From positions 186,001 to 250,000 of the forward strand of contig JBAMJV010003343.1 in NCBI GenBank assembly GCA_037951105.1: a stretch of DNA of 64,000 bases, given 5' to 3'. This document shows positions 1 to 64,000 of the stretch, in pieces (within the stretch, counting starts at the first letter, position 1; every line of letters begins with the position of its first letter). The position numbers and the translations under genes are program-made. Under the pieces are notes generated by a model. The model saw only the letters and a list, made by a program, of their open reading frames with translations. It did not search any database and was not told the DNA's origin. The DNA comes from Echinarachnius parma (lineage: Eukaryota > Echinodermata > Echinoidea > Clypeasteroida > Echinarachniidae).

Positions 1-5
1 AATCC

Positions 6-2503
6 TTGAGTCTTCTTGTTATTTATCGACCACAACGAACAAGAGACCATAAATCTACATTTCAACCCTTTATTCAGGAATTTGGCTCTCTTTTAGAACA
101 ACTTGCAACGGAGAAAAATAGTCTCCTTATAGTCGGAGATTTCAATTTTCATGTTGATGATTTGTCTAATCGTGAAGCTTTAGCCTTCCTTGATATTGTA
201 GATACATTTGGTTTGGAGCAACATGTGACCATATCTACACATCGTGAGGGTCATACCCTAGATCTTATTCTCACACGTATATTCGATTCATTCGTTACTA
301 ATATATCCACAACACATTATTTGCCATCCGACCATGCTGCAGTTATATGCACTCTTTCAATTAATAAACCAGAGTTAGTCAAAGTAGACATCGCTTTGCG
401 CAAGATTAATGCCATAGACATTAAAGTTTTTCGTTCTGATATTCTTGCATCAGAGCTTTTTACTTTCCCTGTATCTGACATTGATGAGCTGGTTAAGCAG
501 TACAATCGTGTGCTAGCCTCTATCCTTGATCAGCATGCACTAATAATTAGACGTTCTATAACATGTCGTCCAAATGCTTCCTGGTACAATGAATCACTTC
601 ACGATATGAAACGGAAGGTTCGTAGGTCAGAAAGAAAATGGCGGAAATCTTGTTTTGAGGTGGATCGTTATATCTTTCAACAGGTGTCAAAACGATATAA
701 CGAACCCTTACTTGAGTCAAAAAGTATATATCATCAGGATAGAATTCAGTCTTCCGTTAATACTAAACAATGGTTTCAGATTATTAATAAGATGTGCACT
801 GCAAAGGCGTCTGTGGTCCTCCCAAGTACAGACAATGATGAGGGCGGTGACTCTTTAGCTGATCAATTTTCACAATTTTTCAGCAACAAGGTTAAATCTG
901 TTTTAGATAACATTAACCCATCTTTAAGTACTTGCGTAGACACATTTCAATTATGTAGTTCAGAATTTAATAAATTTGTTCCAATATCCATTGAAGCTGT
1001 GAAGCGTATCATTGTGAACTCTAAACCTACTACTTGTCGTTCTGACCCAATACCAACTTTTCTTTTAAAACGTTGTTTGGATGAAATTGCACCAATGATT
1101 ACACAAATAATTAAATTATCATTTGAAACTGGATATTTTCCATGTGATATGAAACACTCATATGTTCTGCCCTTGGTAAAGGGTGCAAAGCTGAATCCAG
1201 ATGATTTGTCAAATTATCGACCTGTTGCAAATTTATCATTTTTGTCAAAGGTTTTAGAGCGTGCTGCTGTGCTTCAGCTTCAGGAATACTTACATGCTAA
1301 TTCTTTGTTTGCCACAATGCAGTCTGCATATAGAACTCATTAGAGTTGTGAAACGGCTCTAGTACGTGTCTACAATGCCCTGCTTCTTAGTGTTGATAGA
1401 GGAGAAGAGGCCATAGTTGTTCTTCTTGATTATTCGGCCGCTTTCGATACAATCAATCACAATATTCTTTTTCAGCGCCTACAAGACAGGTTTGGACTGC
1501 ATGGTTAGGCCCTAGCATGGGTGAAATCATACTTTTTTGACAGATCCCAATCTGTTATTGTCAAATCATGTCTTTCTAATTTTAGCTACCCAAAGGAAGG
1601 CGTCCCGCAGGGGTCTGTGTTTGGACCGCTTGCTTTTTCGCTTTATGTTTCACCATTAGAGGATATTATTGCTAGTCATGGGGTATCTCGTATGATATAT
1701 GCAGATGATACTCAAATTTATGTTGTTTTTAAATCTTTAGAGTTTAAAAAATATTCAAGATTGGTCTTCATTAAATATGTTGTGTTTAAATGAAAGAAAG
1801 ACTGAGGTAATTCATGTATCCTCCCGTTATCGACACACTGCATCCCTTGATGTGGCGTTCAATGATAAAACGTTGAAAAAGGTAGATTGCATTCGTAATC
1901 TTGGGGTTATGTTTGATAAGAATTTGTTAATGGTTAATCATATTAATAAAGTCTGTCAATGTGCCTCATTATCATTGTATAGAATTGGTGAAATTAGACA
2001 ATACTTAAATGAAAATATGACTGTTAAACTTGTACATGCTTTTATTTCATGTTATCGTGACTATTGTAATAATCTTGTTTACAATTTACCCGATACTCAG
2101 TTGAATCGCCTTCAAAAAATACAAAACCGTTTCTGCGGCTCGGCTAGTATCTAGATCTCAAGTAAATGAGCATACTACTCCTATTTTAAAAAGATTACAT
2201 TGGTTGCCTGTCAAGGCTCGTATTGAGTTTTAAATTCTTGTACTTAAGTGTCTCCATAATATGGCACCAGCGTATTTGATGGAATTAATTGTAGAATATA
2301 AACCAGGCAGAACTTTGCGTTCTCAGGATAACTCTGTTTTAATTGTTCCTAAAATATTCACTAAATCATATGGTGATCGATCATTTCAAGCGGCAAGTGC
2401 AGAATTGTGGAACAGAACACCAAGCCACATTAAACAATCTGGGTCATTGTTACAATTTATGACAAGCTTGAAAACTCACTTGTTCCATTGTTACTTTCCT
2501 TGA
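6..2503 (+). pseudogene. Decayed LINE (CR1/L2-like) endonuclease-reverse transcriptase ORF
   Basis: This is the coding part of a non-LTR retrotransposon and continues upstream of the window. The first block (6-1343) has the C-terminal half of an APE endonuclease: GDFNFHVDD near residues 44-52, HTLDLILT near 83 and SDHAAV near 108. It then runs into the reverse transcriptase N-terminus (SDPIPTFLLKRC, NYRPVANLSFLSKVLERA). In-frame TAG stops lie at 1341 and 1506. Beyond them the RT core continues (AAFDTINH, GVPQGSVFGPLAFSLY, catalytic IYADDTQ near 1700). Frameshifts near 1740-1790 and 2140 separate the thumb and C-terminal region (RLHWLPVKARI; YGDRSFQAASAELWN), which ends at 2503. The family is CR1/L2-like, judged from the C-terminal motif order and the tail. 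The stops and frameshifts make it inactive. Confidence 0.9.
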
Positions 2504-2941
2504 TATTCAATGTTTGTGTAATTAAGAATGTATTACAAGTAGTATAATAATTATTAATTATTCAATGAAAGGTTTTTTTTGGGGAGAGTGAACTCTGGGT
2601 ATATATGCAGCATGGCTGTTAGGGTTAGGCTTAGGCCTATATGTCTTATTAGAGCCCTTGTGAATAATATGCTTGGTTAGACTTGCCTTTGGGTAACTTC
2701 TGCCGGGTAAACAGGGCAATAAGATCAGGCACCTGTCCCCGGTAGGGCTAGATTAGTCACATAACATGCTGTATTTGATTTCATTTTATTCTATTTTATG
2801 TACGTTCACTCTTCTGGGATATCTCCTTCAGTTGTACTTGATGGTAATTAATATGCAGTATAGTATGCTGAACCTTTCTTTCATCTATTTCAATTTCTTA
2901 CAGCGCATAGAGACATATGTGATATGCGCGTTATAAATACC

Positions 2942-2989
<48 letters not shown>

Positions 2990-2990
2990 C
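2504..2990 (+). mobile_element. 3' UTR and tail of the LINE at 6-2503
   Basis: Non-coding sequence after the LINE stop codon. It ends in a short hairpin (GCGCATAGAGA...ATATGCGCGTTATAAAT, about 2903-2940) followed by (TTA)n at 2942-2986. The same GCGC...TATAAAT plus ATT-repeat ending closes the LINE copies at 8727, about 49990 and 58862. A degenerate TTAGGG-like run is at 2617-2635. Confidence 0.75.
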
Positions 2991-4950
2991 CCCTTATGAA
3001 TAAACCAACTAGAATTACACAATTATCCCACACGATACTTGATAACATATTCACTAACGAAATTAATAATAGGACTAATGGAATATTGTATTACGATAGT
3101 TATGACCATTTACTTATATTTATGATAAATAAAAATAATAATTGTTGTATTCAAAATCGTCCAAATATAGAAATGAAAAGGAAAACGACTGACTATAATA
3201 TTTAATCTCTTAAAATTGAGTTGAGCCAGGAAGATTTATATTGAATTGGACGTAAATAAATCTTATAAACAATTTATTGATAAGCTTACTTTTGATTATA
3301 ATAAACATATACCCCTTGTTTGGCCTAAATTTAATAAAAAGAATAAACCTAAACGACCATGGATTACGGTATACTAAAATCGACCTCGACTCGAAATTGT
3401 TTGTATAAGAAATCATTACAACACCCTTCAAATGAAAATCATACAAAATATACACAATATCGTAATAAATTAATTACTATTATTCGTTTATCCCGTAAAT
3501 TATATTATTCAAAACAAATGGGAATAGCAATGGAAATAATATTAAGTTAATGTGGCAAACTATAAATTAAATTCTTGATCCTAAAAAGAATTTGCAAAAC
3601 ATTCATGAGATTGTCGAAAATGGGCAAACTATAAAAGACCCAGGCCAAATAGCAAATGCTTTTAATAATTATTTTATAAATGTTGGTCCAGAGTTAGCAT
3701 CTCAGATACCACATACAAGACACCACTATTCAGAATATATACAATACAATAATGAACAATCTTTATTTTTCAACCCAACAACTATTATATATATAATATT
3801 TTGGAAGTTACACAGTCATTAAAATGTAGTAAATCAAGTGGATATGATGAAATAAGTGTATATTTGTTTAAAAAGATTATTCATTTTATTGCTTCCCCGT
3901 TGTGTTATATTTCTAATCTATCTGTCACAAATGGAATTTTCCCAAATGTATTAAAAACAGCAAAAGTAATTCCTATACACAAAAAGGTGACCCATCTGAA
4001 ATGAAAAATTATCGACCAATTTCTTTGTTACCGATCATATCTAAAATAATAGAAAAAACTTGTACATAAAAGATTATATTCATTTTTGAATATTAATAAT
4101 ATATTAATACCTAACCAATATGGATTTAGAAAAGATCACTCAACTGATTATGCAATTTTGCAATTATGTGATCAAATCACAAATTCATTTGCTAAGAAAG
4201 AACACATTGTAGGAATTTTTATGGACTTGTCAAAAGCGTTTGACACTATTGATCATGGAATATTGCTTTATAAATTAGAAAATTATGGAATTAGAGGGAC
4301 CGTTCTTTCTTGGTTTAAAGACTATTTAAATAATAGACGACAATTTTTTTATTATAAATTTAATTCGTCGTTAACTCAACCATTAAATGCGGAGTGCCAC
4401 AAGGCTCTATTTTAGGTCCCTTACTCTTTTTGATTTATATTAATGACATTGTAAACATCACCACTCTTAACATACATTTTATTTGCAGACGACACTAACA
4501 TATTTTATTCACACACAAATTTGAATACTCTCATTGAAACTTTGAATAGTGAATTAGATAAATTATCTAATTAGTTTAGATGTAATAAACTATCTTTAAA
4601 TATAAATAAAAAATAACTTTATATATTTTAATAGTTTGCACTCTACACACGAACTTGTTGCTAATATTATATGTATTGATATGATTCCTATTGTACAAAA
4701 AGATTCAGTTAAATTTCTAAGCGTAATAATAGATTCTAATTTGATATGGCATCCTCATATAATAATATTTGTACTCAGGTTTCTAGAGCCATAGGTATAT
4801 TATATAAATTTAAATACTTTCTTTCAAAAAGGACACTAATTACGATATATAATTCATTTATACTCTCTTATATTTCATACTGTAATATAGCATGGGGAAA
4901 TAGTAGTGTGACGAAAATTAATACAATATTTCTTCTAAAAAAAAAAAATT
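2991..4950 (+). pseudogene. Second decayed, 5'-truncated LINE, different family
   Basis: A second non-LTR retrotransposon starts right after the (TTA)n tail of the first one. Recognisable pieces in order are: end of the endonuclease (NKPTRITQLSHTILDNIFTN, 3000-3060); a linker; a pre-RT region (NAFNNYFINVGPELASQIP, 3650-3715); SSGYDEISVYLFKK (3830-3870); NYRPISLLP (about 4008); NQYGFRKDHSTDYAI (4110-4155); FMDLSKAFDTIDH (4215-4255); SWFKDYLNNRRQ (4308-4345); VPQGSILGPLLF across a frameshift (4397-4430); FADDTNI (about 4484); and an RT-thumb segment up to 4930. Several frameshifts and stops interrupt it. It is AT-richer than the first LINE and its motif set is closer to Jockey/CR1-superfamily elements. 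It is not functional. Confidence 0.85.
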
Positions 4951-4953
4951 ACG

Positions 4954-5134
4954 CAGGGGCCGCGGAATGGCTTTGAAAGTGGGGGGGGGGGGGGTGCGGG
5001 GGCTGATCACATTTGAACTGTAATGTATTTCTTTATTTTATGCTTATGTATTTCTTAGTTTTTTAGCCAAAAATGTGGGGGGGGGGGGGGGGGGGGCTCC
5101 CCCGAGCCCCCCCCCCCCGGTTCCGCGGTCCCTG
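4954..5134. mobile_element. 181-bp MITE with poly(G)/poly(C) core
   Basis: Terminal inverted repeats CAGGGGCCGCGGAA and TTCCGCGGTCCCTG enclose several poly(G)/poly(C) runs. It is flanked by a 5-bp direct repeat TTACG (4949-4953 and 5135-5139). It sits in the degraded end of the second LINE. No coding capacity. Confidence 0.75.
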
Positions 5135-5139
5135 TTACG

Positions 5140-6202
5140 TATATGTGACCCGTCACAGCCAGAAGAAACAGAATTTTTATCTAGTTTGGATCAGCATTAT
5201 ATAAGCTTTAATATGATATAAAAGTTGTATTATAGTGATTCTGCAACGCGGAGTTATTGATGTTTTTCTAAGGGCAATTTCCAACGGTCTGGAAATAAAA
5301 TGCAGAGAAAATCCCTCAAGAAGTTTTACATCCGTTTCGAGAGCGAAATTAGCTTTCTAATCAGGCCATACTTGAACCAGTTGCATGAATAGAATGTGGT
5401 AGCAACCTTTATCCAATTTTCGTGAAAACTTGCATATCAGTACATATGTATGATTTACACCTTCCCTCCAAAAATTGTTGAATATAATCCATGCTTTGTA
5501 GAGATATGTAAAGATTTGATCGAAATTTAAGTGATTTTGGAATGACAAACTTGGATTCAAGTACACACCGAGCACGGGATACAAAAGCGAGCACTTTTAC
5601 CTAACAAAAGGGGGTCACGCCTCAACGACAGCGTTACCCTAAAGAGCGTTCTTTTTTAAACAAAGAAGGCCATTTGAGTCAGTAGGTGAATAGGGATTAG
5701 AGAATATCGATGTGCGCTGACTCTTGACCGCCAGCGAGATTTGCAACTTGGCACAAAGGCGTTGTTAAGAGGCGGAGCTTAATATCGATCGCTTTTGGGA
5801 GCGAAGAATTTTGGAAAGCAAACTTTTCAAATCTTCTAAAAACATGCTTCAAAACTTTTCTTAATGTTCACCTTTCCACTTAATATTTGTACTGGAGATT
5901 GTGCTTACTGGTAGAACAAATATCAGGGAAAGGCCTGAACTAATAATATTTTTTTCGACATTTTAATGCAATTTCAAATCAATCGTGATTTCTGAGGTTC
6001 GAACTCGCGCGACTTTTGATTCTCTGAGAAAGACGGGTAACATATGCGCTCATTATACGCTTTTAATTTATTTTGTTCTTTTTGTATTTATATTTGTTTT
6101 TATAATTTAGATTGCTCATTCAAGTGACGAGTTAGTAATTATTATACAGCACCCTTTTGTCACCATGTAGCTCCCCCCTCCCCCTCCCAGGCCACTATCC
6201 AC
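5140..6202. other. No gene recognised; AT-rich, possibly LINE 3' region
   Basis: About 1 kb with stops in all frames and no motif that I recognise. Since a poly(A)-terminated stretch follows the MITE at 6203-6765, part of 6030-6960 may be the 3' end of the second LINE or of another retroelement. Confidence 0.4.
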
Positions 6203-6765
6203 TTAAAGGGATAGTTGAGTTCTGGTAAGGAGAGTACAGTTTTGGTGAAACTGAATTTTAGTAACCAAAACCTACATCATTACATTACAAACTCATAGTT
6301 ATAACTAGAAAGGAACACAAAATTCCAAATGACGTAGTAAAGATCATGTTATCATTCAAAAAGAGCTGTTAAAACGTAAGAGAGCACTCTCTAAACACTC
6401 ATCGGTTTCAACCATTTTGAATAAAATATTGTGCATGTGATGTTTTGTTGAAATAGTGATTAGATAGAGAAATAACCAACAACTATTAACATACCTATTT
6501 TGTAACTTTTTGAAAAGAGGAAGCATTTAAAAAAAAATTTTAACAGCTGGTTTAAAATTCTCTAATAAACCTGGGGCCCAGCTTTATTACAAATTGTTAT
6601 ATTTATAGATATTTCAGCCGTTTCTGAACCGATTTTGATCAAATAAAGTTTACTCTGTCACTAACATATTATGCCCTTTCAAATTTTACAATCAGTTTTT
6701 CATTATCTCACAAAAAAATTATTATGTGTAGCGCCCTCTCTACCAAAACTCAACTATCCCTTTAA
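6203..6765. mobile_element. TTAA-flanked MITE, family T1
   Basis: A full 563-bp non-coding element with termini TTAAAGGGATAGTTGAGTT on both strands; the right arm continues as TTTTGGTAGAGAGGGCGC. Both ends carry TTAA. Other copies or pieces are at 13302, 14946, 19064, 20200, 25548, 28784, 32426, 49398, 56832 and 61737. The copy at 49398 interrupts a LINE tail exactly at TTAA, which supports a piggyBac- or Kolobok-type TTAA target duplication. Confidence 0.85.
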
Positions 6766-6963
6766 GCTCCCTGCTTATGATGGTTGGTCTGCTCCATTTG
6801 TTTATTTGTTGTAATAATATACATACATAATTGTCACATTAATTTAACTATTCCTATTTCATTGTTTTATTATAATGTATGTAAAACTGTTCTTTGTATA
6901 TTTTATTTTGATTTTGTTAATAAATGCAGAAATAAATCTGCCTAAAAAAAAAAAAAAAAAAAT
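6766..6963 (+). other. Poly(A)-terminated retroelement-like tail
   Basis: AT-rich sequence ending in AATAAATGCAGAAATAAATC and a run of A (6944-6962). This resembles the 3' end of a retrotransposed transcript. It has no ORF. It may be the real 3' end of the LINE starting at 2991, separated by the MITE at 6203. Confidence 0.4.
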
Positions 6964-7920
6964 TGCAGGTTTGGGCGAGCTTTTAAGGTATACGTTGTAG
7001 GGTAAATGTACTTATTTTAAAGAAAAAGACAAACACCGCATTACAATTCATATTTCTATTTTTACATAACACCTCATGATTACAAAATAAATGATTTATG
7101 CCGGAGAACAAGTACAATGAAAACTTGCTTGATTTTAACCCAAATGAGTAACTTTCCTCATCATGTTTCCCATTTTCTCTGATCCCAATGTTTGTGTAAA
7201 TTCACTCATCCATCACGTCCATTGTCATCTGCTAAGTCAGAAAAGCTTAGCGACCTCTTACTCAACTTTCTAATGATTAATTAAACAAAAATCAAACTTT
7301 TTGGTTGATAACTACGACTTTTACTGGGTTTTTCAGTACGAAATCGTTACAGCTTTATAAAACGAATATACCCATACAATTATATTGGAACAAATGGCAA
7401 TTTTCCGCAGTAAATTGCTAAAATGTACAAGCTCGCTCCGCTCGCTCCCAAACATAATATTTCACAACATCGTGAGTGTATATACATGTATTACACTTCG
7501 TAACGCCATATTATAAGTAATAAAACGAACATACCCATCCAATAATGGCAATTTTCCGCTGTGAAATCTGTAAAATTTTGAAGCTCGCTCCGCTCGCTCG
7601 CATAAGCGTACATATTTTCTCAACCTCAGGTGTTTATATATAATACCATTTGTATTATATTACACCAAAAAATGTAATATTCAAAGCTCGAAATCCTCAA
7701 ACATGGCTCCATTTTTACAAAAAAATCCTTAGGCATGGGTACCTATTTACAGCAAAAGGACCCTTAGATGTGGGTATGGGTTCGGAGGTCTCAACCGCAC
7801 ACCCCTGTCCCACTTTAATCTGAGTACCCCCCCCCCCCCCCCCCCCCCCCCTCCGCGGGATACAAATAGGTACTAAGTTTGATGATTATTTGTCTACCGG
7901 TTCTTGAGATATTAAAATTA
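6964..7920. repeat. Non-coding region with ~130-bp tandem duplication and poly(C)
   Basis: Two diverged direct copies (about 7365-7490 and 7500-7625) share AAAACGAATATACCCAT and AAGCTCGCTCCGCTCGCTC. A poly(C) run lies at about 7828-7850. No gene seen. Confidence 0.6.
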
Positions 7921-8077
7921 CAAGCTATTTTGGCATAATGAGTCCTGTGACCTTGACCTTTGACCTTTCACCTCATGAACCCACAATCGTTTGGCTACAA
8001 TTATGACAATGGAAAAATTTGATTGAAATCTGACATTCAGTTTTTGAGATTTTGCAATTACAAGCTATTTTAGCATA
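7921..8077. repeat. TGACCTTTGACC repeat, left part, split by a LINE fragment
   Basis: Two diverged direct units share CAAGCTATTTTRGCATAAT. The first contains GTGACCTTGACCTTTGACC. A continuation after the LINE insertion (8728-8775: GCGACCTTTGACATTTGACC) and a further relative at 10530-10665 show that this is a dispersed repeat. Confidence 0.65.
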
Positions 8078-8727
8078 ATAACAGAAAAATTGATTCATGC
8101 ATTTGTTTCCTCTCGAATTGATTCTTGCAATGGCCTTTTGTTTGGTGTCTCTCAAAAAGACATGTCTAAGTTACAAGTAGTGCAAAACAGCGCTGCAAGA
8201 CTGATTATGCGAGCCAAAGGCAGAGATCCTGTAACGCCTATGTTGACCTGCTTGCATTGGTTACCAGTGGAAAAAAAGGATTATTTATAAAATAATTCTT
8301 TTGTGCCATAAAGTGTTAGTAAACAATGCACCAACTTACTTGGCCGATTTATTAAAAATATACAAACCAATGAGAAGTCTCCGTTCCGTCAATAAAAATA
8401 TCTTGATAGTCCCTAAAACACAAACACATACGGGGATCGTGCATTTGCAACAGTAGCACCCAGGTTATGGAATGAGCTCCCCCAACAGTTAAGAGACATT
8501 AAAAACACAGATTCGTTTATGAAGTCATTAAAGACCCATCTTTTTGTTTAAATAGGCTGCACTGTGATAATATTTATCTTTTCTTTAATTGTATAATTTT
8601 TGTGTGTACGTTGTTTTTGTAGGTTGTAATATATTTTGTTTATTTAATTTAGTATTGTAAAGCGCATAGAGAGTAATTTTACTATTATGCGCTATATAAA
8701 TGTATATTATTATTATTATTATTAGTA
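8078..8727 (+). pseudogene. 5'-truncated CR1/L2-like LINE, C-terminal fragment
   Basis: Only the last part of the LINE ORF is present. LIHAFVSSRIDSCNGLLFG (from about 8089) is followed by LQVVQNSAARLIMRAKGRD and LTCLHWLPVEKK, then a frameshift. The final block reads YGDRAFATVAPRLWNELPQ...SLKTHLFV and stops near 8550. The 3' end has the family hairpin (AGCGCATAGAGAG...TATGCGCTATATAAAT) and a short ATT repeat (8660-8727). It was inserted into the TGACCTTTGACC repeat. Typical dead-on-arrival LINE copy. Confidence 0.85.
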
Positions 8728-9540
8728 TTGTATTGGGCCCTGCGACCTTTGACATTTGACCTTATAACATCAACATTTATCACCTGAATTAGCAAATACA
8801 GTACATGCCGCTGCCAGGAAATATTTAAAGAATATTGACTGGCCTTGAGGGAGACACGGCAAATATTGCCTGAACTAGATTCATATTGCCCGAGTCGAAG
8901 ACGAGGGCAATATGGATCTAGTGAGGGCAATATTTGTAGTGTAGCCCGAAAGTCCAGTCAATATTGTAATTATTAACTAATCAGACATCTCGAGCGAACA
9001 TGCAATATATTAATTTAAAGGGTACAAATTGCACAATTCTTACAATTATTGAACGATGTTTAAACTTCAAGTTTTAACCAAAATGCATACATCTTGACTA
9101 ATTCATCCCAGTTTGTAAAGAATCATTACTTAGCTAGCGCGTAACACATTGTTACGTCATAATTAGACACGCGCAAATCATTGATAAACGCGCGTATGAA
9201 TTTGCGCACTCATGCTGTTAGCGCGCCTTCATCTCGGATATATTATTGACCGGCAAATTACACACAAAATCCCATTGACTTTTCTGAGCGGTCAATAAGA
9301 TTTTGTCCATTGGTTTACTGTGTGATCATATTGACCGGCAAATTACACACAAAATCCCATTGACTTTTCTGAGCGGGCAATATGATTTGTTTTTACCCCT
9401 AGTTTTGTTGGCCTACTTAATTTGGAGGGCAATATGGTTTTAAAATTGCCCTGCTCAGATGTCTGCTATGGTTAATAATTTAGTAAAGTAAAACCCCTGT
9501 TATCATTCAAAAAGAGCCGTTACAACTCGAAGTGTCAAAT
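8728..9540. repeat. Non-coding repeat region rich in GGGCAATAT motifs
   Basis: The stretch begins with the right part of the TGACCTTTGACC repeat. It then holds two direct copies of a ~50-bp block (about 9248-9298 and 9331-9381, starting GACCGGCAAATTACACAC). GGGCAATAT occurs repeatedly in both orientations between 8880 and 9440. A fragment of MITE family T1 (ATCATTCAAAAAGAGCCGTT) is at about 9499-9522. No gene. Confidence 0.55.
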
Positions 9541-9992
9541 TAACTCAGCGCGAAGCACTAGCGTTGTAGGTCCTAATACGGGACTGTATAGTGCAGTGTG
9601 CGGTAATACGGGACTGTAGTGCAGTGTGCGGTAATACTATACAGTAGTACGTGTATAGTATGTATCGCAACCATAGAAGTATGACTCCATAGACTCCAAC
9701 ACTGCCGTTGACGCAAGCCCCATTCGAATTCGTACGCCTTTCGTTCACAGTCGCGCTAACACACGGAGCGACTGGTCCATGAGGCGCATATATCACTAAT
9801 TTTTTGCGGAATGGAAGGACAAATCATAATCTTAATCCACCCGGTAGTTGGATCACATATTGGAGAGTAAATTGCTGGTAAGTACCGTATAATATGTATA
9901 GTTTTAAGCACAATTAGCGTGCACACAAATATTTGGTTTCAGTCCTTTATTAGGAGGACATAGAACGCTAGTGCCTCGCACTAGCGTTCTCT
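9541..9992. mobile_element. Inverted-repeat element with terminal perfect hairpin
   Basis: Left end AGCACTAGCGTTGTAGGTCC (about 9554) is mirrored near 9935-9974. A perfect 12-bp stem (9963-9974 with 9978-9989, GAACGCTAGTGC) and a CTC loop mark the right end. Inside are tandem ~32-bp units with CGGTAATACGGGACTGTA (9578-9640). No coding sequence. Confidence 0.5.
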
Positions 9993-10360
9993 AAAAAGTG
10001 ATACCCGGCGTCAACCATTTTTATATGATATTTTGAAAGTAAATTTCACAACAATTAGAGCATTTGAATGGGAATTATTATTATTTCCCATGTTTTTTTC
10101 GATGATCTTTCATATGGAATTGAAATCAGCCAAATCCGTTACAATTTATGTTGGGGGGGGGGGGGGGGGGGCACTTTGGAAATTACCAAAACTCACCTTT
10201 ACCTTTAAGGGGCTGTACACATACCGTACCCGCTACTTCCGGCGCGTACCGTTACTTGTACTGTACATGCATGTCAGGTGACTCTCGCGGGCGAGTGCAA
10301 CGGATTTTGACAGTCAGATGATAAAACAGTTATTACATTTGTTGTCGGGAAAATCACGGA

Positions 10361-10480
10361 ATATTCCTACCCTCGGGATTTCAAATGCTATTTCGTGAAG
10401 AAAATAAGTCCCTCGACTTCGTCTCGGGACTTATTTATTCTTCCCTCGATAGCATTTAAAATCCCTCGGGATGAAATATT
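10361..10480. repeat. Imperfect inverted repeat, foldback of ~50-bp arms
   Basis: CCCTCGGGATTTCAAATGCT at the left pairs with AGCATTTAAAATCCCTCGGG at the right. The centre reads AAATAAGTCCCTCGACTT and mirrors itself. A poly(G) tract lies upstream at 10143-10161. No gene in 9993-10700. A relative of the TGACCTTTGACC repeat is at 10530-10665. Confidence 0.65.
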
Positions 10481-10705
10481 CCGTGCTATCCCATCCACCG
10501 CCATGTAATAACTGTATAATATTATTTGGCTTCTCAAGATACTGTATATACATGTACCAAGAATGGTGCAAATCCATAAATGACTTCTTGAGATCAACAG
10601 CTATGTATACAAATATAATGAGCCCTGTAACCTTTGACCTTTGACCTCATAACCCCAGTCTAATCAGTTCATAAACACCCTAAGTAAATAAGCTTGATAC
10701 AGCTA

Positions 10706-10872
10706 CTCAACTTACATTATGATTGACGACAATTTGTGCAAGCGGCGGCAACTTGTGGTGTAAGGTTTTATTTGCCTGCACAAATTGTCGCCTGTTTTGG
10801 GGACGGCAACAGCAACACAAATTGTCGCTGTCGACAATTTGTGAAGGAGGTGACAATTTGTGGTGCAACAGT
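10706..10872. repeat. Cluster of ACAATTTGTG palindromic motifs
   Basis: The decamer GACAATTTGTG or its near variants occurs six or more times in both orientations within 165 bp, mixed with GGCGGCAACTTGTGGTG. It could fold into several alternative hairpins. No ORF with family resemblance. Confidence 0.6.
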
Positions 10873-11711
10873 ACCATTATTGACAATATAATTTCTTTCA
10901 AATAGCTATCGTAATGGAAGAGGGCGCCCTTCTGACAACAAGTGCCAGCCCTTTTCCATAAATTTTGTTGAATGTAAGTATTTTGATAGAATAATGACAA
11001 ATGATCAAAGCAATGATAATGTGACAATTGTATTATTGTTAACAATATCCAGGCTTTGGGACTGTTTTCTTAAAGGTAAAACCAGTTTTGGAAACGCCCC
11101 CCTCTAAAATGAAATGGAAGCTCTTATTACCAATAATGTGAAAGAATATAATTATACTAATATAGGATTATCCAAATTTGGCCAAGAAACCGCCTACTAA
11201 TTGATATATTTGCGAAATTATATATCTATTCCAATGAGATAGTAGCGCCAACGAGGAATCGGCCATACGCTACGTGTTTTAAGACCACGCGGTTTTCTTC
11301 CGATATTTCTGTATTTAACGATGCTTAGGTTTGGATTTTACCACACAAGCCCTATTTCAATACATATTCAACAATAATGATCAATATAGATGTATTCGGC
11401 TACTTTCCCGAAACTAGACTTGGGCTTTAAACTTTGGAATGAATGTTTTTGATCAAACGAACGCTGTTTTGTTTCGACTTTTGTTGTTGTCGTGCAATTT
11501 CTTCACTCAGTTGTTCTCTACCTCACAAATGAATTAGTTTGTTAACCATCATGCACACTAAAAACAAAGGTAAACATGTCTGATAATCAGAAGTCTTGAT
11601 CCATTTTTGCGATCGGGGGAGGGGGGGGGGGGGCTTTTCCAGAGTCACCCATCGATATATTTCGATGGGGTAACCGGTGAGAGAACTATAAGCCCCACAT
11701 TGGACGCCACA
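10873..11711. other. No gene recognised
   Basis: AT-rich, with stops in all frames. One poly(G) tract lies at about 11618-11632. Nothing else stands out. Confidence 0.5.
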
Positions 11712-12341
11712 TTAAAGGGAGAGATCCACTTTTGCAAGCCAAAATTCAAAAGTTGCGAGGTTATTGTCTTATATGAAAGGAAATGTCATTTAATAGCATG
11801 CCTGAAAAAATTAGGGCTTGAAATCTCTTTTTCGTGGAGTTATAGACGTAAAACTGAATAAACTGAGGGACGTCGGTTAATTAGGTACATACGTATTTTC
11901 GGCCGGTGAGTAAGTTCGTACATAGATTTCACGGAGTGCCAGATCTGTATGCATGACCCCTACGTGACCCGCACTAGCTACGTGACCCGCGCATAAGTAC
12001 TAATGTGTGAGCGTTTACCAAGCAAAATACCCAAACATCGCTTAAACTGACTACATGTAATTATATATTCTTTCTTTTTTTCCGTGACATACGTTAACAA
12101 ATGTCGGCTTCACAATACCTTTACGAGAATTAGTACTATATTGTTGTAATATTATGCTAAATCAGTTGAACTCCTTTATTGACCGATATATAGTTTAAAT
12201 GGAGGGACGCATTCGTTTTTCATTCGTAGAATCCAAATTAGAGGGCTGTTCGCTCTGATTTTTTTTTGAGTGTTACATTGATCCCCGTCCGTCAACTGAA
12301 AGCTGTTCAGACGTTTTGTAAAAGTGGACCTGTCCCTTTAA
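11712..12341. mobile_element. TTAA-flanked MITE, family T2 (630 bp)
   Basis: Termini TTAAAGGGAGAGATCCACTT and, on the other strand, TTAAAGGGACAGGTCCACTT. A second copy at 37040-37914 is nearly identical apart from a nested insertion. Non-coding. The first eight bases equal those of families T1 and T3, suggesting one transposase could act on all three. Confidence 0.85.
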
Positions 12342-12648
12342 GACTGGGGGCCAACAATAGTTCTTAACCGAATGAACCACAACAGGGGGCATACCCCCTA
12401 GAAGCTTTTGGCTGTAGCCGTTTAGAACTGTCAAGATGTATATAGGAATACAAAGTATATCTACATGTATTTTAATATAAATGTTGCAGCGGCGCACGAA
12501 ACGTCGTGATCTTTTAGATTTGTTGTTGACCATACATTGCAAGACAAACGAATATCACTATAGCGATATTATTTAAAATATTTTAATATAGTTTCAAAAT
12601 GTCAGATATAGGGACCCCCTTAGCAATGAAAAGGGTCTCATGGGTCTT

Positions 12649-12716
12649 TGTGGCTCGATGGTTGAGGACTGTTCTACCAATTCGGAGGTCTCTGGTTCGA
12701 TTCCGGCAAAGCCTAT
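12649..12716 (+). repeat. tRNA-like SINE head or tRNA pseudogene
   Basis: A-box-like TGGCTCGATGG and B-box-like GGTTCGATTCC are at normal tRNA spacing. The acceptor and T-arm stems pair only partly, so I treat it as tRNA-derived and not as a working tRNA. Confidence 0.5.
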
Positions 12717-13301
12717 TATTCTTTGTTTATTTTAAATTATTTGTTTCTGGTCAGACAGGTAAATCGAAAATGCTTGTTAAAGTTGAATGTGCGTCTTTCC
12801 ATATTTTGGGTGCAACTTTGCATTCTTGCAGTGCAACTCTGTTGTTTCAATCAAAAGTTGAATTTGTCACTGTTTATTAAAGATGAACTTGAGTTTTCGT
12901 GTTTTATTTTGAATCCATGTAAGAGTAAACTTAGTAAGGACTTCTGAATAAAAATAACTTCCCTTTAAATCCTTTCATTCTTGTGAAATTCTGATTTCAA
13001 GAGGTATTTCTTACATGGACAGGCAAGAATCTTATATCGGGCTGTAATATCTAACCGTTCCCTGCAAGAGATGGGCTAACAAAATCATGGGCGGGTTTTA
13101 CACAACGGAATTTAAATTTCCACTCAGGAAACATACAGAAGGCCTCTCACATCGCTCTACCGCAGCAAAACATGCGAGACAGTGGGAACTCGTATGAATC
13201 GACCAGTCTAGTCAGGGCTGAACGGCAGTGTTCCTCTTCCTTACAGTCAATAATGTTTATTTCATCTTTAATGCTACTTTGATGTTCGACTAAATGACAT
13301 A
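12717..13301. other. No gene recognised
   Basis: AT-rich sequence after the tRNA-like element. It may include the body of a SINE, but no 3' tail or duplicate copy was found in the window. Confidence 0.45.
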
Positions 13302-13640
13302 ACTTAAAAGGATTGTACAGTTTGGGTAAAGCATGTATAGGGGGCAAGAAATAATTAATTTGTGAGGTAATGAAAAACTCAGTGTAATATTTGGAAGCTC
13401 ACATGTTTTAAAAGATAAAACAAAGTTTTTAAAATCAATATCGGTTCAGAAACAGCTGAAATATCAACAAATACATCCCATTTGGAGTAAATATTGGACC
13501 CAGCTTTTATTCAATGATTTAAAATATTAAAAAAACCCTACATATTTGTTAAAATATACCATTTTTGTTTGTTTTTGTGTTAATGACCTCTCTTTTCTTT
13601 TGAATGAAAACAGCCTGTTATCAGCCACCAAGCTGTTTTA
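13302..13640. mobile_element. Diverged, partial T1 MITE
   Basis: Begins TTAAAAGGATTGTACAGTTT and contains GTGAGGTAATGAAAAACTCA and ATCGGTTCAGAAACAGCTGA, which are signature T1 segments. It lacks the far terminus and is more diverged than other copies. Confidence 0.65.
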
Positions 13641-14945
13641 ATCGAATTTTGTTCAATAAACCATTTTAAAAAAATCAATAGATTACTATGGTCATTTAAG
13701 TTTTTTGGAAAATTCACTTACATTTGCATATTTATGGTAGTTTATGCAAATAAGGTCATACAATTCATATTTGTAATCATAAATCATATTTCATTCCAAG
13801 TTATATTCTTTAGACCATTTGAAAAAATAACACAACAACAAAATATGGAAGAGGCAGGTTATTCTTTATGTTTGTTGCTGTTTTGAATTGTTTATATGTA
13901 TTTCTGTAACTCATGTATTCGATAGTTTATCGTTTTATTTTATTTATTACTATGATTCAATTATTTCTATCCCCCCTCAAAAAAAAAAAAAAAAAAAATT
14001 AAATGTAAGAAACACCAACTAGCCAATGTATAGCTCTTTACGCAAATCACGAAAATGCCCGATTTTTAGCCTGACATGCAAAGAGAAAAAGGTACGTGAC
14101 ATGATAATGGTTGGTCCGATTTAAAAAAAAAGTTTATGTGTTCCCGAGCAATCAGAAAATCGCCGAGGGGTGGGGCGGGGCATAATGCCTGGTATTTTCC
14201 AAAAACTTTAAGACCGAATTATGCAATTTTAAATATTATTCGGTATTTCACCAATATTTCTTCATCTTTAAATCTGTTAAGCATTTTTAAATTGCAATTT
14301 TAGAAAAATTGACCGGTACCGAAGGTTGCAACGTTTCCTTTTTATGAGGTCTGGTTTGTTTAGGTTTAAAGGAGAATTCCGGACGAGTTAAACAAAAATA
14401 CAGTATATTGGAAATCAATCTAGGGATGTGCTTGAATATTTTCAGGATTTGACTCTCTTTGGTTGATTTCTTAGATATTTTTCTAAGTCATTAACTCTGA
14501 GGAAATAATTAAATCTACTGCACACAATCATGAGACCCTTACGTAGCACCCTCACTTTGCTCAATTTCTTGAGTAGGCTTGAATCCGGTGCCACTGCATT
14601 GTGATCACTGCATGTGTCATTCATAATAGCCGGTCATGCAGAGCCAGCACATTCAATAACCACGTTTACAGGACTTTGTGTCTATTCAAATTCCAATGAA
14701 AGCCAAACGTGTTACAATTTCGGGCAAGTATTTTCAAACGGTTCAACAATGCAGTAATGCTCAAAGGCACGGTTCAGTGGCGCATCGTGGACTAAACTAT
14801 TCATGATCGAGCATTGTATTGGTCCGATCAAAAGAACACATTCGCTGCAGTGTACATAGATAGGCGCGTAGTGAGGGTCGTACGTCTCACATTGGTGTAT
14901 TGTGGGATAGAACAAGCTCGCTCGCGAATTTGTGTCATTAGAATT
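13641..14945. other. No gene recognised; internal poly(A) tract
   Basis: A run of A at 13979-13998, preceded by AT-rich sequence, could be a retroposed 3' end. From 14000 to 14945 I see only short ORFs without recognisable motifs. Confidence 0.4.
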
Positions 14946-15209
14946 TCTGAAAATTTTTAAAAGAGGAAGCATTTAAAACAAATTTTAACGGCTGGTTCAA
15001 AATTATCGAATCATCGTGGGGCCCCACAATTATTACAAATGGCTATGTTATTGGATATTTCAGCCATTTCTGAACCGATTTTGACCACATAAAATTTATT
15101 CTGTCACTAAAATTGTATGCTCTTTCAAATTTGACACTCAGTTTTTCATTAGCTCACAAAAAAGATTATTTCTGTAGCGCCCTCTATACCAAAACTCAAC
15201 TATCCCTTA
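14946..15209. mobile_element. Half of a T1 MITE
   Basis: Matches the right half of T1 (AAGAGGAAGCATTTAAAA, ATTTCAGCCATTTCTGAACC) and ends with ACCAAAACTCAACTATCCCT and TTAAA. The left half is missing. Confidence 0.75.
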
Positions 15210-15793
15210 AATGTTGTATATTTATTGTAGGTTCAAATTTAGTTTAACGTTTTTAACTTCAAAATTTTGCTCAGCGATTGACTGTAATATCATCGTTTCG
15301 AAAAAAAAAGTAAGCATATTTGCGTTAACGTCTTTGCACCTTCAATTGCACTATTATTTTACATTTTGGGTAATATGTAATAACAGCGATCTAGTAACAT
15401 TTTCCAAAGAAAATATACCCTGTTGTATTATGTTGTACTTAAATAAAAGCATGGGACAGGTTGAGAGTTTTTGAGATCCCTTTTTTGAAAAGATATTTAC
15501 GATTTTACAATTTACAATTTTGCTATTTACTCGGCCATATAACATTCATTTAACGTAACATTATCATATATCAGATCACAAAAAAACAAACATTGTATCA
15601 ACCATTCAACACATTTTGCACCTTTTAATGTAATTGCACTTACGAAATGGTTAAAGGGATGGCACAGATCTGTTCAAACCAAATTTGTGTAACTAAAACT
15701 TGTAAGATATCATTAAAAAATGAAAGTAAATGAATAACTCAAATTGTATGGTATCAAACAGTATAAATAGCAAAGTAAGAAGGTTTTTTTCAT
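15210..15793. other. No gene recognised
   Basis: AT-rich. GAGATCCC followed by AAGATATTTACGATTTTAC around 15470-15510 resembles interior sequence of MITE family T3, but no termini are visible. Confidence 0.4.
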
Positions 15794-15898
15794 TCCAAAA
15801 TCAACGGATTGATTCGTACTCGTGCATTTAGCACCGCCATACCCATCACACCACCATCTATTAATACTATAGGCCAGTGCCACGTTCCATGTACTTAC

Positions 15899-16201
15899 CG
15901 AATCAAACGTGCCGCGGAGTGTTTGCCAGAGGTTGAAGATTGTGCTGCTCTCCTCCTCACTGTGGATGCTGACCAAATTGGCATTCTGGTTTTGACAGAA
16001 GGTATTAGCTGCTTCCCATGTCCTTATAATGCCGAAGTACCGGTAACAATACTCGCCGACCAGAAACCAGTATTCTGGGCAAGCTGTGTTTGGGCATGAA
16101 GGGCAAGGGGGGCAAATCAGCCCATCTTCTACTTCTCCGAAGACTCCAAAGACTCCGTAGTAGAGAACGATGGCCACGGCCAGTGATGGTCTCGGATTCA
16201 T
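15899..16201 (-). pseudogene. C-type lectin first exon, left palindrome copy
   Basis: The likely start is the Met of MNPRPSLAVAIVLYYG, because a hydrophobic secretion signal follows at once (about residues 6-22). A Cys-rich linker (ICPPCPSCPNTACPEY) leads into the first half of a C-type lectin-like domain: YWF.VGEYCYRY, TWEAANTFCQ, ANLVSIHSEEE, FNLWQTLRG. A GTAAGT donor (minus strand, 15898-15893) ends the exon after LRGTFDS. Reading on gives no WND-type calcium site, so that sequence is intron. I found no downstream CTLD exons in this orientation. The gene is therefore a truncated duplicate or one whose 3' exons are lost. If intact elsewhere, the product would be a secreted carbohydrate-binding or innate recognition protein. 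Confidence 0.75.
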
Positions 16202-16245
16202 GATTGAGCAACGCCTTGTCTGCTTAGAGGAACTGCTGAAAAAAA

Positions 16246-16555
16246 GGAGTGATATAGGTTTTCCCATTCATTTTCGTCATTTTGTCATTCAATTTCGTCC
16301 CGAGAAGCCAATACAAACTTCAATTTCGTCTATTGTCGACCAATTTCACAAAAAGTCCATTCAATTTAGTCGTTCGTCACGCATTTTCGTCGATTTTGAA
16401 TTGTACTGGACGAAAATGTGTGACAAATGACCAAATGGAATGGACTATTTGTGAAATTGGTCGACAATAGACGAAATTGAAGTTTGTATTGGCTTCCCGG
16501 GACGAAATTGAATGACAAAATGACGAAAATGAATGGGAAAACCTATATCACTCCT
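16246..16555. mobile_element. Inverted-repeat element at the palindrome centre
   Basis: Starts TTTTCCCATTCATTTTCGTC and ends with the reverse complement (GACGAAAATGAATGGGAAAA). The interior alternates AATTTCGTC motifs in both orientations. Its symmetry coincides with the axis of the lectin palindrome. Confidence 0.7.
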
Positions 16556-16598
16556 TTTTTTCAGCAGTTCCTCTAAGCAGACAAGGCGTTGCTCAATC

Positions 16599-16901
16599 AT
16601 GAATCCGAGACCATCACTGGCCGTGGCCATCGTTCTCTACTACGGAGTCTTTGGAGTCTTCGGAGAAGTAGAAGATGGGCTGATTTGCCCCGCTTGCCCT
16701 TCATGCCCAAACTTAGCTTGCCCAGAATACTGGTTTCGGGTCGGCGAGTATTGTTACCGGTACCACGTCATTATAAGGACATGGGAAGCAGCTAATACCT
16801 TCTGTCAAAACCAGAATGCCAATTTGGTCAGCATCCACACTGAGGAGGAGAGCAGCACAATCTTCAACCTCTGGCAAACACTCCGCGGCACGAGTGATTC
16901 G
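16599..16901 (+). pseudogene. C-type lectin first exon, right palindrome copy
   Basis: Mirror copy of the exon at 15899-16201, with the same 101-residue reading frame, signal peptide, CPxCPSCP linker and CTLD N-terminal half. It differs at roughly six residues, for example CPACPSCPNLACPEY and YRYHVIIRTW. The same GGTAAGT donor follows at 16902. After the arm ends (17005) an inverted-repeat element interrupts the sequence, and no second CTLD exon is visible before 18 kb. The two copies diverge from a shared ~400-bp central region, so any promoter between them would be bidirectional. Whether either copy is expressed cannot be told from sequence. Confidence 0.75.
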
Positions 16902-17023
16902 GTAAGTACATGGTACGTGGCACTGGCCTATAGTATTAATAGATGGTGGTGTGATGGGTATGGCGGTGCTAAATGCACGAGTACGAATCAATCCGTTGAT
17001 TTTGGATTTTTGGAATTTTGCTG

Positions 17024-17247
17024 AAAAAAAGGAGTGATATAGGTTTTCCCATTCATTTTCGTCATTTTGTCATTCAATTTCGTCCCGAGAAGCCAATACA
17101 AACTTCAATTTCGTCTATTGTCGACCAATTTCACAAAAAGTCCATTCAATTTAGTCGTTCGTCACGCATTTTCGTCGATTTTGAATTGTACGGGACGAAA
17201 TTGAATGACAAAAGTGCTAAAAATGAATGGGAATAAAAACCTATAAT
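17024..17247. mobile_element. Second copy of the TTTCGTC inverted-repeat element
   Basis: Direct repeat of the left half of the element at 16246, closed on the right by GAATGGGAATAAAAACCTATA. It abuts the outer end of the right palindrome arm. Confidence 0.7.
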
Positions 17248-17636
17248 TAAAGGTTCCCAGCCATATAATCCATATATAATACTGTCTAACATAAAACTGC
17301 GACAGAAAGGATTAATTGTTGTAAATATTTCATAAGAATCAGACAAATATAATTATGCCTATAAGAACTTTAAAGTGAACGATCCGATCGAGATTTCCCC
17401 GGTTCCAGCATATTTTAAGATTAACCTTCCATCAGTATTAAACAGCCGTGGTGATTCACTCCCATGTTGAGATTGAAAATATTTGTTACTTTTGCTTGAG
17501 TGTCAAATTATAGAGGAACACTGACGTACTTACCCGACTATACGTAGCTTCCTGCAACAAATGTTGGAAATTAAGTGAACGAGTTCAAAATATATACGTT
17601 CCCAGACCGGGTAAAATGAGTAGGGCAGGGGTTACG
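17248..17636. other. No gene recognised
   Basis: AT-rich single-copy-looking sequence with no motif that I recognise. Confidence 0.4.
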
Positions 17637-17955
17637 GACAGATAACAACTCTAATTGTAATATAAATAATTTCTGTCTACGTCTATTTTCTTTATCACCT
17701 AGTATCAACATATATTGATTAATAATCCCATGTGTCATTTTCTCATATGATACAGCGGAAATGTATTAATTACTATATTAAATCTTATCAAACATGGACA
17801 AATTTTCATCTGTAGCCATGCTATTTCTGTAACATTGCACAAACGTGTACCAGCCACCATGATAATCATTGTAAAGCAAATACAAAATCGCTTAGACAGC
17901 GTCAATTTGTTTTTATCTCCTAGTTATGAAACATTGATAATGAGTCATCCAGTAG
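17637..17955 (+). repeat. Fragment D of the locus repeat block
   Basis: Matches the 19960-20190 part of repeat copy C (ATTAATAATCCCATGTGTCA, CATATGATACAGCGGAAA, TAGCCATGCTATTT). Unlike copies A-C it has no MITE after the TTATGAAACATTGATA segment, so it approximates the pre-insertion state. Confidence 0.75.
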
Positions 17956-18014
17956 GAGCGGTTCGAGCTAAAAATGGTGTTTAAAGTTCAATGTTGTCTT
18001 CAATCAATGTTTTA

Positions 18015-19815
18015 GTTAGGCGGCTAAGGGTAACAATTGTGCACTTTTTGAAAGAAACATGAAAGTCCTACCATATAATCTTCATTATATGTGAATTATT
18101 TTCCCTCGTGGAAGTTTGCTCAATTTGACCCCAAGTGACCTTTAGAGGTCATGACCTTGTTACCGCCCTATTTTGCCGCTTTGAGGCATCATTCTTAATG
18201 CTTCTCCTATATTTCGTTTTAAATATGATTGTAGCAGTTAGCCTCGCATCCGTGGGGTGACAATGATCTGATTTAAAGATATTGGGGTCATGGGGTTAAA
18301 GGTTATGGAGCTCATTATCTATGCACAATCAATGTAATTGAAGTAAGTAAATAGTAGACGGACCTATACTTGTGTATTAGACCTGGAGACGTTCTTTAGT
18401 CTAACGTTTTTTTTATTGATTCATATTCTAGAAGGTTTAAGAAGAAATTTGAGCTTTGTTCCCACCTTTTAAAGTTAATTAGCTAATTTGCATATTTGTG
18501 TAATAAGGTCAGGGGTCATTTTCTATCTAGGAATAGTAGAATATTGATAAAAACAAGTATTCTAGGGTATTTGGGGGCAAGGATTCCATTTCTGGTGCTC
18601 GTTTATAAGTGACATACGGGAAACATCCCAAAATCCAAGATGGCTGCCTCTAATTTGCATATTTTTGAATATTATTGATTTTCAGTGGCTACAGCCCATT
18701 ATAAGCAATAATTCCAGATTATTATTTGTCAGTTATGTTCTAAGTATGTATTTAAGATATCAAAGATTAGTTGCCATCATGGCAACCTCTAGCAATGCAT
18801 ATTATTTGCATAATTAGGTATTTTATATAATTTGCATATTCCCCCAAATCAAGTATATTCTTAACCCTTCTAGAATATGAATCAATACAAAAATGTTGGA
18901 CTAAAGAACGATAAGTAAACTTTAGACACATGTGAAAAGTGAAGGGGGGGGGGGGGGGTCCCACTCCTTTGCATTTACCCCATACAATTACCCCATAAAA
19001 TAATAATATATTATATAATAATGGACAATGTGATTTTCAGGTCACTTTTAACCCATTAACATATTAAATGGGTAGTTTAGTTTTGGTAGAGAGGGCGCTG
19101 CACATCACAATTTTGTTGTGAGGTAGTGAAAAACTGAGTGTCGACTTTGAGAGAACATGCAATTTTAATGGCAGAATAAACTTTATTTGATCAAAATCGG
19201 TCCAGAAACGGCTGAAAATATCAATAAATATATGATCTTATAATTATTTGGGGCCCAAATAATAATGAATTTTTCAAACAAACAAAAATGCATACACTTT
19301 TTCAAAAATTTTCAAAAGCGTTTTTTAAATAGTTGTTGATGATCTCTCTATTTAATCATGATTTCAATAAAACATCACATGCATAATTTTGTATGAAAAA
19401 TGGTTAAAACCAATGCCTTATTAGAGAGCGCCCTCTTGTGTTTTAATGGCTCTTTTTGAATGATAATGGGCTTTTTTACTTAGTCGTTTGTAATTTTGTA
19501 TACCTTTCTAGCATGGTGGAGTTATAATTATTAGTTCATAATGTTACTGTCCAGGTTTGGTTACTAAAGTTCAGCCTTACCAAAACTGTACTACCCCTTT
19601 AAGGAAAGAATCAAGTCATGTTAGATACCCATACAATGGTGTAATAACGCACTTGGCACCCCCTTTCTTTCAAGACCCTGTCCCACCCCTCATGGTCATA
19701 ATTAGCAAACTTCCACGAGGGAAATTAAACGTCATGATAATACTATCTGTGAAAAATTCACATTTCTTTCAATTTGTGCACAATTGTTATGATTCCAGGC
19801 CCTTAGCTGCCTAAC
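18015..19815. mobile_element. 1.8-kb inverted-repeat element flanked by TA
   Basis: Left end GTTAGGCGGCTAAGGGTAAC and right end GCTGCCTAAC are inverted repeats that extend imperfectly for about 110 bp (including CCCTCGTGGAAGTTTGCT). TA lies on both flanks (18013-18014, 19816-19817). A second internal inverted pair (about 18391-18440 with 18860-18905, TTGATTCATATTCTAGAAGG) makes it largely foldback. A T1 MITE and a poly(G) tract are nested inside. No transposase ORF. Confidence 0.65.
19064..19602. mobile_element. T1 MITE nested in the 18-kb inverted-repeat element
   Basis: Starts TTAAATGGGTAGTTTAGTTT and ends CTGTACTACCCCTTTAA, with TTAA at both ends and the usual T1 interior. Confidence 0.85.
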
Positions 19816-19817
19816 TA

Positions 19818-21500
19818 TTTCGGCTATATTTTAAAATCCGAATCGTCTTCTTCAAAATTTGAGGCAAACGGATGACAGAAAATGAATGTTTAGCTCCACA
19901 AAAATATCGCGTTTCTTATTTGCATTGGAATGTAAGTACACTTTTAAATCGGGTTATCCGATCGGCTAACAACTCTAACTGTAATATGATTAAATTCTGT
20001 GTATGTCTATTTTCTTTATCACCTACTATCAAATATTGATTAATAATGCCATGTGTCATTTTCTCATATGATACAGCGGAAAGGTATTATTTACTATATT
20101 AATTCTTATCAAACATGGAAAAACGTTCATATGTAGCCATGCTATTTGTGTAACATTTTTATCTCCTTATAGTTATGAAACATTGATAGTGAGACACGCT
20201 TAAATGGGTAGTACAGTTTTGGTAAGGCTGAACTTAGTAACCAAAACCTGCACAGTAGCATTACAAACTAAAAGTTATAACTCCACCATGCTCGAAAGGT
20301 ACACAACATTACAAACGACTAGGTAAAAAGCCTGTTATCGTTCAAAAAGAGTCAATAAAACACTAGATGGCGCTCTCTAAAAAGGCATTGGTTTCAACCA
20401 GTTTACAAACAAAATTATGCATGTGATTTTTTGTTGAAATAATGATTCAATAGTGAAAAAAGCAGCACTACTTAAAAACCGCTTTTGATAATTTTTGAAA
20501 AAGTGTTAGCATTTTAATCATTTTTTAATAATCGAATCAATCTGGGCCCCAGATTTATCCCGATCGGATATATTTTAGCCGTTTCTGAACCAATTTTGAT
20601 CAATTCAAGTTTATTCTGCCATTGAAATTGCATGTTCTTCCAAATTCGACACTCAGTTTTTCATTATCTCACACAAAATTCCGTAGCTTTCCTTCTCGCA
20701 AAATATTGAGTAATAAAATGTGTTTGAAAATGGGTAACTTATTTGGGAAAATTATCCCCATCGTTCGTCAGTTTGGAATTTCGTTTATTTAACAAATGTA
20801 ATACAAGATCCGCCATACACATCAATCTGTCAATCTCTGGATTCGCAATTTTTTTGTTTTCATAGTAAAATCATAATTATCATGATTATGTTGAATAATT
20901 ATAATGTAACACTAATTTGGAGCAAATGGCTTTACAACGTGCATATCATCTTTAGACGAAATAGAATATAGAGCTGATGTAATGTTATTTTCAATGTTTA
21001 AATTGGACAAAAAATTGATTAACACATAAGACAAATCTGTAGCTGGTAAGGTTACGTCTCAGTACCTTAAAAGACCCTTGCCAATTTATTCCGGGTTTTT
21101 TTGTAGCATTTCTGGCAAAATGACCCATTTATTTCAATTTTCTAAGTAATTATGAAAAATGTGTACCTTGGGCTTCGGGGCTAGCGACATTACAATGTCT
21201 CATACATCTTATTTTTTTTTCGATTGGTATCTAGTCATGATTAATTTAATTTTAAAGGAGGATTATTCTGTTTTGGCATGGCATAATGTAATACCCATGT
21301 AAATAGGGCGGCATATAGATTTTAACCTTATACAACATGGCAAAATCATGACTCTTGATTGAGCAACCCAAGTTTGCTCGAAGTGTAACTGTTTGGTTTC
21401 GACGATTGTTGTTTCCACGTTGATTCTGTATTGGTAATATAAACTTTCTGAGATTATCACACAGAGATTAGTACAGATTGCTTAACAGCGTAATGAGAAG

Positions 21501-21501
<1 letters not shown>
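19818..21501 (+). repeat. Copy C of the locus repeat block
   Basis: Homologous to copies A and B (starts TTCGGCTATATTTTAAAATC as at 25168). It lacks a ~300-bp segment present in A and B (26050-26350) and ends at a (CA)n array. A T1 MITE begins at TTAA 20200. No coding sequence. Confidence 0.85.
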
Positions 21502-21563
<62 letters not shown>

Positions 21564-21690
21564 CGCACACACACACACACACACGCGCCCGCACACACAC
21601 ACACACGCGCCCGCACACACACACACACGCGCCCGCACACACACACGCACACAAACACGCACAGACACACACGCACACATCATCACACAC
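21502..21690. repeat. (CA)n microsatellite with CG-containing variants
   Basis: About 190 bp of CA repeat, interrupted by tandem ~26-bp variants containing CGCGCCCGCACACACA. Reading frames through it are repeat artefacts. Confidence 0.95.
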
Positions 21691-22326
21691 ACACATTTTC
21701 TTACCCGAGCATACTTGTGGGCACCCGACTTGTGGGGTACGTGCTATTACAGGCTGAAGGAGTGCTACTACCAACTGTGTTTTTTTCTTCACAAAATCTT
21801 TGCAACGAAAAAAGTCCACCTTCTGAGTGCATGGGAGGATAGGGGTGTATCTAGAAAAAAAATCCTCAAGTATCACTCAGTGGGCACAGTCTGAAGATTT
21901 TGTCCCATAGCTCTTTGAAGCTAAATTCGCCGATTTTAATAAGGCTATTCTTTAGTGGGGTCTATGATTTATTCCCCACAAGGAAAAAATACCCCACAAA
22001 TATATAATAGACCAGTTCGTAGGTAGCATATGGGACCCGGATATGGGTCGTTTGACCCCTTGACCATTGAATTCTACAATCATGGGTAGGATATAAAGCT
22101 TTTACTCTGTGCAGTCATGTTCAGAGTGGCAGATGGTTGTCATGGGATATCCTTTGTTACTTTCATGAGAACAATTGATCAACCTACGCAAAAGGAATTT
22201 CCAATCGATGTACTCAAGAATAACAAGTAAAGAACCTTATCCAGTCCTTTCAATTCGATGAATGCCGCATTGGTACGATTGACCTTTGTATTGCGCATGC
22301 GCAGATTGTAACTACGAACTGGCATA
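21691..22326. other. No gene recognised
   Basis: Sequence between two CA arrays, without recognisable coding or repeat signals. Confidence 0.4.
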
Positions 22327-22363
22327 ACACACACACACACATACACACACACACACACACACG

Positions 22364-22413
<50 letters not shown>

Positions 22414-22465
22414 CACACACACACAAACACACACACACATACATACACACACACACACACACACA
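22327..22465. repeat. Second (CA)n microsatellite
   Basis: About 140 bp of CA repeats with ATAC and GCAC interruptions. It is followed at 22466 by CAGTGACGTAGCGTGGTC, a relic of the element type seen complete at 54508-54703. Confidence 0.95.
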
Positions 22466-22547
22466 GTGACGTAGCGTGGTCGGACTAATTAGGAAAGGCA
22501 GATGAATTATTTTTTGGGGGAGGGGGGCAAATTATTAGTAACACAAT

Positions 22548-22771
22548 GTCAGGTTCCCATTTTTGCCAATTTGTACCAAGTCAGTGCCTGATAAATCGCA
22601 CTTACTGCCCGTCATACCGTTGAACACGCGAGCAATCCGCGCGCCATTGTTAGTGTGCACTCAACCGTGTGCCAAAATAATGGGCGTGGTCGTTCGATGG
22701 TATTACGGGCAGGAAGTGCGATTAAACTGGCACTGACTTGGTAAAAATGGACAAAAAATGTGCACCTGACA
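22548..22771. mobile_element. 224-bp inverted-repeat MITE
   Basis: The arms mirror each other for more than 60 bp: GTCAGGT...ACCAAGTCAGTGCC...ATCGCACTT.CTGCCCGT at the left and its reverse complement at the right. Non-coding hairpin element. Confidence 0.8.
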
Positions 22772-23175
22772 TGGTGTCACTCACAGCGCCCTAAAGCAAA
22801 ACTACACGACCAAAATTACTGTTCCTGGTATCGGTTTTTATTGGAAAAGTCACCCTATCCGACGGACATAATCATTTTGGTACTCCGTTTTTGTTTTGTT
22901 TTGTTTGTTTTTTTTGTTGGGGGGGGGGGGGGGGGGGTGGGGGAGGCACCCTGTAAAGGGTTGCATCAATAAAAGAGACACACATCAATCCGAGAAGAGT
23001 GCGTTCATCAATAGCATCAAATCGCAGCAATCGAATAGTTTTTATTTTTAATATGAATAAAATCCCCTAGTGAGGACTGAATATCAACAAATTTGAATTT
23101 AATTGAATTATGCTTTACACCCCCCCCCCCCCCCTAATTTATATAGGGCCCATAATTCAACTACGTGCAGATTCG
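22772..23175. other. No gene recognised; poly(G) and poly(C) tracts
   Basis: Contains poly(G) at about 22919-22937 and poly(C) at about 23119-23134. No coding motif. Confidence 0.45.
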
Positions 23176-23310
23176 TTAAAGGGACTAAGTAACATTGTCA
23201 AAATCCTCAAAATACAATTGGAATTCTAGCGGTTCCCTCATATACCTTGTTGTATTCGTGGTTTCGGTTTTTCAAATTTCCGTTTCGTTAAAAAGGTATT
23301 TACGACCCAT
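23176..23310. mobile_element. Truncated T3 MITE
   Basis: Starts TTAAAGGGACTAAGTAACAT and matches the left side of the T3 copies at 41561, 55604 and 57627. It is cut by the SINE that follows. Confidence 0.75.
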
Positions 23311-23535
23311 TTGTTGGTTCGATTCCCATCCACGGCACGTGTGTCCTTCAGCAAGACACTGTATCAACATATGCTGCTCTAAACCCAGGTGTAGTAAATG
23401 GGTACTTGGCAGGAATTTATTCCTTGTAATGCTTGAGCGCCCCATCATGGTAGCTCGGCTAAAACCAAGGTTATAATGCTCCGAGCGCTTTGGGACTTCG
23501 GTGATAAAGCCCTATATACAAATTGATATTATAAT
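23311..23535 (+). mobile_element. tRNA-derived SINE
   Basis: Starts with a B-box (GGTTCGATTCCCATCC), continues with a body CAGCAAGACACTGTATCAAC and AAATGGGTACTTGGCAGG, and ends GAGCGCTTTGGGACTTCGGT with AAAGCCCTATATACAAAT. The layout and a GCGC...TATATA 3' end similar to the LINE tails here suggest a SINE mobilised by a CR1/L2-type LINE. Confidence 0.7.
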
Positions 23536-24826
23536 TAATATAATATATTATCTCCTAAAATAATCTGGATTTGGTTCACAATTTGTTTTTCGCAAAGTAA
23601 ACGTTTATTAATATGATAATCAGAATCAATGCAAAATCCACTAAAAATGTATTTTCTCAGCTGTGTGGAGATTGTATCCGTGATTTTCAGTAAAAATTAA
23701 TATGCGAATATATACAAGTCAATTGCCGCGATGTCTATTTAAATGGCTAAAAGTGGACCATTAACTTTGTCGTATTCCACAAAATCACTTGGAGCTTTCA
23801 CATATTTGTTTCTTGTACTGGGCCCGGGGGCCCGATTACGGACCAGCGACATTTACCATGGTAATTAACATCATTGGCTCTAACTCATCGATGTCAATAT
23901 GCTAGATCAGTGGAAATATAGGGCTGGTCCTGGGTTATGATCGTGGCCTCGGCCACTGTATACTTTGTATGGTATAACAGATGAACGCGATGCCTGGGTC
24001 ACAATAAATTGCTCCGATTTGGGATACAGCGCCTGTACGACGCCACTTTTAGGTGAAATCTTGCGGGAATCTTGCGGCGCCCGCAAGGGTTCCGTGGCTT
24101 TCGTGCGGTCGCCGTTGCATTTTTCCTCGCCGTACGATGTCAACATATTGTTTAACGCGGAGTTAAACAAAATGCATCGTACTATTTTTTACTTGCCGTA
24201 AAAAGCCCGTAGACATGTCGTAGAGAGCATCGCATGGGCAACGCAAGGACACCGTTGCCTTTTTTCGAATATCGTACTATTTTTTGACTGAATTTGGAGC
24301 CACTCAAATCGTACGATAGTCGTAAGATGTCAACGGGAGCTGTGCGATTTGAATTTGCTTGAACTCCCAACATCATCGTACGCGCCCCGGCAATTATGTG
24401 ACCGCTACATCGCAGACATCGTACGATATCCCAACTCCACGAAATCGTAGACAAATCCGTCGTAGATACAAAAATTGTGCCGCGCACGGAGCATTTGTGA
24501 CCTAGGCATATCCGGAGTTCTGTTTCAATTGTCTCCCTTATTGTGGAGATATATATTGTGGAGATTTAAATATTAATTGGGATTTGGGATACCCGATTCC
24601 CAAACAATCACAAGTCATTATAATGTTCACGTCTCGTTTCAGATGCACTATGCCCCCTCCCCATCTCACTCATCAACTACTCCCCCCCCCCCCCCCCCCC
24701 CTCCCCCCGAAAACCGGCACCCTCCGCCCCCTTGTTCATCCAAATCAAACCCCACTTCAAGATTGGTCGCTTTATTTCTGGCGAAACCTCCGTATATAAG
24801 TTGGTTGTTGCACCTATAGCCCTCTG
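23536..24826. other. No gene recognised; CGTACGAT-rich stretch and poly(C)
   Basis: From 24040 to 24440 CGTACGAT, GTCGTA and related motifs recur in both orientations, like other repeat-derived sequence. Poly(C) lies at about 24679-24700. Nothing codes for a recognisable protein. Confidence 0.45.
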
Positions 24827-25031
24827 CAGACAGAGCCGACTCGACCCGATCCGACTGTTTTCAATCAGGATAGAATTGGGCCCGGTCGGTCGGATCCGAT
24901 TCATCGTGTTGAGTCGGTCCCAACTGGCATCGCGACTGTCTCTCGACTGACAAAATGTATGTCGCGAGGCACTGAAAATTGAGCCGATCCGAATGAAAAC
25001 CAGTCGGATCGGGTCGAGTCGGCTCTGTCTG
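24827..25031. mobile_element. 205-bp MITE with ~30-bp perfect terminal inverted repeats
   Basis: The left terminus begins CAGACAGAGCCGACTCGACC. The right terminus is its exact complement and extends through GATCCGACTG. The spacer is partly self-complementary. No clear target duplication. Confidence 0.85.
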
Positions 25032-25197
25032 CGCCGGTCTTTTAGTATCAAATTCGTGGAGCTTTCCATTCAGAGGTCGGTAGCAAATGGATAGTTCTTC
25101 AGGTTCACGGCTCTGTATCCATCCAAACAAAAAGAGAGATGGTGAGAGAAGAGAGAACGATGGTGTTTCGGCTATATTTTAAAATCCGAATCGTCTT

Positions 25198-28100
25198 CTT
25201 CAAAATTTGAGGCAAACGGATGACAGAAAATGAATGTTTAGCTCCACAAAAATATTGCGTTTCTTATTTGCATTGGAATGTAAGTACACTTTTAAATCGG
25301 GTTATCCGATCGGCTAACAACTCTAACTGTAATATGATTAAATTCTGTGTATGTCTATTTTCTTTATCACCTACTATCAAATATTGATTAATAATGCCAT
25401 GTGTCATTTTCTCATATGATACAGCGGAAAGGTATTATTTACTATATTAATTCTTATCAAACATGGAAAAACGTTCATCTGTAGCCATGCTATTTGTGTA
25501 ACATTTTTATCTCCTTATAGTTATGAAACATTGATAGTGAGACACGCTTAAATGGGTAGTACAGTTTTGGTAAGGCTGAACTTAGTAACCAAAACCTGCA
25601 CAGTAGCATTACAAACTAAAAGTTGTAACTCCACCATGCTCGAAAGGTACACAACATTACAAACGACTAGGTAAAAAGCCTGTTATCGTTAAAAAGGAGC
25701 CAATAAAACACTAGAGGGCGCTCTCTAAAAAGGCATTGGTTTCAACCAGTTTACAAACAAAATTATGCATGTGATTTTTTGTTGAAATAATGATTCAATA
25801 GTGAAAAAAGCAGCACTACTTAAAAACCGCTTTTGATAATTTTTGAAAAAGTGTTAGCATTTTAATTCTTTGTTAATAATCGAATCAATCTGGGCCCCAG
25901 ATTTATCCCGATCGGATATATTTATTGATATTTTAGCCGTTTCTGAATCAATTTTGATCAAATCAAGATTATTCTGCCCTTGAAATTGCATGCTCTTTTA
26001 AATTCGACACTCAGTTTTTCATTACCTCACACAAAATTCCGTAGCTTTCCTTCTCGCAAACAAAGGAAAATGTTAATTAGCATTGGCACCTAGCCAAACG
26101 TGAATGGCTGCGGCATTGTGACGTAGCGCGATGATCGTAGCGATCGTTTACAAAATTGTTCATCGCTCGCAACATGCTCATAAATAATGATTGACGTGCG
26201 CTGCGAACCGGTGATTTTTTTTCACGCCCATTTTCCAACTAATCGTCTTGACCTGCTTTTGGACAGGGGCATTAATAACCTTAAAATAGACAAACGGATC
26301 CAAGGAAAATCAAAACTTGTAAGATTGTCAACCCCCAGAAATAATATAAACTATTGAGTAATAACATGTTTTTGAAAATGGGTAACTTATGTGGGAAACC
26401 TATCCCCATCGTTCGTCAGTTTGGAATTTCGTTTATTTAACAAATACAGGAACCGCCATACACATCAATCTGTCAATCTCTGAATTCGCAATTAATTTTT
26501 TTTTTCATAGTACAATCATAATTATCATGATTATTTTGAATAATAATGTAACACTAATTTGGAGCAAATGGCTTTACAACGTGCATATCATCTTTAGACG
26601 AAATAGAATATAGAGCTGATGTAATGTTATTTTAAATGTTTAATTGGGACAAAAAATAAGACAAATCTGTAGCTGGTTAGGTTACGTCTCAGTACCTTAA
26701 AAGACCCTTGTAGAATTTCTGGAAAAACGTCACATTAATTAAATTGTCTATGTAATTATATGGAATTGGTACCTTGGCCTCGGGACTAGCGACATTACCA
26801 TGATTACTGTGTCTCATATATCTCCATTTTCTTTGATTAATATCCGGTCAGGATTTATTTAATTCTAAATGAGGGTTATTCTGTTTTGGCATCACATAAT
26901 GTAATACCCATCTGAAGAGGGCGACATACAGATTTTAGCTTGATACAATATGGCAAAATCATGACTCTTGATTACAAAACCCAAGTTTGATCAAAATGGA
27001 ACTGTTTGGTTTCGAAGATTAATGATTCCACGTTGATGCTGTACTGGTAAACGTTCTATATATCATCACACATAGGTCAATACAGAATGCTTAACAATGT
27101 AATGAGAAGTCAAATTTGAGTCAAGGTGACGTATCTGGTGCTTTTTGAATGTTTCGTTGTATTTTCGTGGTGTCAATATTAAAACGTTAATCGTATAATG
27201 ATTACAAGTCAGTTGTACAGTCCCAGTGCAGAGCTATCATATTTCCGATTCCCTCATGATTTTGTGAATTGTTCTCATTACAAAAGCAAATGTGTTTTTT
27301 TTTTCTATTGTAGCGTCGTCTTAAATATCATGTACATATTTAGGTTAAATAATATACATTATATTATTACTGTTCGTTTCATTCCGTTTTCTGTCGTATT
27401 TAAAGTAACGGTTACTATGATGAGGGGTCACGGTGTAAAGCGATTTATGTTTCGATGTGATGTAGCCTATGTGAATAAATTGAAATCATGATATGAATCC
27501 ACCAATTTCACTTTGCGTAGTTATTCTATTGTAAAATGTATAGTGGTCTTAAATTGCATGGAATGCAATCGGTGGATTACAATCTCACGAATGTAGACTA
27601 CCTTCAACCAAATAATAGTACTGCTACAATGTAATAGATATTATAATAATACAAATAATGATGATGATGATAATAATAATATGATTAATAATAATAATTA
27701 AAATAATACTACTAACAATAAAACTAACAATAATATTGATATTTATACTAAGAATAATAATACCAATAATACTTTTAATGACGATAATGATAATAATGAT
27801 ACGAGGACAAAGAAGAGAAGAAAAAAGGAGAAGAAGAATGCAATAGAAACAACATCAACAACGGTATAGAGGTAACGAAAATAGACGCATACATAACTGT
27901 GATCAAGACAACAAGATACAAACATAAATCTTACAAAAGTGACTATCCCAAGGGTGACCTAATATGTGGATGACAACTGTCACATGACAGGTCAAAGAAA
28001 TGCCACCCTCTGAAATATGAGCTCAGGTTGATCACGTGACCATAGATATACACACGGCGGCGCCACATTTTTCTTAGAATTTGAACGTCGCTAGGGGATA

Positions 28101-28240
28101 CCCACCAGCCACAAATGTGATGTCACGATAAACGCAGGTCTATAAATAAAGAGTATTGGTTTTGGTTCCTCTCATCCACATCCACACTTTCTTTTGGCGT
28201 GTCTGTGTGTTTGTGTGTATAAGTATGTGTCTTTTACTGT

Positions 28241-28284
<44 letters not shown>

Positions 28285-28435
28285 ATGTTTGTGTGCGTGT
28301 GTGTGTGTTTGTGTGATTGTATGTGTATTTGTATGTGCGTGTGTGTGTGGGCGTGTGTTTATGTGTGTATATGCGTGTACACGTGAGTTATTTTAACGTT
28401 GAGGGTAAAACAGTATGTATCTATACACATTTTGT
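25198..28435 (+). repeat. Tandem segmental duplication, copy A (~3.24 kb)
   Basis: Starts TTCAAAATTTGAGGCAAACG and ends CTATACACATTTTGTT, where copy B begins directly. It is non-coding and carries a T1 MITE (from 25548), (AAT)n-like sequence (27640-27790) and a (GT)n array (28246-28283). It lacks the elements inserted in copy B and so supplies their empty sites. Differences from B are scattered single bases plus the GT array length. Confidence 0.93.
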
Positions 28436-29582
28436 TCAAAATTTGAGGCAAACGGATGACAGAAAATGAATGTTTAGCTCCACAAAAATATTGCGTTTCT
28501 TATTTGCATTGGAATGTAAGTACACTTTTAAATCGGGTTATCCGATCGGCTAACAACTCTAACTGTAATATGATTAAATTCTGTGTATGTCTATTTTCTT
28601 TATCACCTACTATCAAATATTGATTAATAATGCCATGTGTCATTTTCTCATATGATACAGCGGAAAGGTATTATTTACTATATTAATTCTTATCAAACAT
28701 GGAAAAACGTTCATCTGTAGCCATGCTATTTGTGTAACATTTTTATCTCCTTATAGTTATGAAACATTGATAGTGAGACACGCTTAAATGGGTAGTACAG
28801 TTTTGGTAAGGCTGAACTTAGTAACCAAAACCTGCACAGTAGCATTACAAACTAAAAGTTGTAACTCCACCATGCTCGAAAGGTACACAACATTACAAAC
28901 GACTAGGTAAAAAGCCTGTTATCGTTAAAAAGGAGCCAATAAAACACTAGAGGGCGCTCTCTAAAAAGGCATTGGTTTCAACCAGTTTACAAACAAAATT
29001 ATGCATGTGATTTTTTGTTGAAATAATGATTCAATAGTGAAAAAAGCAGCACTACTTAAAAACCGCTTTTGATAATTTTTGAAAAAGTGTTAGCATTTTA
29101 ATTCTTTGTTAATAATCGAATCAATCTGGGCCCCAGATTTATCCCGATCGGATATATTTATTGATATTTTAGCCGTTTCTGAATCAATTTTGATCAAATC
29201 AAGATTATTCTGCCCTTGAAATTGCATGTTCTTTTAAATTCGACACTCAGTTTTTCATTACCTCACACAAAATTCCGTAGCTTTCCTTCTCGCAAACAAA
29301 GGAAAATGTTAATTAGCATTGGCACCTAGCCAAACGTGAATGGCTGCGGCATTGTGACGTAGCGCGATGATCGTAGCGATCGTTTACAAAATTGTTCATC
29401 GCTCGCAACATGCTCATAAATAATGATTGACGTGCGCTGCGAACCGGTGATTTTTTTTCACGCCCATTTTCCAACTAATCGTCTTGACCTGCTTTTGGAC
29501 AGGGGCATTAATAACCTTAAAATAGACAAACGGATCCAAGGAAAATCAAAACTTGTAAGATTGTCAACCCCCAGAAATAATA

Positions 29583-30016
29583 TGTGACCTTACACCACAA
29601 AATGACCATTATGTCGCGGAGATAGTTTCTATGTTATTAGCTGAAATAGTCAAATTTGGTTTAAAATATGAGATTTAGGATTTTTGTATTTCCTGAATGA
29701 AGGTATCTTAATCTACCTTCTGTGAAATTTTGATCGTCAGAAATCATTTTTAAATATGTTTTTTCATCGAATAACAAATATCAGATTACAGCGCTTGAAT
29801 GGACGCCAATCTTTAAAGTGGTCCGTTTCTCCCTTGTTTTAAATCTGATTCAGCCATTTTCCAAATCTTTGGCGCTCATTTTCAGAGGGTTTGGCTTGTC
29901 TGAATATGACAATTTATATACCATTTTAAAGGTATTGACTTCTACTGTTATGTCATGTGAAAATCAGCATAATCATTTTTCCAGACTTATTGGTCGTTTT
30001 GTGGTGTAAGGTCACA
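29583..30016. mobile_element. 434-bp TIR element in copy B
   Basis: Inverted repeats of ~25 bp, each starting TGTGACCTTACACCACAAAA, are flanked by TA (29581-29582, 30017-30018; ATAT would also fit). Copy A at ~26341 is the unoccupied site. No ORF of note. Tc1/mariner-type MITE is the simplest reading. Confidence 0.85.
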
Positions 30017-31017
30017 TATAAACTATTGAGTAATAACATGTTTTTGAAAATGGGTAACTTATGTGGGAAACCTATCCCCATCGTTCGTCAGTTTGGAATT
30101 TCGTTTATTTAACAAATACAGGAACCGCCATACACATCAATCTGTCAATCTCTGAATTCGCAATTAATTTTTTTTTTCATAGTACAATCATAATTATCAT
30201 GATTATGTTGAATAATAATGTAACACTAATTTGGAGCAAATGGCTTTACAACGTGCATATCATCTTTAGACGAAATAGAATATAGAGCTGATGTAATGTT
30301 ATTTTAAATGTTTAATTGGGACAAAAAATAAGACAAATCTGTAGTTGGTTAGGTTACGTCTCAGTACCTTAAAAGACCCTTGTAGAATTTCTGGAAAAAC
30401 GTCACATTAATTAAATTGTCTATGTAATTATATGGAATTGGTACCTTGGCCTCGGGACTAGCGACATTACCATGATTACTGTGTCTCATATATCTCCATT
30501 TTCTTTGATTAATATCCGGTCAGGCTTTATTTAATTCTAAATGAGGGTTATTCTGTTTTGGCATCACATAATGTAATACCCATCTGAAGAGGGCGACATA
30601 CAGATTTTAGCTTGATACAATATGGCAAAATCATGACTCTTGATTACAAAACCCAAGTTTGATCAAAATGGAACTGTTTGGTTTCGAAGATTAATGATTC
30701 CACGTTGATGCTGTACTGGTAAACGTTCTATATATCATCACACATAGGTCAATACAGAATGCTTAACAATGTAATGAGAAGTCAAATTTGAGTCAAGGTG
30801 ACGTATCTGGTGCTTTTTGAATGTTTCGTTGTATTTTCGTGGTGTCAATATTAAAACGTTAATCGTATAATGATTACAAGTAAGTTGTACAGTCCCAGTG
30901 CAGAGCTATCATATTTCCGATTCCCTCATGATTGTGTGAATTGTTCTCATTACAAAAGCAAATGTGTTTTTTTTTCCTATTGTAGCGTCGTCTTAAATAT
31001 CATGTACATATTTAGGG

Positions 31018-31487
31018 TGACACGACATATGCTCCGCCGACATATGCTCCGCCGACAATTGCTCCGAAAAATGCGACAATTGCTCCGCGACAAATGCTCC
31101 GCGATACTTGCTCCGCCGACATTTGCTCCGACGACAATTGCTCCGCCGACAAATGCTCCACCGACATTTGCTCCGCCGACAAATGCTCCGCCGACATTTG
31201 CTCCGCCGACAAATGCTCCACCGACATTTGCTCCGCCGACAATTGCTCCGCCGACAAATGCTCCGAAGATGCGACAATTGCTCCGCCGACATTTGCTCCG
31301 CCGACAATTGCTCCGCCGACATTTGCTCCGCCGACAATTACTCCGCCGACAAATGCTCCGAAGATGCGACAATTGCTCCGCCGAAAATGCTTCGAATATG
31401 CGACAATTGCTTAGCCGACAATTGTTCCGCCGAAATATGCTCCGGAGATACGACATTTGTTCCACCGACATTTACTCCGCTGAAGAT
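31018..31487 (+). repeat. 15-bp tandem array, L-type foldback terminus
   Basis: About 30 units of GCTCCGCCGACAWWT, where the variable end is AAT, TTT or ATT. Units at the inner end are diverged and include GAAGATGCGACAATT. Because 15 is divisible by three and the unit lacks stops, several frames stay open (CSADI, APPTF, LRRHL). These are not genes. Confidence 0.95.
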
Positions 31488-32060
31488 TAAACTCTGAAAT
31501 GAATTCTCAAGTAACTTTGGTATGAAGTGCGCTTTTATATGTTATGCGAATCTCTTGTGAAATTGGAGTACAATCGATTCAGTAACCATCGATTCATTCA
31601 AATATTTTATTTGGCTGGTTTGTTTGTTTCACGTTTCTTTATACAGGGTGGGGGGGGGGGGGGGCAGTCAAGCCCAGTGTTGTAAGGATGCGTGACCCTG
31701 CAGCCTGCATCTAGTAGCAGAAGGGGAGGCGCAATAACACACAACACTGGCTTTAGTTTTTGATGTTACATTGGGGTTCGACTGGAGTCGAACCACGGAC
31801 CTTCATAGTATCCGAAAATGCTGTGATGAATAGTATACTGTTCCAAGCAATCATCAAGCGAAGGGCATGATACTGGACTTTTACTGGTGTTAAGATCGGT
31901 CATGAATAGAAAAAAGAAAAGTCTTTATAATCACTGCATTTGTATTACTCAGACTCTTTATGAATCAAGAAATTGTTCCGCATGAGTTCAAAATTTATCC
32001 ACGTTTTATCAAAATACAAAGAACGTTATTTTCACCCACTGTTAAATTTTCGGAGTTCCA
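31488..32060. other. Inner domain of the L-type terminus with tRNA-like segment
   Basis: Matched in reverse at 46824-47388 in the other foldback element. It contains poly(G) and, on the minus strand, a tRNA-like B-box (GTGGTTCGACTCC, about 31775-31795). The shared inner domain shows that both elements derive from one ancestor. Confidence 0.75.
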
Positions 32061-33127
32061 ATTTTGTTTAGATTTGTTCATCGTTCACTGAACAACGAGG
32101 GCCCAATTTGTGACACTTCTAAACGCCCCCCCCCCCCCCCCCCCACCCCATAAACAATTAAGGCTGCCTTATTGTCCAACAGAAAAGCACAAACTTCCAA
32201 TGCATTTTGCATTCGTATAAACGGAAGGATTGGCAGGAAGTAGCAGAAAATTGAAATTCAATAATCTAAGGAATTGAGGGGTCCTCTTACCTCCACAGTG
32301 AGGTAAGATGGACACTTCACCCCTTTAGTGACTATGACGTCTTATTCCATAAAAAAGCAATATGTGATCAATTTTATTGTTAATATGTGAAGAATAGATT
32401 GTCTTCTAGACGATGTGATCTTTATTTAAAGGGGTAGTACAGTTTTGGTAAGGCTGAACTTTAGTAACCAACCCTGGACAGTTACTTGATAAACTAATGG
32501 TTATAACTCCACCATGCTCGAAAGGTAAACACAATTACAAACGACTTAGTAAAACGCCTGTTATCATTCAAAAAGAGCCATTTAAACACAAGAGGACGCT
32601 TTCTAGAAAGGCATTGGTTTCAACCATTTTCATACAAAATTATGCATGTGGTGTTTTATTGGAATGATGATTAGATAGAGAGATCATCAACAACTAAACC
32701 CCTCAAAAAAAGTTCGGAAACTCAAGTTTGATCGATCATATATCTCATATTTTTTAATTAGCATATTCGAAATTGGTGTCACAATAAAGCCTCATTATAT
32801 ATATTTCAAACGGTGCATTATGTGTAGTGATTATGCAATTGGGGCGATTGCAGTTGCCCAGAGAATAGGGGAGGCAGGAAGTGAAATGTCGCAAAATGGC
32901 TCAATGCATTTAATTTACGAGTGCATGACTGTGCTGACCAGTTTTTTTAAAGTTCACTTTCTATTGAATACTGCCACCCTTTCCATTCATCAAAATCATT
33001 GGAATTTGATACCATTTTAATGGAAATTATCTTTTCATTACGATGGCATATTAATCGTAAGGATTATGCAAATGGAGTGTGTGCAGCGAACCGGAATATG
33101 GAGATGGGTCGAGTGTGAAATCAAACA

Positions 33128-33392
33128 AAACTAGACATGAAATTCGTCATAGACGAATTAGGTGATCCGTACCCATTTGAAAATTTATCTTTTGAACCTT
33201 TCCACAACAAGTTTAAACCAATTTTATTTGGAGGAAATCTTACACAATTATCATCGTAGAGGGCAATCAACCTAAACATATATTATATATGTTGAGTCCA
33301 TACAGTTATGATCAAGACTCTATGGTTGGGCCCAAGATAACAAGTAACAAAACAGGTCTAGGCCTATTATTTTAGTAAATTTTAGTAACACA

Positions 33393-33439
<47 letters not shown>

Positions 33440-36400
33440 ACTCTCACATGTACATGTATATGTCTATACCAGGTCTATACAAATTTAAGGGAGGGTATGG
33501 GATGGTTATTACCCCCCTCCCATTTGGAGCCCGTTCGAAATTTGTGTTTAAAACATCACTCTAATTAGAAGCGTGGTTATTATTAGTATTCTTATGTATT
33601 TTTTATAAAGATGTAATGTTAAAAATAGCGGGGAATTATTGTACAGGCCATTGCCTCCCCCCCCCCCCCCCACACCCCCACCCCAAAAAGGGAGGGGGTA
33701 TATTACCCATCCCACCCCCTCCCCCGATCTATACGCCCGTGAACTCTACCAGTCCAAACTGGAGCTAATCTATGACCATGGATCATCTTACAAGATGATC
33801 TTTTACAAGTGTCTTTATTCACGTCCGTAGGACACTATAATACAACACATAAATAATACACTTTCCAAATTGAAAGGGTTAAGGTTTCAGATACAAGTCT
33901 GCTTTTTGTCACACTGGCTCTACTGAAACTACCTTTTCACATTGGTGATATATTCCTAATATTTTTCTACAAATATATTAACTGTATATTTCATTACTTT
34001 CATTACAACTAAAATTCATATAGCATTTTCCATCACGAAAGCATTAATTTAGTCAGTATGCATGTCTAAAACAACAAAACAATGTATTATCGAGAAAAGT
34101 ATTAATCCCCACTTCGTGATATTCTGAAGCATAATAGATAATCCAATAATTATCACCACCATCATTAACACGTGTAACATACAATCAGGAATAATCACCT
34201 TTAATGCACAGCATACTTGATCCCACCTTTGTGATATTCTGAAACATAATAGATCATCCAATAATCATCACCACCATCATTAACACGGTCGTGTAACATA
34301 AAATGTTCCGTCATGATATGTTAGTCAACACACACCTCTCTTAAATTGTTTACTCCATGGTATGAAACACACATGCATGATATGAATGAAGAAATGAATA
34401 TTGTGCTATACGTTGATGTTTAAACATACAGTGAGAATCACAATTCCTTCCCCATGCATTATTTCATTTCTAATAGGGATACTACGCACAAATGCTAGGG
34501 GTGAGAGACTATTTTGACCGTTACTGGAAGGAGGGGCGTTTCATAAAATTGTATGATGTAGTATGAGGGCGAAGACCCTAACATTGGGGAGGGTGTTCTG
34601 GTCTCGTTAATTGGCAACGCATTATATGCATAGATTTGATGTGCGCTGTATTGAGAATCAATTACTGTTTTCAAACATCTAATTAAAAACGCCATAAGTT
34701 ACGAAACAAAAGAAATATAACGGCTTACCTGGAATTTCTTGAAATATTTGTATGCTAAATTGCAATAAAGGAAAAACAAATGCTGCCATTATTTGAGCAA
34801 ATTAATAGGAACATATTATTTTTCCTCAATATCTCCACTACAACATATCAAAATTGTAGACGTATTCGAGCGGGATCGAAGGAGATAGAAGCACAACTGC
34901 ACCTTCCAAACATAATACAAAATTTATGAAATCAATCAAAATTAAATTTTCGCTTTTCATGGCAATTTGATGACGTCATGATGTCCGGTTTGCGAACTTT
35001 GAATATCGCACTATACCTACAACTCATACTCTATCACGAAAACATAACGACCAAAATACTGAACATGGATTTTCAAATTTATGATCAATTGAACAGGGCA
35101 TGCTTTTACCACATTTTCACATATTTTACATATGGCAGCACGCGCGGATGTCATGTGTAGCACGCGCGCATCGACACATTTCCGGTCGGAAAGAGATAGT
35201 AATTGTTCAGAATCGTCCCAGCTACAAGATATCAAAACTTGGGACAGATTCAAGCAGAATTGACCGAGATATCGGAATCCAAACACGATATATACATAAT
35301 CGCAAATGATAAAATCGTTGAAAACTGCTAATGTTAACTTCTCATGGTCATATGATTACATAATGAGGTTTGGTTGGCGATAAGGATGCATGACGTTGTA
35401 TCTACAACTCATTCGTCTGCAAGGAAAAATATTTTTAACAAAATTGCCCGTGGATTTTAAAAATTATTATCAATTAAAAAAGGGCATATTTTGTACATAT
35501 TTTGTGCATAGCAGCACTCGCGGATTTTAAAGTTTTACGCCCTCCTGTTCGAGCGTTTTTGGTCGAGGAGATCTGGAAACTGTTTTAATTTCTCATAGAA
35601 AGTATTGGGAACAGTTTCCAAAAAAAACACGCCATTTTTTTTATTCCGTGCGCGCTACGCGTGAAAAAGCGCGCGCGCAAACGCGCACGCGCGCAAAATT
35701 TTGAAATGCTCGGAATGACCTAAAACGTATGGAAAATTGGTTCGCCGGTTGATTTGAGAATTTTTCAAGGATTTTTACCCTTTGACGCGCGCGTACGCGT
35801 CCGTCGTTGTCCGTACGACCTTGGGTGCGACATGTTTATATAGCCCTTGAACTTAGCTTGCCATGTACAGAATTTGGTGAAAATATACCATTACGTAAGA
35901 AAGATATGGGCTGTTGAAATATTTCACAAAATGGCGGCTCCATGACGTCACAGGGTAGTACCGTCATAATCATTACCCAGGTGCACAATTTCGGACCAAG
36001 GTCTATTATGTTCACCAGGTTTCATTATCATATCCCCAGCCAAATTTTACAGACACGAGACACAAAAAACGTACAAAGAAAAAAAATAAAAATAATTGTG
36101 TTTCCACAATTGCGGTATATTTGGAGATCGTAATGACCGCGGGAAATAAAGACGGATCGTGATAGCGTTATCAAAATGATGTCGAATGAAATCGGAATGA
36201 CCGCGGGAAATGACGACGGATCGTGGTGGCGTTATCAAATGATGTCGCATGATAATTTGATGTTATGAACAAGATCTTATCGAGATCGAGCCTTGTAACA
36301 TGACACGAATTATATACACAAAGCCAGAGATGATCGTGAGGTATTGTGCGATTGTGGAAACACCCCGCTGAGTAATAACAATAGGTGATACGCTATACGT

Positions 36401-36929
36401 ATCACCTAAATATATGGAGTTGACACAAAATCAGAGCGTTGCATTTTTTTCGAGCTTTTGGGAGGAGTTTTTAGCATTTCAAATAAAATATTCATGATTC
36501 AAATTGATATCAACGGAAGCCCAAGAACTCTTCTGTATGAAAATGTACAATTTATAATGATTTTAGTAACGGGCGGCTGCAGGGATATGAATGTGGGGGA
36601 GCCTCAAAAGTGACCCATTTTAAAACGCTCTGATTTCAAGGCACAACTGAGTCACTATTCATGCGTTTTCAATTGAATTCTTCTCATTCATGGCCAACTC
36701 ATTCAAGTCGCATTACATCCTCCACACAATGGTACAAGATACCGACAACAAATCAGAGCGTTTTGAAATGGGTCACTTTTGAGGCTCCCCCACATTCATC
36801 TCCCTGCAGCCGCCCTTTACAAAAATCATTATAAATTTCACATTTTCATACAGAAGAGTTGTTGGGCTTTCCGTTGATATCAATTTAAATCATGAATATT
36901 TCATTTGAAATGCTAACAAAATCCATATT
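33128..36929. other. Interior of the TA element; no gene recognised
   Basis: Holds a (CA)n array (33390-33436), poly(C) (33657-33672), and a ~116-bp tandem duplication (34097-34183 with 34213-34305, GATATTCTGAARCATAATAG). It also has two TGACGTCA palindromes (34971, 35943), an alternating CG stretch (35645-35700) and a hairpin GGTGATACG...CGTATCACC (36385-36410). Only short, unrecognised ORFs. Confidence 0.55.
36471..36914. repeat. ~440-bp inverted repeat
   Basis: AGCATTTCAAATAAAATATT...GAGCCTCAAAAGTGACCCATTT at the left is mirrored from 36765 to 36914. It forms a foldback with a ~130-bp loop inside the TA element. Confidence 0.8.
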
Positions 36930-37039
36930 TTTTGTCTGATTTTACACTCGACCCATCTCCATATTCCGGTTTGCTGCGCACAACCCATTTGCCTAATCAT
37001 TACGATCAATATGCCATCGTAATGAAAAGATAATTATCA

Positions 37040-37914
37040 TTAAAGGGAGAGATCCACTTTTGCAAGCCAAAATTCAAAAGTTGCGAGGTTATTGTCTTAT
37101 ATGAAAGGAAATGTCATTTAATAGCATGCCTGAACAAATTAGGGCTTGAAATCTCTTTTTCGTGGGGTTATAGACCTAAAACTGAGGGACGTCGGTTAAT
37201 TAGGTACATACGTATTTTCGGCCGGTGAGTAAGTTCGTACATAAATTTCACGGAGTGCCAGATCGGTATGCAATGACCCCTACGTGACCCGCGCTAGCTA
37301 CGTGACCCGCGCATAAGTACTAATGTGTGAGCGTTTACCAAGCAAAATACCCAAACATCGCTTAAACTGACTACATGTAATTATATATTCTTTCTTTTTG
37401 AGATCTTTTTCCGTGACATACGTTCACAAATGTCGGCTTCACAATACCTTTACGAGAATTAGTACTATACAGGGTGGCCCAGAAATAACGGAACGGGGTG
37501 CTTGCTATAATGAAGACACACGATGCCCGTCATAGCACTTACTAGTAACGTTCAATGCGTGGGCCATTGTTAGTACCCCAATTCTTCTCTATACACAGTT
37601 GAACGCACACTCACAATGGCGCACGCATTGATCGTTACTCGATGCAGTATGGCGGGCATTATGACTCTTTAGTATGGCAAATACCCCGTTCCGTTATTTG
37701 TGGGCCACCCTGTATTGTTGTAACATTATGCTAAATCAGTTGAACTCCTTTATTGACCGATATATAGTTTAAATGGAGGGACGCATTCGTTTTTCATTCG
37801 TAGAATCCAAATTAGAGGGCTGTTCGCTCTGATTTTTTTTGCGTGTTACATTGATCACCATCCGTCAACTGAAAGCTGTTCAGACGATTTGTAAAAGTGG
37901 ACCTGTCCCTTTAA
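37040..37914. mobile_element. T2 MITE inside the TA element's right arm
   Basis: Same termini as the copy at 11712. TTAA flanks both sides. The left arm of the host element (around 33018) shows the unoccupied single TTAA. It is interrupted by a 243-bp element at 37470. Confidence 0.92.
37470..37712. mobile_element. 243-bp mariner-type MITE
   Basis: Termini CAGGGTGGCCCAGAAATAAC and GTTATTTGTGGGCCACCCTG (imperfect inverted repeats), with TA duplicated on either side (37468-37469, 37713-37714). The T2 copy at 11712 has the empty TA site. Non-coding. Confidence 0.92.
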
Positions 37915-38319
37915 AATGGTATCAAATTCCAATGATTTTGATGAATGGAAAGGGTGGCAGTATTCAATAGAAAGTGAACTTTCAAAAAACTGGTCAGCAC
38001 AGTCATGCACTCGTAAATTAAATGCATTGAGCCATTTTGCGACATTTCACTTCCTGCCTCCCCCTATTCTCTGGGCAACTGCAATCGCCCCAATTGCATA
38101 ATCACTACACATAATGCACCGTTTGAAAGGTATATAATGAGGCTTTATTGTGACACCAATTTCGAATATGCTTAATAAAAAATACGAGAGATATGATCGA
38201 TCAAACTTGAGTTTCCGAACTTTTTTTGAGGGGTTTATTCCAAAAATGATTTTGAAAATTTTTGAAAAAGTGCAAGCATTTTAAAAATATTTTTTTGAAA
38301 AAAAATCATCTAATTACTT

Positions 38320-38708
38320 GGGCATTTGTCTGCGGAGCATTTGGCGGCGGAGCAAATGTCGGCGGAGCAATTATCGGCGGAGCAAATGTCGCGGAGCAAT
38401 TGTCGCAGCTTCGGAGCATTTGTCGGCGGAGCAAATGTCGCGGAGCAATTGTCGCAGCTTCGGAGCATTTGTCGGCGGAGCAAATGTCGGCGGAGCAAAT
38501 GTCGGCGGAGCATTTGTCGGCGGAGCAATTGCCGGCGGAGCAAATGTCGGCGGAGCATTTGTCGGCGGAGCAAATGTCGGCGGAGCATTTGTCGGCGGAG
38601 CAATTGTCGGCGGAGCAAATATCGCGGAGCATTTGTCGCGGAGCATTTGTCGCATTTTTCGGAGCAAATGTCGGCGGAGCATATGTCGGCGGAGCATATG
38701 TCATGGAA
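38320..38708 (-). repeat. 15-bp tandem array, R-type foldback terminus
   Basis: About 25 units, opposite in orientation to the array at 31018. Read from the outer end, the order of AAT/TTT/ATT variants closely follows that of the array at 43757. The inner end abuts a truncated T1 MITE. Confidence 0.95.
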
Positions 38709-39615
38709 CCATATTTAGGTCAAATAATATACATTATATTATTACTGTTCGTTTCATTCCGTTTTCTGTCGTATTTAAAGTAACGGTTACTATGATGAGG
38801 GGTCACGGTGTAAAGCGATTTATGTTTCGATGCGATGTAGCCTATGTGAATAAATTGAAATCATGATATGAATCCACCAATTTCACTTTGCGTAGTTATT
38901 CTATTGTAAAATGTATAGTGGTCTTAAATTGCATGGAATGCAATCGGTGGATTACAATCTCACGAATGTAGACTACCTTCAACCAAATCATAGTATTGCT
39001 ACAATGTAATAGATATTATAATAATACAAATAATGATGATGATGATAATAATAATATGATTAATAATAATAATTAAAATAATACTACTAACAATAAAACT
39101 AACAATAATATTGATATTTATACTAAGAATAATAATACCAATAATACTTTTAATGACGATAATGATAATAATGATACGAGGACAAAGAAGAGAAGAAAAA
39201 AGGAGAAGAAGAATGCAATAGAAACAACATCAACAACGGTATAGAGGTAACGAAAATAGACGCATACATAACTGTGATCAAGACAACAAGATACAAACAT
39301 AAATCTTACAAAAGTGACTATCCCAAGGGTGACCTAATATGTGGATGACAACTGTCACATGACAGGTCAAAGAAATGCCACCCTCTGAAATATGAGCTCA
39401 GGTTGATCACGTGACCATAGATATACACACGGCGGCGCCACATTTTTCTTAGAATTTGAACGTCGCTAGGGGATACCCACCAGCCACAAATGTGATGTCA
39501 CGATAAACGCAGGTCTATAAATAAAGAGTATTGGTTTTGGTTCCTCTCATCCACATCCACACTTTCTTTTGGCGTGTCTGTGTGTTTGTGTGTATAAGTA
39601 TGTGTCTTTTACTGT

Positions 39616-39620
<5 letters not shown>

Positions 39621-39698
<78 letters not shown>
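39621..39698. repeat. (GT)n microsatellite, expanded in copy B
   Basis: Nearly 40 GT units, against about 19 at the matching place in copy A (28246-28283). A further (CA)n stretch is at 39878-39908. Confidence 0.95.
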
Positions 39699-39699
<1 letters not shown>

Positions 39700-39851
39700 A
39701 TGTTTGTGTGCGTGTGTGTGTGTTTGTGTGATTGTATGTGTATTTGTATGTGCGTGTGTGTGTGGGCGTGTGTTTATGTGTGTATATGTGCGTGTACACG
39801 TGAGTTATTTTAACGTTGAGGGTAAAACAGTATGTATCTATACACATTTTG

Positions 39852-40686
39852 TTGGTGATATGAAGCCATGATTTAAGCCAGGCGCACACACACACACACA
39901 CACACACACCAACAAACAAACAAACACACACACAAGAGCATGTTCATCCACGAATCAACCACCAACTTTAATTCAGGAATACATTCTTATATACAAGCGT
40001 ACACCACTGACTGTTACACAGAACCTTTCTTATTTATATGGTCTCGGCATCAACTTTCCCATTGCTAATGTACAAATTGCCATAACATGATCGATAGTTC
40101 TGCAATCTCAACCAAAATTCCCAGTAGTACATGTAAATGTAGATTGTACTTTCTACAATGGCAACATTTCATATCATATATTTCTGCAGATTAGGGCATT
40201 CAAGGTTCAAGGTTCAAGGTTAATTTTATTTCTTTCTTTCACAACATTTGTACATATAATAATAGAACAAAACAGCATAAGAAAAACAATTTAAGTGCAA
40301 TATTAAATCGATATACAATCCAAATGTGTTTTTTCCTATAAAAAATAACAAAAACAAAAAACAAGTTATGAAAGAAAGTGGAGACCTTAGAGAAGCTGGG
40401 CTTGTAAGAGCAAGGTCCCCATAAAATATAATACATCAATGTTTGACTTTTTTAAATGTTTCAAAGTTATCAAAACTACGAATGATTAAATATGGGGGAA
40501 ATATTACAAAAGGGATAGCTTGAAATTTGAAAAGGAGAGGATGAAAATATATACAAAAGGATGGAGAGGAAAAGAGCAAAAAGGAACAAGTAACAGAGAA
40601 AGACAGAGAAAGAAGAAGGTTCTATGTATATAGGGGGAAATGGTATTGGGTGTTAAGGAAAAGAAAAATAGAAGAGAGGAGGGGGG

Positions 40687-40750
<64 letters not shown>

Positions 40751-41560
40751 GAGAGAGAGGGAGAGAGAATGTGAACTGCTGACATTTATATTGAATAAAC
40801 AAACAAAACAAAAAACAAAAATAATGCACGTTATCATTATCAATAACAATTAATAAATTATTACTTTTTATCATTCTCGACATAGTTACGGTAATTTCAA
40901 TTTACGTTTAAAAACAAACATTGTTGAAAGATAATGGAAGAAAAAAGTCAACACACATGCACAAAAACAAACGTTTGTCTGGTAAACATCCATTATTATT
41001 TATTTAACTGTTCACATCCACCTTTGAATTCGGGCTGCGGTATGGGCTGCGGTATCACGAACGCCCATGCACGAATGTGTTTAATTGTTATCATGACAAA
41101 AATAGAAACGGGACAATGCAATGGATATGCCTTCAACTCGTGAGCAGTGATCCGATTCAAGAACTAGACGGAGTCGTGTATGAGCACATCAAACGTGCAC
41201 TGTATCTTCTATTACAAGACCTTGTAATTATTACTTTGAACAAATTCAATTTATCTCATCAGGCGCAGTTTTGGTAAACATTACGTTACCATGAAAAGTA
41301 ATATTGTACAAATGGAACAAAGATATTTTGTATTCCCGTCATCTCTAAATAAATACATGAAATAAAAACATAGTATCTTGTTATATACTGATTTTCCAAG
41401 TATTTGCAAGGTTTTTAGTGAAAACGGCAATTTCGTTACAATATACAGTAAGATGTATGTATTGTTTCATAAGGTCGATAACTAGTTAAAATCGTTGCAT
41501 AATGGCAGTGTATCTATTGCCTGCACCAGATCTGCAGAAGTTGATGCGCACCAGAACTGA
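39852..41560. other. No gene recognised; (GA)n array
   Basis: Contains (CA)n (39878-39908), three CAAGGTT units (40200-40220), (GA)n (40689-40768) and GGGCTGCGGTAT twice (41033-41056). Open frames are simple-repeat artefacts. Confidence 0.5.
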
Positions 41561-41947
41561 TTAAAGAGATTTAGTAACATTGTCCAAATCCTCGAAACTT
41601 AATAGGAACTCTAGTGGTTCTCTCATAACTTGTCATATTCATATTAACAATACAAGCACGGGACAGGTTTCGGTTTCAAATTTCCAGTTCGTTCACAAGA
41701 TATTTACGATTGAAGTGTTCAGATGTTAAACTGTCTACGGGATAATTTAAGCCGTGTACAAAGTAAGTGTAATGAGTTAGTGAATATCACGTTGTATTGA
41801 AATGTCTACTTTCTCGGCCAAATAACATCAAATTAACGTGAAATTTGCACACATTACTTAGTGGACATGTAATATCACACCAATACACATTTCATTAACC
41901 ACTCATTACTTTTTGCACTTGTCAACAAAGTTACTAGATCCCTTTAA
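41561..41947. mobile_element. T3 MITE
   Basis: Starts TTAAAGAGATTTAGTAACAT and ends AAAGTTACTAGATCCCTTTAA, with TTAA at both ends. Same family as 55604 and 57627. Confidence 0.85.
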
Positions 41948-42057
41948 TAGAAAAAAACTACTTACTATTAATATGGGTATAATATAGTAGATCGTAGTGG
42001 ATAAAAGCAGTATTAGTAAAAGTAGCAGTAGAAGTTGTAACAGCAGTAATAGTATAG

Positions 42058-42074
42058 AAGTAGTAGTAGAAGTG

Positions 42075-42146
<72 letters not shown>

Positions 42147-42152
42147 GTAGTA
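42058..42152. repeat. (TAG)n microsatellite
   Basis: About 30 TAG units directly upstream of an inverted-repeat element. Confidence 0.95.
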
Positions 42153-42153
42153 G

Positions 42154-42378
42154 AAATTCCCATATAAACCCATAGGACAATCCTATGGGTTTCCTATGAG
42201 TTTCCTATGGGTTTCCTATGGGTTTCTATGGGACCCATAGACATTTGCCAGGTCGAAATTCCCATAGAATCAAAACCCATAGGAAACCTTATTGAAACCC
42301 ATAGAAACCAATAGGCCTATGGGTTTATATTGGTCTCCTTATATGGTTGTTGGTTCTATGGGAATTTCGACCTGGGAA
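42154..42378. mobile_element. Inverted-repeat element rich in CCCATAGG
   Basis: CCAGGTCGAAATTCCCATAG (42249) pairs with its reverse complement at about 42357-42376. AAACCCATAGGA motifs in both orientations fill the interior and extend left to 42154. It is likely a MITE pair or a partial nested copy. Confidence 0.65.
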
Positions 42379-42468
42379 GCGTAGCTGATTCTCTCATGAT
42401 GAGTAAAATAATAAATTTTAATTTCAATTAAAAAGCTAATACAAACATTTAATATCATTTAAACTATA

Positions 42469-43744
42469 ATGCCAATATATAATTTCAATGAACGTGATAA
42501 TCACACCATTGCTGACCTGAAACAGGCTCTCCCAGATTTTGTACTGCATCAGGTATCCAGACAAAACAAGGGAGGGGGAGTCTGCATCCTGCTCCATAAG
42601 TCATTTGTTGTTAAGATAAATGCATTAGAGAAATATGTATTTTTTGAATATATTGATTTGTCCATTCAGTTTAAGTCATTCGTTATTCGGTTTGTAATTG
42701 TGTATAGACCCCCTTGTTCTAAAATAAATATCTCCCCCACTTCTGTTTTCTTCAACGAGTTCGCTTCACTTGTTGAATCTATTAGTGTATCATCAACTAA
42801 CTTTATTATCGCAGGAGACTTCAATCTCCATATTGATAATCTAGAGAATAGTGATGGAAAAAAGATGCTCGACCTTATTAATTGATTTGATTTGCACCAA
42901 TATGTAAACGCGATCACACATACTCATGGTCATACACTCGATTTATTAATGACCCGAAGATCATTAGTCGAGGTCATTTCAGATGTTTCAATAATTCAGG
43001 GGTTGCCATCTGACCATCATGCTGTCCAGTGCATGGTTGACATTAGTCACCCACCTGCTGACAAGAATAAGATTTCTTTTAGAAAAATACACTCCATTGA
43101 TATTCATAGATTTAAGGATGACATTTTAAAATCACCTTTGTATTCGAATAGAAGTCAAGACGTTGAAGATTTGACAATTCAATACAATACTGTTGTCGCC
43201 AATCTACTTGGTATTTATGCTCCGATTATTAATAAAGATATGACTACAAGGACTAACCCAACATGGTATAATCAAGAGGAGCTTCATAAGAGACGACGTC
43301 TCGAACGCAAATTCATGAAATCTGGGCATACAGTTGATGAACAGAAATATAATGATCATTGTAAGGTATACAAAGATAAGCTAGAAATAGCTAAACGTCA
43401 ATACTTTACTAACAAGCTCAAGAATAGTGATGCAAAGACCCTCTTCAGCATCGTTAAATCATTGAGCACCCCCAATACCGATAAAGTATTTGACTGCCCT
43501 AAAACTCTCGCTGGAGAATTCGCAGAGTTTTTTTAGGCTAAAATCATTGGAATTCGTGCTGATCTGGATGCTACTGACCCTCTCCCTTTGTCAGTTGATC
43601 CCCCTAGAAGAGAGTCGGAATCAACTTTTGAATTTTGTATGGTTACTGAAGAAAACGTAAGGAAAATTATAATGGAATCTCCATTGAAAACTTGTTTGCT
43701 TGACCCAATCCCCACTCAACTCCTAAATAAGTGCATTGATCCAC
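42469..43744 (+). pseudogene. CR1/L2-like LINE ORF, part upstream of foldback insertion
   Basis: The non-LTR retrotransposon lacks its 5' end; homology starts in the middle of the APE endonuclease (KGGGVCILL, IVYRPP, IAGDFNLHID, HGHTLDLLMT, SDHHAVQC). A TGA at 42883 and a TAG at 43534 break the frame. The RT N-terminus follows (ESTFEFCMVTEENVRKII, LDPIPTQLLNKCIDPLI). At this point a 4.1-kb foldback element interrupts codon-precisely; the reading frame resumes at 47885. It shares family and tail type with the LINE at window start. Confidence 0.9.
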
Positions 43745-43756
43745 TCATCGGTTCCA

Positions 43757-44226
43757 TGACATATGCTCCGCCGACATTTGCTCCGAAAAATGCGACAAAT
43801 GCTCCGCGACAAATGCTCCGCGATATTTGCTCCGCCGACAATTGCTCCGCCGACAAATGCTCCGCCGACATTTGCTCCGCCGACAAATGCTCCACCGACA
43901 TTTGCTCCGCCGACAATTCCTCCGCCGACAAATGCTCCGCCGACATTTGCTCCGCCGACATTTGCTCCGCCGACATTTGCTCCGCCGAAAATTGCTCCGA
44001 AGCTGCGACAATTGCTCCGCGACATTTGCTCCGCCGACAATTGCTCCGAAGCTGCGACAATTGCTCCGCGACATTTGCTCCGCCGACAATTGCTCCGCGA
44101 CAATTGCTCCGCCGACATTTGCTCCGCCGACAAATGCTTCGAAGATGCGACAATTGCTCCGCCGACAATTGCACCGCTAACGTTTACTCCGCCAACATTA
44201 GCTACGTCGACAATTGCTCCGCCGGC
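43757..44226 (+). repeat. 15-bp tandem array, R-type, second foldback element
   Basis: About 30 GCTCCGCCGACAWWT units with AAT/TTT/ATT variants. The inner end is degenerate. Open frames of up to 240 codons through it are repeat artefacts, one of them fused to LINE sequence. Confidence 0.95.
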
Positions 44227-44316
44227 AAAGACGACATTTTGTTAGTATCCGTTAGTATTATAAGAATGCGAAATGCAAATCTAAACAAAATTGGAACTCC
44301 GAAAATTTAACAGTGG

Positions 44317-46823
44317 GGCAATTCCACGCCAAAGTGGACATTTGACCAAAAATTTTACAAGCATTTTTATGATACAAATTTGGTATCAAATCAAAGCTTA
44401 AATTCTATATTTTGGGAATTCAATGAGAAAATTTTAGTTTTGCATAATTTTTTTTTATTTTTTATTTTTTATAATAACTTTATAACCATAATTGAATCCC
44501 ACAAATTTGACATTTTTGTGAAAAAGTGTTTTGATCCAGTGTTTGTTTTATATTTCCCCAGTTAAGCCTAAAAACCATTATTCTGACTCCTGAGATATGA
44601 CCATTTCGTAAAATAGTAAATTTGTATGATTTATTTGATTTGTTATGCTTTAATGACTTCTTATTTTCAGCCTATGAAAATGTCCTTCCGTTACCGAAAA
44701 ATCATTATTTTTAATTTTGTGGCTCACATAATTGTTAGAGAGCAGACCAATCTTCAGTGCAAAGCAAGTTCAAGTAGGCCTTCCCATTGCTAACAATTGT
44801 ATTACTCATTGTTTCTTCGTTAATTAATAAATAACAAAAGAAAATGTCCTTCCGTTACCATACACATGGTAACAGATGGACAAGGTACCTCATATTACAT
44901 ATTATGACAAAAATTTATGTTAAAAAATTGGTCTCTCATATATGAAAACCCAAAATAATGAGACAATACCTGCAATGGCCAGCTATCAGTGGCGTAGCGT
45001 GGTCAGACTAGTAATTTTCTGTGTTTCAACCAATCAGATTTGTGCATTTAGAACATTTGATCTTGCTCACAATTGATTTTATCTCTTTCTGCAACAGGGC
45101 CCCTGTACCATGATGCCATTTGTCTGGATTTCTATTGTATGGGGATTAGTAGGTCTATTTAACTGTGGTGAGCCAGGGTGTGAATAGGCCCTGATCATGA
45201 CTTTGAATAGGTCTTTTTTAAATACAATACACCCCTATAGAATTCTTGGACATGGGTGTAGGTCTAAAATAATTACATTTTACATGAAATTTGCAAACTA
45301 AAAACAAGGCTGTAGAAAAAACAAGAAATAATATATCTCCAATTATTTAATATGTTGTAGAAATTATATCAAGCCAAGATTTAAGCAAAACAAATTCTCA
45401 AAATTATTTGATCCACGAGGTAAAACGGAAGGTCAAAATCTAAGGTCAAAGGTTATCGTATCCAAACTCGCTCATGCATGAACACAAATGGCATAAATGG
45501 ATTGCACATAACATCCCCAGTCCAATGACACCATTACAAAATAAATTGACCCAACGGTTAATGGACAATGGCCATTTGAAAAATGGTGCCCTCGCCCATT
45601 TCTTACAAAACTCCCCCATAAGAATCGACCATAGCGCCAAAACCATTGGGCGGATTGGGCTAAAACTTAAATACTTGCGCTTTTAAAGGTTGAAATATCA
45701 TACATACCAAATATTAGCAAATTTGAAGGGAGCTGCGATGAAAATTTTCACTTTTTTAAAAGGTGATTTGACATGGAATGACCCTACTGTGTCATATCAT
45801 ACATTATAGTCCATTATGTCCTTCCGTTACCGAACATTGGTCCGCTTTGTGTGAAATATCTCAAATATCTGTGGACAAATTTTAATCAAAGAATAAGTAA
45901 ATTCTTCTTAACCCTTCAGAGAATGAAATGTGTACCCTTAAAATATTTGGTATTATTTAATAGCACAGAGTTTTAGTTAAAACTGATTTGATAACAAAAC
46001 CTTGTTCATTTTGGTGTCCTTCCGTTACCGACCTCATTTGTATGCATATTCAATAATGTGCGGAGATAAAAAAATTAAAAAAATTATGGGACCTTAAAAC
46101 TGTATGTTTTGGAAGTATTGTTATCAAAATAGACTGTTCTAACAACACAAGTATTTAAAAATGTCTTTCTTAAAGTTGACAATTTGTGTCTGAGTGTCCT
46201 TCCGTTACCATGGATTGACCATGAATAAGAGCCATTGGAGCATGAAATATAGTAAGAAAAAAATAGAAATGTAAATGCTTGTGATGTCCATATGCTATCT
46301 ATGATACAAACTCATTTTAGACCACAAAAGAGATGTTTCCTTCTCATAAATGGTCTTTAAATTTCAAAATTAATTTTATTGTACAATTCGTATAGACTTT
46401 TCAGAGGTCCTTCCGTTACCGTCCTTCTGTTACCGAACACTGGAGTAATTAATTTCTCATAATTAATATACCAATGTAGATATTTTTCTTAAAAGGTGGT
46501 GTTATACTCTGTGAACATAAGGAAATTGACTAGTAGCCAACTAAACATGATAAACCTCGTAACTTCACAGAGATTGGGTCATAACTAAAAAACTTGAAAA
46601 AATCCATGTCCATTTTGGCGTCCTTCCGTTACCGGCCTCATTATTGTCCATATCTAATTTACATAATGCGGTCAAAATTTTAGAAATAGTGGAAATCAAA
46701 GGTGTCCCAACAAGGATCAAAGACATGCCATTTAGAATAAAAAATCAAAAGCAGGATCCTGGAATTATTTGATTTAAGTTCCAAAATTGTGTCTGAATGT
46801 CCTTCCGTTACCGTGGAATTGCC
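44317..46823. mobile_element. 2.5-kb element with interspersed GTCCTTCCGTTACC motif array
   Basis: The ends are GGCAATTCCACG and CGTGGAATTGCC. The 6-bp target CAGTGG is duplicated (44311-44316, 46824-46829), and the foldback copy at 31016 has the single target near 32035. Nine copies of GTCCTTCCGTTACC, two of them adjacent, lie all in the same direction, the last ending 11 nt from the right end. A diverged ~603-bp internal duplication preserves three motifs at the same spacing. A repeat shared with 52178-52290 is nested at about 44995-45115. Only short ORFs occur (longest about 70 codons), so it is non-autonomous. Confidence 0.85.
44682..46812 (+). repeat. Dispersed 14-bp motif array
   Basis: GTCCTTCCGTTACC starts at 44682, 44847, 45818, 46016, 46196, 46407, 46421 (one mismatch), 46620 and 46799. 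A degenerate inverted copy (GGTAACAGATGGACA) is at 44869-44883, and a degenerate terminal copy (CGCCAAAGTGGACA) at 44327. Intervening sequence is AT-rich and much more diverged than the motifs. Confidence 0.9.
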
Positions 46824-47388
46824 CAGTGGGTGAAAATAACGTTCTTTGAATTTTGATAAAACGCGGATAAATTTTTAACTCATGCGGAACAATTTCTTGA
46901 TTCATAAAGAGTCTGAGTAATAGAAATGCAGTGATTATAAAGACTTTTCTTGTTGCTATTCATGATCGATCTTAACACCAGTATCATGTCCTTCGCTTGA
47001 TGGGCTTGGAACAGTATACTATTCATCACAGCATTTTCGGATACTATGAGGGTCCGTGGTTCGACTCCAGTCGAACCCCAATGTAACATCAAAAACTAAA
47101 GCCAGTGTTGTGTGTTATTGCGCCTCCCCTTCTGCTACTAGATGCAGGCTGCAGGGTCACGCATCCTTACAACACTGAGCTTGACTGCCCCCCCCCCCCC
47201 CCCCCCCCCCCACCCTGTATAAAGAAACGTGAAACAAACAAACCAGCCAATAAAATATTTGAATGAATCGATGGTTACTGAATCGATTTTACTTCAATTT
47301 CACAAGAGATTCGCATAACATATAAAAGCGCACTTCATACCAAAGGTACTTGAGAATTCATTCAAGAGTTTAATCTTCAGCAGAGTAA

Positions 47389-47870
47389 ATGTCGGTGGAA
47401 CAATTATGGTTGAGGAACATATGTTGTTTTTAGACCATTTGAAGTACTGTCATCTTCAGAGCATATATTTCTGCGGAGCAATTGTCACCGGAGCAAATGT
47501 CGTATCTCCGGAGCATATTTCGGCGGAACAATTGTCGGCTAAGCAATTGTCGCATATTCGAAGCATTTTCGGCGGAGCAATTGTCGCATCTTCGGAGCGT
47601 TTGTCGGCGGAGTAATTGTCGGCGGAGCAAATGTCGGCGGAGCAATTGTCGGCGGAGCAAATTTCGGCGGAGCAATTGTCGCATCTTCGGAGCATTTGTC
47701 GGCGGAGCAATTGTCGGCGGAGCAAATGTCGGCAGAGCATTTGTCGGCGGAGCAAATGTCGGCGGAGAATTTGTCGCGGGGCAAATGTCGGTGGAGCATT
47801 TGTCGGCGGAGCAAATGTGGGTGGAGCATTTGTCGGCGGAGCATATGTCGGCGGAGCATATTATGTCGTG
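47389..47870 (-). repeat. 15-bp tandem array, L-type, second foldback element
   Basis: Unit reads ATTTGTCGGCGGAGC on the + strand. Its order of variants and the diverged inner units (GAAGATGCGACAATT on the minus strand) follow the array at 31018. Confidence 0.95.
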
Positions 47871-47884
47871 TCACCCCACTCATC

Positions 47885-49323
47885 CCAATTATAACAGAAA
47901 TTGTAAATAGTTCATTGTCTTCTGGGATAATGCCTGCAGTTTTGAAGATGTCACATGTTTCGCCGATTATTAAAAAAATAAATCTCGATAGAGATGTTCT
48001 ACAGAATTATCGACCAGTATCACAATGACCTTTCCTTGCCAAGGTTATTGAAAGGTGTGCCTGGAAACAGCTTCAAAATTACTTTGAAGCCAACGATTTG
48101 TATGCAGAAACACAATCAACATACAGACTTAATTATAGTACTGAAACAGCACTTCTCAGGGTCCAGAATGACCTCCTTAGTGCTACTGACAAACATCGCG
48201 AAGCAATCTTAGTGCTTCTCGATCTCAGCGCAGCCTTTGACACAATTGACCACACAATGTTATTAGAGAGACTTAGGTCACGCTATGGCTTAGGCGAGGC
48301 AGCCCTCACCTGGTTCTCATCATATCTCAAGGATCGTAAGCATACAGTTGTCATTATCTCAACCTCACTTCCTTAATTGTCGTGTTCCACAGGGGTCTGT
48401 CATCGGCGCGCCTGCTTTTTCATTTTATACTAGCCCACTCAGTGACATTATTTTTGAACACCAAATCAATCATATGATATATGCAGATGATGTACAATTA
48501 TATATTGATTTTGACCCATTAGAAAAGCTTAGTGCTATTTAACGATTGGCATCTTGTATTGCAGACATTAAGTCTTGGGCCACTCAAAATAAACTTAAAT
48601 TTAATGACACAAAAACAAAAATTATTCATATAAGCTCACGCTTCCGTCCTTGTTCTATCCCATTAATTAAAATTGGAGATACTTTTGTGCAGCCTGTTCC
48701 GAAGACTAGGAATCTAGGCGTTATATTCCATGAACATCTCCAATTAAAAGATCAAGTTATAGTAAAACTGTTAGTGCTGGATGGTCTGGTATCTATACAA
48801 TTGGTAAATTGAGGAAGTATTTGGATCAATCATCATCTGAAAAACTTGTCCATGCTTTCATTACATTACATATTGACTATTGCAATAGTCTTCTTGCCGG
48901 TATACCTGACATTGAGATTTCAAGACTACAACGTCTACAAAATGCGTCTGCCAGAAGTATTACTCGTTCTAAACGCCACGACCATATTACCCCTGTATTG
49001 TATAATCTTCATTGGCTGCCTGTTCATTTACGCATACATTTTAAAATATTGTTGATAATGTTTTAATGTTCTACAGGCAATGCCCCTAGCTATTTAAGAA
49101 ATTTGATTGTCCCGTATGCACCAACGAGAAGACTCAGATATGTCACTCAAAATGTGTTTGTTATACCAAAAGTGTTTTCAAGATCTTATGGTGAACGGAC
49201 ATTCTCCTTTATTGGACCGTATTTATGGAACGCTCTGCCTAACTGGGTCAAGACCTCTTCCTCAATTGACTCATTCAAATATAATCTAAACAATTATCTC
49301 TTCAAACAACATTATCAGTCATA
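47885..49323 (+). pseudogene. CR1/L2-like LINE ORF, part downstream of foldback insertion
   Basis: Continues the LINE from 43744: PIITEIVNSSLSSG, VLKMSHVSPIIKK, NYRPVS, then ETALLRVQNDLLSA and LDLSAAFDTIDH, VPQGSVIGAPAFSFY, and the catalytic MIYADDVQLY (about 48472-48501). The thumb (SWATQNKLKFNDTKTKIIHISS) and C-terminal region follow (FITLHIDYCNSLLAGIPD, LHWLPVHLRI, SYGERTFSFIGPYLWNALP), with stop at 49322. Frameshifts near 48010, 48365, 48770 and 49050 and a stop at 48539 make it inactive. The 3' hairpin tail (to about 49990) is split by a T1 MITE. Confidence 0.9.
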
Positions 49324-49397
49324 GCTCAACCACTCTCTATTTCTTTACTTCGTATACTCTAATTTCCTTTTATAAAGCGCTTAGAGGCTTGTTTGCA

Positions 49398-49960
49398 TTA
49401 AAGGGAAAGTTGAGTTTTGGTAGAGAGGGCGCTAGACTACTTAATTGGTTTGTGAGGTAATGAAAAACTGAGTGTAAAATTTGAAAGAGCATAATATTTA
49501 AACAATAAAATCATCTTTGTTTGATCAAAATCGGTTCAGAAACGGCTGAAATATCCATAAATATAACAATTTGTAATAAACCCGGGGCCCCGGGTTTATT
49601 AGAGAATTTTGAACCAGCCGTTAAAAATTCAAAAAAATGCTTCCTCTTTTCAAAAAGTTACAAAATAGGTATTTAAATAGTTGTTGGTTATTTCTCTATC
49701 TAATCACTATTTCAACAAAGCATCACATGCACAATATTTTATTCAAAATGGTTGAAACCGAGGAGTGTTTAGAGAGCGCCCTCTTACGTTTTAACGGCTC
49801 TGTTTTAATGATAACATGATCTTTACTACGTCATTTGTAATTTTGTGTTCCTTTCTAGTTATAATTATTAGTTTGTAATGTAATGATGCAGGTTTTGGTT
49901 ACTAAAATTCAGTTTCACTAAAACTGTACTCTCCTTACCAGAACTCAACTATCCCTTTAA
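49398..49960. mobile_element. T1 MITE inserted in a LINE 3' tail
   Basis: A complete copy with TTAA at both ends. The LINE tail GCGCTTAGAGGCTTGTTTGCA resumes as GCGCTATATAAATTCGTC. The related LINE end at 58820-58850 has TTTGCTTTAAGCATTATAC uninterrupted, so a single TTAA was the target. Confidence 0.95.
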
Positions 49961-50029
49961 GCGCTATATAAATTCGTCATATTATTATATTTGTAGTGGT
50001 AATGCATACAACAGATACTAACATGCGGA

Positions 50030-50103
50030 TATGGTGTGGCGAAATTGGTAGAGCGCGCGCTTTCCGATCATGAGATCCCGAGTTCGAACCCTGCCCACTG
50101 CGT
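50030..50103 (+). repeat. tRNA-like SINE head
   Basis: A-box TGGCGAAATTGG and B-box GAGTTCGAACC at tRNA spacing. The T-stem and acceptor stem do not pair, so it is not a working tRNA. Confidence 0.55.
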
Positions 50104-50405
50104 AATAGTGATATGCCTAGTGTATATATACCTTACAACTGTTGCAACAGATGTGCAATTCGCAAACATGGCTTAGTAAAAAATAAGTTCTCTTCTTGAC
50201 TCGGAGTACAATGTCATCGAATACAAAACGTGCAACAAATTGTGTATACATCTATTTCGGGACCAGTGGAGAATATTATTATGGCACTACGGTTTTACGC
50301 TAGGCCCAACAATTGAAATATTAATTGTTGTTTATGTTTAAGCCATTGCAGAATTGCAGAATATTATTGTCTTAATGAATGTTGATTATTCAATGCATTT
50401 CATTT

Positions 50406-50725
50406 GAACATCTAGTTCAGTATTTCTTTGCCGAGTTATATGAATTGTATGCAATTCATTGATTTTTTGTCTACAATATCCAAACAAAATATACCTACAA
50501 ACGTCATGAGTGTCCCGATTGTGTGGTTTAACGCTACGGGTGCCAATCCGACTCTTCCAATGTTTGAACATCTACCTCAAAATATATTTCCCGTGTTACA
50601 TGAATATTTTGCAATTCATTCATGCCTTTTCCACACTATCCCTCTACCCTAAAAAGGACCTACAAACATCAAGAGTATCCCGTATGCAATTCATTAATTT
50701 ATTTTCTATAATATCCACAACAAAG
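50406..50725 (+). repeat. Partial tandem triplication of a VMAT intron-exon edge
   Basis: Three diverged direct units begin near 50406, 50567 and 50681. Each has ATGCAATTCATT or a variant, followed by a TACAATATCC-like pyrimidine stretch. Unit 1 repeats the coding edge of the first VMAT exon (ACGCTACGGGTGCCAATCCG against ACGCCACGGGCGCCAATCCG). Unit 2 keeps only AAAGGACCTACAAACATC and AGTATCCCG. Unit 3 runs into the real exon. Unit 1 lacks the acceptor AG; unit 2 keeps AAAAAG|GACC. Confidence 0.8.
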
Positions 50726-50918
50726 GACCACCTGTAAACGTCACGACTGTCCCGGCTGCGTGTGTGAACGCCACGGGCGCCAATCCGACGGTTCTAACGG
50801 AGCATCAAATGTACGACGAGATCCTAGGTCACGAAAGCGTCCGCATCGGGCTTCTGTTCGCCTCCAAATCCATCGTACAGCTTGTAACCAACCCGCTCAT
50901 AGGCCCTCTCACAAACAG
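50726..50918 (+). CDS. VMAT: VMAT exon 1 in window: lumenal loop 1 and TM2
   Basis: Encodes [19 protein letters not shown] (two N-glycosylation sequons, NVT and NAT, in the lumenal loop), then [20 protein letters not shown] and [19 protein letters not shown]. The acceptor AAAG|GACC is the least certain edge, because this region was triplicated. Donor AACAG|GTATCG. Confidence 0.88.
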
Positions 50919-52604
50919 GTATCGATGACATCGATTCGTACATGTCAATTATGTGATTATTTTGAAATTAGAAGTTCAGAAATTTCGAAGTTTCCCGATC
51001 TGACTTATGTTCTCTTCCAGCCCACTGAACAGCTTATAACATGTCATGCATAACTAATCCGCTCATATACCCCCTTAACACTGATTTAATCAAAGGGCTA
51101 GTCAGTTAGTAGCGTATGTAAATGTATCTTTGTCCACATTCACAACAAATACTTAGAACTCGATTGGTTCTATCATACCTTGTTGTGTTCGTATTACCAA
51201 TAGAAGCATGCAACATGTTCCGTTTTTTCGAATTTTCTACACGTTTTTGTCTTGCCAATTTATCACCGTCATTGTCAATTTGAATAAGGCAATGACGAGA
51301 TATTCTTAAACCAAGATCCATATCTACTGCAATGGCGCACATTCATTACGGCATGTGTAAAACAGTACAATCAAACTGACATTACAGATGCAAAAGAGTA
51401 CCCTGTATTGTCAGGTCATCATGTTTGATGTACTGCCCTACTCACCTACTCATCCCTCATTATACCCATATTATCATTCTGTTCTTTTTCATTTCCTCGT
51501 CATTCTTAATAATTATCCAGTAGACAATTCCATATCAATACACTTCAATCGTAAATATCTTTTGAACGAAATGGAAATTTGAAAAACCGAAACCTGACCC
51601 ATGATTTTGTTCTTGATACGAATAAAACAAGGTATGAGGGAACCGCTAGAATTCCAATTGGATGTTGAGGATTTGGACAATGTTACTAAGTGCCTTTAAT
51701 AATGGATGATAGTTTTCATAGTATAGTGCTGAGATGTAACGACAAATCCGAAACCAGTCGTAGCTTTTTAATCCAGTCGGGTCGGTTTTAGAAGTACATC
51801 TTGGAAAGCACTGAACTGCTAGCCTATTTTAAAGCATAATAAGTATACATTTATTATCTAAAGTGTGTTGATTTTGTCTGTTGTAATCCTTTATCAAATG
51901 AAATATAATCCAGCTACATTGCACATTATGGTACTAAAAAATAATATGAATAATTTAATCATGAGAAACCTCTTCCTTATTTGCCCATATGCAGGGTAGG
52001 CTACTCACTACCAATGTTCACTGGATTTATCATCATGTTTGCCTCCACCTTAGGTAAGTGAAGTCCTTTTCAATATACACATGATAATTTAATAATCATT
52101 ATAATGACAATTATTATACTACATACCCCGTTGCAAGAAGAGATATAATCTATTGTAACTTATTGATTGTAAATCAGAAAATGTGCGAGTTTCAACCAAT
52201 CAGATCTGCGCATTTAGAACACGTGATCGAACTTACAATATTTACAATCTTACAATCGATTGTATCTCTTTCTGCAACGGGGCCCAGGTAATATTAAACA
52301 AACTCATACAATGAGTGATAATAATAATACAAACAATGTCAATACCGCAAACCACACGTATTAATGTTAATACTATAAATCATAATAACAATAATAATAT
52401 TAAAAATCGTAATCATCATCATAATAATATTAATGATACTTATGATACTAATACTACTTATACTACTACTACTACTACTTACAATAATAATACTACTACT
52501 AATAATAGTTATACTATATGTAACAATCATACTTATGTTATTAATAATACAATAATAGTACTTATAGTACTAACATTACTAATAATAATCTTATACAATT
52601 ATTT

Positions 52605-52635
<31 letters not shown>

Positions 52636-55600
52636 GTTGAACCTCAATGTAATTTCATCTTTATTCCAGTGTTTGCTTTCGGGGAAAGCTTTACAATTCT
52701 TCTCATAGCAAGAATGATTCAGGGAATCGGGTCATCGTGTTCTTCAGTCGCAGGTAAGTACAACATTGGAAACAGGGGCATTCGGAGGCAAGGGGTGGGG
52801 GGGGGGGGGGGCAGGGGGCAGGGGGCCCTAGCAAAACGGCGAAAACGCAATAGGGAAAATAAAGATAAAATTTATCAGTTATAGTGTGCCCTATCTTTAG
52901 TAGTACGTACATTAAGCCTCTTTCACTGAGTGTTATGTCAAAAAGTTGTCATTACGAACGAAATTATATTACCTACATGCTACGAATCTATATTTTGTAC
53001 TAGTACTATACATGTAAAAGGCTGCAACACTTGATATTTGGACTAGCTTATGTACACTCATTACAACAAAACATCAACAGGCTATTGATTTATTCTCAAT
53101 TAGTTATTTTAATTTGTAGTCTTTGTTTATTCTATTTAGTCGTAGCTTATGATATACAATCTGACATTATTAAAGAATATACCGTACGTCATCAAGCCAT
53201 AATGCAATAATGACACCATATTATTATTTCCACGTCATAAGTCTTGCTATTTTAATTGACGAGCAAAGAGTAAACTAATATATTGCTTTTGACTTTATTA
53301 TGCTACTGACATTTCCCTAATTACTGACATTTTCCTAATTACCCGACCAGGAATGGGAATGCTCGCCCAGAGGTTCCCCGATGATGCGGAGAGGGGAGCC
53401 GCCATAGGCTTCGCACTCGCTGGTCTAGCTCTCGGAGTGCTTAGTGAGTATTGATGTGTTTGCATGTATTTAAGCACATACAGCCCTTGTTTAAAAGAAA
53501 CATTTGGCCCTAATGGCAACATAACCATATATTTATGATAATGGTTAGATTGCCCATTCCAATTGGACGAAGGTCCGATGCAATATTTCATACCGCGACT
53601 AAACTTTAAACGAATGAACATTGCATAATATTATTATGTTATGCGCATGAAGATTATAGTTTTCATCATGGCATGCAAAATTGTGCTATATCATTCCAGT
53701 CGGTTGTAGAATATAAATTATATTTGGCTGGGCTCAAATTGATAGTCTTAAAAATATATAATACAAGTTATAATGAACATACATTATGATCATGTTATTA
53801 TCAACATACCGAAACAATATATGATCACGATTGTTATATTTGTTTTACGGTTTCTTAAGTTTGTCTGTAAGCTATAACATTACAATTTAATTCTGACCCA
53901 CATTTTTGTTCGAAACCCATATTACAAATTACCACTTTAATCTAGAAATTTGTGATCGCACACAAGTAGTGTGTTTTATTGTTTTACTGTAGGTCATTGT
54001 TATCATTGAACATTGTCATCTGTAAGGGGTTTCACACGATGGCCAAATCGTGATTGTAATCACGGTCTGCGTGAAGTCTTTTTCCTCGTGTGAAAGCAAG
54101 GCAACAGAATCACAGTGTTTGTAAACATGATTACAATCATGATTGCAATCACGATTTGGCTTGTGTGTGAAAGGGCTCTGAGTCGAAAGACACTCAAGTC
54201 ACATTCCATTGTCTAATGTTGTGTATTACAGTCGGGCCGCCTTTTGGTGGAGTCATGTACGAGTTCGTGGGCAAATCATCTCCGTTCCTCGTTCTAGCAA
54301 TCCTAGCTTTACTAGACGGTCGTAAGTATTATTAGCGAAGGTAGTCTTGTCTCTCGATGATTGTATTGTACCCCCCCCCCCCCCTCCCGTGCCCTCCAAC
54401 TGTTCTAAGCTCGAAACATGTACATATTAATACTATCCTCGCATTTAAAATGGTGGTACGTATATACATTATATACTGTTGAATCCACGCTTCGAACCCC
54501 CCTCCACCAGTGGCGTAGCTACGGACGGGGGGGGGGGGGGGGGGGGGGGGGTGGGGGGGGGGGGGGGTCGTGCACACCTCCTACATTTTACAATAACAAT
54601 AAAAACATAAGGGTTCATCTTTGAAAAAAATAAAATAAATACATAAGCCGTGCCCCCCCCCCCCCCCAAAAAAAAAAATCAGTCCGACCACGCTACGCCA
54701 CTGCCTTTATACACGATCTACATGAGGGCCATTCTTGGTCACGTGTGTGACCCAAAACATGACAAATTTTGAAATGGGATGCTTATATTTCAGTAAGTAT
54801 GAGACTATAATGGTTTTTACTTCATATGTGACTTGAATATGTTGTAGTCTTTCAAACTTAACACAAAAGATTTTATAAGGATTACGTAACTCAATGTCAG
54901 AGGTCAAATGGCATGGGTCACGTGTGTGACTTCGCACGGAGCGCTTTTTTTCATACCTAAATTTCATTTGGAAAATTCTTTAAAATATGAATAGCTATAA
55001 TGTTCATCTTATTACCAGAGAAGTACTATACATTTGTAAGTACAACAATAGCAATGAATGAAAATTATATCAAACCGTTGTTTTTTATAGTACTTAATTA
55101 TGTAGCAACGTCTGGTCACGTGTGTGACATTTTGGGGTGGTCACGTGTGTGACATGTACAATATGAATGGAAAAATGGGAATTTTATAATATCGGGTTTA
55201 GAAAAGAATGAAAGGTTGAATTTGTACAAAGTTGGTATCAACCTGTACAGGAAAGTGAGAAGAATGAGCTTGCTAATTATCCTTTTGATATCTTGATTAT
55301 TTTCTGAATTATGATTATTAGAAAAATATTGAAATATGTAAATTTATGCAAATGAGTAAAAAAGTTTCATTTTAAACTTCAAATCATGTATTTCATGAAA
55401 CTTTACACATGGATCATTCCAAAAATGGAACAAAACTACAGAAAAATAAAACTTCAATTTTTCCGAAAAAGTTTCACTTTTCAAAGAATGGCCCATGAGC
55501 AGATCGAATTTATCGTGGTACCGACTAGGTTTTTGGTTGTAAAAAAGGCAATTCGAAGGCATTTTCTGTCAACCTTTTACATTTACAGATTGATGATATA

Positions 55601-58600
55601 TCATTAAAGGGATCTATAGTAACATTGTCGAAATCCACAAAACTTACTTAGAACGACTAGTGATTCTCTCATACCGTGTTGTATTCGTATTAATACCGAT
55701 AGAAGCATGGAAAAGTTTTGTTTTTTCGAATTTCCCTTTCGTTAGAAAGTTATTTATATTATATATATAATAAAGTTATATATTATAAAGATATATATAT
55801 TATCCACTGGAATGTTATAACTGTGTACAAAGTAAATGCGATGAGATAGCGAATAATTATCACTTTGCATTTTCGCTCGTTATTGGCCATAATATATTCA
55901 TTTAACGTGAAATTCTCACACATTGCAATTAAGTAGACATATCAGATCACACAAATTACATTTTATCCACCATTTCATCACCTTTTTTTCAGATGTCAAC
56001 AAAGTTACTAGATCCCTTTAAATTTGCCGGGAATAAAAGCAAACATTTTGCAGTGATTTTGATAGAGTGGTTTCCCAATACTGTTCTTTAGCTTTCATTC
56101 AAATGTTCAAAGCCTGTCCGTAATCCATATTATTTGTATTTTACAAAGTTTTCATTGTTTTGTCCTGAACCAGTATACTAATTTCAATTGTTTTCTGTAT
56201 TGTCTCGTGAACCACACAGTACTTCAGCTGTTGGCGCTAAACCCAACGTGGTCAAAAGAAGACAACATGCAAGGAACGCCATTCCTCAAGCTTCTCAAGG
56301 ACCCGTATGTTCTGATAGCAGCAGGTACGTTTTGACAGTAATAAGTACATTTTCGTAATCCATAGTGTATAGGAAACTTGTACGTACATTCTTATCACCA
56401 GCCAATACCAATGATAAAGCTCAGTTCAAGTAGACGACGTTTCCAATTAACCATGTTAACTGCAACACCAGTCACGGGTATAGTTGTAAAAATCCAGAGG
56501 TCAAATCCTAAACACTTTCGATTTCAAGTTCGGTGTTGAGGCTGGTGTTAGTGCTTATTAAACACTAACACTCGCGTTAAACACCGAACGTGAAACCCTT
56601 TAATATGACGTGTAAAATACACCATACATTAATATTGCGTCACCAATCTGAAACATATTGATCGATTAACCTGTTCCCTGCTACATTTTGAAATTCCCAA
56701 AGAGGTGATACAGGACTCAGCGTGTTCCCGTTGGCAATGGCATGGGTTGAATTGCTGCGTCCTCAAATTCCAAAATGCGCACAGTTTATCCGTGCCTAGT
56801 GAGTGGAATGGGGGCGGAATCGTGCGTACGTTTAAAGGAATAGTACAGTTTGGGTCAAACTAAATGTCAGTAACCAAAACTTGAACCATATCATTACAAA
56901 CTACCTATTAGTTATAATTCCACCATGCCCGAAAGGTAGAAAAACCTATAAACGGCTAAGTTAAAATGCTGTCATCATTCAAAAAGCAGCCGTTAAAACA
57001 CAAGAGGGCGCTCTCTAAAAAGGTTTCAACCATTTTTAAAATATAAAATTGTGAATGTGATGTTTTGTAAAAATAATGATTCAATAGAGAGATCATTAAC
57101 AACTATTTAAAAACATCTTTGGTGCATTTTCGAAAAAGTGTAGGCATTATATACATTTTTTCTGAAATTGTTTAATAAATGTGGGTCCCACATTTAATCC
57201 AATCGGATATATTTATTTATATTTCAGCTCTTTCTGCACCGATTTTGATCAAATACAGTTTGTTTTATCTTGAAAACCAGTGCTCTTCCAAATATTACAC
57301 TTAGTTTTCCCGTACCTCACAAATTAATTATTTATTGAAGCGCTCTCTATACTAAAACTGTACTATACGCGTGGCATGCTGAATGAGAGAAAAATGAATA
57401 GTTAACATTTTCTTCAAAATAATGATTACAATAATTATAGTGATTGACATTATTGTATTGTATTATTTTGATCCAGGTGCGATAACATTCGGAAACATGG
57501 GCATTGCACTTCTGGAACCAAGATGGAAGCGGAAAAGTGGCAACTCGGTAAGAATTTGTTTCCTCAAAAACTTTATAATCTATATTTTAGGGTCGTCGAA
57601 TATTCTTTCTTTAAGAGTAATAGAGCTTAAAGGGATCTAGTAACATTGTTAAAATCCACCCAACTTTACTCTCTAGGCGGTTCTCACATGCCTCGCTGTA
57701 TTCCTATATCACCATTGGAAGCATGGGCCATGTTTTTGGTTTTCCGAATTTTTCTTTTGTTATAAAGATATTTATGACTGAAGTGTTTGGATTTGAAAGT
57801 CTCCCTTGGTGACTTTCAACTGTGTAAAAAGTACTCAGTGCTGGACGTGCCCCATCACAGAAGTACACCTTTTTATCAAGTCTTTGTCAGTTTGTGCCCA
57901 TAATTATAAGCAAATTTACTAGATCCCTTTAACGGGAGCACTCATTACAAATTAAAGCATGGCAAATAATACATTATAATTACGTACAAGTTCAGTCTTA
58001 ATTCTTACTAATTGTGGGGCTCGTGTAGTGTATATTTTGCATATATAATTTATATTCCTTTATGTCCAATGAACTGAAATTATATTTCATTTTTTTGGAC
58101 ACACTGTTTAATAACGATACCTGCAAAATCTTATATAAACAATGTGCACAAATAGTACCCCAATATTGCTATTTCAAAATAATGTCATGTACGTAGTCCT
58201 ATTGTGTCTTGATGTATCAAAACCCTGCCCTTGTCGGTAATTCATGTTTTGAAGAAATAGGCAGTTTAAGTTCACATAATGTATATACAAGACTTATGTT
58301 AGTAAACATGAAAGAATCATAATCATTGCTGATTATTGTCCGATGTTTTAAAATAAGGCATCAAATGGAAGCTTGCGATGAGGCCTTTCTCATGGCTTGA
58401 ATATCAAAAATTTCTTTTTACCGACAAGTTCAGGGTTTTGTTTATCCAGTGTAATAATTTTGTTTCTACAGGTGCTATATTTTTACCTGCAAGTGTCTCG
58501 TATCTCATCAGCACAAATATTTTCGGACTTTTAGGACATAGGATAGGAAGGTAAGTTGAATTAGAAATTTAATTTACGTTTTTAGAAATATAATACGCCG

Positions 58601-60342
58601 TTATGATACATTTTCTGCTTTGTCTTACTATCAGGGTGTTTGTATTTCCCTAAATTTCCACTTGCATGTCAATCAATTTTAATGGACTGATTCAAACACA
58701 ATTTAATATATTTTGTTCAAACAACAACACTATCAGTTCTAGCTCAAACACTTCTTTATTTTCACACTCGTCTGTATACTCTGATTTATTTTCTAAGGAG
58801 CTTAGATGCTTGTTTGCTTTAAGCATTATACATACGTCATATTATTATTATTATCATTATTAAATATGCTACAACATATAACAGTGTTATCAAATCGTTG
58901 AATCTGAACTTGTCGCCCAAAGCAATGTCAAATATGATTATGCGAAGTTATTATCGATATTGTATACTGATCAACCAGATATAGAATAGTCGTCTTGTTG
59001 ACAAAATCATACAATCCTAACAGGTTTTAATTCGTTATAAAGAAGAATATTATAGTATTATGTAATGGCTTTATGCGGTGCTCCTGAAAGCGGCTAGAAA
59101 TGATGATCAATTATATTAGGCACCATATAAATCGAGTATATTATATTATCTTTGTATTATGATTTATGTCGCTAGATCTAAATTGACTAACACTACCATG
59201 ACTACTATAACAATATGTATTTATTAACAAAAATGATTATGAAGTGGTTGCGCATCTTCCTTTATCTAGTCATTTTTTTTCTTCTCCTTCTTTGCAGGTG
59301 GTTATGCTCAATGATTGGAATGTTTATTGGCGGCATCGCAATGATGTTGGTAAGAAGCATTTGTATTTCTATGTTGTATATTTTATGTCTTAGCGGTAAA
59401 TGGTACTGTTGTTATGTTGGTCAGTTGTATACGATTATGATATCTATAGAGCTACCGTAACTCCACCGTGGCGACGGATCTGGGGGTGCACATAGGCAAC
59501 ATTTCGGGGGCATCTGACAAGCAAACATAACTAACATTTCACCAACTCGCTGCATGCATTATAATTATTATAGTCAGATTTAACCTGTACTAGATTTTAC
59601 AATCCCCATAATATTGGGACCAACAGGTTCCAGTAGGTAATGGGACACTCAATTCCTTATCAACCCCAAATGTCTTGCGCCTGTTATAATTATATTGAGA
59701 CATGCATTGAATCGAATTAATATTGTGTGCGCGTATTGATGATACAATGTCTCACTTCAGAAACGTCCTCTTAATACCATTTCGATAGTATTATTTCGTT
59801 TTATATTGATCTGTGCATTTCCATTTATGATTATGTCCATATTTTACCCGAACAAACCGTTCATTCTTTTAAATATTATATTTTGTGTAACAAAAGTTGA
59901 AATGAGCATATAACCCTAACCCTAACCCTTATTGTTATGAACATTAGTTGTTTGTTTCCGAGCTCGTTTGTGTTTAGTACATGAGAAAGTTTAGTGGGTT
60001 GAAACCCCAAAAATATTTAAACTAAATTGTTATTATTATATCTCAATTTCAGTTTATTGATTTCATAAAAACGTATAATATTTACAATGATAAAATGTGT
60101 CGGGGAAATTACGAAAAAGCCGATGGCTTGAAGAGGGTAATTCCCTGCGTACTTTCAATTTCCTTGACTGGTTTCAGTATGTTATGTCGAAATTGTTAAC
60201 AATGATTCCAACTGAGAAAGTTCTAAAAACATTCGCGGTAACCGAATTGTGTACCATGGAAGAGTTATTTCCCCATATATAGCCTCCTTATGCATGCTCG
60301 GTCGCTTCGCTTACACGACAAGCGACCCCCCCCCCCCCCCCC

Positions 60343-60373
<31 letters not shown>

Positions 60374-62773
60374 AACAAACAAACAAAACAAAACGAAACA
60401 AATAACAACAACAAAACAAACAAACAAACAAACAAACAAACGGGTAATAACAAACACACAAACAAACACAAATAAAAGAGCACATGAAATTGTCCTTAAC
60501 GTACCTTTTGCGTCTATTGATATACATGCTTCTAAATAATTATAGATACAACTATTATATTTCCAATCAGATTCCGCTATCTCAGAAAGTGCCGCATTTA
60601 ATTGGACCAAACTTTTTCGTCGGCTTTGGTGTAGGTAAGTAAACGTTTCCATACCAATGTAGTCTAAATAGTCTCATAGGGGTACGAAACGGGGACTGGT
60701 AGCACTGCCTATGAGATGTCATGTTTTCTAACTCTGTACGGCCTTCCTCATAATACGCACTACAGCAACCGATAAAGATTGCCCGGCGGCCTTCCAGCAC
60801 ATTTTCATTATACGCTTATTGCCACCTAGATGGCGACACATTCTTTTTTTTTTTTGAATTTTTTATTTGATTGTTCTTTTTCGTGCAAAAAAAAAAAAAA
60901 TTATTATTTCATAGTATTTAATAGTATTATTTCTTATCGTTAGATGGATACCATTCAAACCTCGGAAATTGTGCGAGTATCTCAATTGGTGTCGATGTCA
61001 TGTTCTCTAACTCTTGGGAGCTAGAGAGGGCGGTATTTACATCAGTCGTCAGGGAAATATCAGGTTTTGATAACATAATCGACCATTATAATATGCTATC
61101 GCTGAATATTTTTTTATATTTGTGTGTTTTATTGAAAAAATCAAGGCAGATCACAATATTTACAAGTTATTAACATGATAAGAAACAAACATTACTAAAC
61201 AAATTACTATATTTACAATAGGTTAGGATAAATCATACAAAAAATAAAAAGAATCTTGCAGTAACGTTTCCTTTTTCCCAAAACTCAACGAACAATGTTT
61301 TTTTTTTCGTCTGAATTCTCAACAGTGGGTTGTATTTAACGCGGGGTCCGATTGCGTAACGTAATCAGTTGTAGCAATCCGTGAACTAAGTCTAACCCAT
61401 GGATTGAATTTGGTTTTACTAACCTTGCGTTAAATTAAACCCGTGTTCTAAATTAACCTATAAGTTAAATTTAAAATTCTGATTAAAACACATGTTTATG
61501 GCTAGAACTAACAAATACAGCTTTTCTCGTTGGGTTTCGTCGGGATTCCAACCCGAGACCTTTGGGTTGCTAGACTGGTGCTCTAACTATTGAGCCACAG
61601 GCCCGGACAAATCGTGGTACCTCGCATAAACCATTGTCAATGCTCATGCTAGTCAGAAACTATTTGCAACCTGACACAAACTCAATTGTTTAAGTTTTAA
61701 GTGACCATAAATAAACGAAATAAATCATTCACTTGATTAAAGGGATAGTGTTGGTCAAACTTACCAAAACCTGCACCATAACATTACAACCTAATAGTTA
61801 TAACTCCATCATGGTCAAAAGGTATACAAAATTACAAACGAGTAAGTAAAAATCTTGTTATCATTAAAAAAAAAAGAGCCGTTAAAACACAAGAGGACGC
61901 TCTCTAAAAACGTATTGGTTTCAAGCATTTTTTATAAAAAAAATTGTGCATGTGATGTTTTGTTAAAATAATTATTACACAGAGAGATCATCAACAACTA
62001 TTTAAAAACCTCTTTTGTAAATTTTTGAAAAAAAGTGTAAACATTTTTTGTTCTTCTTAAATCATCGAATACAAGTGGGATCAGATCGGATGTATTTATT
62101 GATTTTTTTTAACTGTTTCTGAACCGATTTTGATCAAATAAAGTTTATTCTGTCATTAAAATTGTATGTTCTTTCACATTTGACACTCGGTTTTTCATTA
62201 ACTTCCCCCCAAAAATGTATTTCTTGAAGCGCCCTCTATACCAAAACTGAACTATCCCTTTAAGTAAGCAACTAACCAGAAATAGATAAAATAAATTAAA
62301 TTGTTTTCTGGTCAGTTTCCTTTCTGTTGTATTTTTTAAAATTTTATTATTATTATTATTATTATTTTTTTTTTTTTTTGGGGGGGGGGGAAGCGATTCA
62401 TGTAATCTTTTTTCTTTCTCTTTTCTTTCTATTCTTCATGTAATTGTATCGGCCTCCTATATACGATTTCTCGTATACGTATATCATTCGATGATGCCCA
62501 TGGCGACCTTGTAGATATTTTTGTAAATGAATTTGCTGTATTTCCATGAAATAATGGAATTATATACTCATCATCCTCACGTTTCCCAGTACCCTCCGTC
62601 CAACGTCAAACAACCATATTTTGATTTTCTTTGTTGCCCCCACCCCCCTGCAGGAATGATAGATGCTTCGATGATGCCAATCATGGGTCACCTCGTGGAT
62701 ATTCGACACGTATCGGTGTATGGCAGTGTCTACGCCATAGCGGATGTCGCGTTCTGTGTCGGATTCGCCGTGG
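50726..62773 (+). CDS. VMAT: Vesicular monoamine transporter (SLC18 family), 11 internal exons
   Basis: A proton-coupled antiporter that loads monoamines into secretory vesicles; 12-TM MFS fold. The exons join in phase (except exon 7) into lumenal loop 1 to about TM11: [98 protein letters not shown]. Residues important in mammalian VMAT2 are present: TM2 Lys (ASK), Arg of ERG, Asp of LLDG, Arg of HRIGR, and Asp in MID and IAD. VMAT is favoured over VAChT by [19 protein letters not shown] and [11 protein letters not shown]1 and the last exons are not seen. Exon 7 carries an apparent frameshift, so the locus may be a real gene with an assembly or allelic error, or a pseudogene. Introns are loaded with MITEs and a LINE fragment. 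Confidence 0.9.
51087..51699. mobile_element. T3-related inverted-repeat element in VMAT intron
   Basis: Both ends resemble T3 (left AAAGGGCTAGTCAGTTAGTA; right, on the minus strand, TTAAAGGCACTTAGTAACAT) and mirror each other for more than 100 bp. TTAA lies at each margin. Confidence 0.75.
51995..52053 (+). CDS. VMAT: VMAT exon 2: TM3
   Basis: Encodes [19 protein letters not shown] after completing the Arg codon of LTNR. Acceptor ATATGCAG, donor GTAAGTG. Confidence 0.92.
52127..52284. mobile_element. Short inverted-repeat element in VMAT intron
   Basis: CCCGTTGCAAGAAGAGATAT at the left mirrors ATCTCTTTCTGCAACGGGG at the right. The interior segment AACCAATCAGATCTGCGCAT recurs inside the element at 44995-45115. 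Confidence 0.75.
52310..52640. repeat. AT-rich trinucleotide-like low-complexity sequence
   Basis: Mixtures of AAT, ATT and ACT units, ending in (TTA)n at 52606-52636, just upstream of VMAT exon 3. Open frames here are low-complexity artefacts. Confidence 0.9.
52670..52754 (+). CDS. VMAT: VMAT exon 3: TM4 region
   Basis: Encodes [20 protein letters not shown] then SSCSSVAG, the most conserved stretch of the family. Acceptor TTATTCCAG, donor GTAAGT. Confidence 0.93.
53351..53443 (+). CDS. VMAT: VMAT exon 4: cytosolic loop and TM5
   Basis: Encodes [20 protein letters not shown] and [10 protein letters not shown]; contains the ERG arginine. Acceptor CCGACCAG, donor GTGAGT. Confidence 0.93.
54024..54180. 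mobile_element. 157-bp inverted-repeat MITE in VMAT intron
   Basis: AAGGGGTTTCACACGATGGC with GCCAAATCGTGATTG at the left is mirrored by CACGATTTGGCTTGTGTGTG and AAAGGGCTCTG at the right. Non-coding hairpin. Confidence 0.75.
54232..54321 (+). CDS. VMAT: VMAT exon 5: TM5-TM6
   Basis: Encodes [18 protein letters not shown] and [11 protein letters not shown], including the MFS-type GPPFGG motif and the TM6 aspartate. Acceptor GTATTACAG, donor GTAAGT. Confidence 0.93.
54508..54703. mobile_element. hAT-like MITE with poly(G)/(C) interior
   Basis: CAGTGGCGTAGCTACGGAC at the left and GTCCGACCACGCTACGCCACTG on the same strand at the right are inverted termini. Long G runs (54526-54567) and C plus A runs (54652-54678) fill the interior. 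Relics with the same terminus are at 22466 and about 44992. Confidence 0.75.
54727..55493. mobile_element. 767-bp element with GGTCACGTGTGTGAC motif array
   Basis: The ends are GGCCATTCTT and AAGAATGGCC. The 6-bp target CATGAG is duplicated (54721-54726, 55494-55499). Four identical motifs lie in the same direction at 54737, 54916, 55114 and 55139. The first begins 10 nt from the left end. It has no transposase. Layout, target length and motif spacing match the right end of the 44317-46823 element, read in reverse. Each motif contains the E-box CACGTG. It sits in the intron after VMAT exon 5. Confidence 0.85.
55604..56021. mobile_element. T3 MITE in VMAT intron
   Basis: TTAAAGGGATCTATAGTAAC at the left and AAAGTTACTAGATCCCTTTAA at the right, with TTAA on both sides. 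Confidence 0.88.
56220..56324 (+). CDS. VMAT: VMAT exon 6: central cytosolic loop
   Basis: Encodes [34 protein letters not shown]. The TP-LLKDPY-LIAAG pattern is typical of the segment leading into TM7. Acceptor ACCACACAG, donor GTACGT. Confidence 0.92.
56832..57366. mobile_element. T1 MITE in VMAT intron
   Basis: Starts TTAAAGGAATAGTACAGTTT and has the usual T1 interior. The right end (ACTAAAACTGTACTATA) has lost its TTAA. It lies just upstream of exon 7. Confidence 0.85.
57477..57547 (+). CDS. VMAT: VMAT exon 7: TM7, with frame-changing deletion
   Basis: Reads [15 protein letters not shown] in the family frame. The expected ALPIW segment and about 25 nt are missing. Downstream the conserved KWQLG codons (AAGTGGCAACTCG) are present but in another frame. 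Splicing to exon 8 in the normal phase is therefore broken, and the observed frame meets a stop within exon 8. Acceptor TTGATCCAG and donor GTAAGA look intact. Sequencing or assembly error, a null allele, or a pseudogene could explain it. Confidence 0.8.
57627..57932. mobile_element. Short T3 MITE in VMAT intron
   Basis: TTAAAGGGATCTAGTAACAT to TTTACTAGATCCCTTTAA, 306 bp with TTAA at both ends. It begins 80 bp after exon 7. Confidence 0.88.
58472..58550 (+). CDS. VMAT: VMAT exon 8: TM8
   Basis: In the family phase encodes [20 protein letters not shown] and GHRIGR; the final Arg is split by the donor AG|GTAAGT. Acceptor TTTCTACAG. Confidence 0.92.
58675..58862 (+). mobile_element. 3' fragment of the CR1/L2-like LINE in VMAT intron
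   Basis: Matches the end of the LINE at 47885-49990 (GACTSATTCAAAYAYAATYT, CAGTYMTAGCTCAA, TTGTTTGC.TTAAGC) and ends with CGTCATATTATTATTATTAT. It supplies the uninterrupted TTAA site for the MITE at 49398. Confidence 0.85.
59298..59349 (+). CDS. VMAT: VMAT exon 9: TM9
   Basis: Encodes [17 protein letters not shown] after the split Arg. Acceptor TTTGCAG, donor GTAAGA. Confidence 0.9.
59911..59930. repeat. Short telomere-like run
   Basis: Three CCCTAA units (ATAACCCTAACCCTAACCCT). Too short to indicate a telomere; an interstitial relic or a chance run. Confidence 0.6.
60324..60445. repeat. Poly(C), poly(A) and (AAAC)n low-complexity tract
   Basis: About 17 C, then about 28 A, then AAAC repeats, immediately upstream of VMAT exon 10. 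Poly(Q/N)-like open frames through it are artefacts. Confidence 0.9.
60571..60634 (+). CDS. VMAT: VMAT exon 10: loop and start of TM10
   Basis: Encodes [21 protein letters not shown], comparable to the conserved LIxPNFxVGF stretch. Acceptor TTCCAATCAG, donor GTAAGT. Confidence 0.9.
61530..61606 (-). repeat. tRNA-like SINE head (minus strand)
   Basis: On the minus strand: TGGCTCAATAGTTAGAG (A-box) and a perfect 5-bp T-stem TCGGG/CCCGA around TTGGAAT. The acceptor stem does not close, so it is a tRNA-derived repeat. Confidence 0.6.
61737..62263. mobile_element. T1 MITE in VMAT intron
   Basis: Starts TTAAAGGGATAGTGTTGGTC and ends CAAAACTGAACTATCCCTTTAA, with TTAA at both ends; upstream of exon 11. 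Confidence 0.88.
62654..62773 (+). CDS. VMAT: VMAT exon 11: TM10-TM11
   Basis: Encodes [18 protein letters not shown] and [20 protein letters not shown], with both functionally important aspartates. Donor G|GTATGT. The following exon (expected to start with GPSAGG or similar) is not found before the window ends. Confidence 0.93.
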
Positions 62774-64000
62774 GTATGTGCATTCATAACTGTATTGAAC
62801 TTAAAGGTACCACGTCGTGGTGTTATAGATGGCGCCCTTTCAAACTATCCAACAGAGACTGAGGCGCCATGTTTGCGGACGCCACTCGCGATTTAAAATT
62901 ATTTAAACCATACCGGATAGAGCACAGTCTTAACACACGAACGAACGAACACACGGCGTCATGCATTGTGTGAACTCACAGTGTTTCACATTGTGAGCCA
63001 CAGTGTGAACATAGTTTGAGAAGCATGTTAAATTTAACGGTATAACAGTGAGTTCACAGTGTGAGCGGTTCATGAGTCTTGATGAGCCAACACCATGCCC
63101 CCCCCCCCCCCCCCCCCACTCAGTAGTGTTTAGGGTACGCGTATGCTCGTTCCCTCCCTTTGAAAGCACCCCCTATCTCCGGACTGCCAACATTTCTGAA
63201 CCCCCCTTTCACGGGCTTTTCGCAGGCTTTTCCTGCCTAATTGAAGACCCCCCCCCCTAAATCCGGAACACTGCTCAATGTACCCCCTATCTCAGGTGAG
63301 CTAGCAGGAATTTCAGAAATTTGATCCCGGGATTTTATCAATTTTTCTATGATTTTCAAATAATGTAAACAAAGATATTTTATAACCCCCTTTTAAAATT
63401 TCTCAGGAGTCCAAAGAGAGAGAGAGTAAAATAAATCCCCTTTGTAAAATTCTCGGGCCGGACTTTGTCGCGCGAAAAGTACCCCTTTACCGGAGAATTA
63501 GGGAACACACATGCGGTCCCCCCGACCCCGGAGTGGGGGGGGGGGGGGGGGGGGCACCATGGTCAATACTCATCAAATATCACTGTCATCAGAATGTGAA
63601 CACACTGTTTTCACAATGTGAGCGCACTGTGATGTGTACCAGTTCATATTGTGTACAATATTGTACCCTCACAGTGTATCACAGTGTGTTCACATTCATG
63701 CCAGTTTATCCATAGTGTATTCATATTATAATGATGAGTGTCGACTTATACTATGAATGTTGTATTATATCTCTTTTCATTGAAATCATGATATGCTTGT
63801 ATGCATCTTATTTAAACTTATAGTTTTGTAATTACATGTACATGCATGACGAAATAGATGTTCATGTTATGTATATTAACTATGTATTATGTTTGCAAAT
63901 GCAGCAAAAATACAATTCCAAACAAATTCCTCTTGAAGAGCGAGGTACTCATTTCGGTTGGTTGATTATAATAAATGTAGTTGCATATACAATAAATCTC
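62774..64000. repeat. 3' intron sequence with CACAGTGTGAAC motifs split by a poly(C)/poly(G)-bounded insert
   Basis: Short palindromic units (TTCACAGTGTGA, CACATTGTGAGC) cluster at 62965-63070 and 63593-63700. Between them, 63096-63560 begins CACCATGCCCC and ends GGGGCACCATGG, an inverted pair with long homopolymers. From 63720 to the end I see no further exon. Confidence 0.6.

Follow-up and report, generated by a model that had tools for sequence, protein, structure and literature searches.

How two elements within one 64-kb window (the whole stretch of DNA analyzed here) come to carry different short motifs at nearly the same distances from one end, and what those motifs might be for, is the question raised by this locus. 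The first-pass annotation had described the two elements as sharing similar termini and 6-bp target duplications, and the ends bear this out. Across the window, the left end-word GGCNATTC occurs exactly four times and the right end-word GAATNGCC three times. When end-word pairs 50-12000 bp apart were examined and exact flanking repeats tallied separately at every length between 2 and 10 bp, exact 6-bp repeats turned up at two pairs, 44317-46823 (CAGTGG) and 54727-55493 (CATGAG), while no pair of exact end-words in the 64 kb had flanking repeats of any other length in that range, including 9 bp. Allowing one mismatch per end-word (60 left and 51 right occurrences) at distances of 100-4000 bp returned the same two pairs and no third element in the 64 kb, against 0.17 pairs by chance in a shifted-flank control. 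The inverted ends are perfect in both elements, over 12/12 bp in element 1 (GGCAATTCCACG) and 10/10 bp in element 2 (GGCCATTCTT). Because both 6-mers have the form CNNNNG beside GG..CC, 4-bp duplications (AGTG and ATGA) with GGGC..GCCC ends fit equally well. The terminal 11 bases, GGCAATTCCAC versus GGCCATTCTTG, differ at 4 of 11 positions, or at 3 of 11 under the GGGC.. reading. Judged from stop-to-stop frames alone, the longest of which span 82 codons in element 1 and 84 codons in element 2, transposase coding capacity is absent from both, and inverted ends with exact duplications (6 or 4 bp) are what is expected of non-autonomous DNA transposons with terminal inverted repeats. Element 1, read from its right end as the motif-bearing side, has the following features:

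44317..46823, minus strand: element 1, a 2507-bp DNA transposon without a long open frame, with inverted ends and CAGTGG duplication
44311..44316, no strand: target duplication CAGTGG, left copy, exact
46824..46829, no strand: target duplication CAGTGG, right copy, exact
46812..46823, minus strand: motif-bearing inverted end, GGCAATTCCACG inward (13 nt counting the flanking G)
44317..44328, plus strand: inverted end, side without motifs
46799..46812, minus strand: motif GGTAACGGAAGGAC, position 12
46620..46633, minus strand: motif, position 191
46421..46434, minus strand: motif, position 390, one CpG-to-CpA difference, part of doublet
46407..46420, minus strand: motif, position 404, part of doublet
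46196..46209, minus strand: motif, position 615, opening the second unit, preceded by end-like GGTCAATCCAT
46016..46029, minus strand: motif, position 795
45818..45831, minus strand: motif, position 993
44846..44859, minus strand: motif, position 1965
44868..44881, plus strand: looser motif GGTAACAGATGGAC, 2 mismatches, facing the copy at 1965
44682..44695, minus strand: motif, position 2129

At up to three mismatches, 13 sites in the window match GGTAACGGAAGGAC (2.1 expected), ten of them inside element 1: eight exact and one single-mismatch copy on the minus strand, and the two-mismatch copy on the plus strand at 44868. The others, at 1818, 9807 and 24237, each carry 2-3 mismatches. Sites 1965 and 2129 are 164 nt apart, off the common spacing, and no minus-strand motif lies within 365 nt of the other end of element 1. 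Element 2 is laid out as follows:

54727..55493, plus strand: element 2, a 767-bp DNA transposon without a long open frame, with inverted ends and CATGAG duplication
54721..54726, no strand: target duplication CATGAG, left copy, exact
55494..55499, no strand: target duplication CATGAG, right copy, exact
54737..54751, plus strand: motif GGTCACGTGTGTGAC, position 11
54916..54930, plus strand: motif, position 190
55114..55128, plus strand: motif, position 388, part of doublet
55139..55153, plus strand: motif, position 413, part of doublet

All four window matches to GGTCACGTGTGTGAC at up to three mismatches (0.66 expected) are exact and lie in element 2, and near-identity of the motifs within each element, as previously proposed, is thus confirmed. 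The two motifs resemble each other modestly (10/15 with one gap; p 0.005 for random pairs, p 0.0014 holding the element 1 motif fixed).

Measured from one end, motifs start at 12/191/390/404 in element 1 and at 11/190/388/413 in element 2. The earlier claim of equal motif positions therefore holds for the first three sites, but an adjacent doublet (14 nt) is present in element 1 only, the interval in element 2 being 25 nt. In a simulation that assumed uniform placement of four sites, all three reference positions fell within 2 nt with p = 9e-6, and two of three within 1 nt (388 versus 390 being off by 2) with p = 5.5e-4. Satellites and low-complexity sequence were masked, and the 85,967 remaining positions were scanned for 14-mers that reappear at +179 with no more than one mismatch; there were 13, all 13 in the two elements; five of these recur also at +377..379 and lie directly inside the GGC(A/C)ATTC ends. 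Since the distance scanned had come from the elements themselves, 201 distances were tested without motif or end information, removing that bias: repeats at two loci occurred at 179, 180 and 198 only. The two loci for 179, and likewise those for 198, are elements 1 and 2; for 180 they are element 1 and an unrelated place. The element 1 locus at 198 is its second unit, the first unit being spaced 199. Masked satellite boundaries are approximate in the +179 scan, the 201-distance test and the masked element comparison given below. Helical phasing is not argued for: with 10.5 bp per turn, 179 and 198 come close to 17 and 19 turns, respectively, but the intervals of 211 and 164 do not fit.

The DNA between the motifs, which had been described as weakly alike, proved no more similar than shuffled sequence. 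Spacer blocks of element 2 compared with the first unit of element 1 gave p 0.18-0.29 per block and with the second unit p 0.53-0.92, and the whole elements gave p 0.52 (masked, local) and p 0.47 (global, first 620 nt). The best unfiltered local match (A/T-rich, 58 bp, 69%, E 0.006) was discarded as spacer homology, its masked score being at shuffle level. Flanks of the 36 site pairs average 10.6/40 identical bases, and the best, one of 36, reaches 18/40 in register (795 with 190). The motif-free ends have AAAGTG in common near the terminus, yet compare with shuffles at p 0.15-0.73. Thus, relatedness of the elements has to be argued from ends and layout, since the spacers are no better than shuffled DNA; these features suggest common ancestry, with one ancestral motif that would have switched at all sites together.

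Comparison within element 1 is also informative. Its second unit, 603 bp on, is diverged; it has a 180/198 spacing and motifs that have hardly changed: 41/42 bases are identical between paired motifs, or 42/42 when 993 is set against the 404 copy. At about 30 nt and farther out, gap-free identity between the units is 2-10/15 per 15-nt bin, a measure lowered by indels. The units are only weakly alike, spacer blocks beating shuffles in two of three cases (p 0.017 and 0.037), and two local alignments around motifs, 45 and 57 bp long (82-84%), indicate that likeness reaches past the motif itself. Between the units, motifs outlast spacers. The motifs appear more constrained than the spacers, as for protein-binding sites, although their sameness could come from recent duplication or conversion instead of binding.

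The leading explanation, favored with about even confidence from these sequence patterns, is that both elements are non-autonomous DNA transposons carrying fixed-geometry candidate sites for a transposon-encoded protein, whose site specificity would have shifted between families. Elements 1 and 2 would then represent two probably related families of non-autonomous cut-and-paste transposons, and the motifs starting near 11, 190 and 390 nt from one end would be candidate sites for a DNA-binding protein, either transposase or accessory, that an autonomous relative would provide in trans. Such a protein would require several sites in fixed geometry at one end, to assemble a transposition complex or mark the element, and this need would account for positions being kept while spacers drifted beyond recognition. 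Least certain is the final step, in which specificity would have shifted between GGTAACG..GAC-type and GGTCACG..GAC-type with all sites following; co-evolution is inferred here from two elements within a 64-kb window.

An unlikely alternative is that a roughly 200-bp tandem repeat was amplified and homogenized within each element and then decayed to short cores, with no protein involved. The element 1 intervals of 179, 199, 14, 211, 180 and 198 scatter around 200 bp except at the doublet, its unit recurs at 603 bp, and likeness fades away from the motifs, all as this account would have it. However, the self-matches listed for element 2 (E up to 0.1) span 16 nt, the motif plus one base, and homogenization is unlikely to leave a core of a mere 14-16 nt; nor are two different cores at equal end offsets in two elements expected.

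Arabidopsis VANDAL elements, offered in the first-pass annotation as the closest analogy, belong to a plant MULE lineage with 9-bp duplications, which neither element here has. In the excerpted account of PMC5735166, the VANC21 target YAGTATTAY forms arrays of a single orientation in non-coding DNA, and related families have different motifs. The motifs here are likewise short, nearly all in one orientation, non-coding and element-specific, which favors a VANC-like role. In that role an element-encoded protein on the motif array would strip silent chromatin or methylation from the element, with a separate protein and motif for every family. CpG content bears on this role, and on the leading explanation as well, in both directions. 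Outside its motifs, element 1 has a CpG observed/expected ratio of 0.37 and a TpG/CpA ratio of 1.36 (window, 1.17), as expected from past methylation, and its stretch is narrowly the lowest in the window (0.533 versus 0.544 for the next). Its motifs retain 15/18 CpGs (Fisher p 0.0009, with the expected CpG number estimated and the nine copies assumed to be C at the start), and the three departures from CGGTAACGGAAGGAC across nine copies are all CpG-to-TpG/CpA. The remainder of element 1 is nevertheless CpG-depleted rather than protected, and element 2 is unremarkable (0.62 outside its motifs, with CpG just as low in 16% of 770-bp windows). In addition, the targets of VANC, as excerpted from PMC5735166 and PMC10398659, form dense tandem repeats that change rapidly. 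A VANC gene is known for VANDAL elements; in the elements here no protein was seen, and the motif intervals are 164-211 nt, with one of 972 nt and a single close pair in each element (14 and 25 nt). Sparse, fixed sites starting directly inside the terminus fit end recognition better, and the VANC-like role is judged unlikely. Slimmer still is the prospect of an independent animal counterpart of VANDAL/VANC, namely a transposon lineage whose family-specific DNA-binding protein would recognize a fixed, nucleosome-scale array at one end, co-evolve with all its sites between families and shield the element from silencing.

Control of the elements by a host transcription factor or host repressor binding the motifs is as doubtful as a VANC-like role. 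CACGTG is the E-box core, and inspection of GGTCACGTGTGTGAC reveals both this core and the near-palindrome GTCAC-N4-GTGAC. However, GGTAACGGAAGGAC contains neither, so a single host factor poorly explains both motifs at equal positions, and in each element the first site lies directly against the transposon end. That the elements are unrelated and their layout coincidental is very improbable, despite spacers without detectable similarity, the 4 differences in the terminal 11 bases and doublet spacings of 14 versus 25 nt, given that two-locus distances of 179 and 198 pick out exactly these two elements and that the simulated p-values are as low as stated above.

Anatomically, the subterminal repeats of CACTA (En/Spm-type) elements are a closer match than VANDAL, which remains a reasonable functional analogy. 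In the excerpts of PMC2613891, a trans-supplied protein, TNPA, reads subterminal repeats, which sets a precedent for the leading explanation. These repeats, like the motifs here, are short, asymmetric between ends and different among related elements of one host; motifs of the Tgm1 and Tgmt* groups differ at 6 positions, and diversification together with the DNA-binding protein was proposed. The CACTA inverted ends are 13 bp long (12 and 10 bp here). The same excerpts describe repeats that are dense (24 in 732 bp of right border and, on the left, 4 in 159 bp) and both direct and inverted, in contrast to sparse sites, nearly all of them on one strand and spaced about 180 and 198 nt apart, and termini of CAC..GTG with a 3-bp duplication, in contrast to GGC..GCC with 6 or 4 bp. 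A subterminal repeated motif is thus shared with CACTA/EnSpm, but the termini and duplication are not.

Other assignments were compared as well. The Repbase superfamily rule, as excerpted in PMC4455052, calls for equal duplication length and at most one mismatch over aligned terminal positions 1-11; here duplication length is equal and four of the 11 bases differ, so that the rule does not join the two elements in one superfamily. IS3EU and GingerRoot usually have 6-bp duplications, a reading that fits here (as does 4 bp), but the excerpted termini are TA..TA, TAYGG..CCRTA in rust fungi and at times TG..CA in GingerRoot (PMC10045372, PMC12730594), unlike GGC..GCC. Dada-U6 has 6-bp duplications and short subterminal repeats, and Dada targets small RNA genes, but it lacks terminal inverted repeats in the excerpt of PMC3706591, whereas inverted ends are present here. 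No Rfam match was found at or beside either element, the sole match in the window being a borderline tRNA at 61532-61604. hAT6 is characterized by a 6-bp duplication, a hAT transposase and typical hAT ends; its duplication would be compatible with the 6-bp reading, and the ends here differ from the typical ones. Paired element 1 motifs had no matches in viral or prokaryotic contigs, and paired element 2 motifs none in viral contigs. The end-plus-motif pattern matched at least 120 stretches in viral contigs; these look like chance, since in none among the 120 matches listed does the same GGTNACG-N3-6-GAC word occur twice within 1 kb. A literature search for the motif strings gave one match, unrelated, through a 12-mer.

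Subterminal repeats are reportedly already known in animals, in goldfish Tgf2 (hAT) and zebrafish P elements. Family-specific motif arrays are described in CACTA and VANDAL, both plant cases (excerpts of PMC2613891 and PMC5735166), and no animal case of such an arrangement is announced in titles or abstract openings of the open-licence papers listed. If the layout holds genome-wide, animals would offer a system of repeated sites that keep their positions while the site sequence is swapped, such that a transposon DNA-binding protein and its sites could be followed as they change specificity together; it would also raise the question of why the spacing lies near nucleosome length.

Within the window, 109 candidate ends were scanned for the layout, here a 14-mer that comes back 170-189 nt farther in with at most 2 mismatches; this matched elements 1 and 2, two ends in satellite tracts (43912 and 38533) and, with 2 mismatches, the other end of element 1. 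Separately, the word TAATTTGCATATT is present at 18484, 18651 and 18828.

Two elements in the window, element 1 and element 2, each have short inverted ends that match perfectly and are flanked by an exact duplication of 6 bp.

44317-46823, minus strand: element 1, 2507 bp, its right end motif-bearing
54727-55493, plus strand: element 2, 767 bp
54714-54719 and 55501-55506, around the duplications: near-palindrome CGATCT / AGATCG flanking the element 2 insertion site
45419-45434, plus strand: GGTAAAACGGAAGGTC, resembling a degenerate motif with 2 nt inserted, inside element 1

The window contains no other pair of ends with such duplications, even when one mismatch per end-word is allowed (expected, 0.17). 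The 6-bp duplications claimed by the first-pass annotation are exact in both elements. Both have the form CNNNNG next to GG..CC, however, so a reading as 4-bp duplications and GGGC..GCCC ends is just as good. The longest stop-to-stop frames span 82 codons in element 1 and 84 in element 2. The near-palindrome around element 2 may reflect a palindromic target preference, or chance.

Element 1 carries eight exact copies of GGTAACGGAAGGAC and one copy with a single change, all on one strand, in addition to a two-mismatch copy on the opposite strand; element 2 carries four exact copies of GGTCACGTGTGTGAC. Counted from the motif-bearing ends, motifs start at 12, 191, 390, 404, 615, 795, 993, 1965, and 2129 in element 1, and at 11, 190, 388, and 413 in element 2, the first site in both lying directly inside the terminal word. 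The starts agree with the earlier claim of the same layout with different motifs. The finding centers on the intervals between sites, which are 179 and 199 in element 1 (180 and 198 for the second unit of that element) and 179 and 198 in element 2. At the opposite end of element 1, no minus-strand motif occurs within 365 nt, and no motif occurs in the last 340 nt of element 2.

Motifs are nearly constant within each element. Between the two units of element 1, which lie 603 bp apart, 41 of 42 motif bases are identical in the alignment used, and all 42 of 42 when the sites are paired the other way. Likeness reaches 45 and 57 bp (82-84%) around the first two sites; beyond ~30 nt from the sites, bins of 15 nt share 2-10 bases without gaps. 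Spacer blocks of the two units are 59-65% identical when aligned, and two of the three exceed shuffled sequence (p = 0.017, 0.037, and 0.26); the self-matches listed for element 2 are 16 nt long. The CpG observed/expected ratio of element 1 without its motifs is 0.37 (0.25 in the first 1010 nt), and a 2.4-kb stretch at 44401, inside element 1, is narrowly the lowest of 308 windows (0.533 vs 0.544 for the next; median, 0.92). Of the CpGs inside the motifs, 8 of 9 are retained, as are 7 of 9 CpGs formed with the preceding base, all three departures being CpG-to-TpG or CpA. This pattern suggests that element 1 was once methylated and that its motifs were either recently identical or protected; it fits both. 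CpG content in element 2 is ordinary (0.62; 16% of 770-bp windows are equally low).

We read both elements as probable non-autonomous cut-and-paste transposons, with motifs to which a protein from an autonomous relative, acting in trans, would bind. The transposon anatomy, the motif arrays, their geometry, and the constancy of motifs within each element are observed; binding, a role for the fixed architecture, and a specificity switch are inferred. Rival explanations are decay of a tandem array, host factors acting at the motifs, and coincidence. With the first site inside the terminus and the array mostly one-sided, end recognition or complex assembly is a likelier role than one in chromatin alone. 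Among the systems cited here, CACTA elements come closest, with asymmetric subterminal motifs that are recognized by TNPA in Spm/En and differ between soybean subfamilies (PMC2613891). The VANDAL/VANC analogy drawn in the first-pass annotation holds for a family-specific motif in one orientation, but VANDAL motifs form dense tandem repeats (PMC5735166, PMC10398659), unlike these arrays. Two superfamilies with 6-bp duplications do not fit: IS3EU has TA..TA ends (PMC10045372, PMC12730594), and Dada is without TIRs (PMC3706591), whereas both elements have inverted ends.

Coincidence is an unlikely source of the shared layout, given the random-placement p values and a distance scan. With four sites placed at random, all three reference positions fall within 2 nt at p = 9e-6; at 1 nt, two of three match (p = 5.5e-4), and both consecutive intervals agree within 1 nt at p = 4.8e-5. 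The scan used neither motif nor end information, taking any recurring 14-mer with at most one mismatch at distances of 100-300, with satellites and low complexity masked. Of 201 distances, 171 had no locus, 27 had one, and 3 had two; at 179 and 198 the two loci were elements 1 and 2, and at 180 element 1 was paired with an unrelated place.

The two elements are not provably related by sequence. In-register spacer blocks of element 2 fall in the shuffle range against element 1 (p = 0.18-0.29 for its first unit, 0.53-0.92 for its second), as do motif-masked comparisons (p = 0.52 local, 0.47 global) and the motif-free ends (p = 0.15-0.73); the spacers offered earlier as weakly alike rise no higher than shuffle background. 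An alignment of the two motifs with one gap has 10 of 15 positions identical (p = 0.005 for random pairs; p = 0.0014 when one motif is held constant). At terminal positions 1-11 the elements differ in four places, whereas the Repbase rule for placing non-autonomous elements in one superfamily allows at most one mismatch there (PMC4455052). The case for kinship therefore comes from the type of ends and of duplications and, most of all, from the geometry of the arrays.

The 64-kb window resembles nuclear DNA of an animal. Retrotransposon fragments and satellite-like tracts also occur in it, among other features:

~52.6-62.8 kb, plus strand: vesicular monoamine transporter-like gene exons, from peptide matches
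~30900-31500, 38250-38800, 43550-44250, and 47430-47920, two tracts per orientation: satellite-like repeat CTCCGCCGACAATTG and variants, boundaries approximate
15713-16267, minus strand, and 16533-17024, plus strand: two near-identical open frames in opposite orientation
44987-45102, 52189-52285, 54681-54703, and 22464-22487: repeat common to the element 1 interior and other places

Vesicular monoamine transporters of solved structure are matched by plus-strand peptides at ~52.7 kb (best E = 1e-7) and at ~62.7 kb (best E = 1.2e-19); element 2 sits between these peptides and is probably intronic. The paired frames are apparently a recent inverted duplication, the plus-strand copy having a Pfam Lectin_C match slightly below cut-off. 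One satellite-like tract shortly precedes element 1 and another shortly follows it. The repeat inside element 1 is possibly a nested hAT-like fragment, and its word CAGTGGCGTAGC adjoins element 2.
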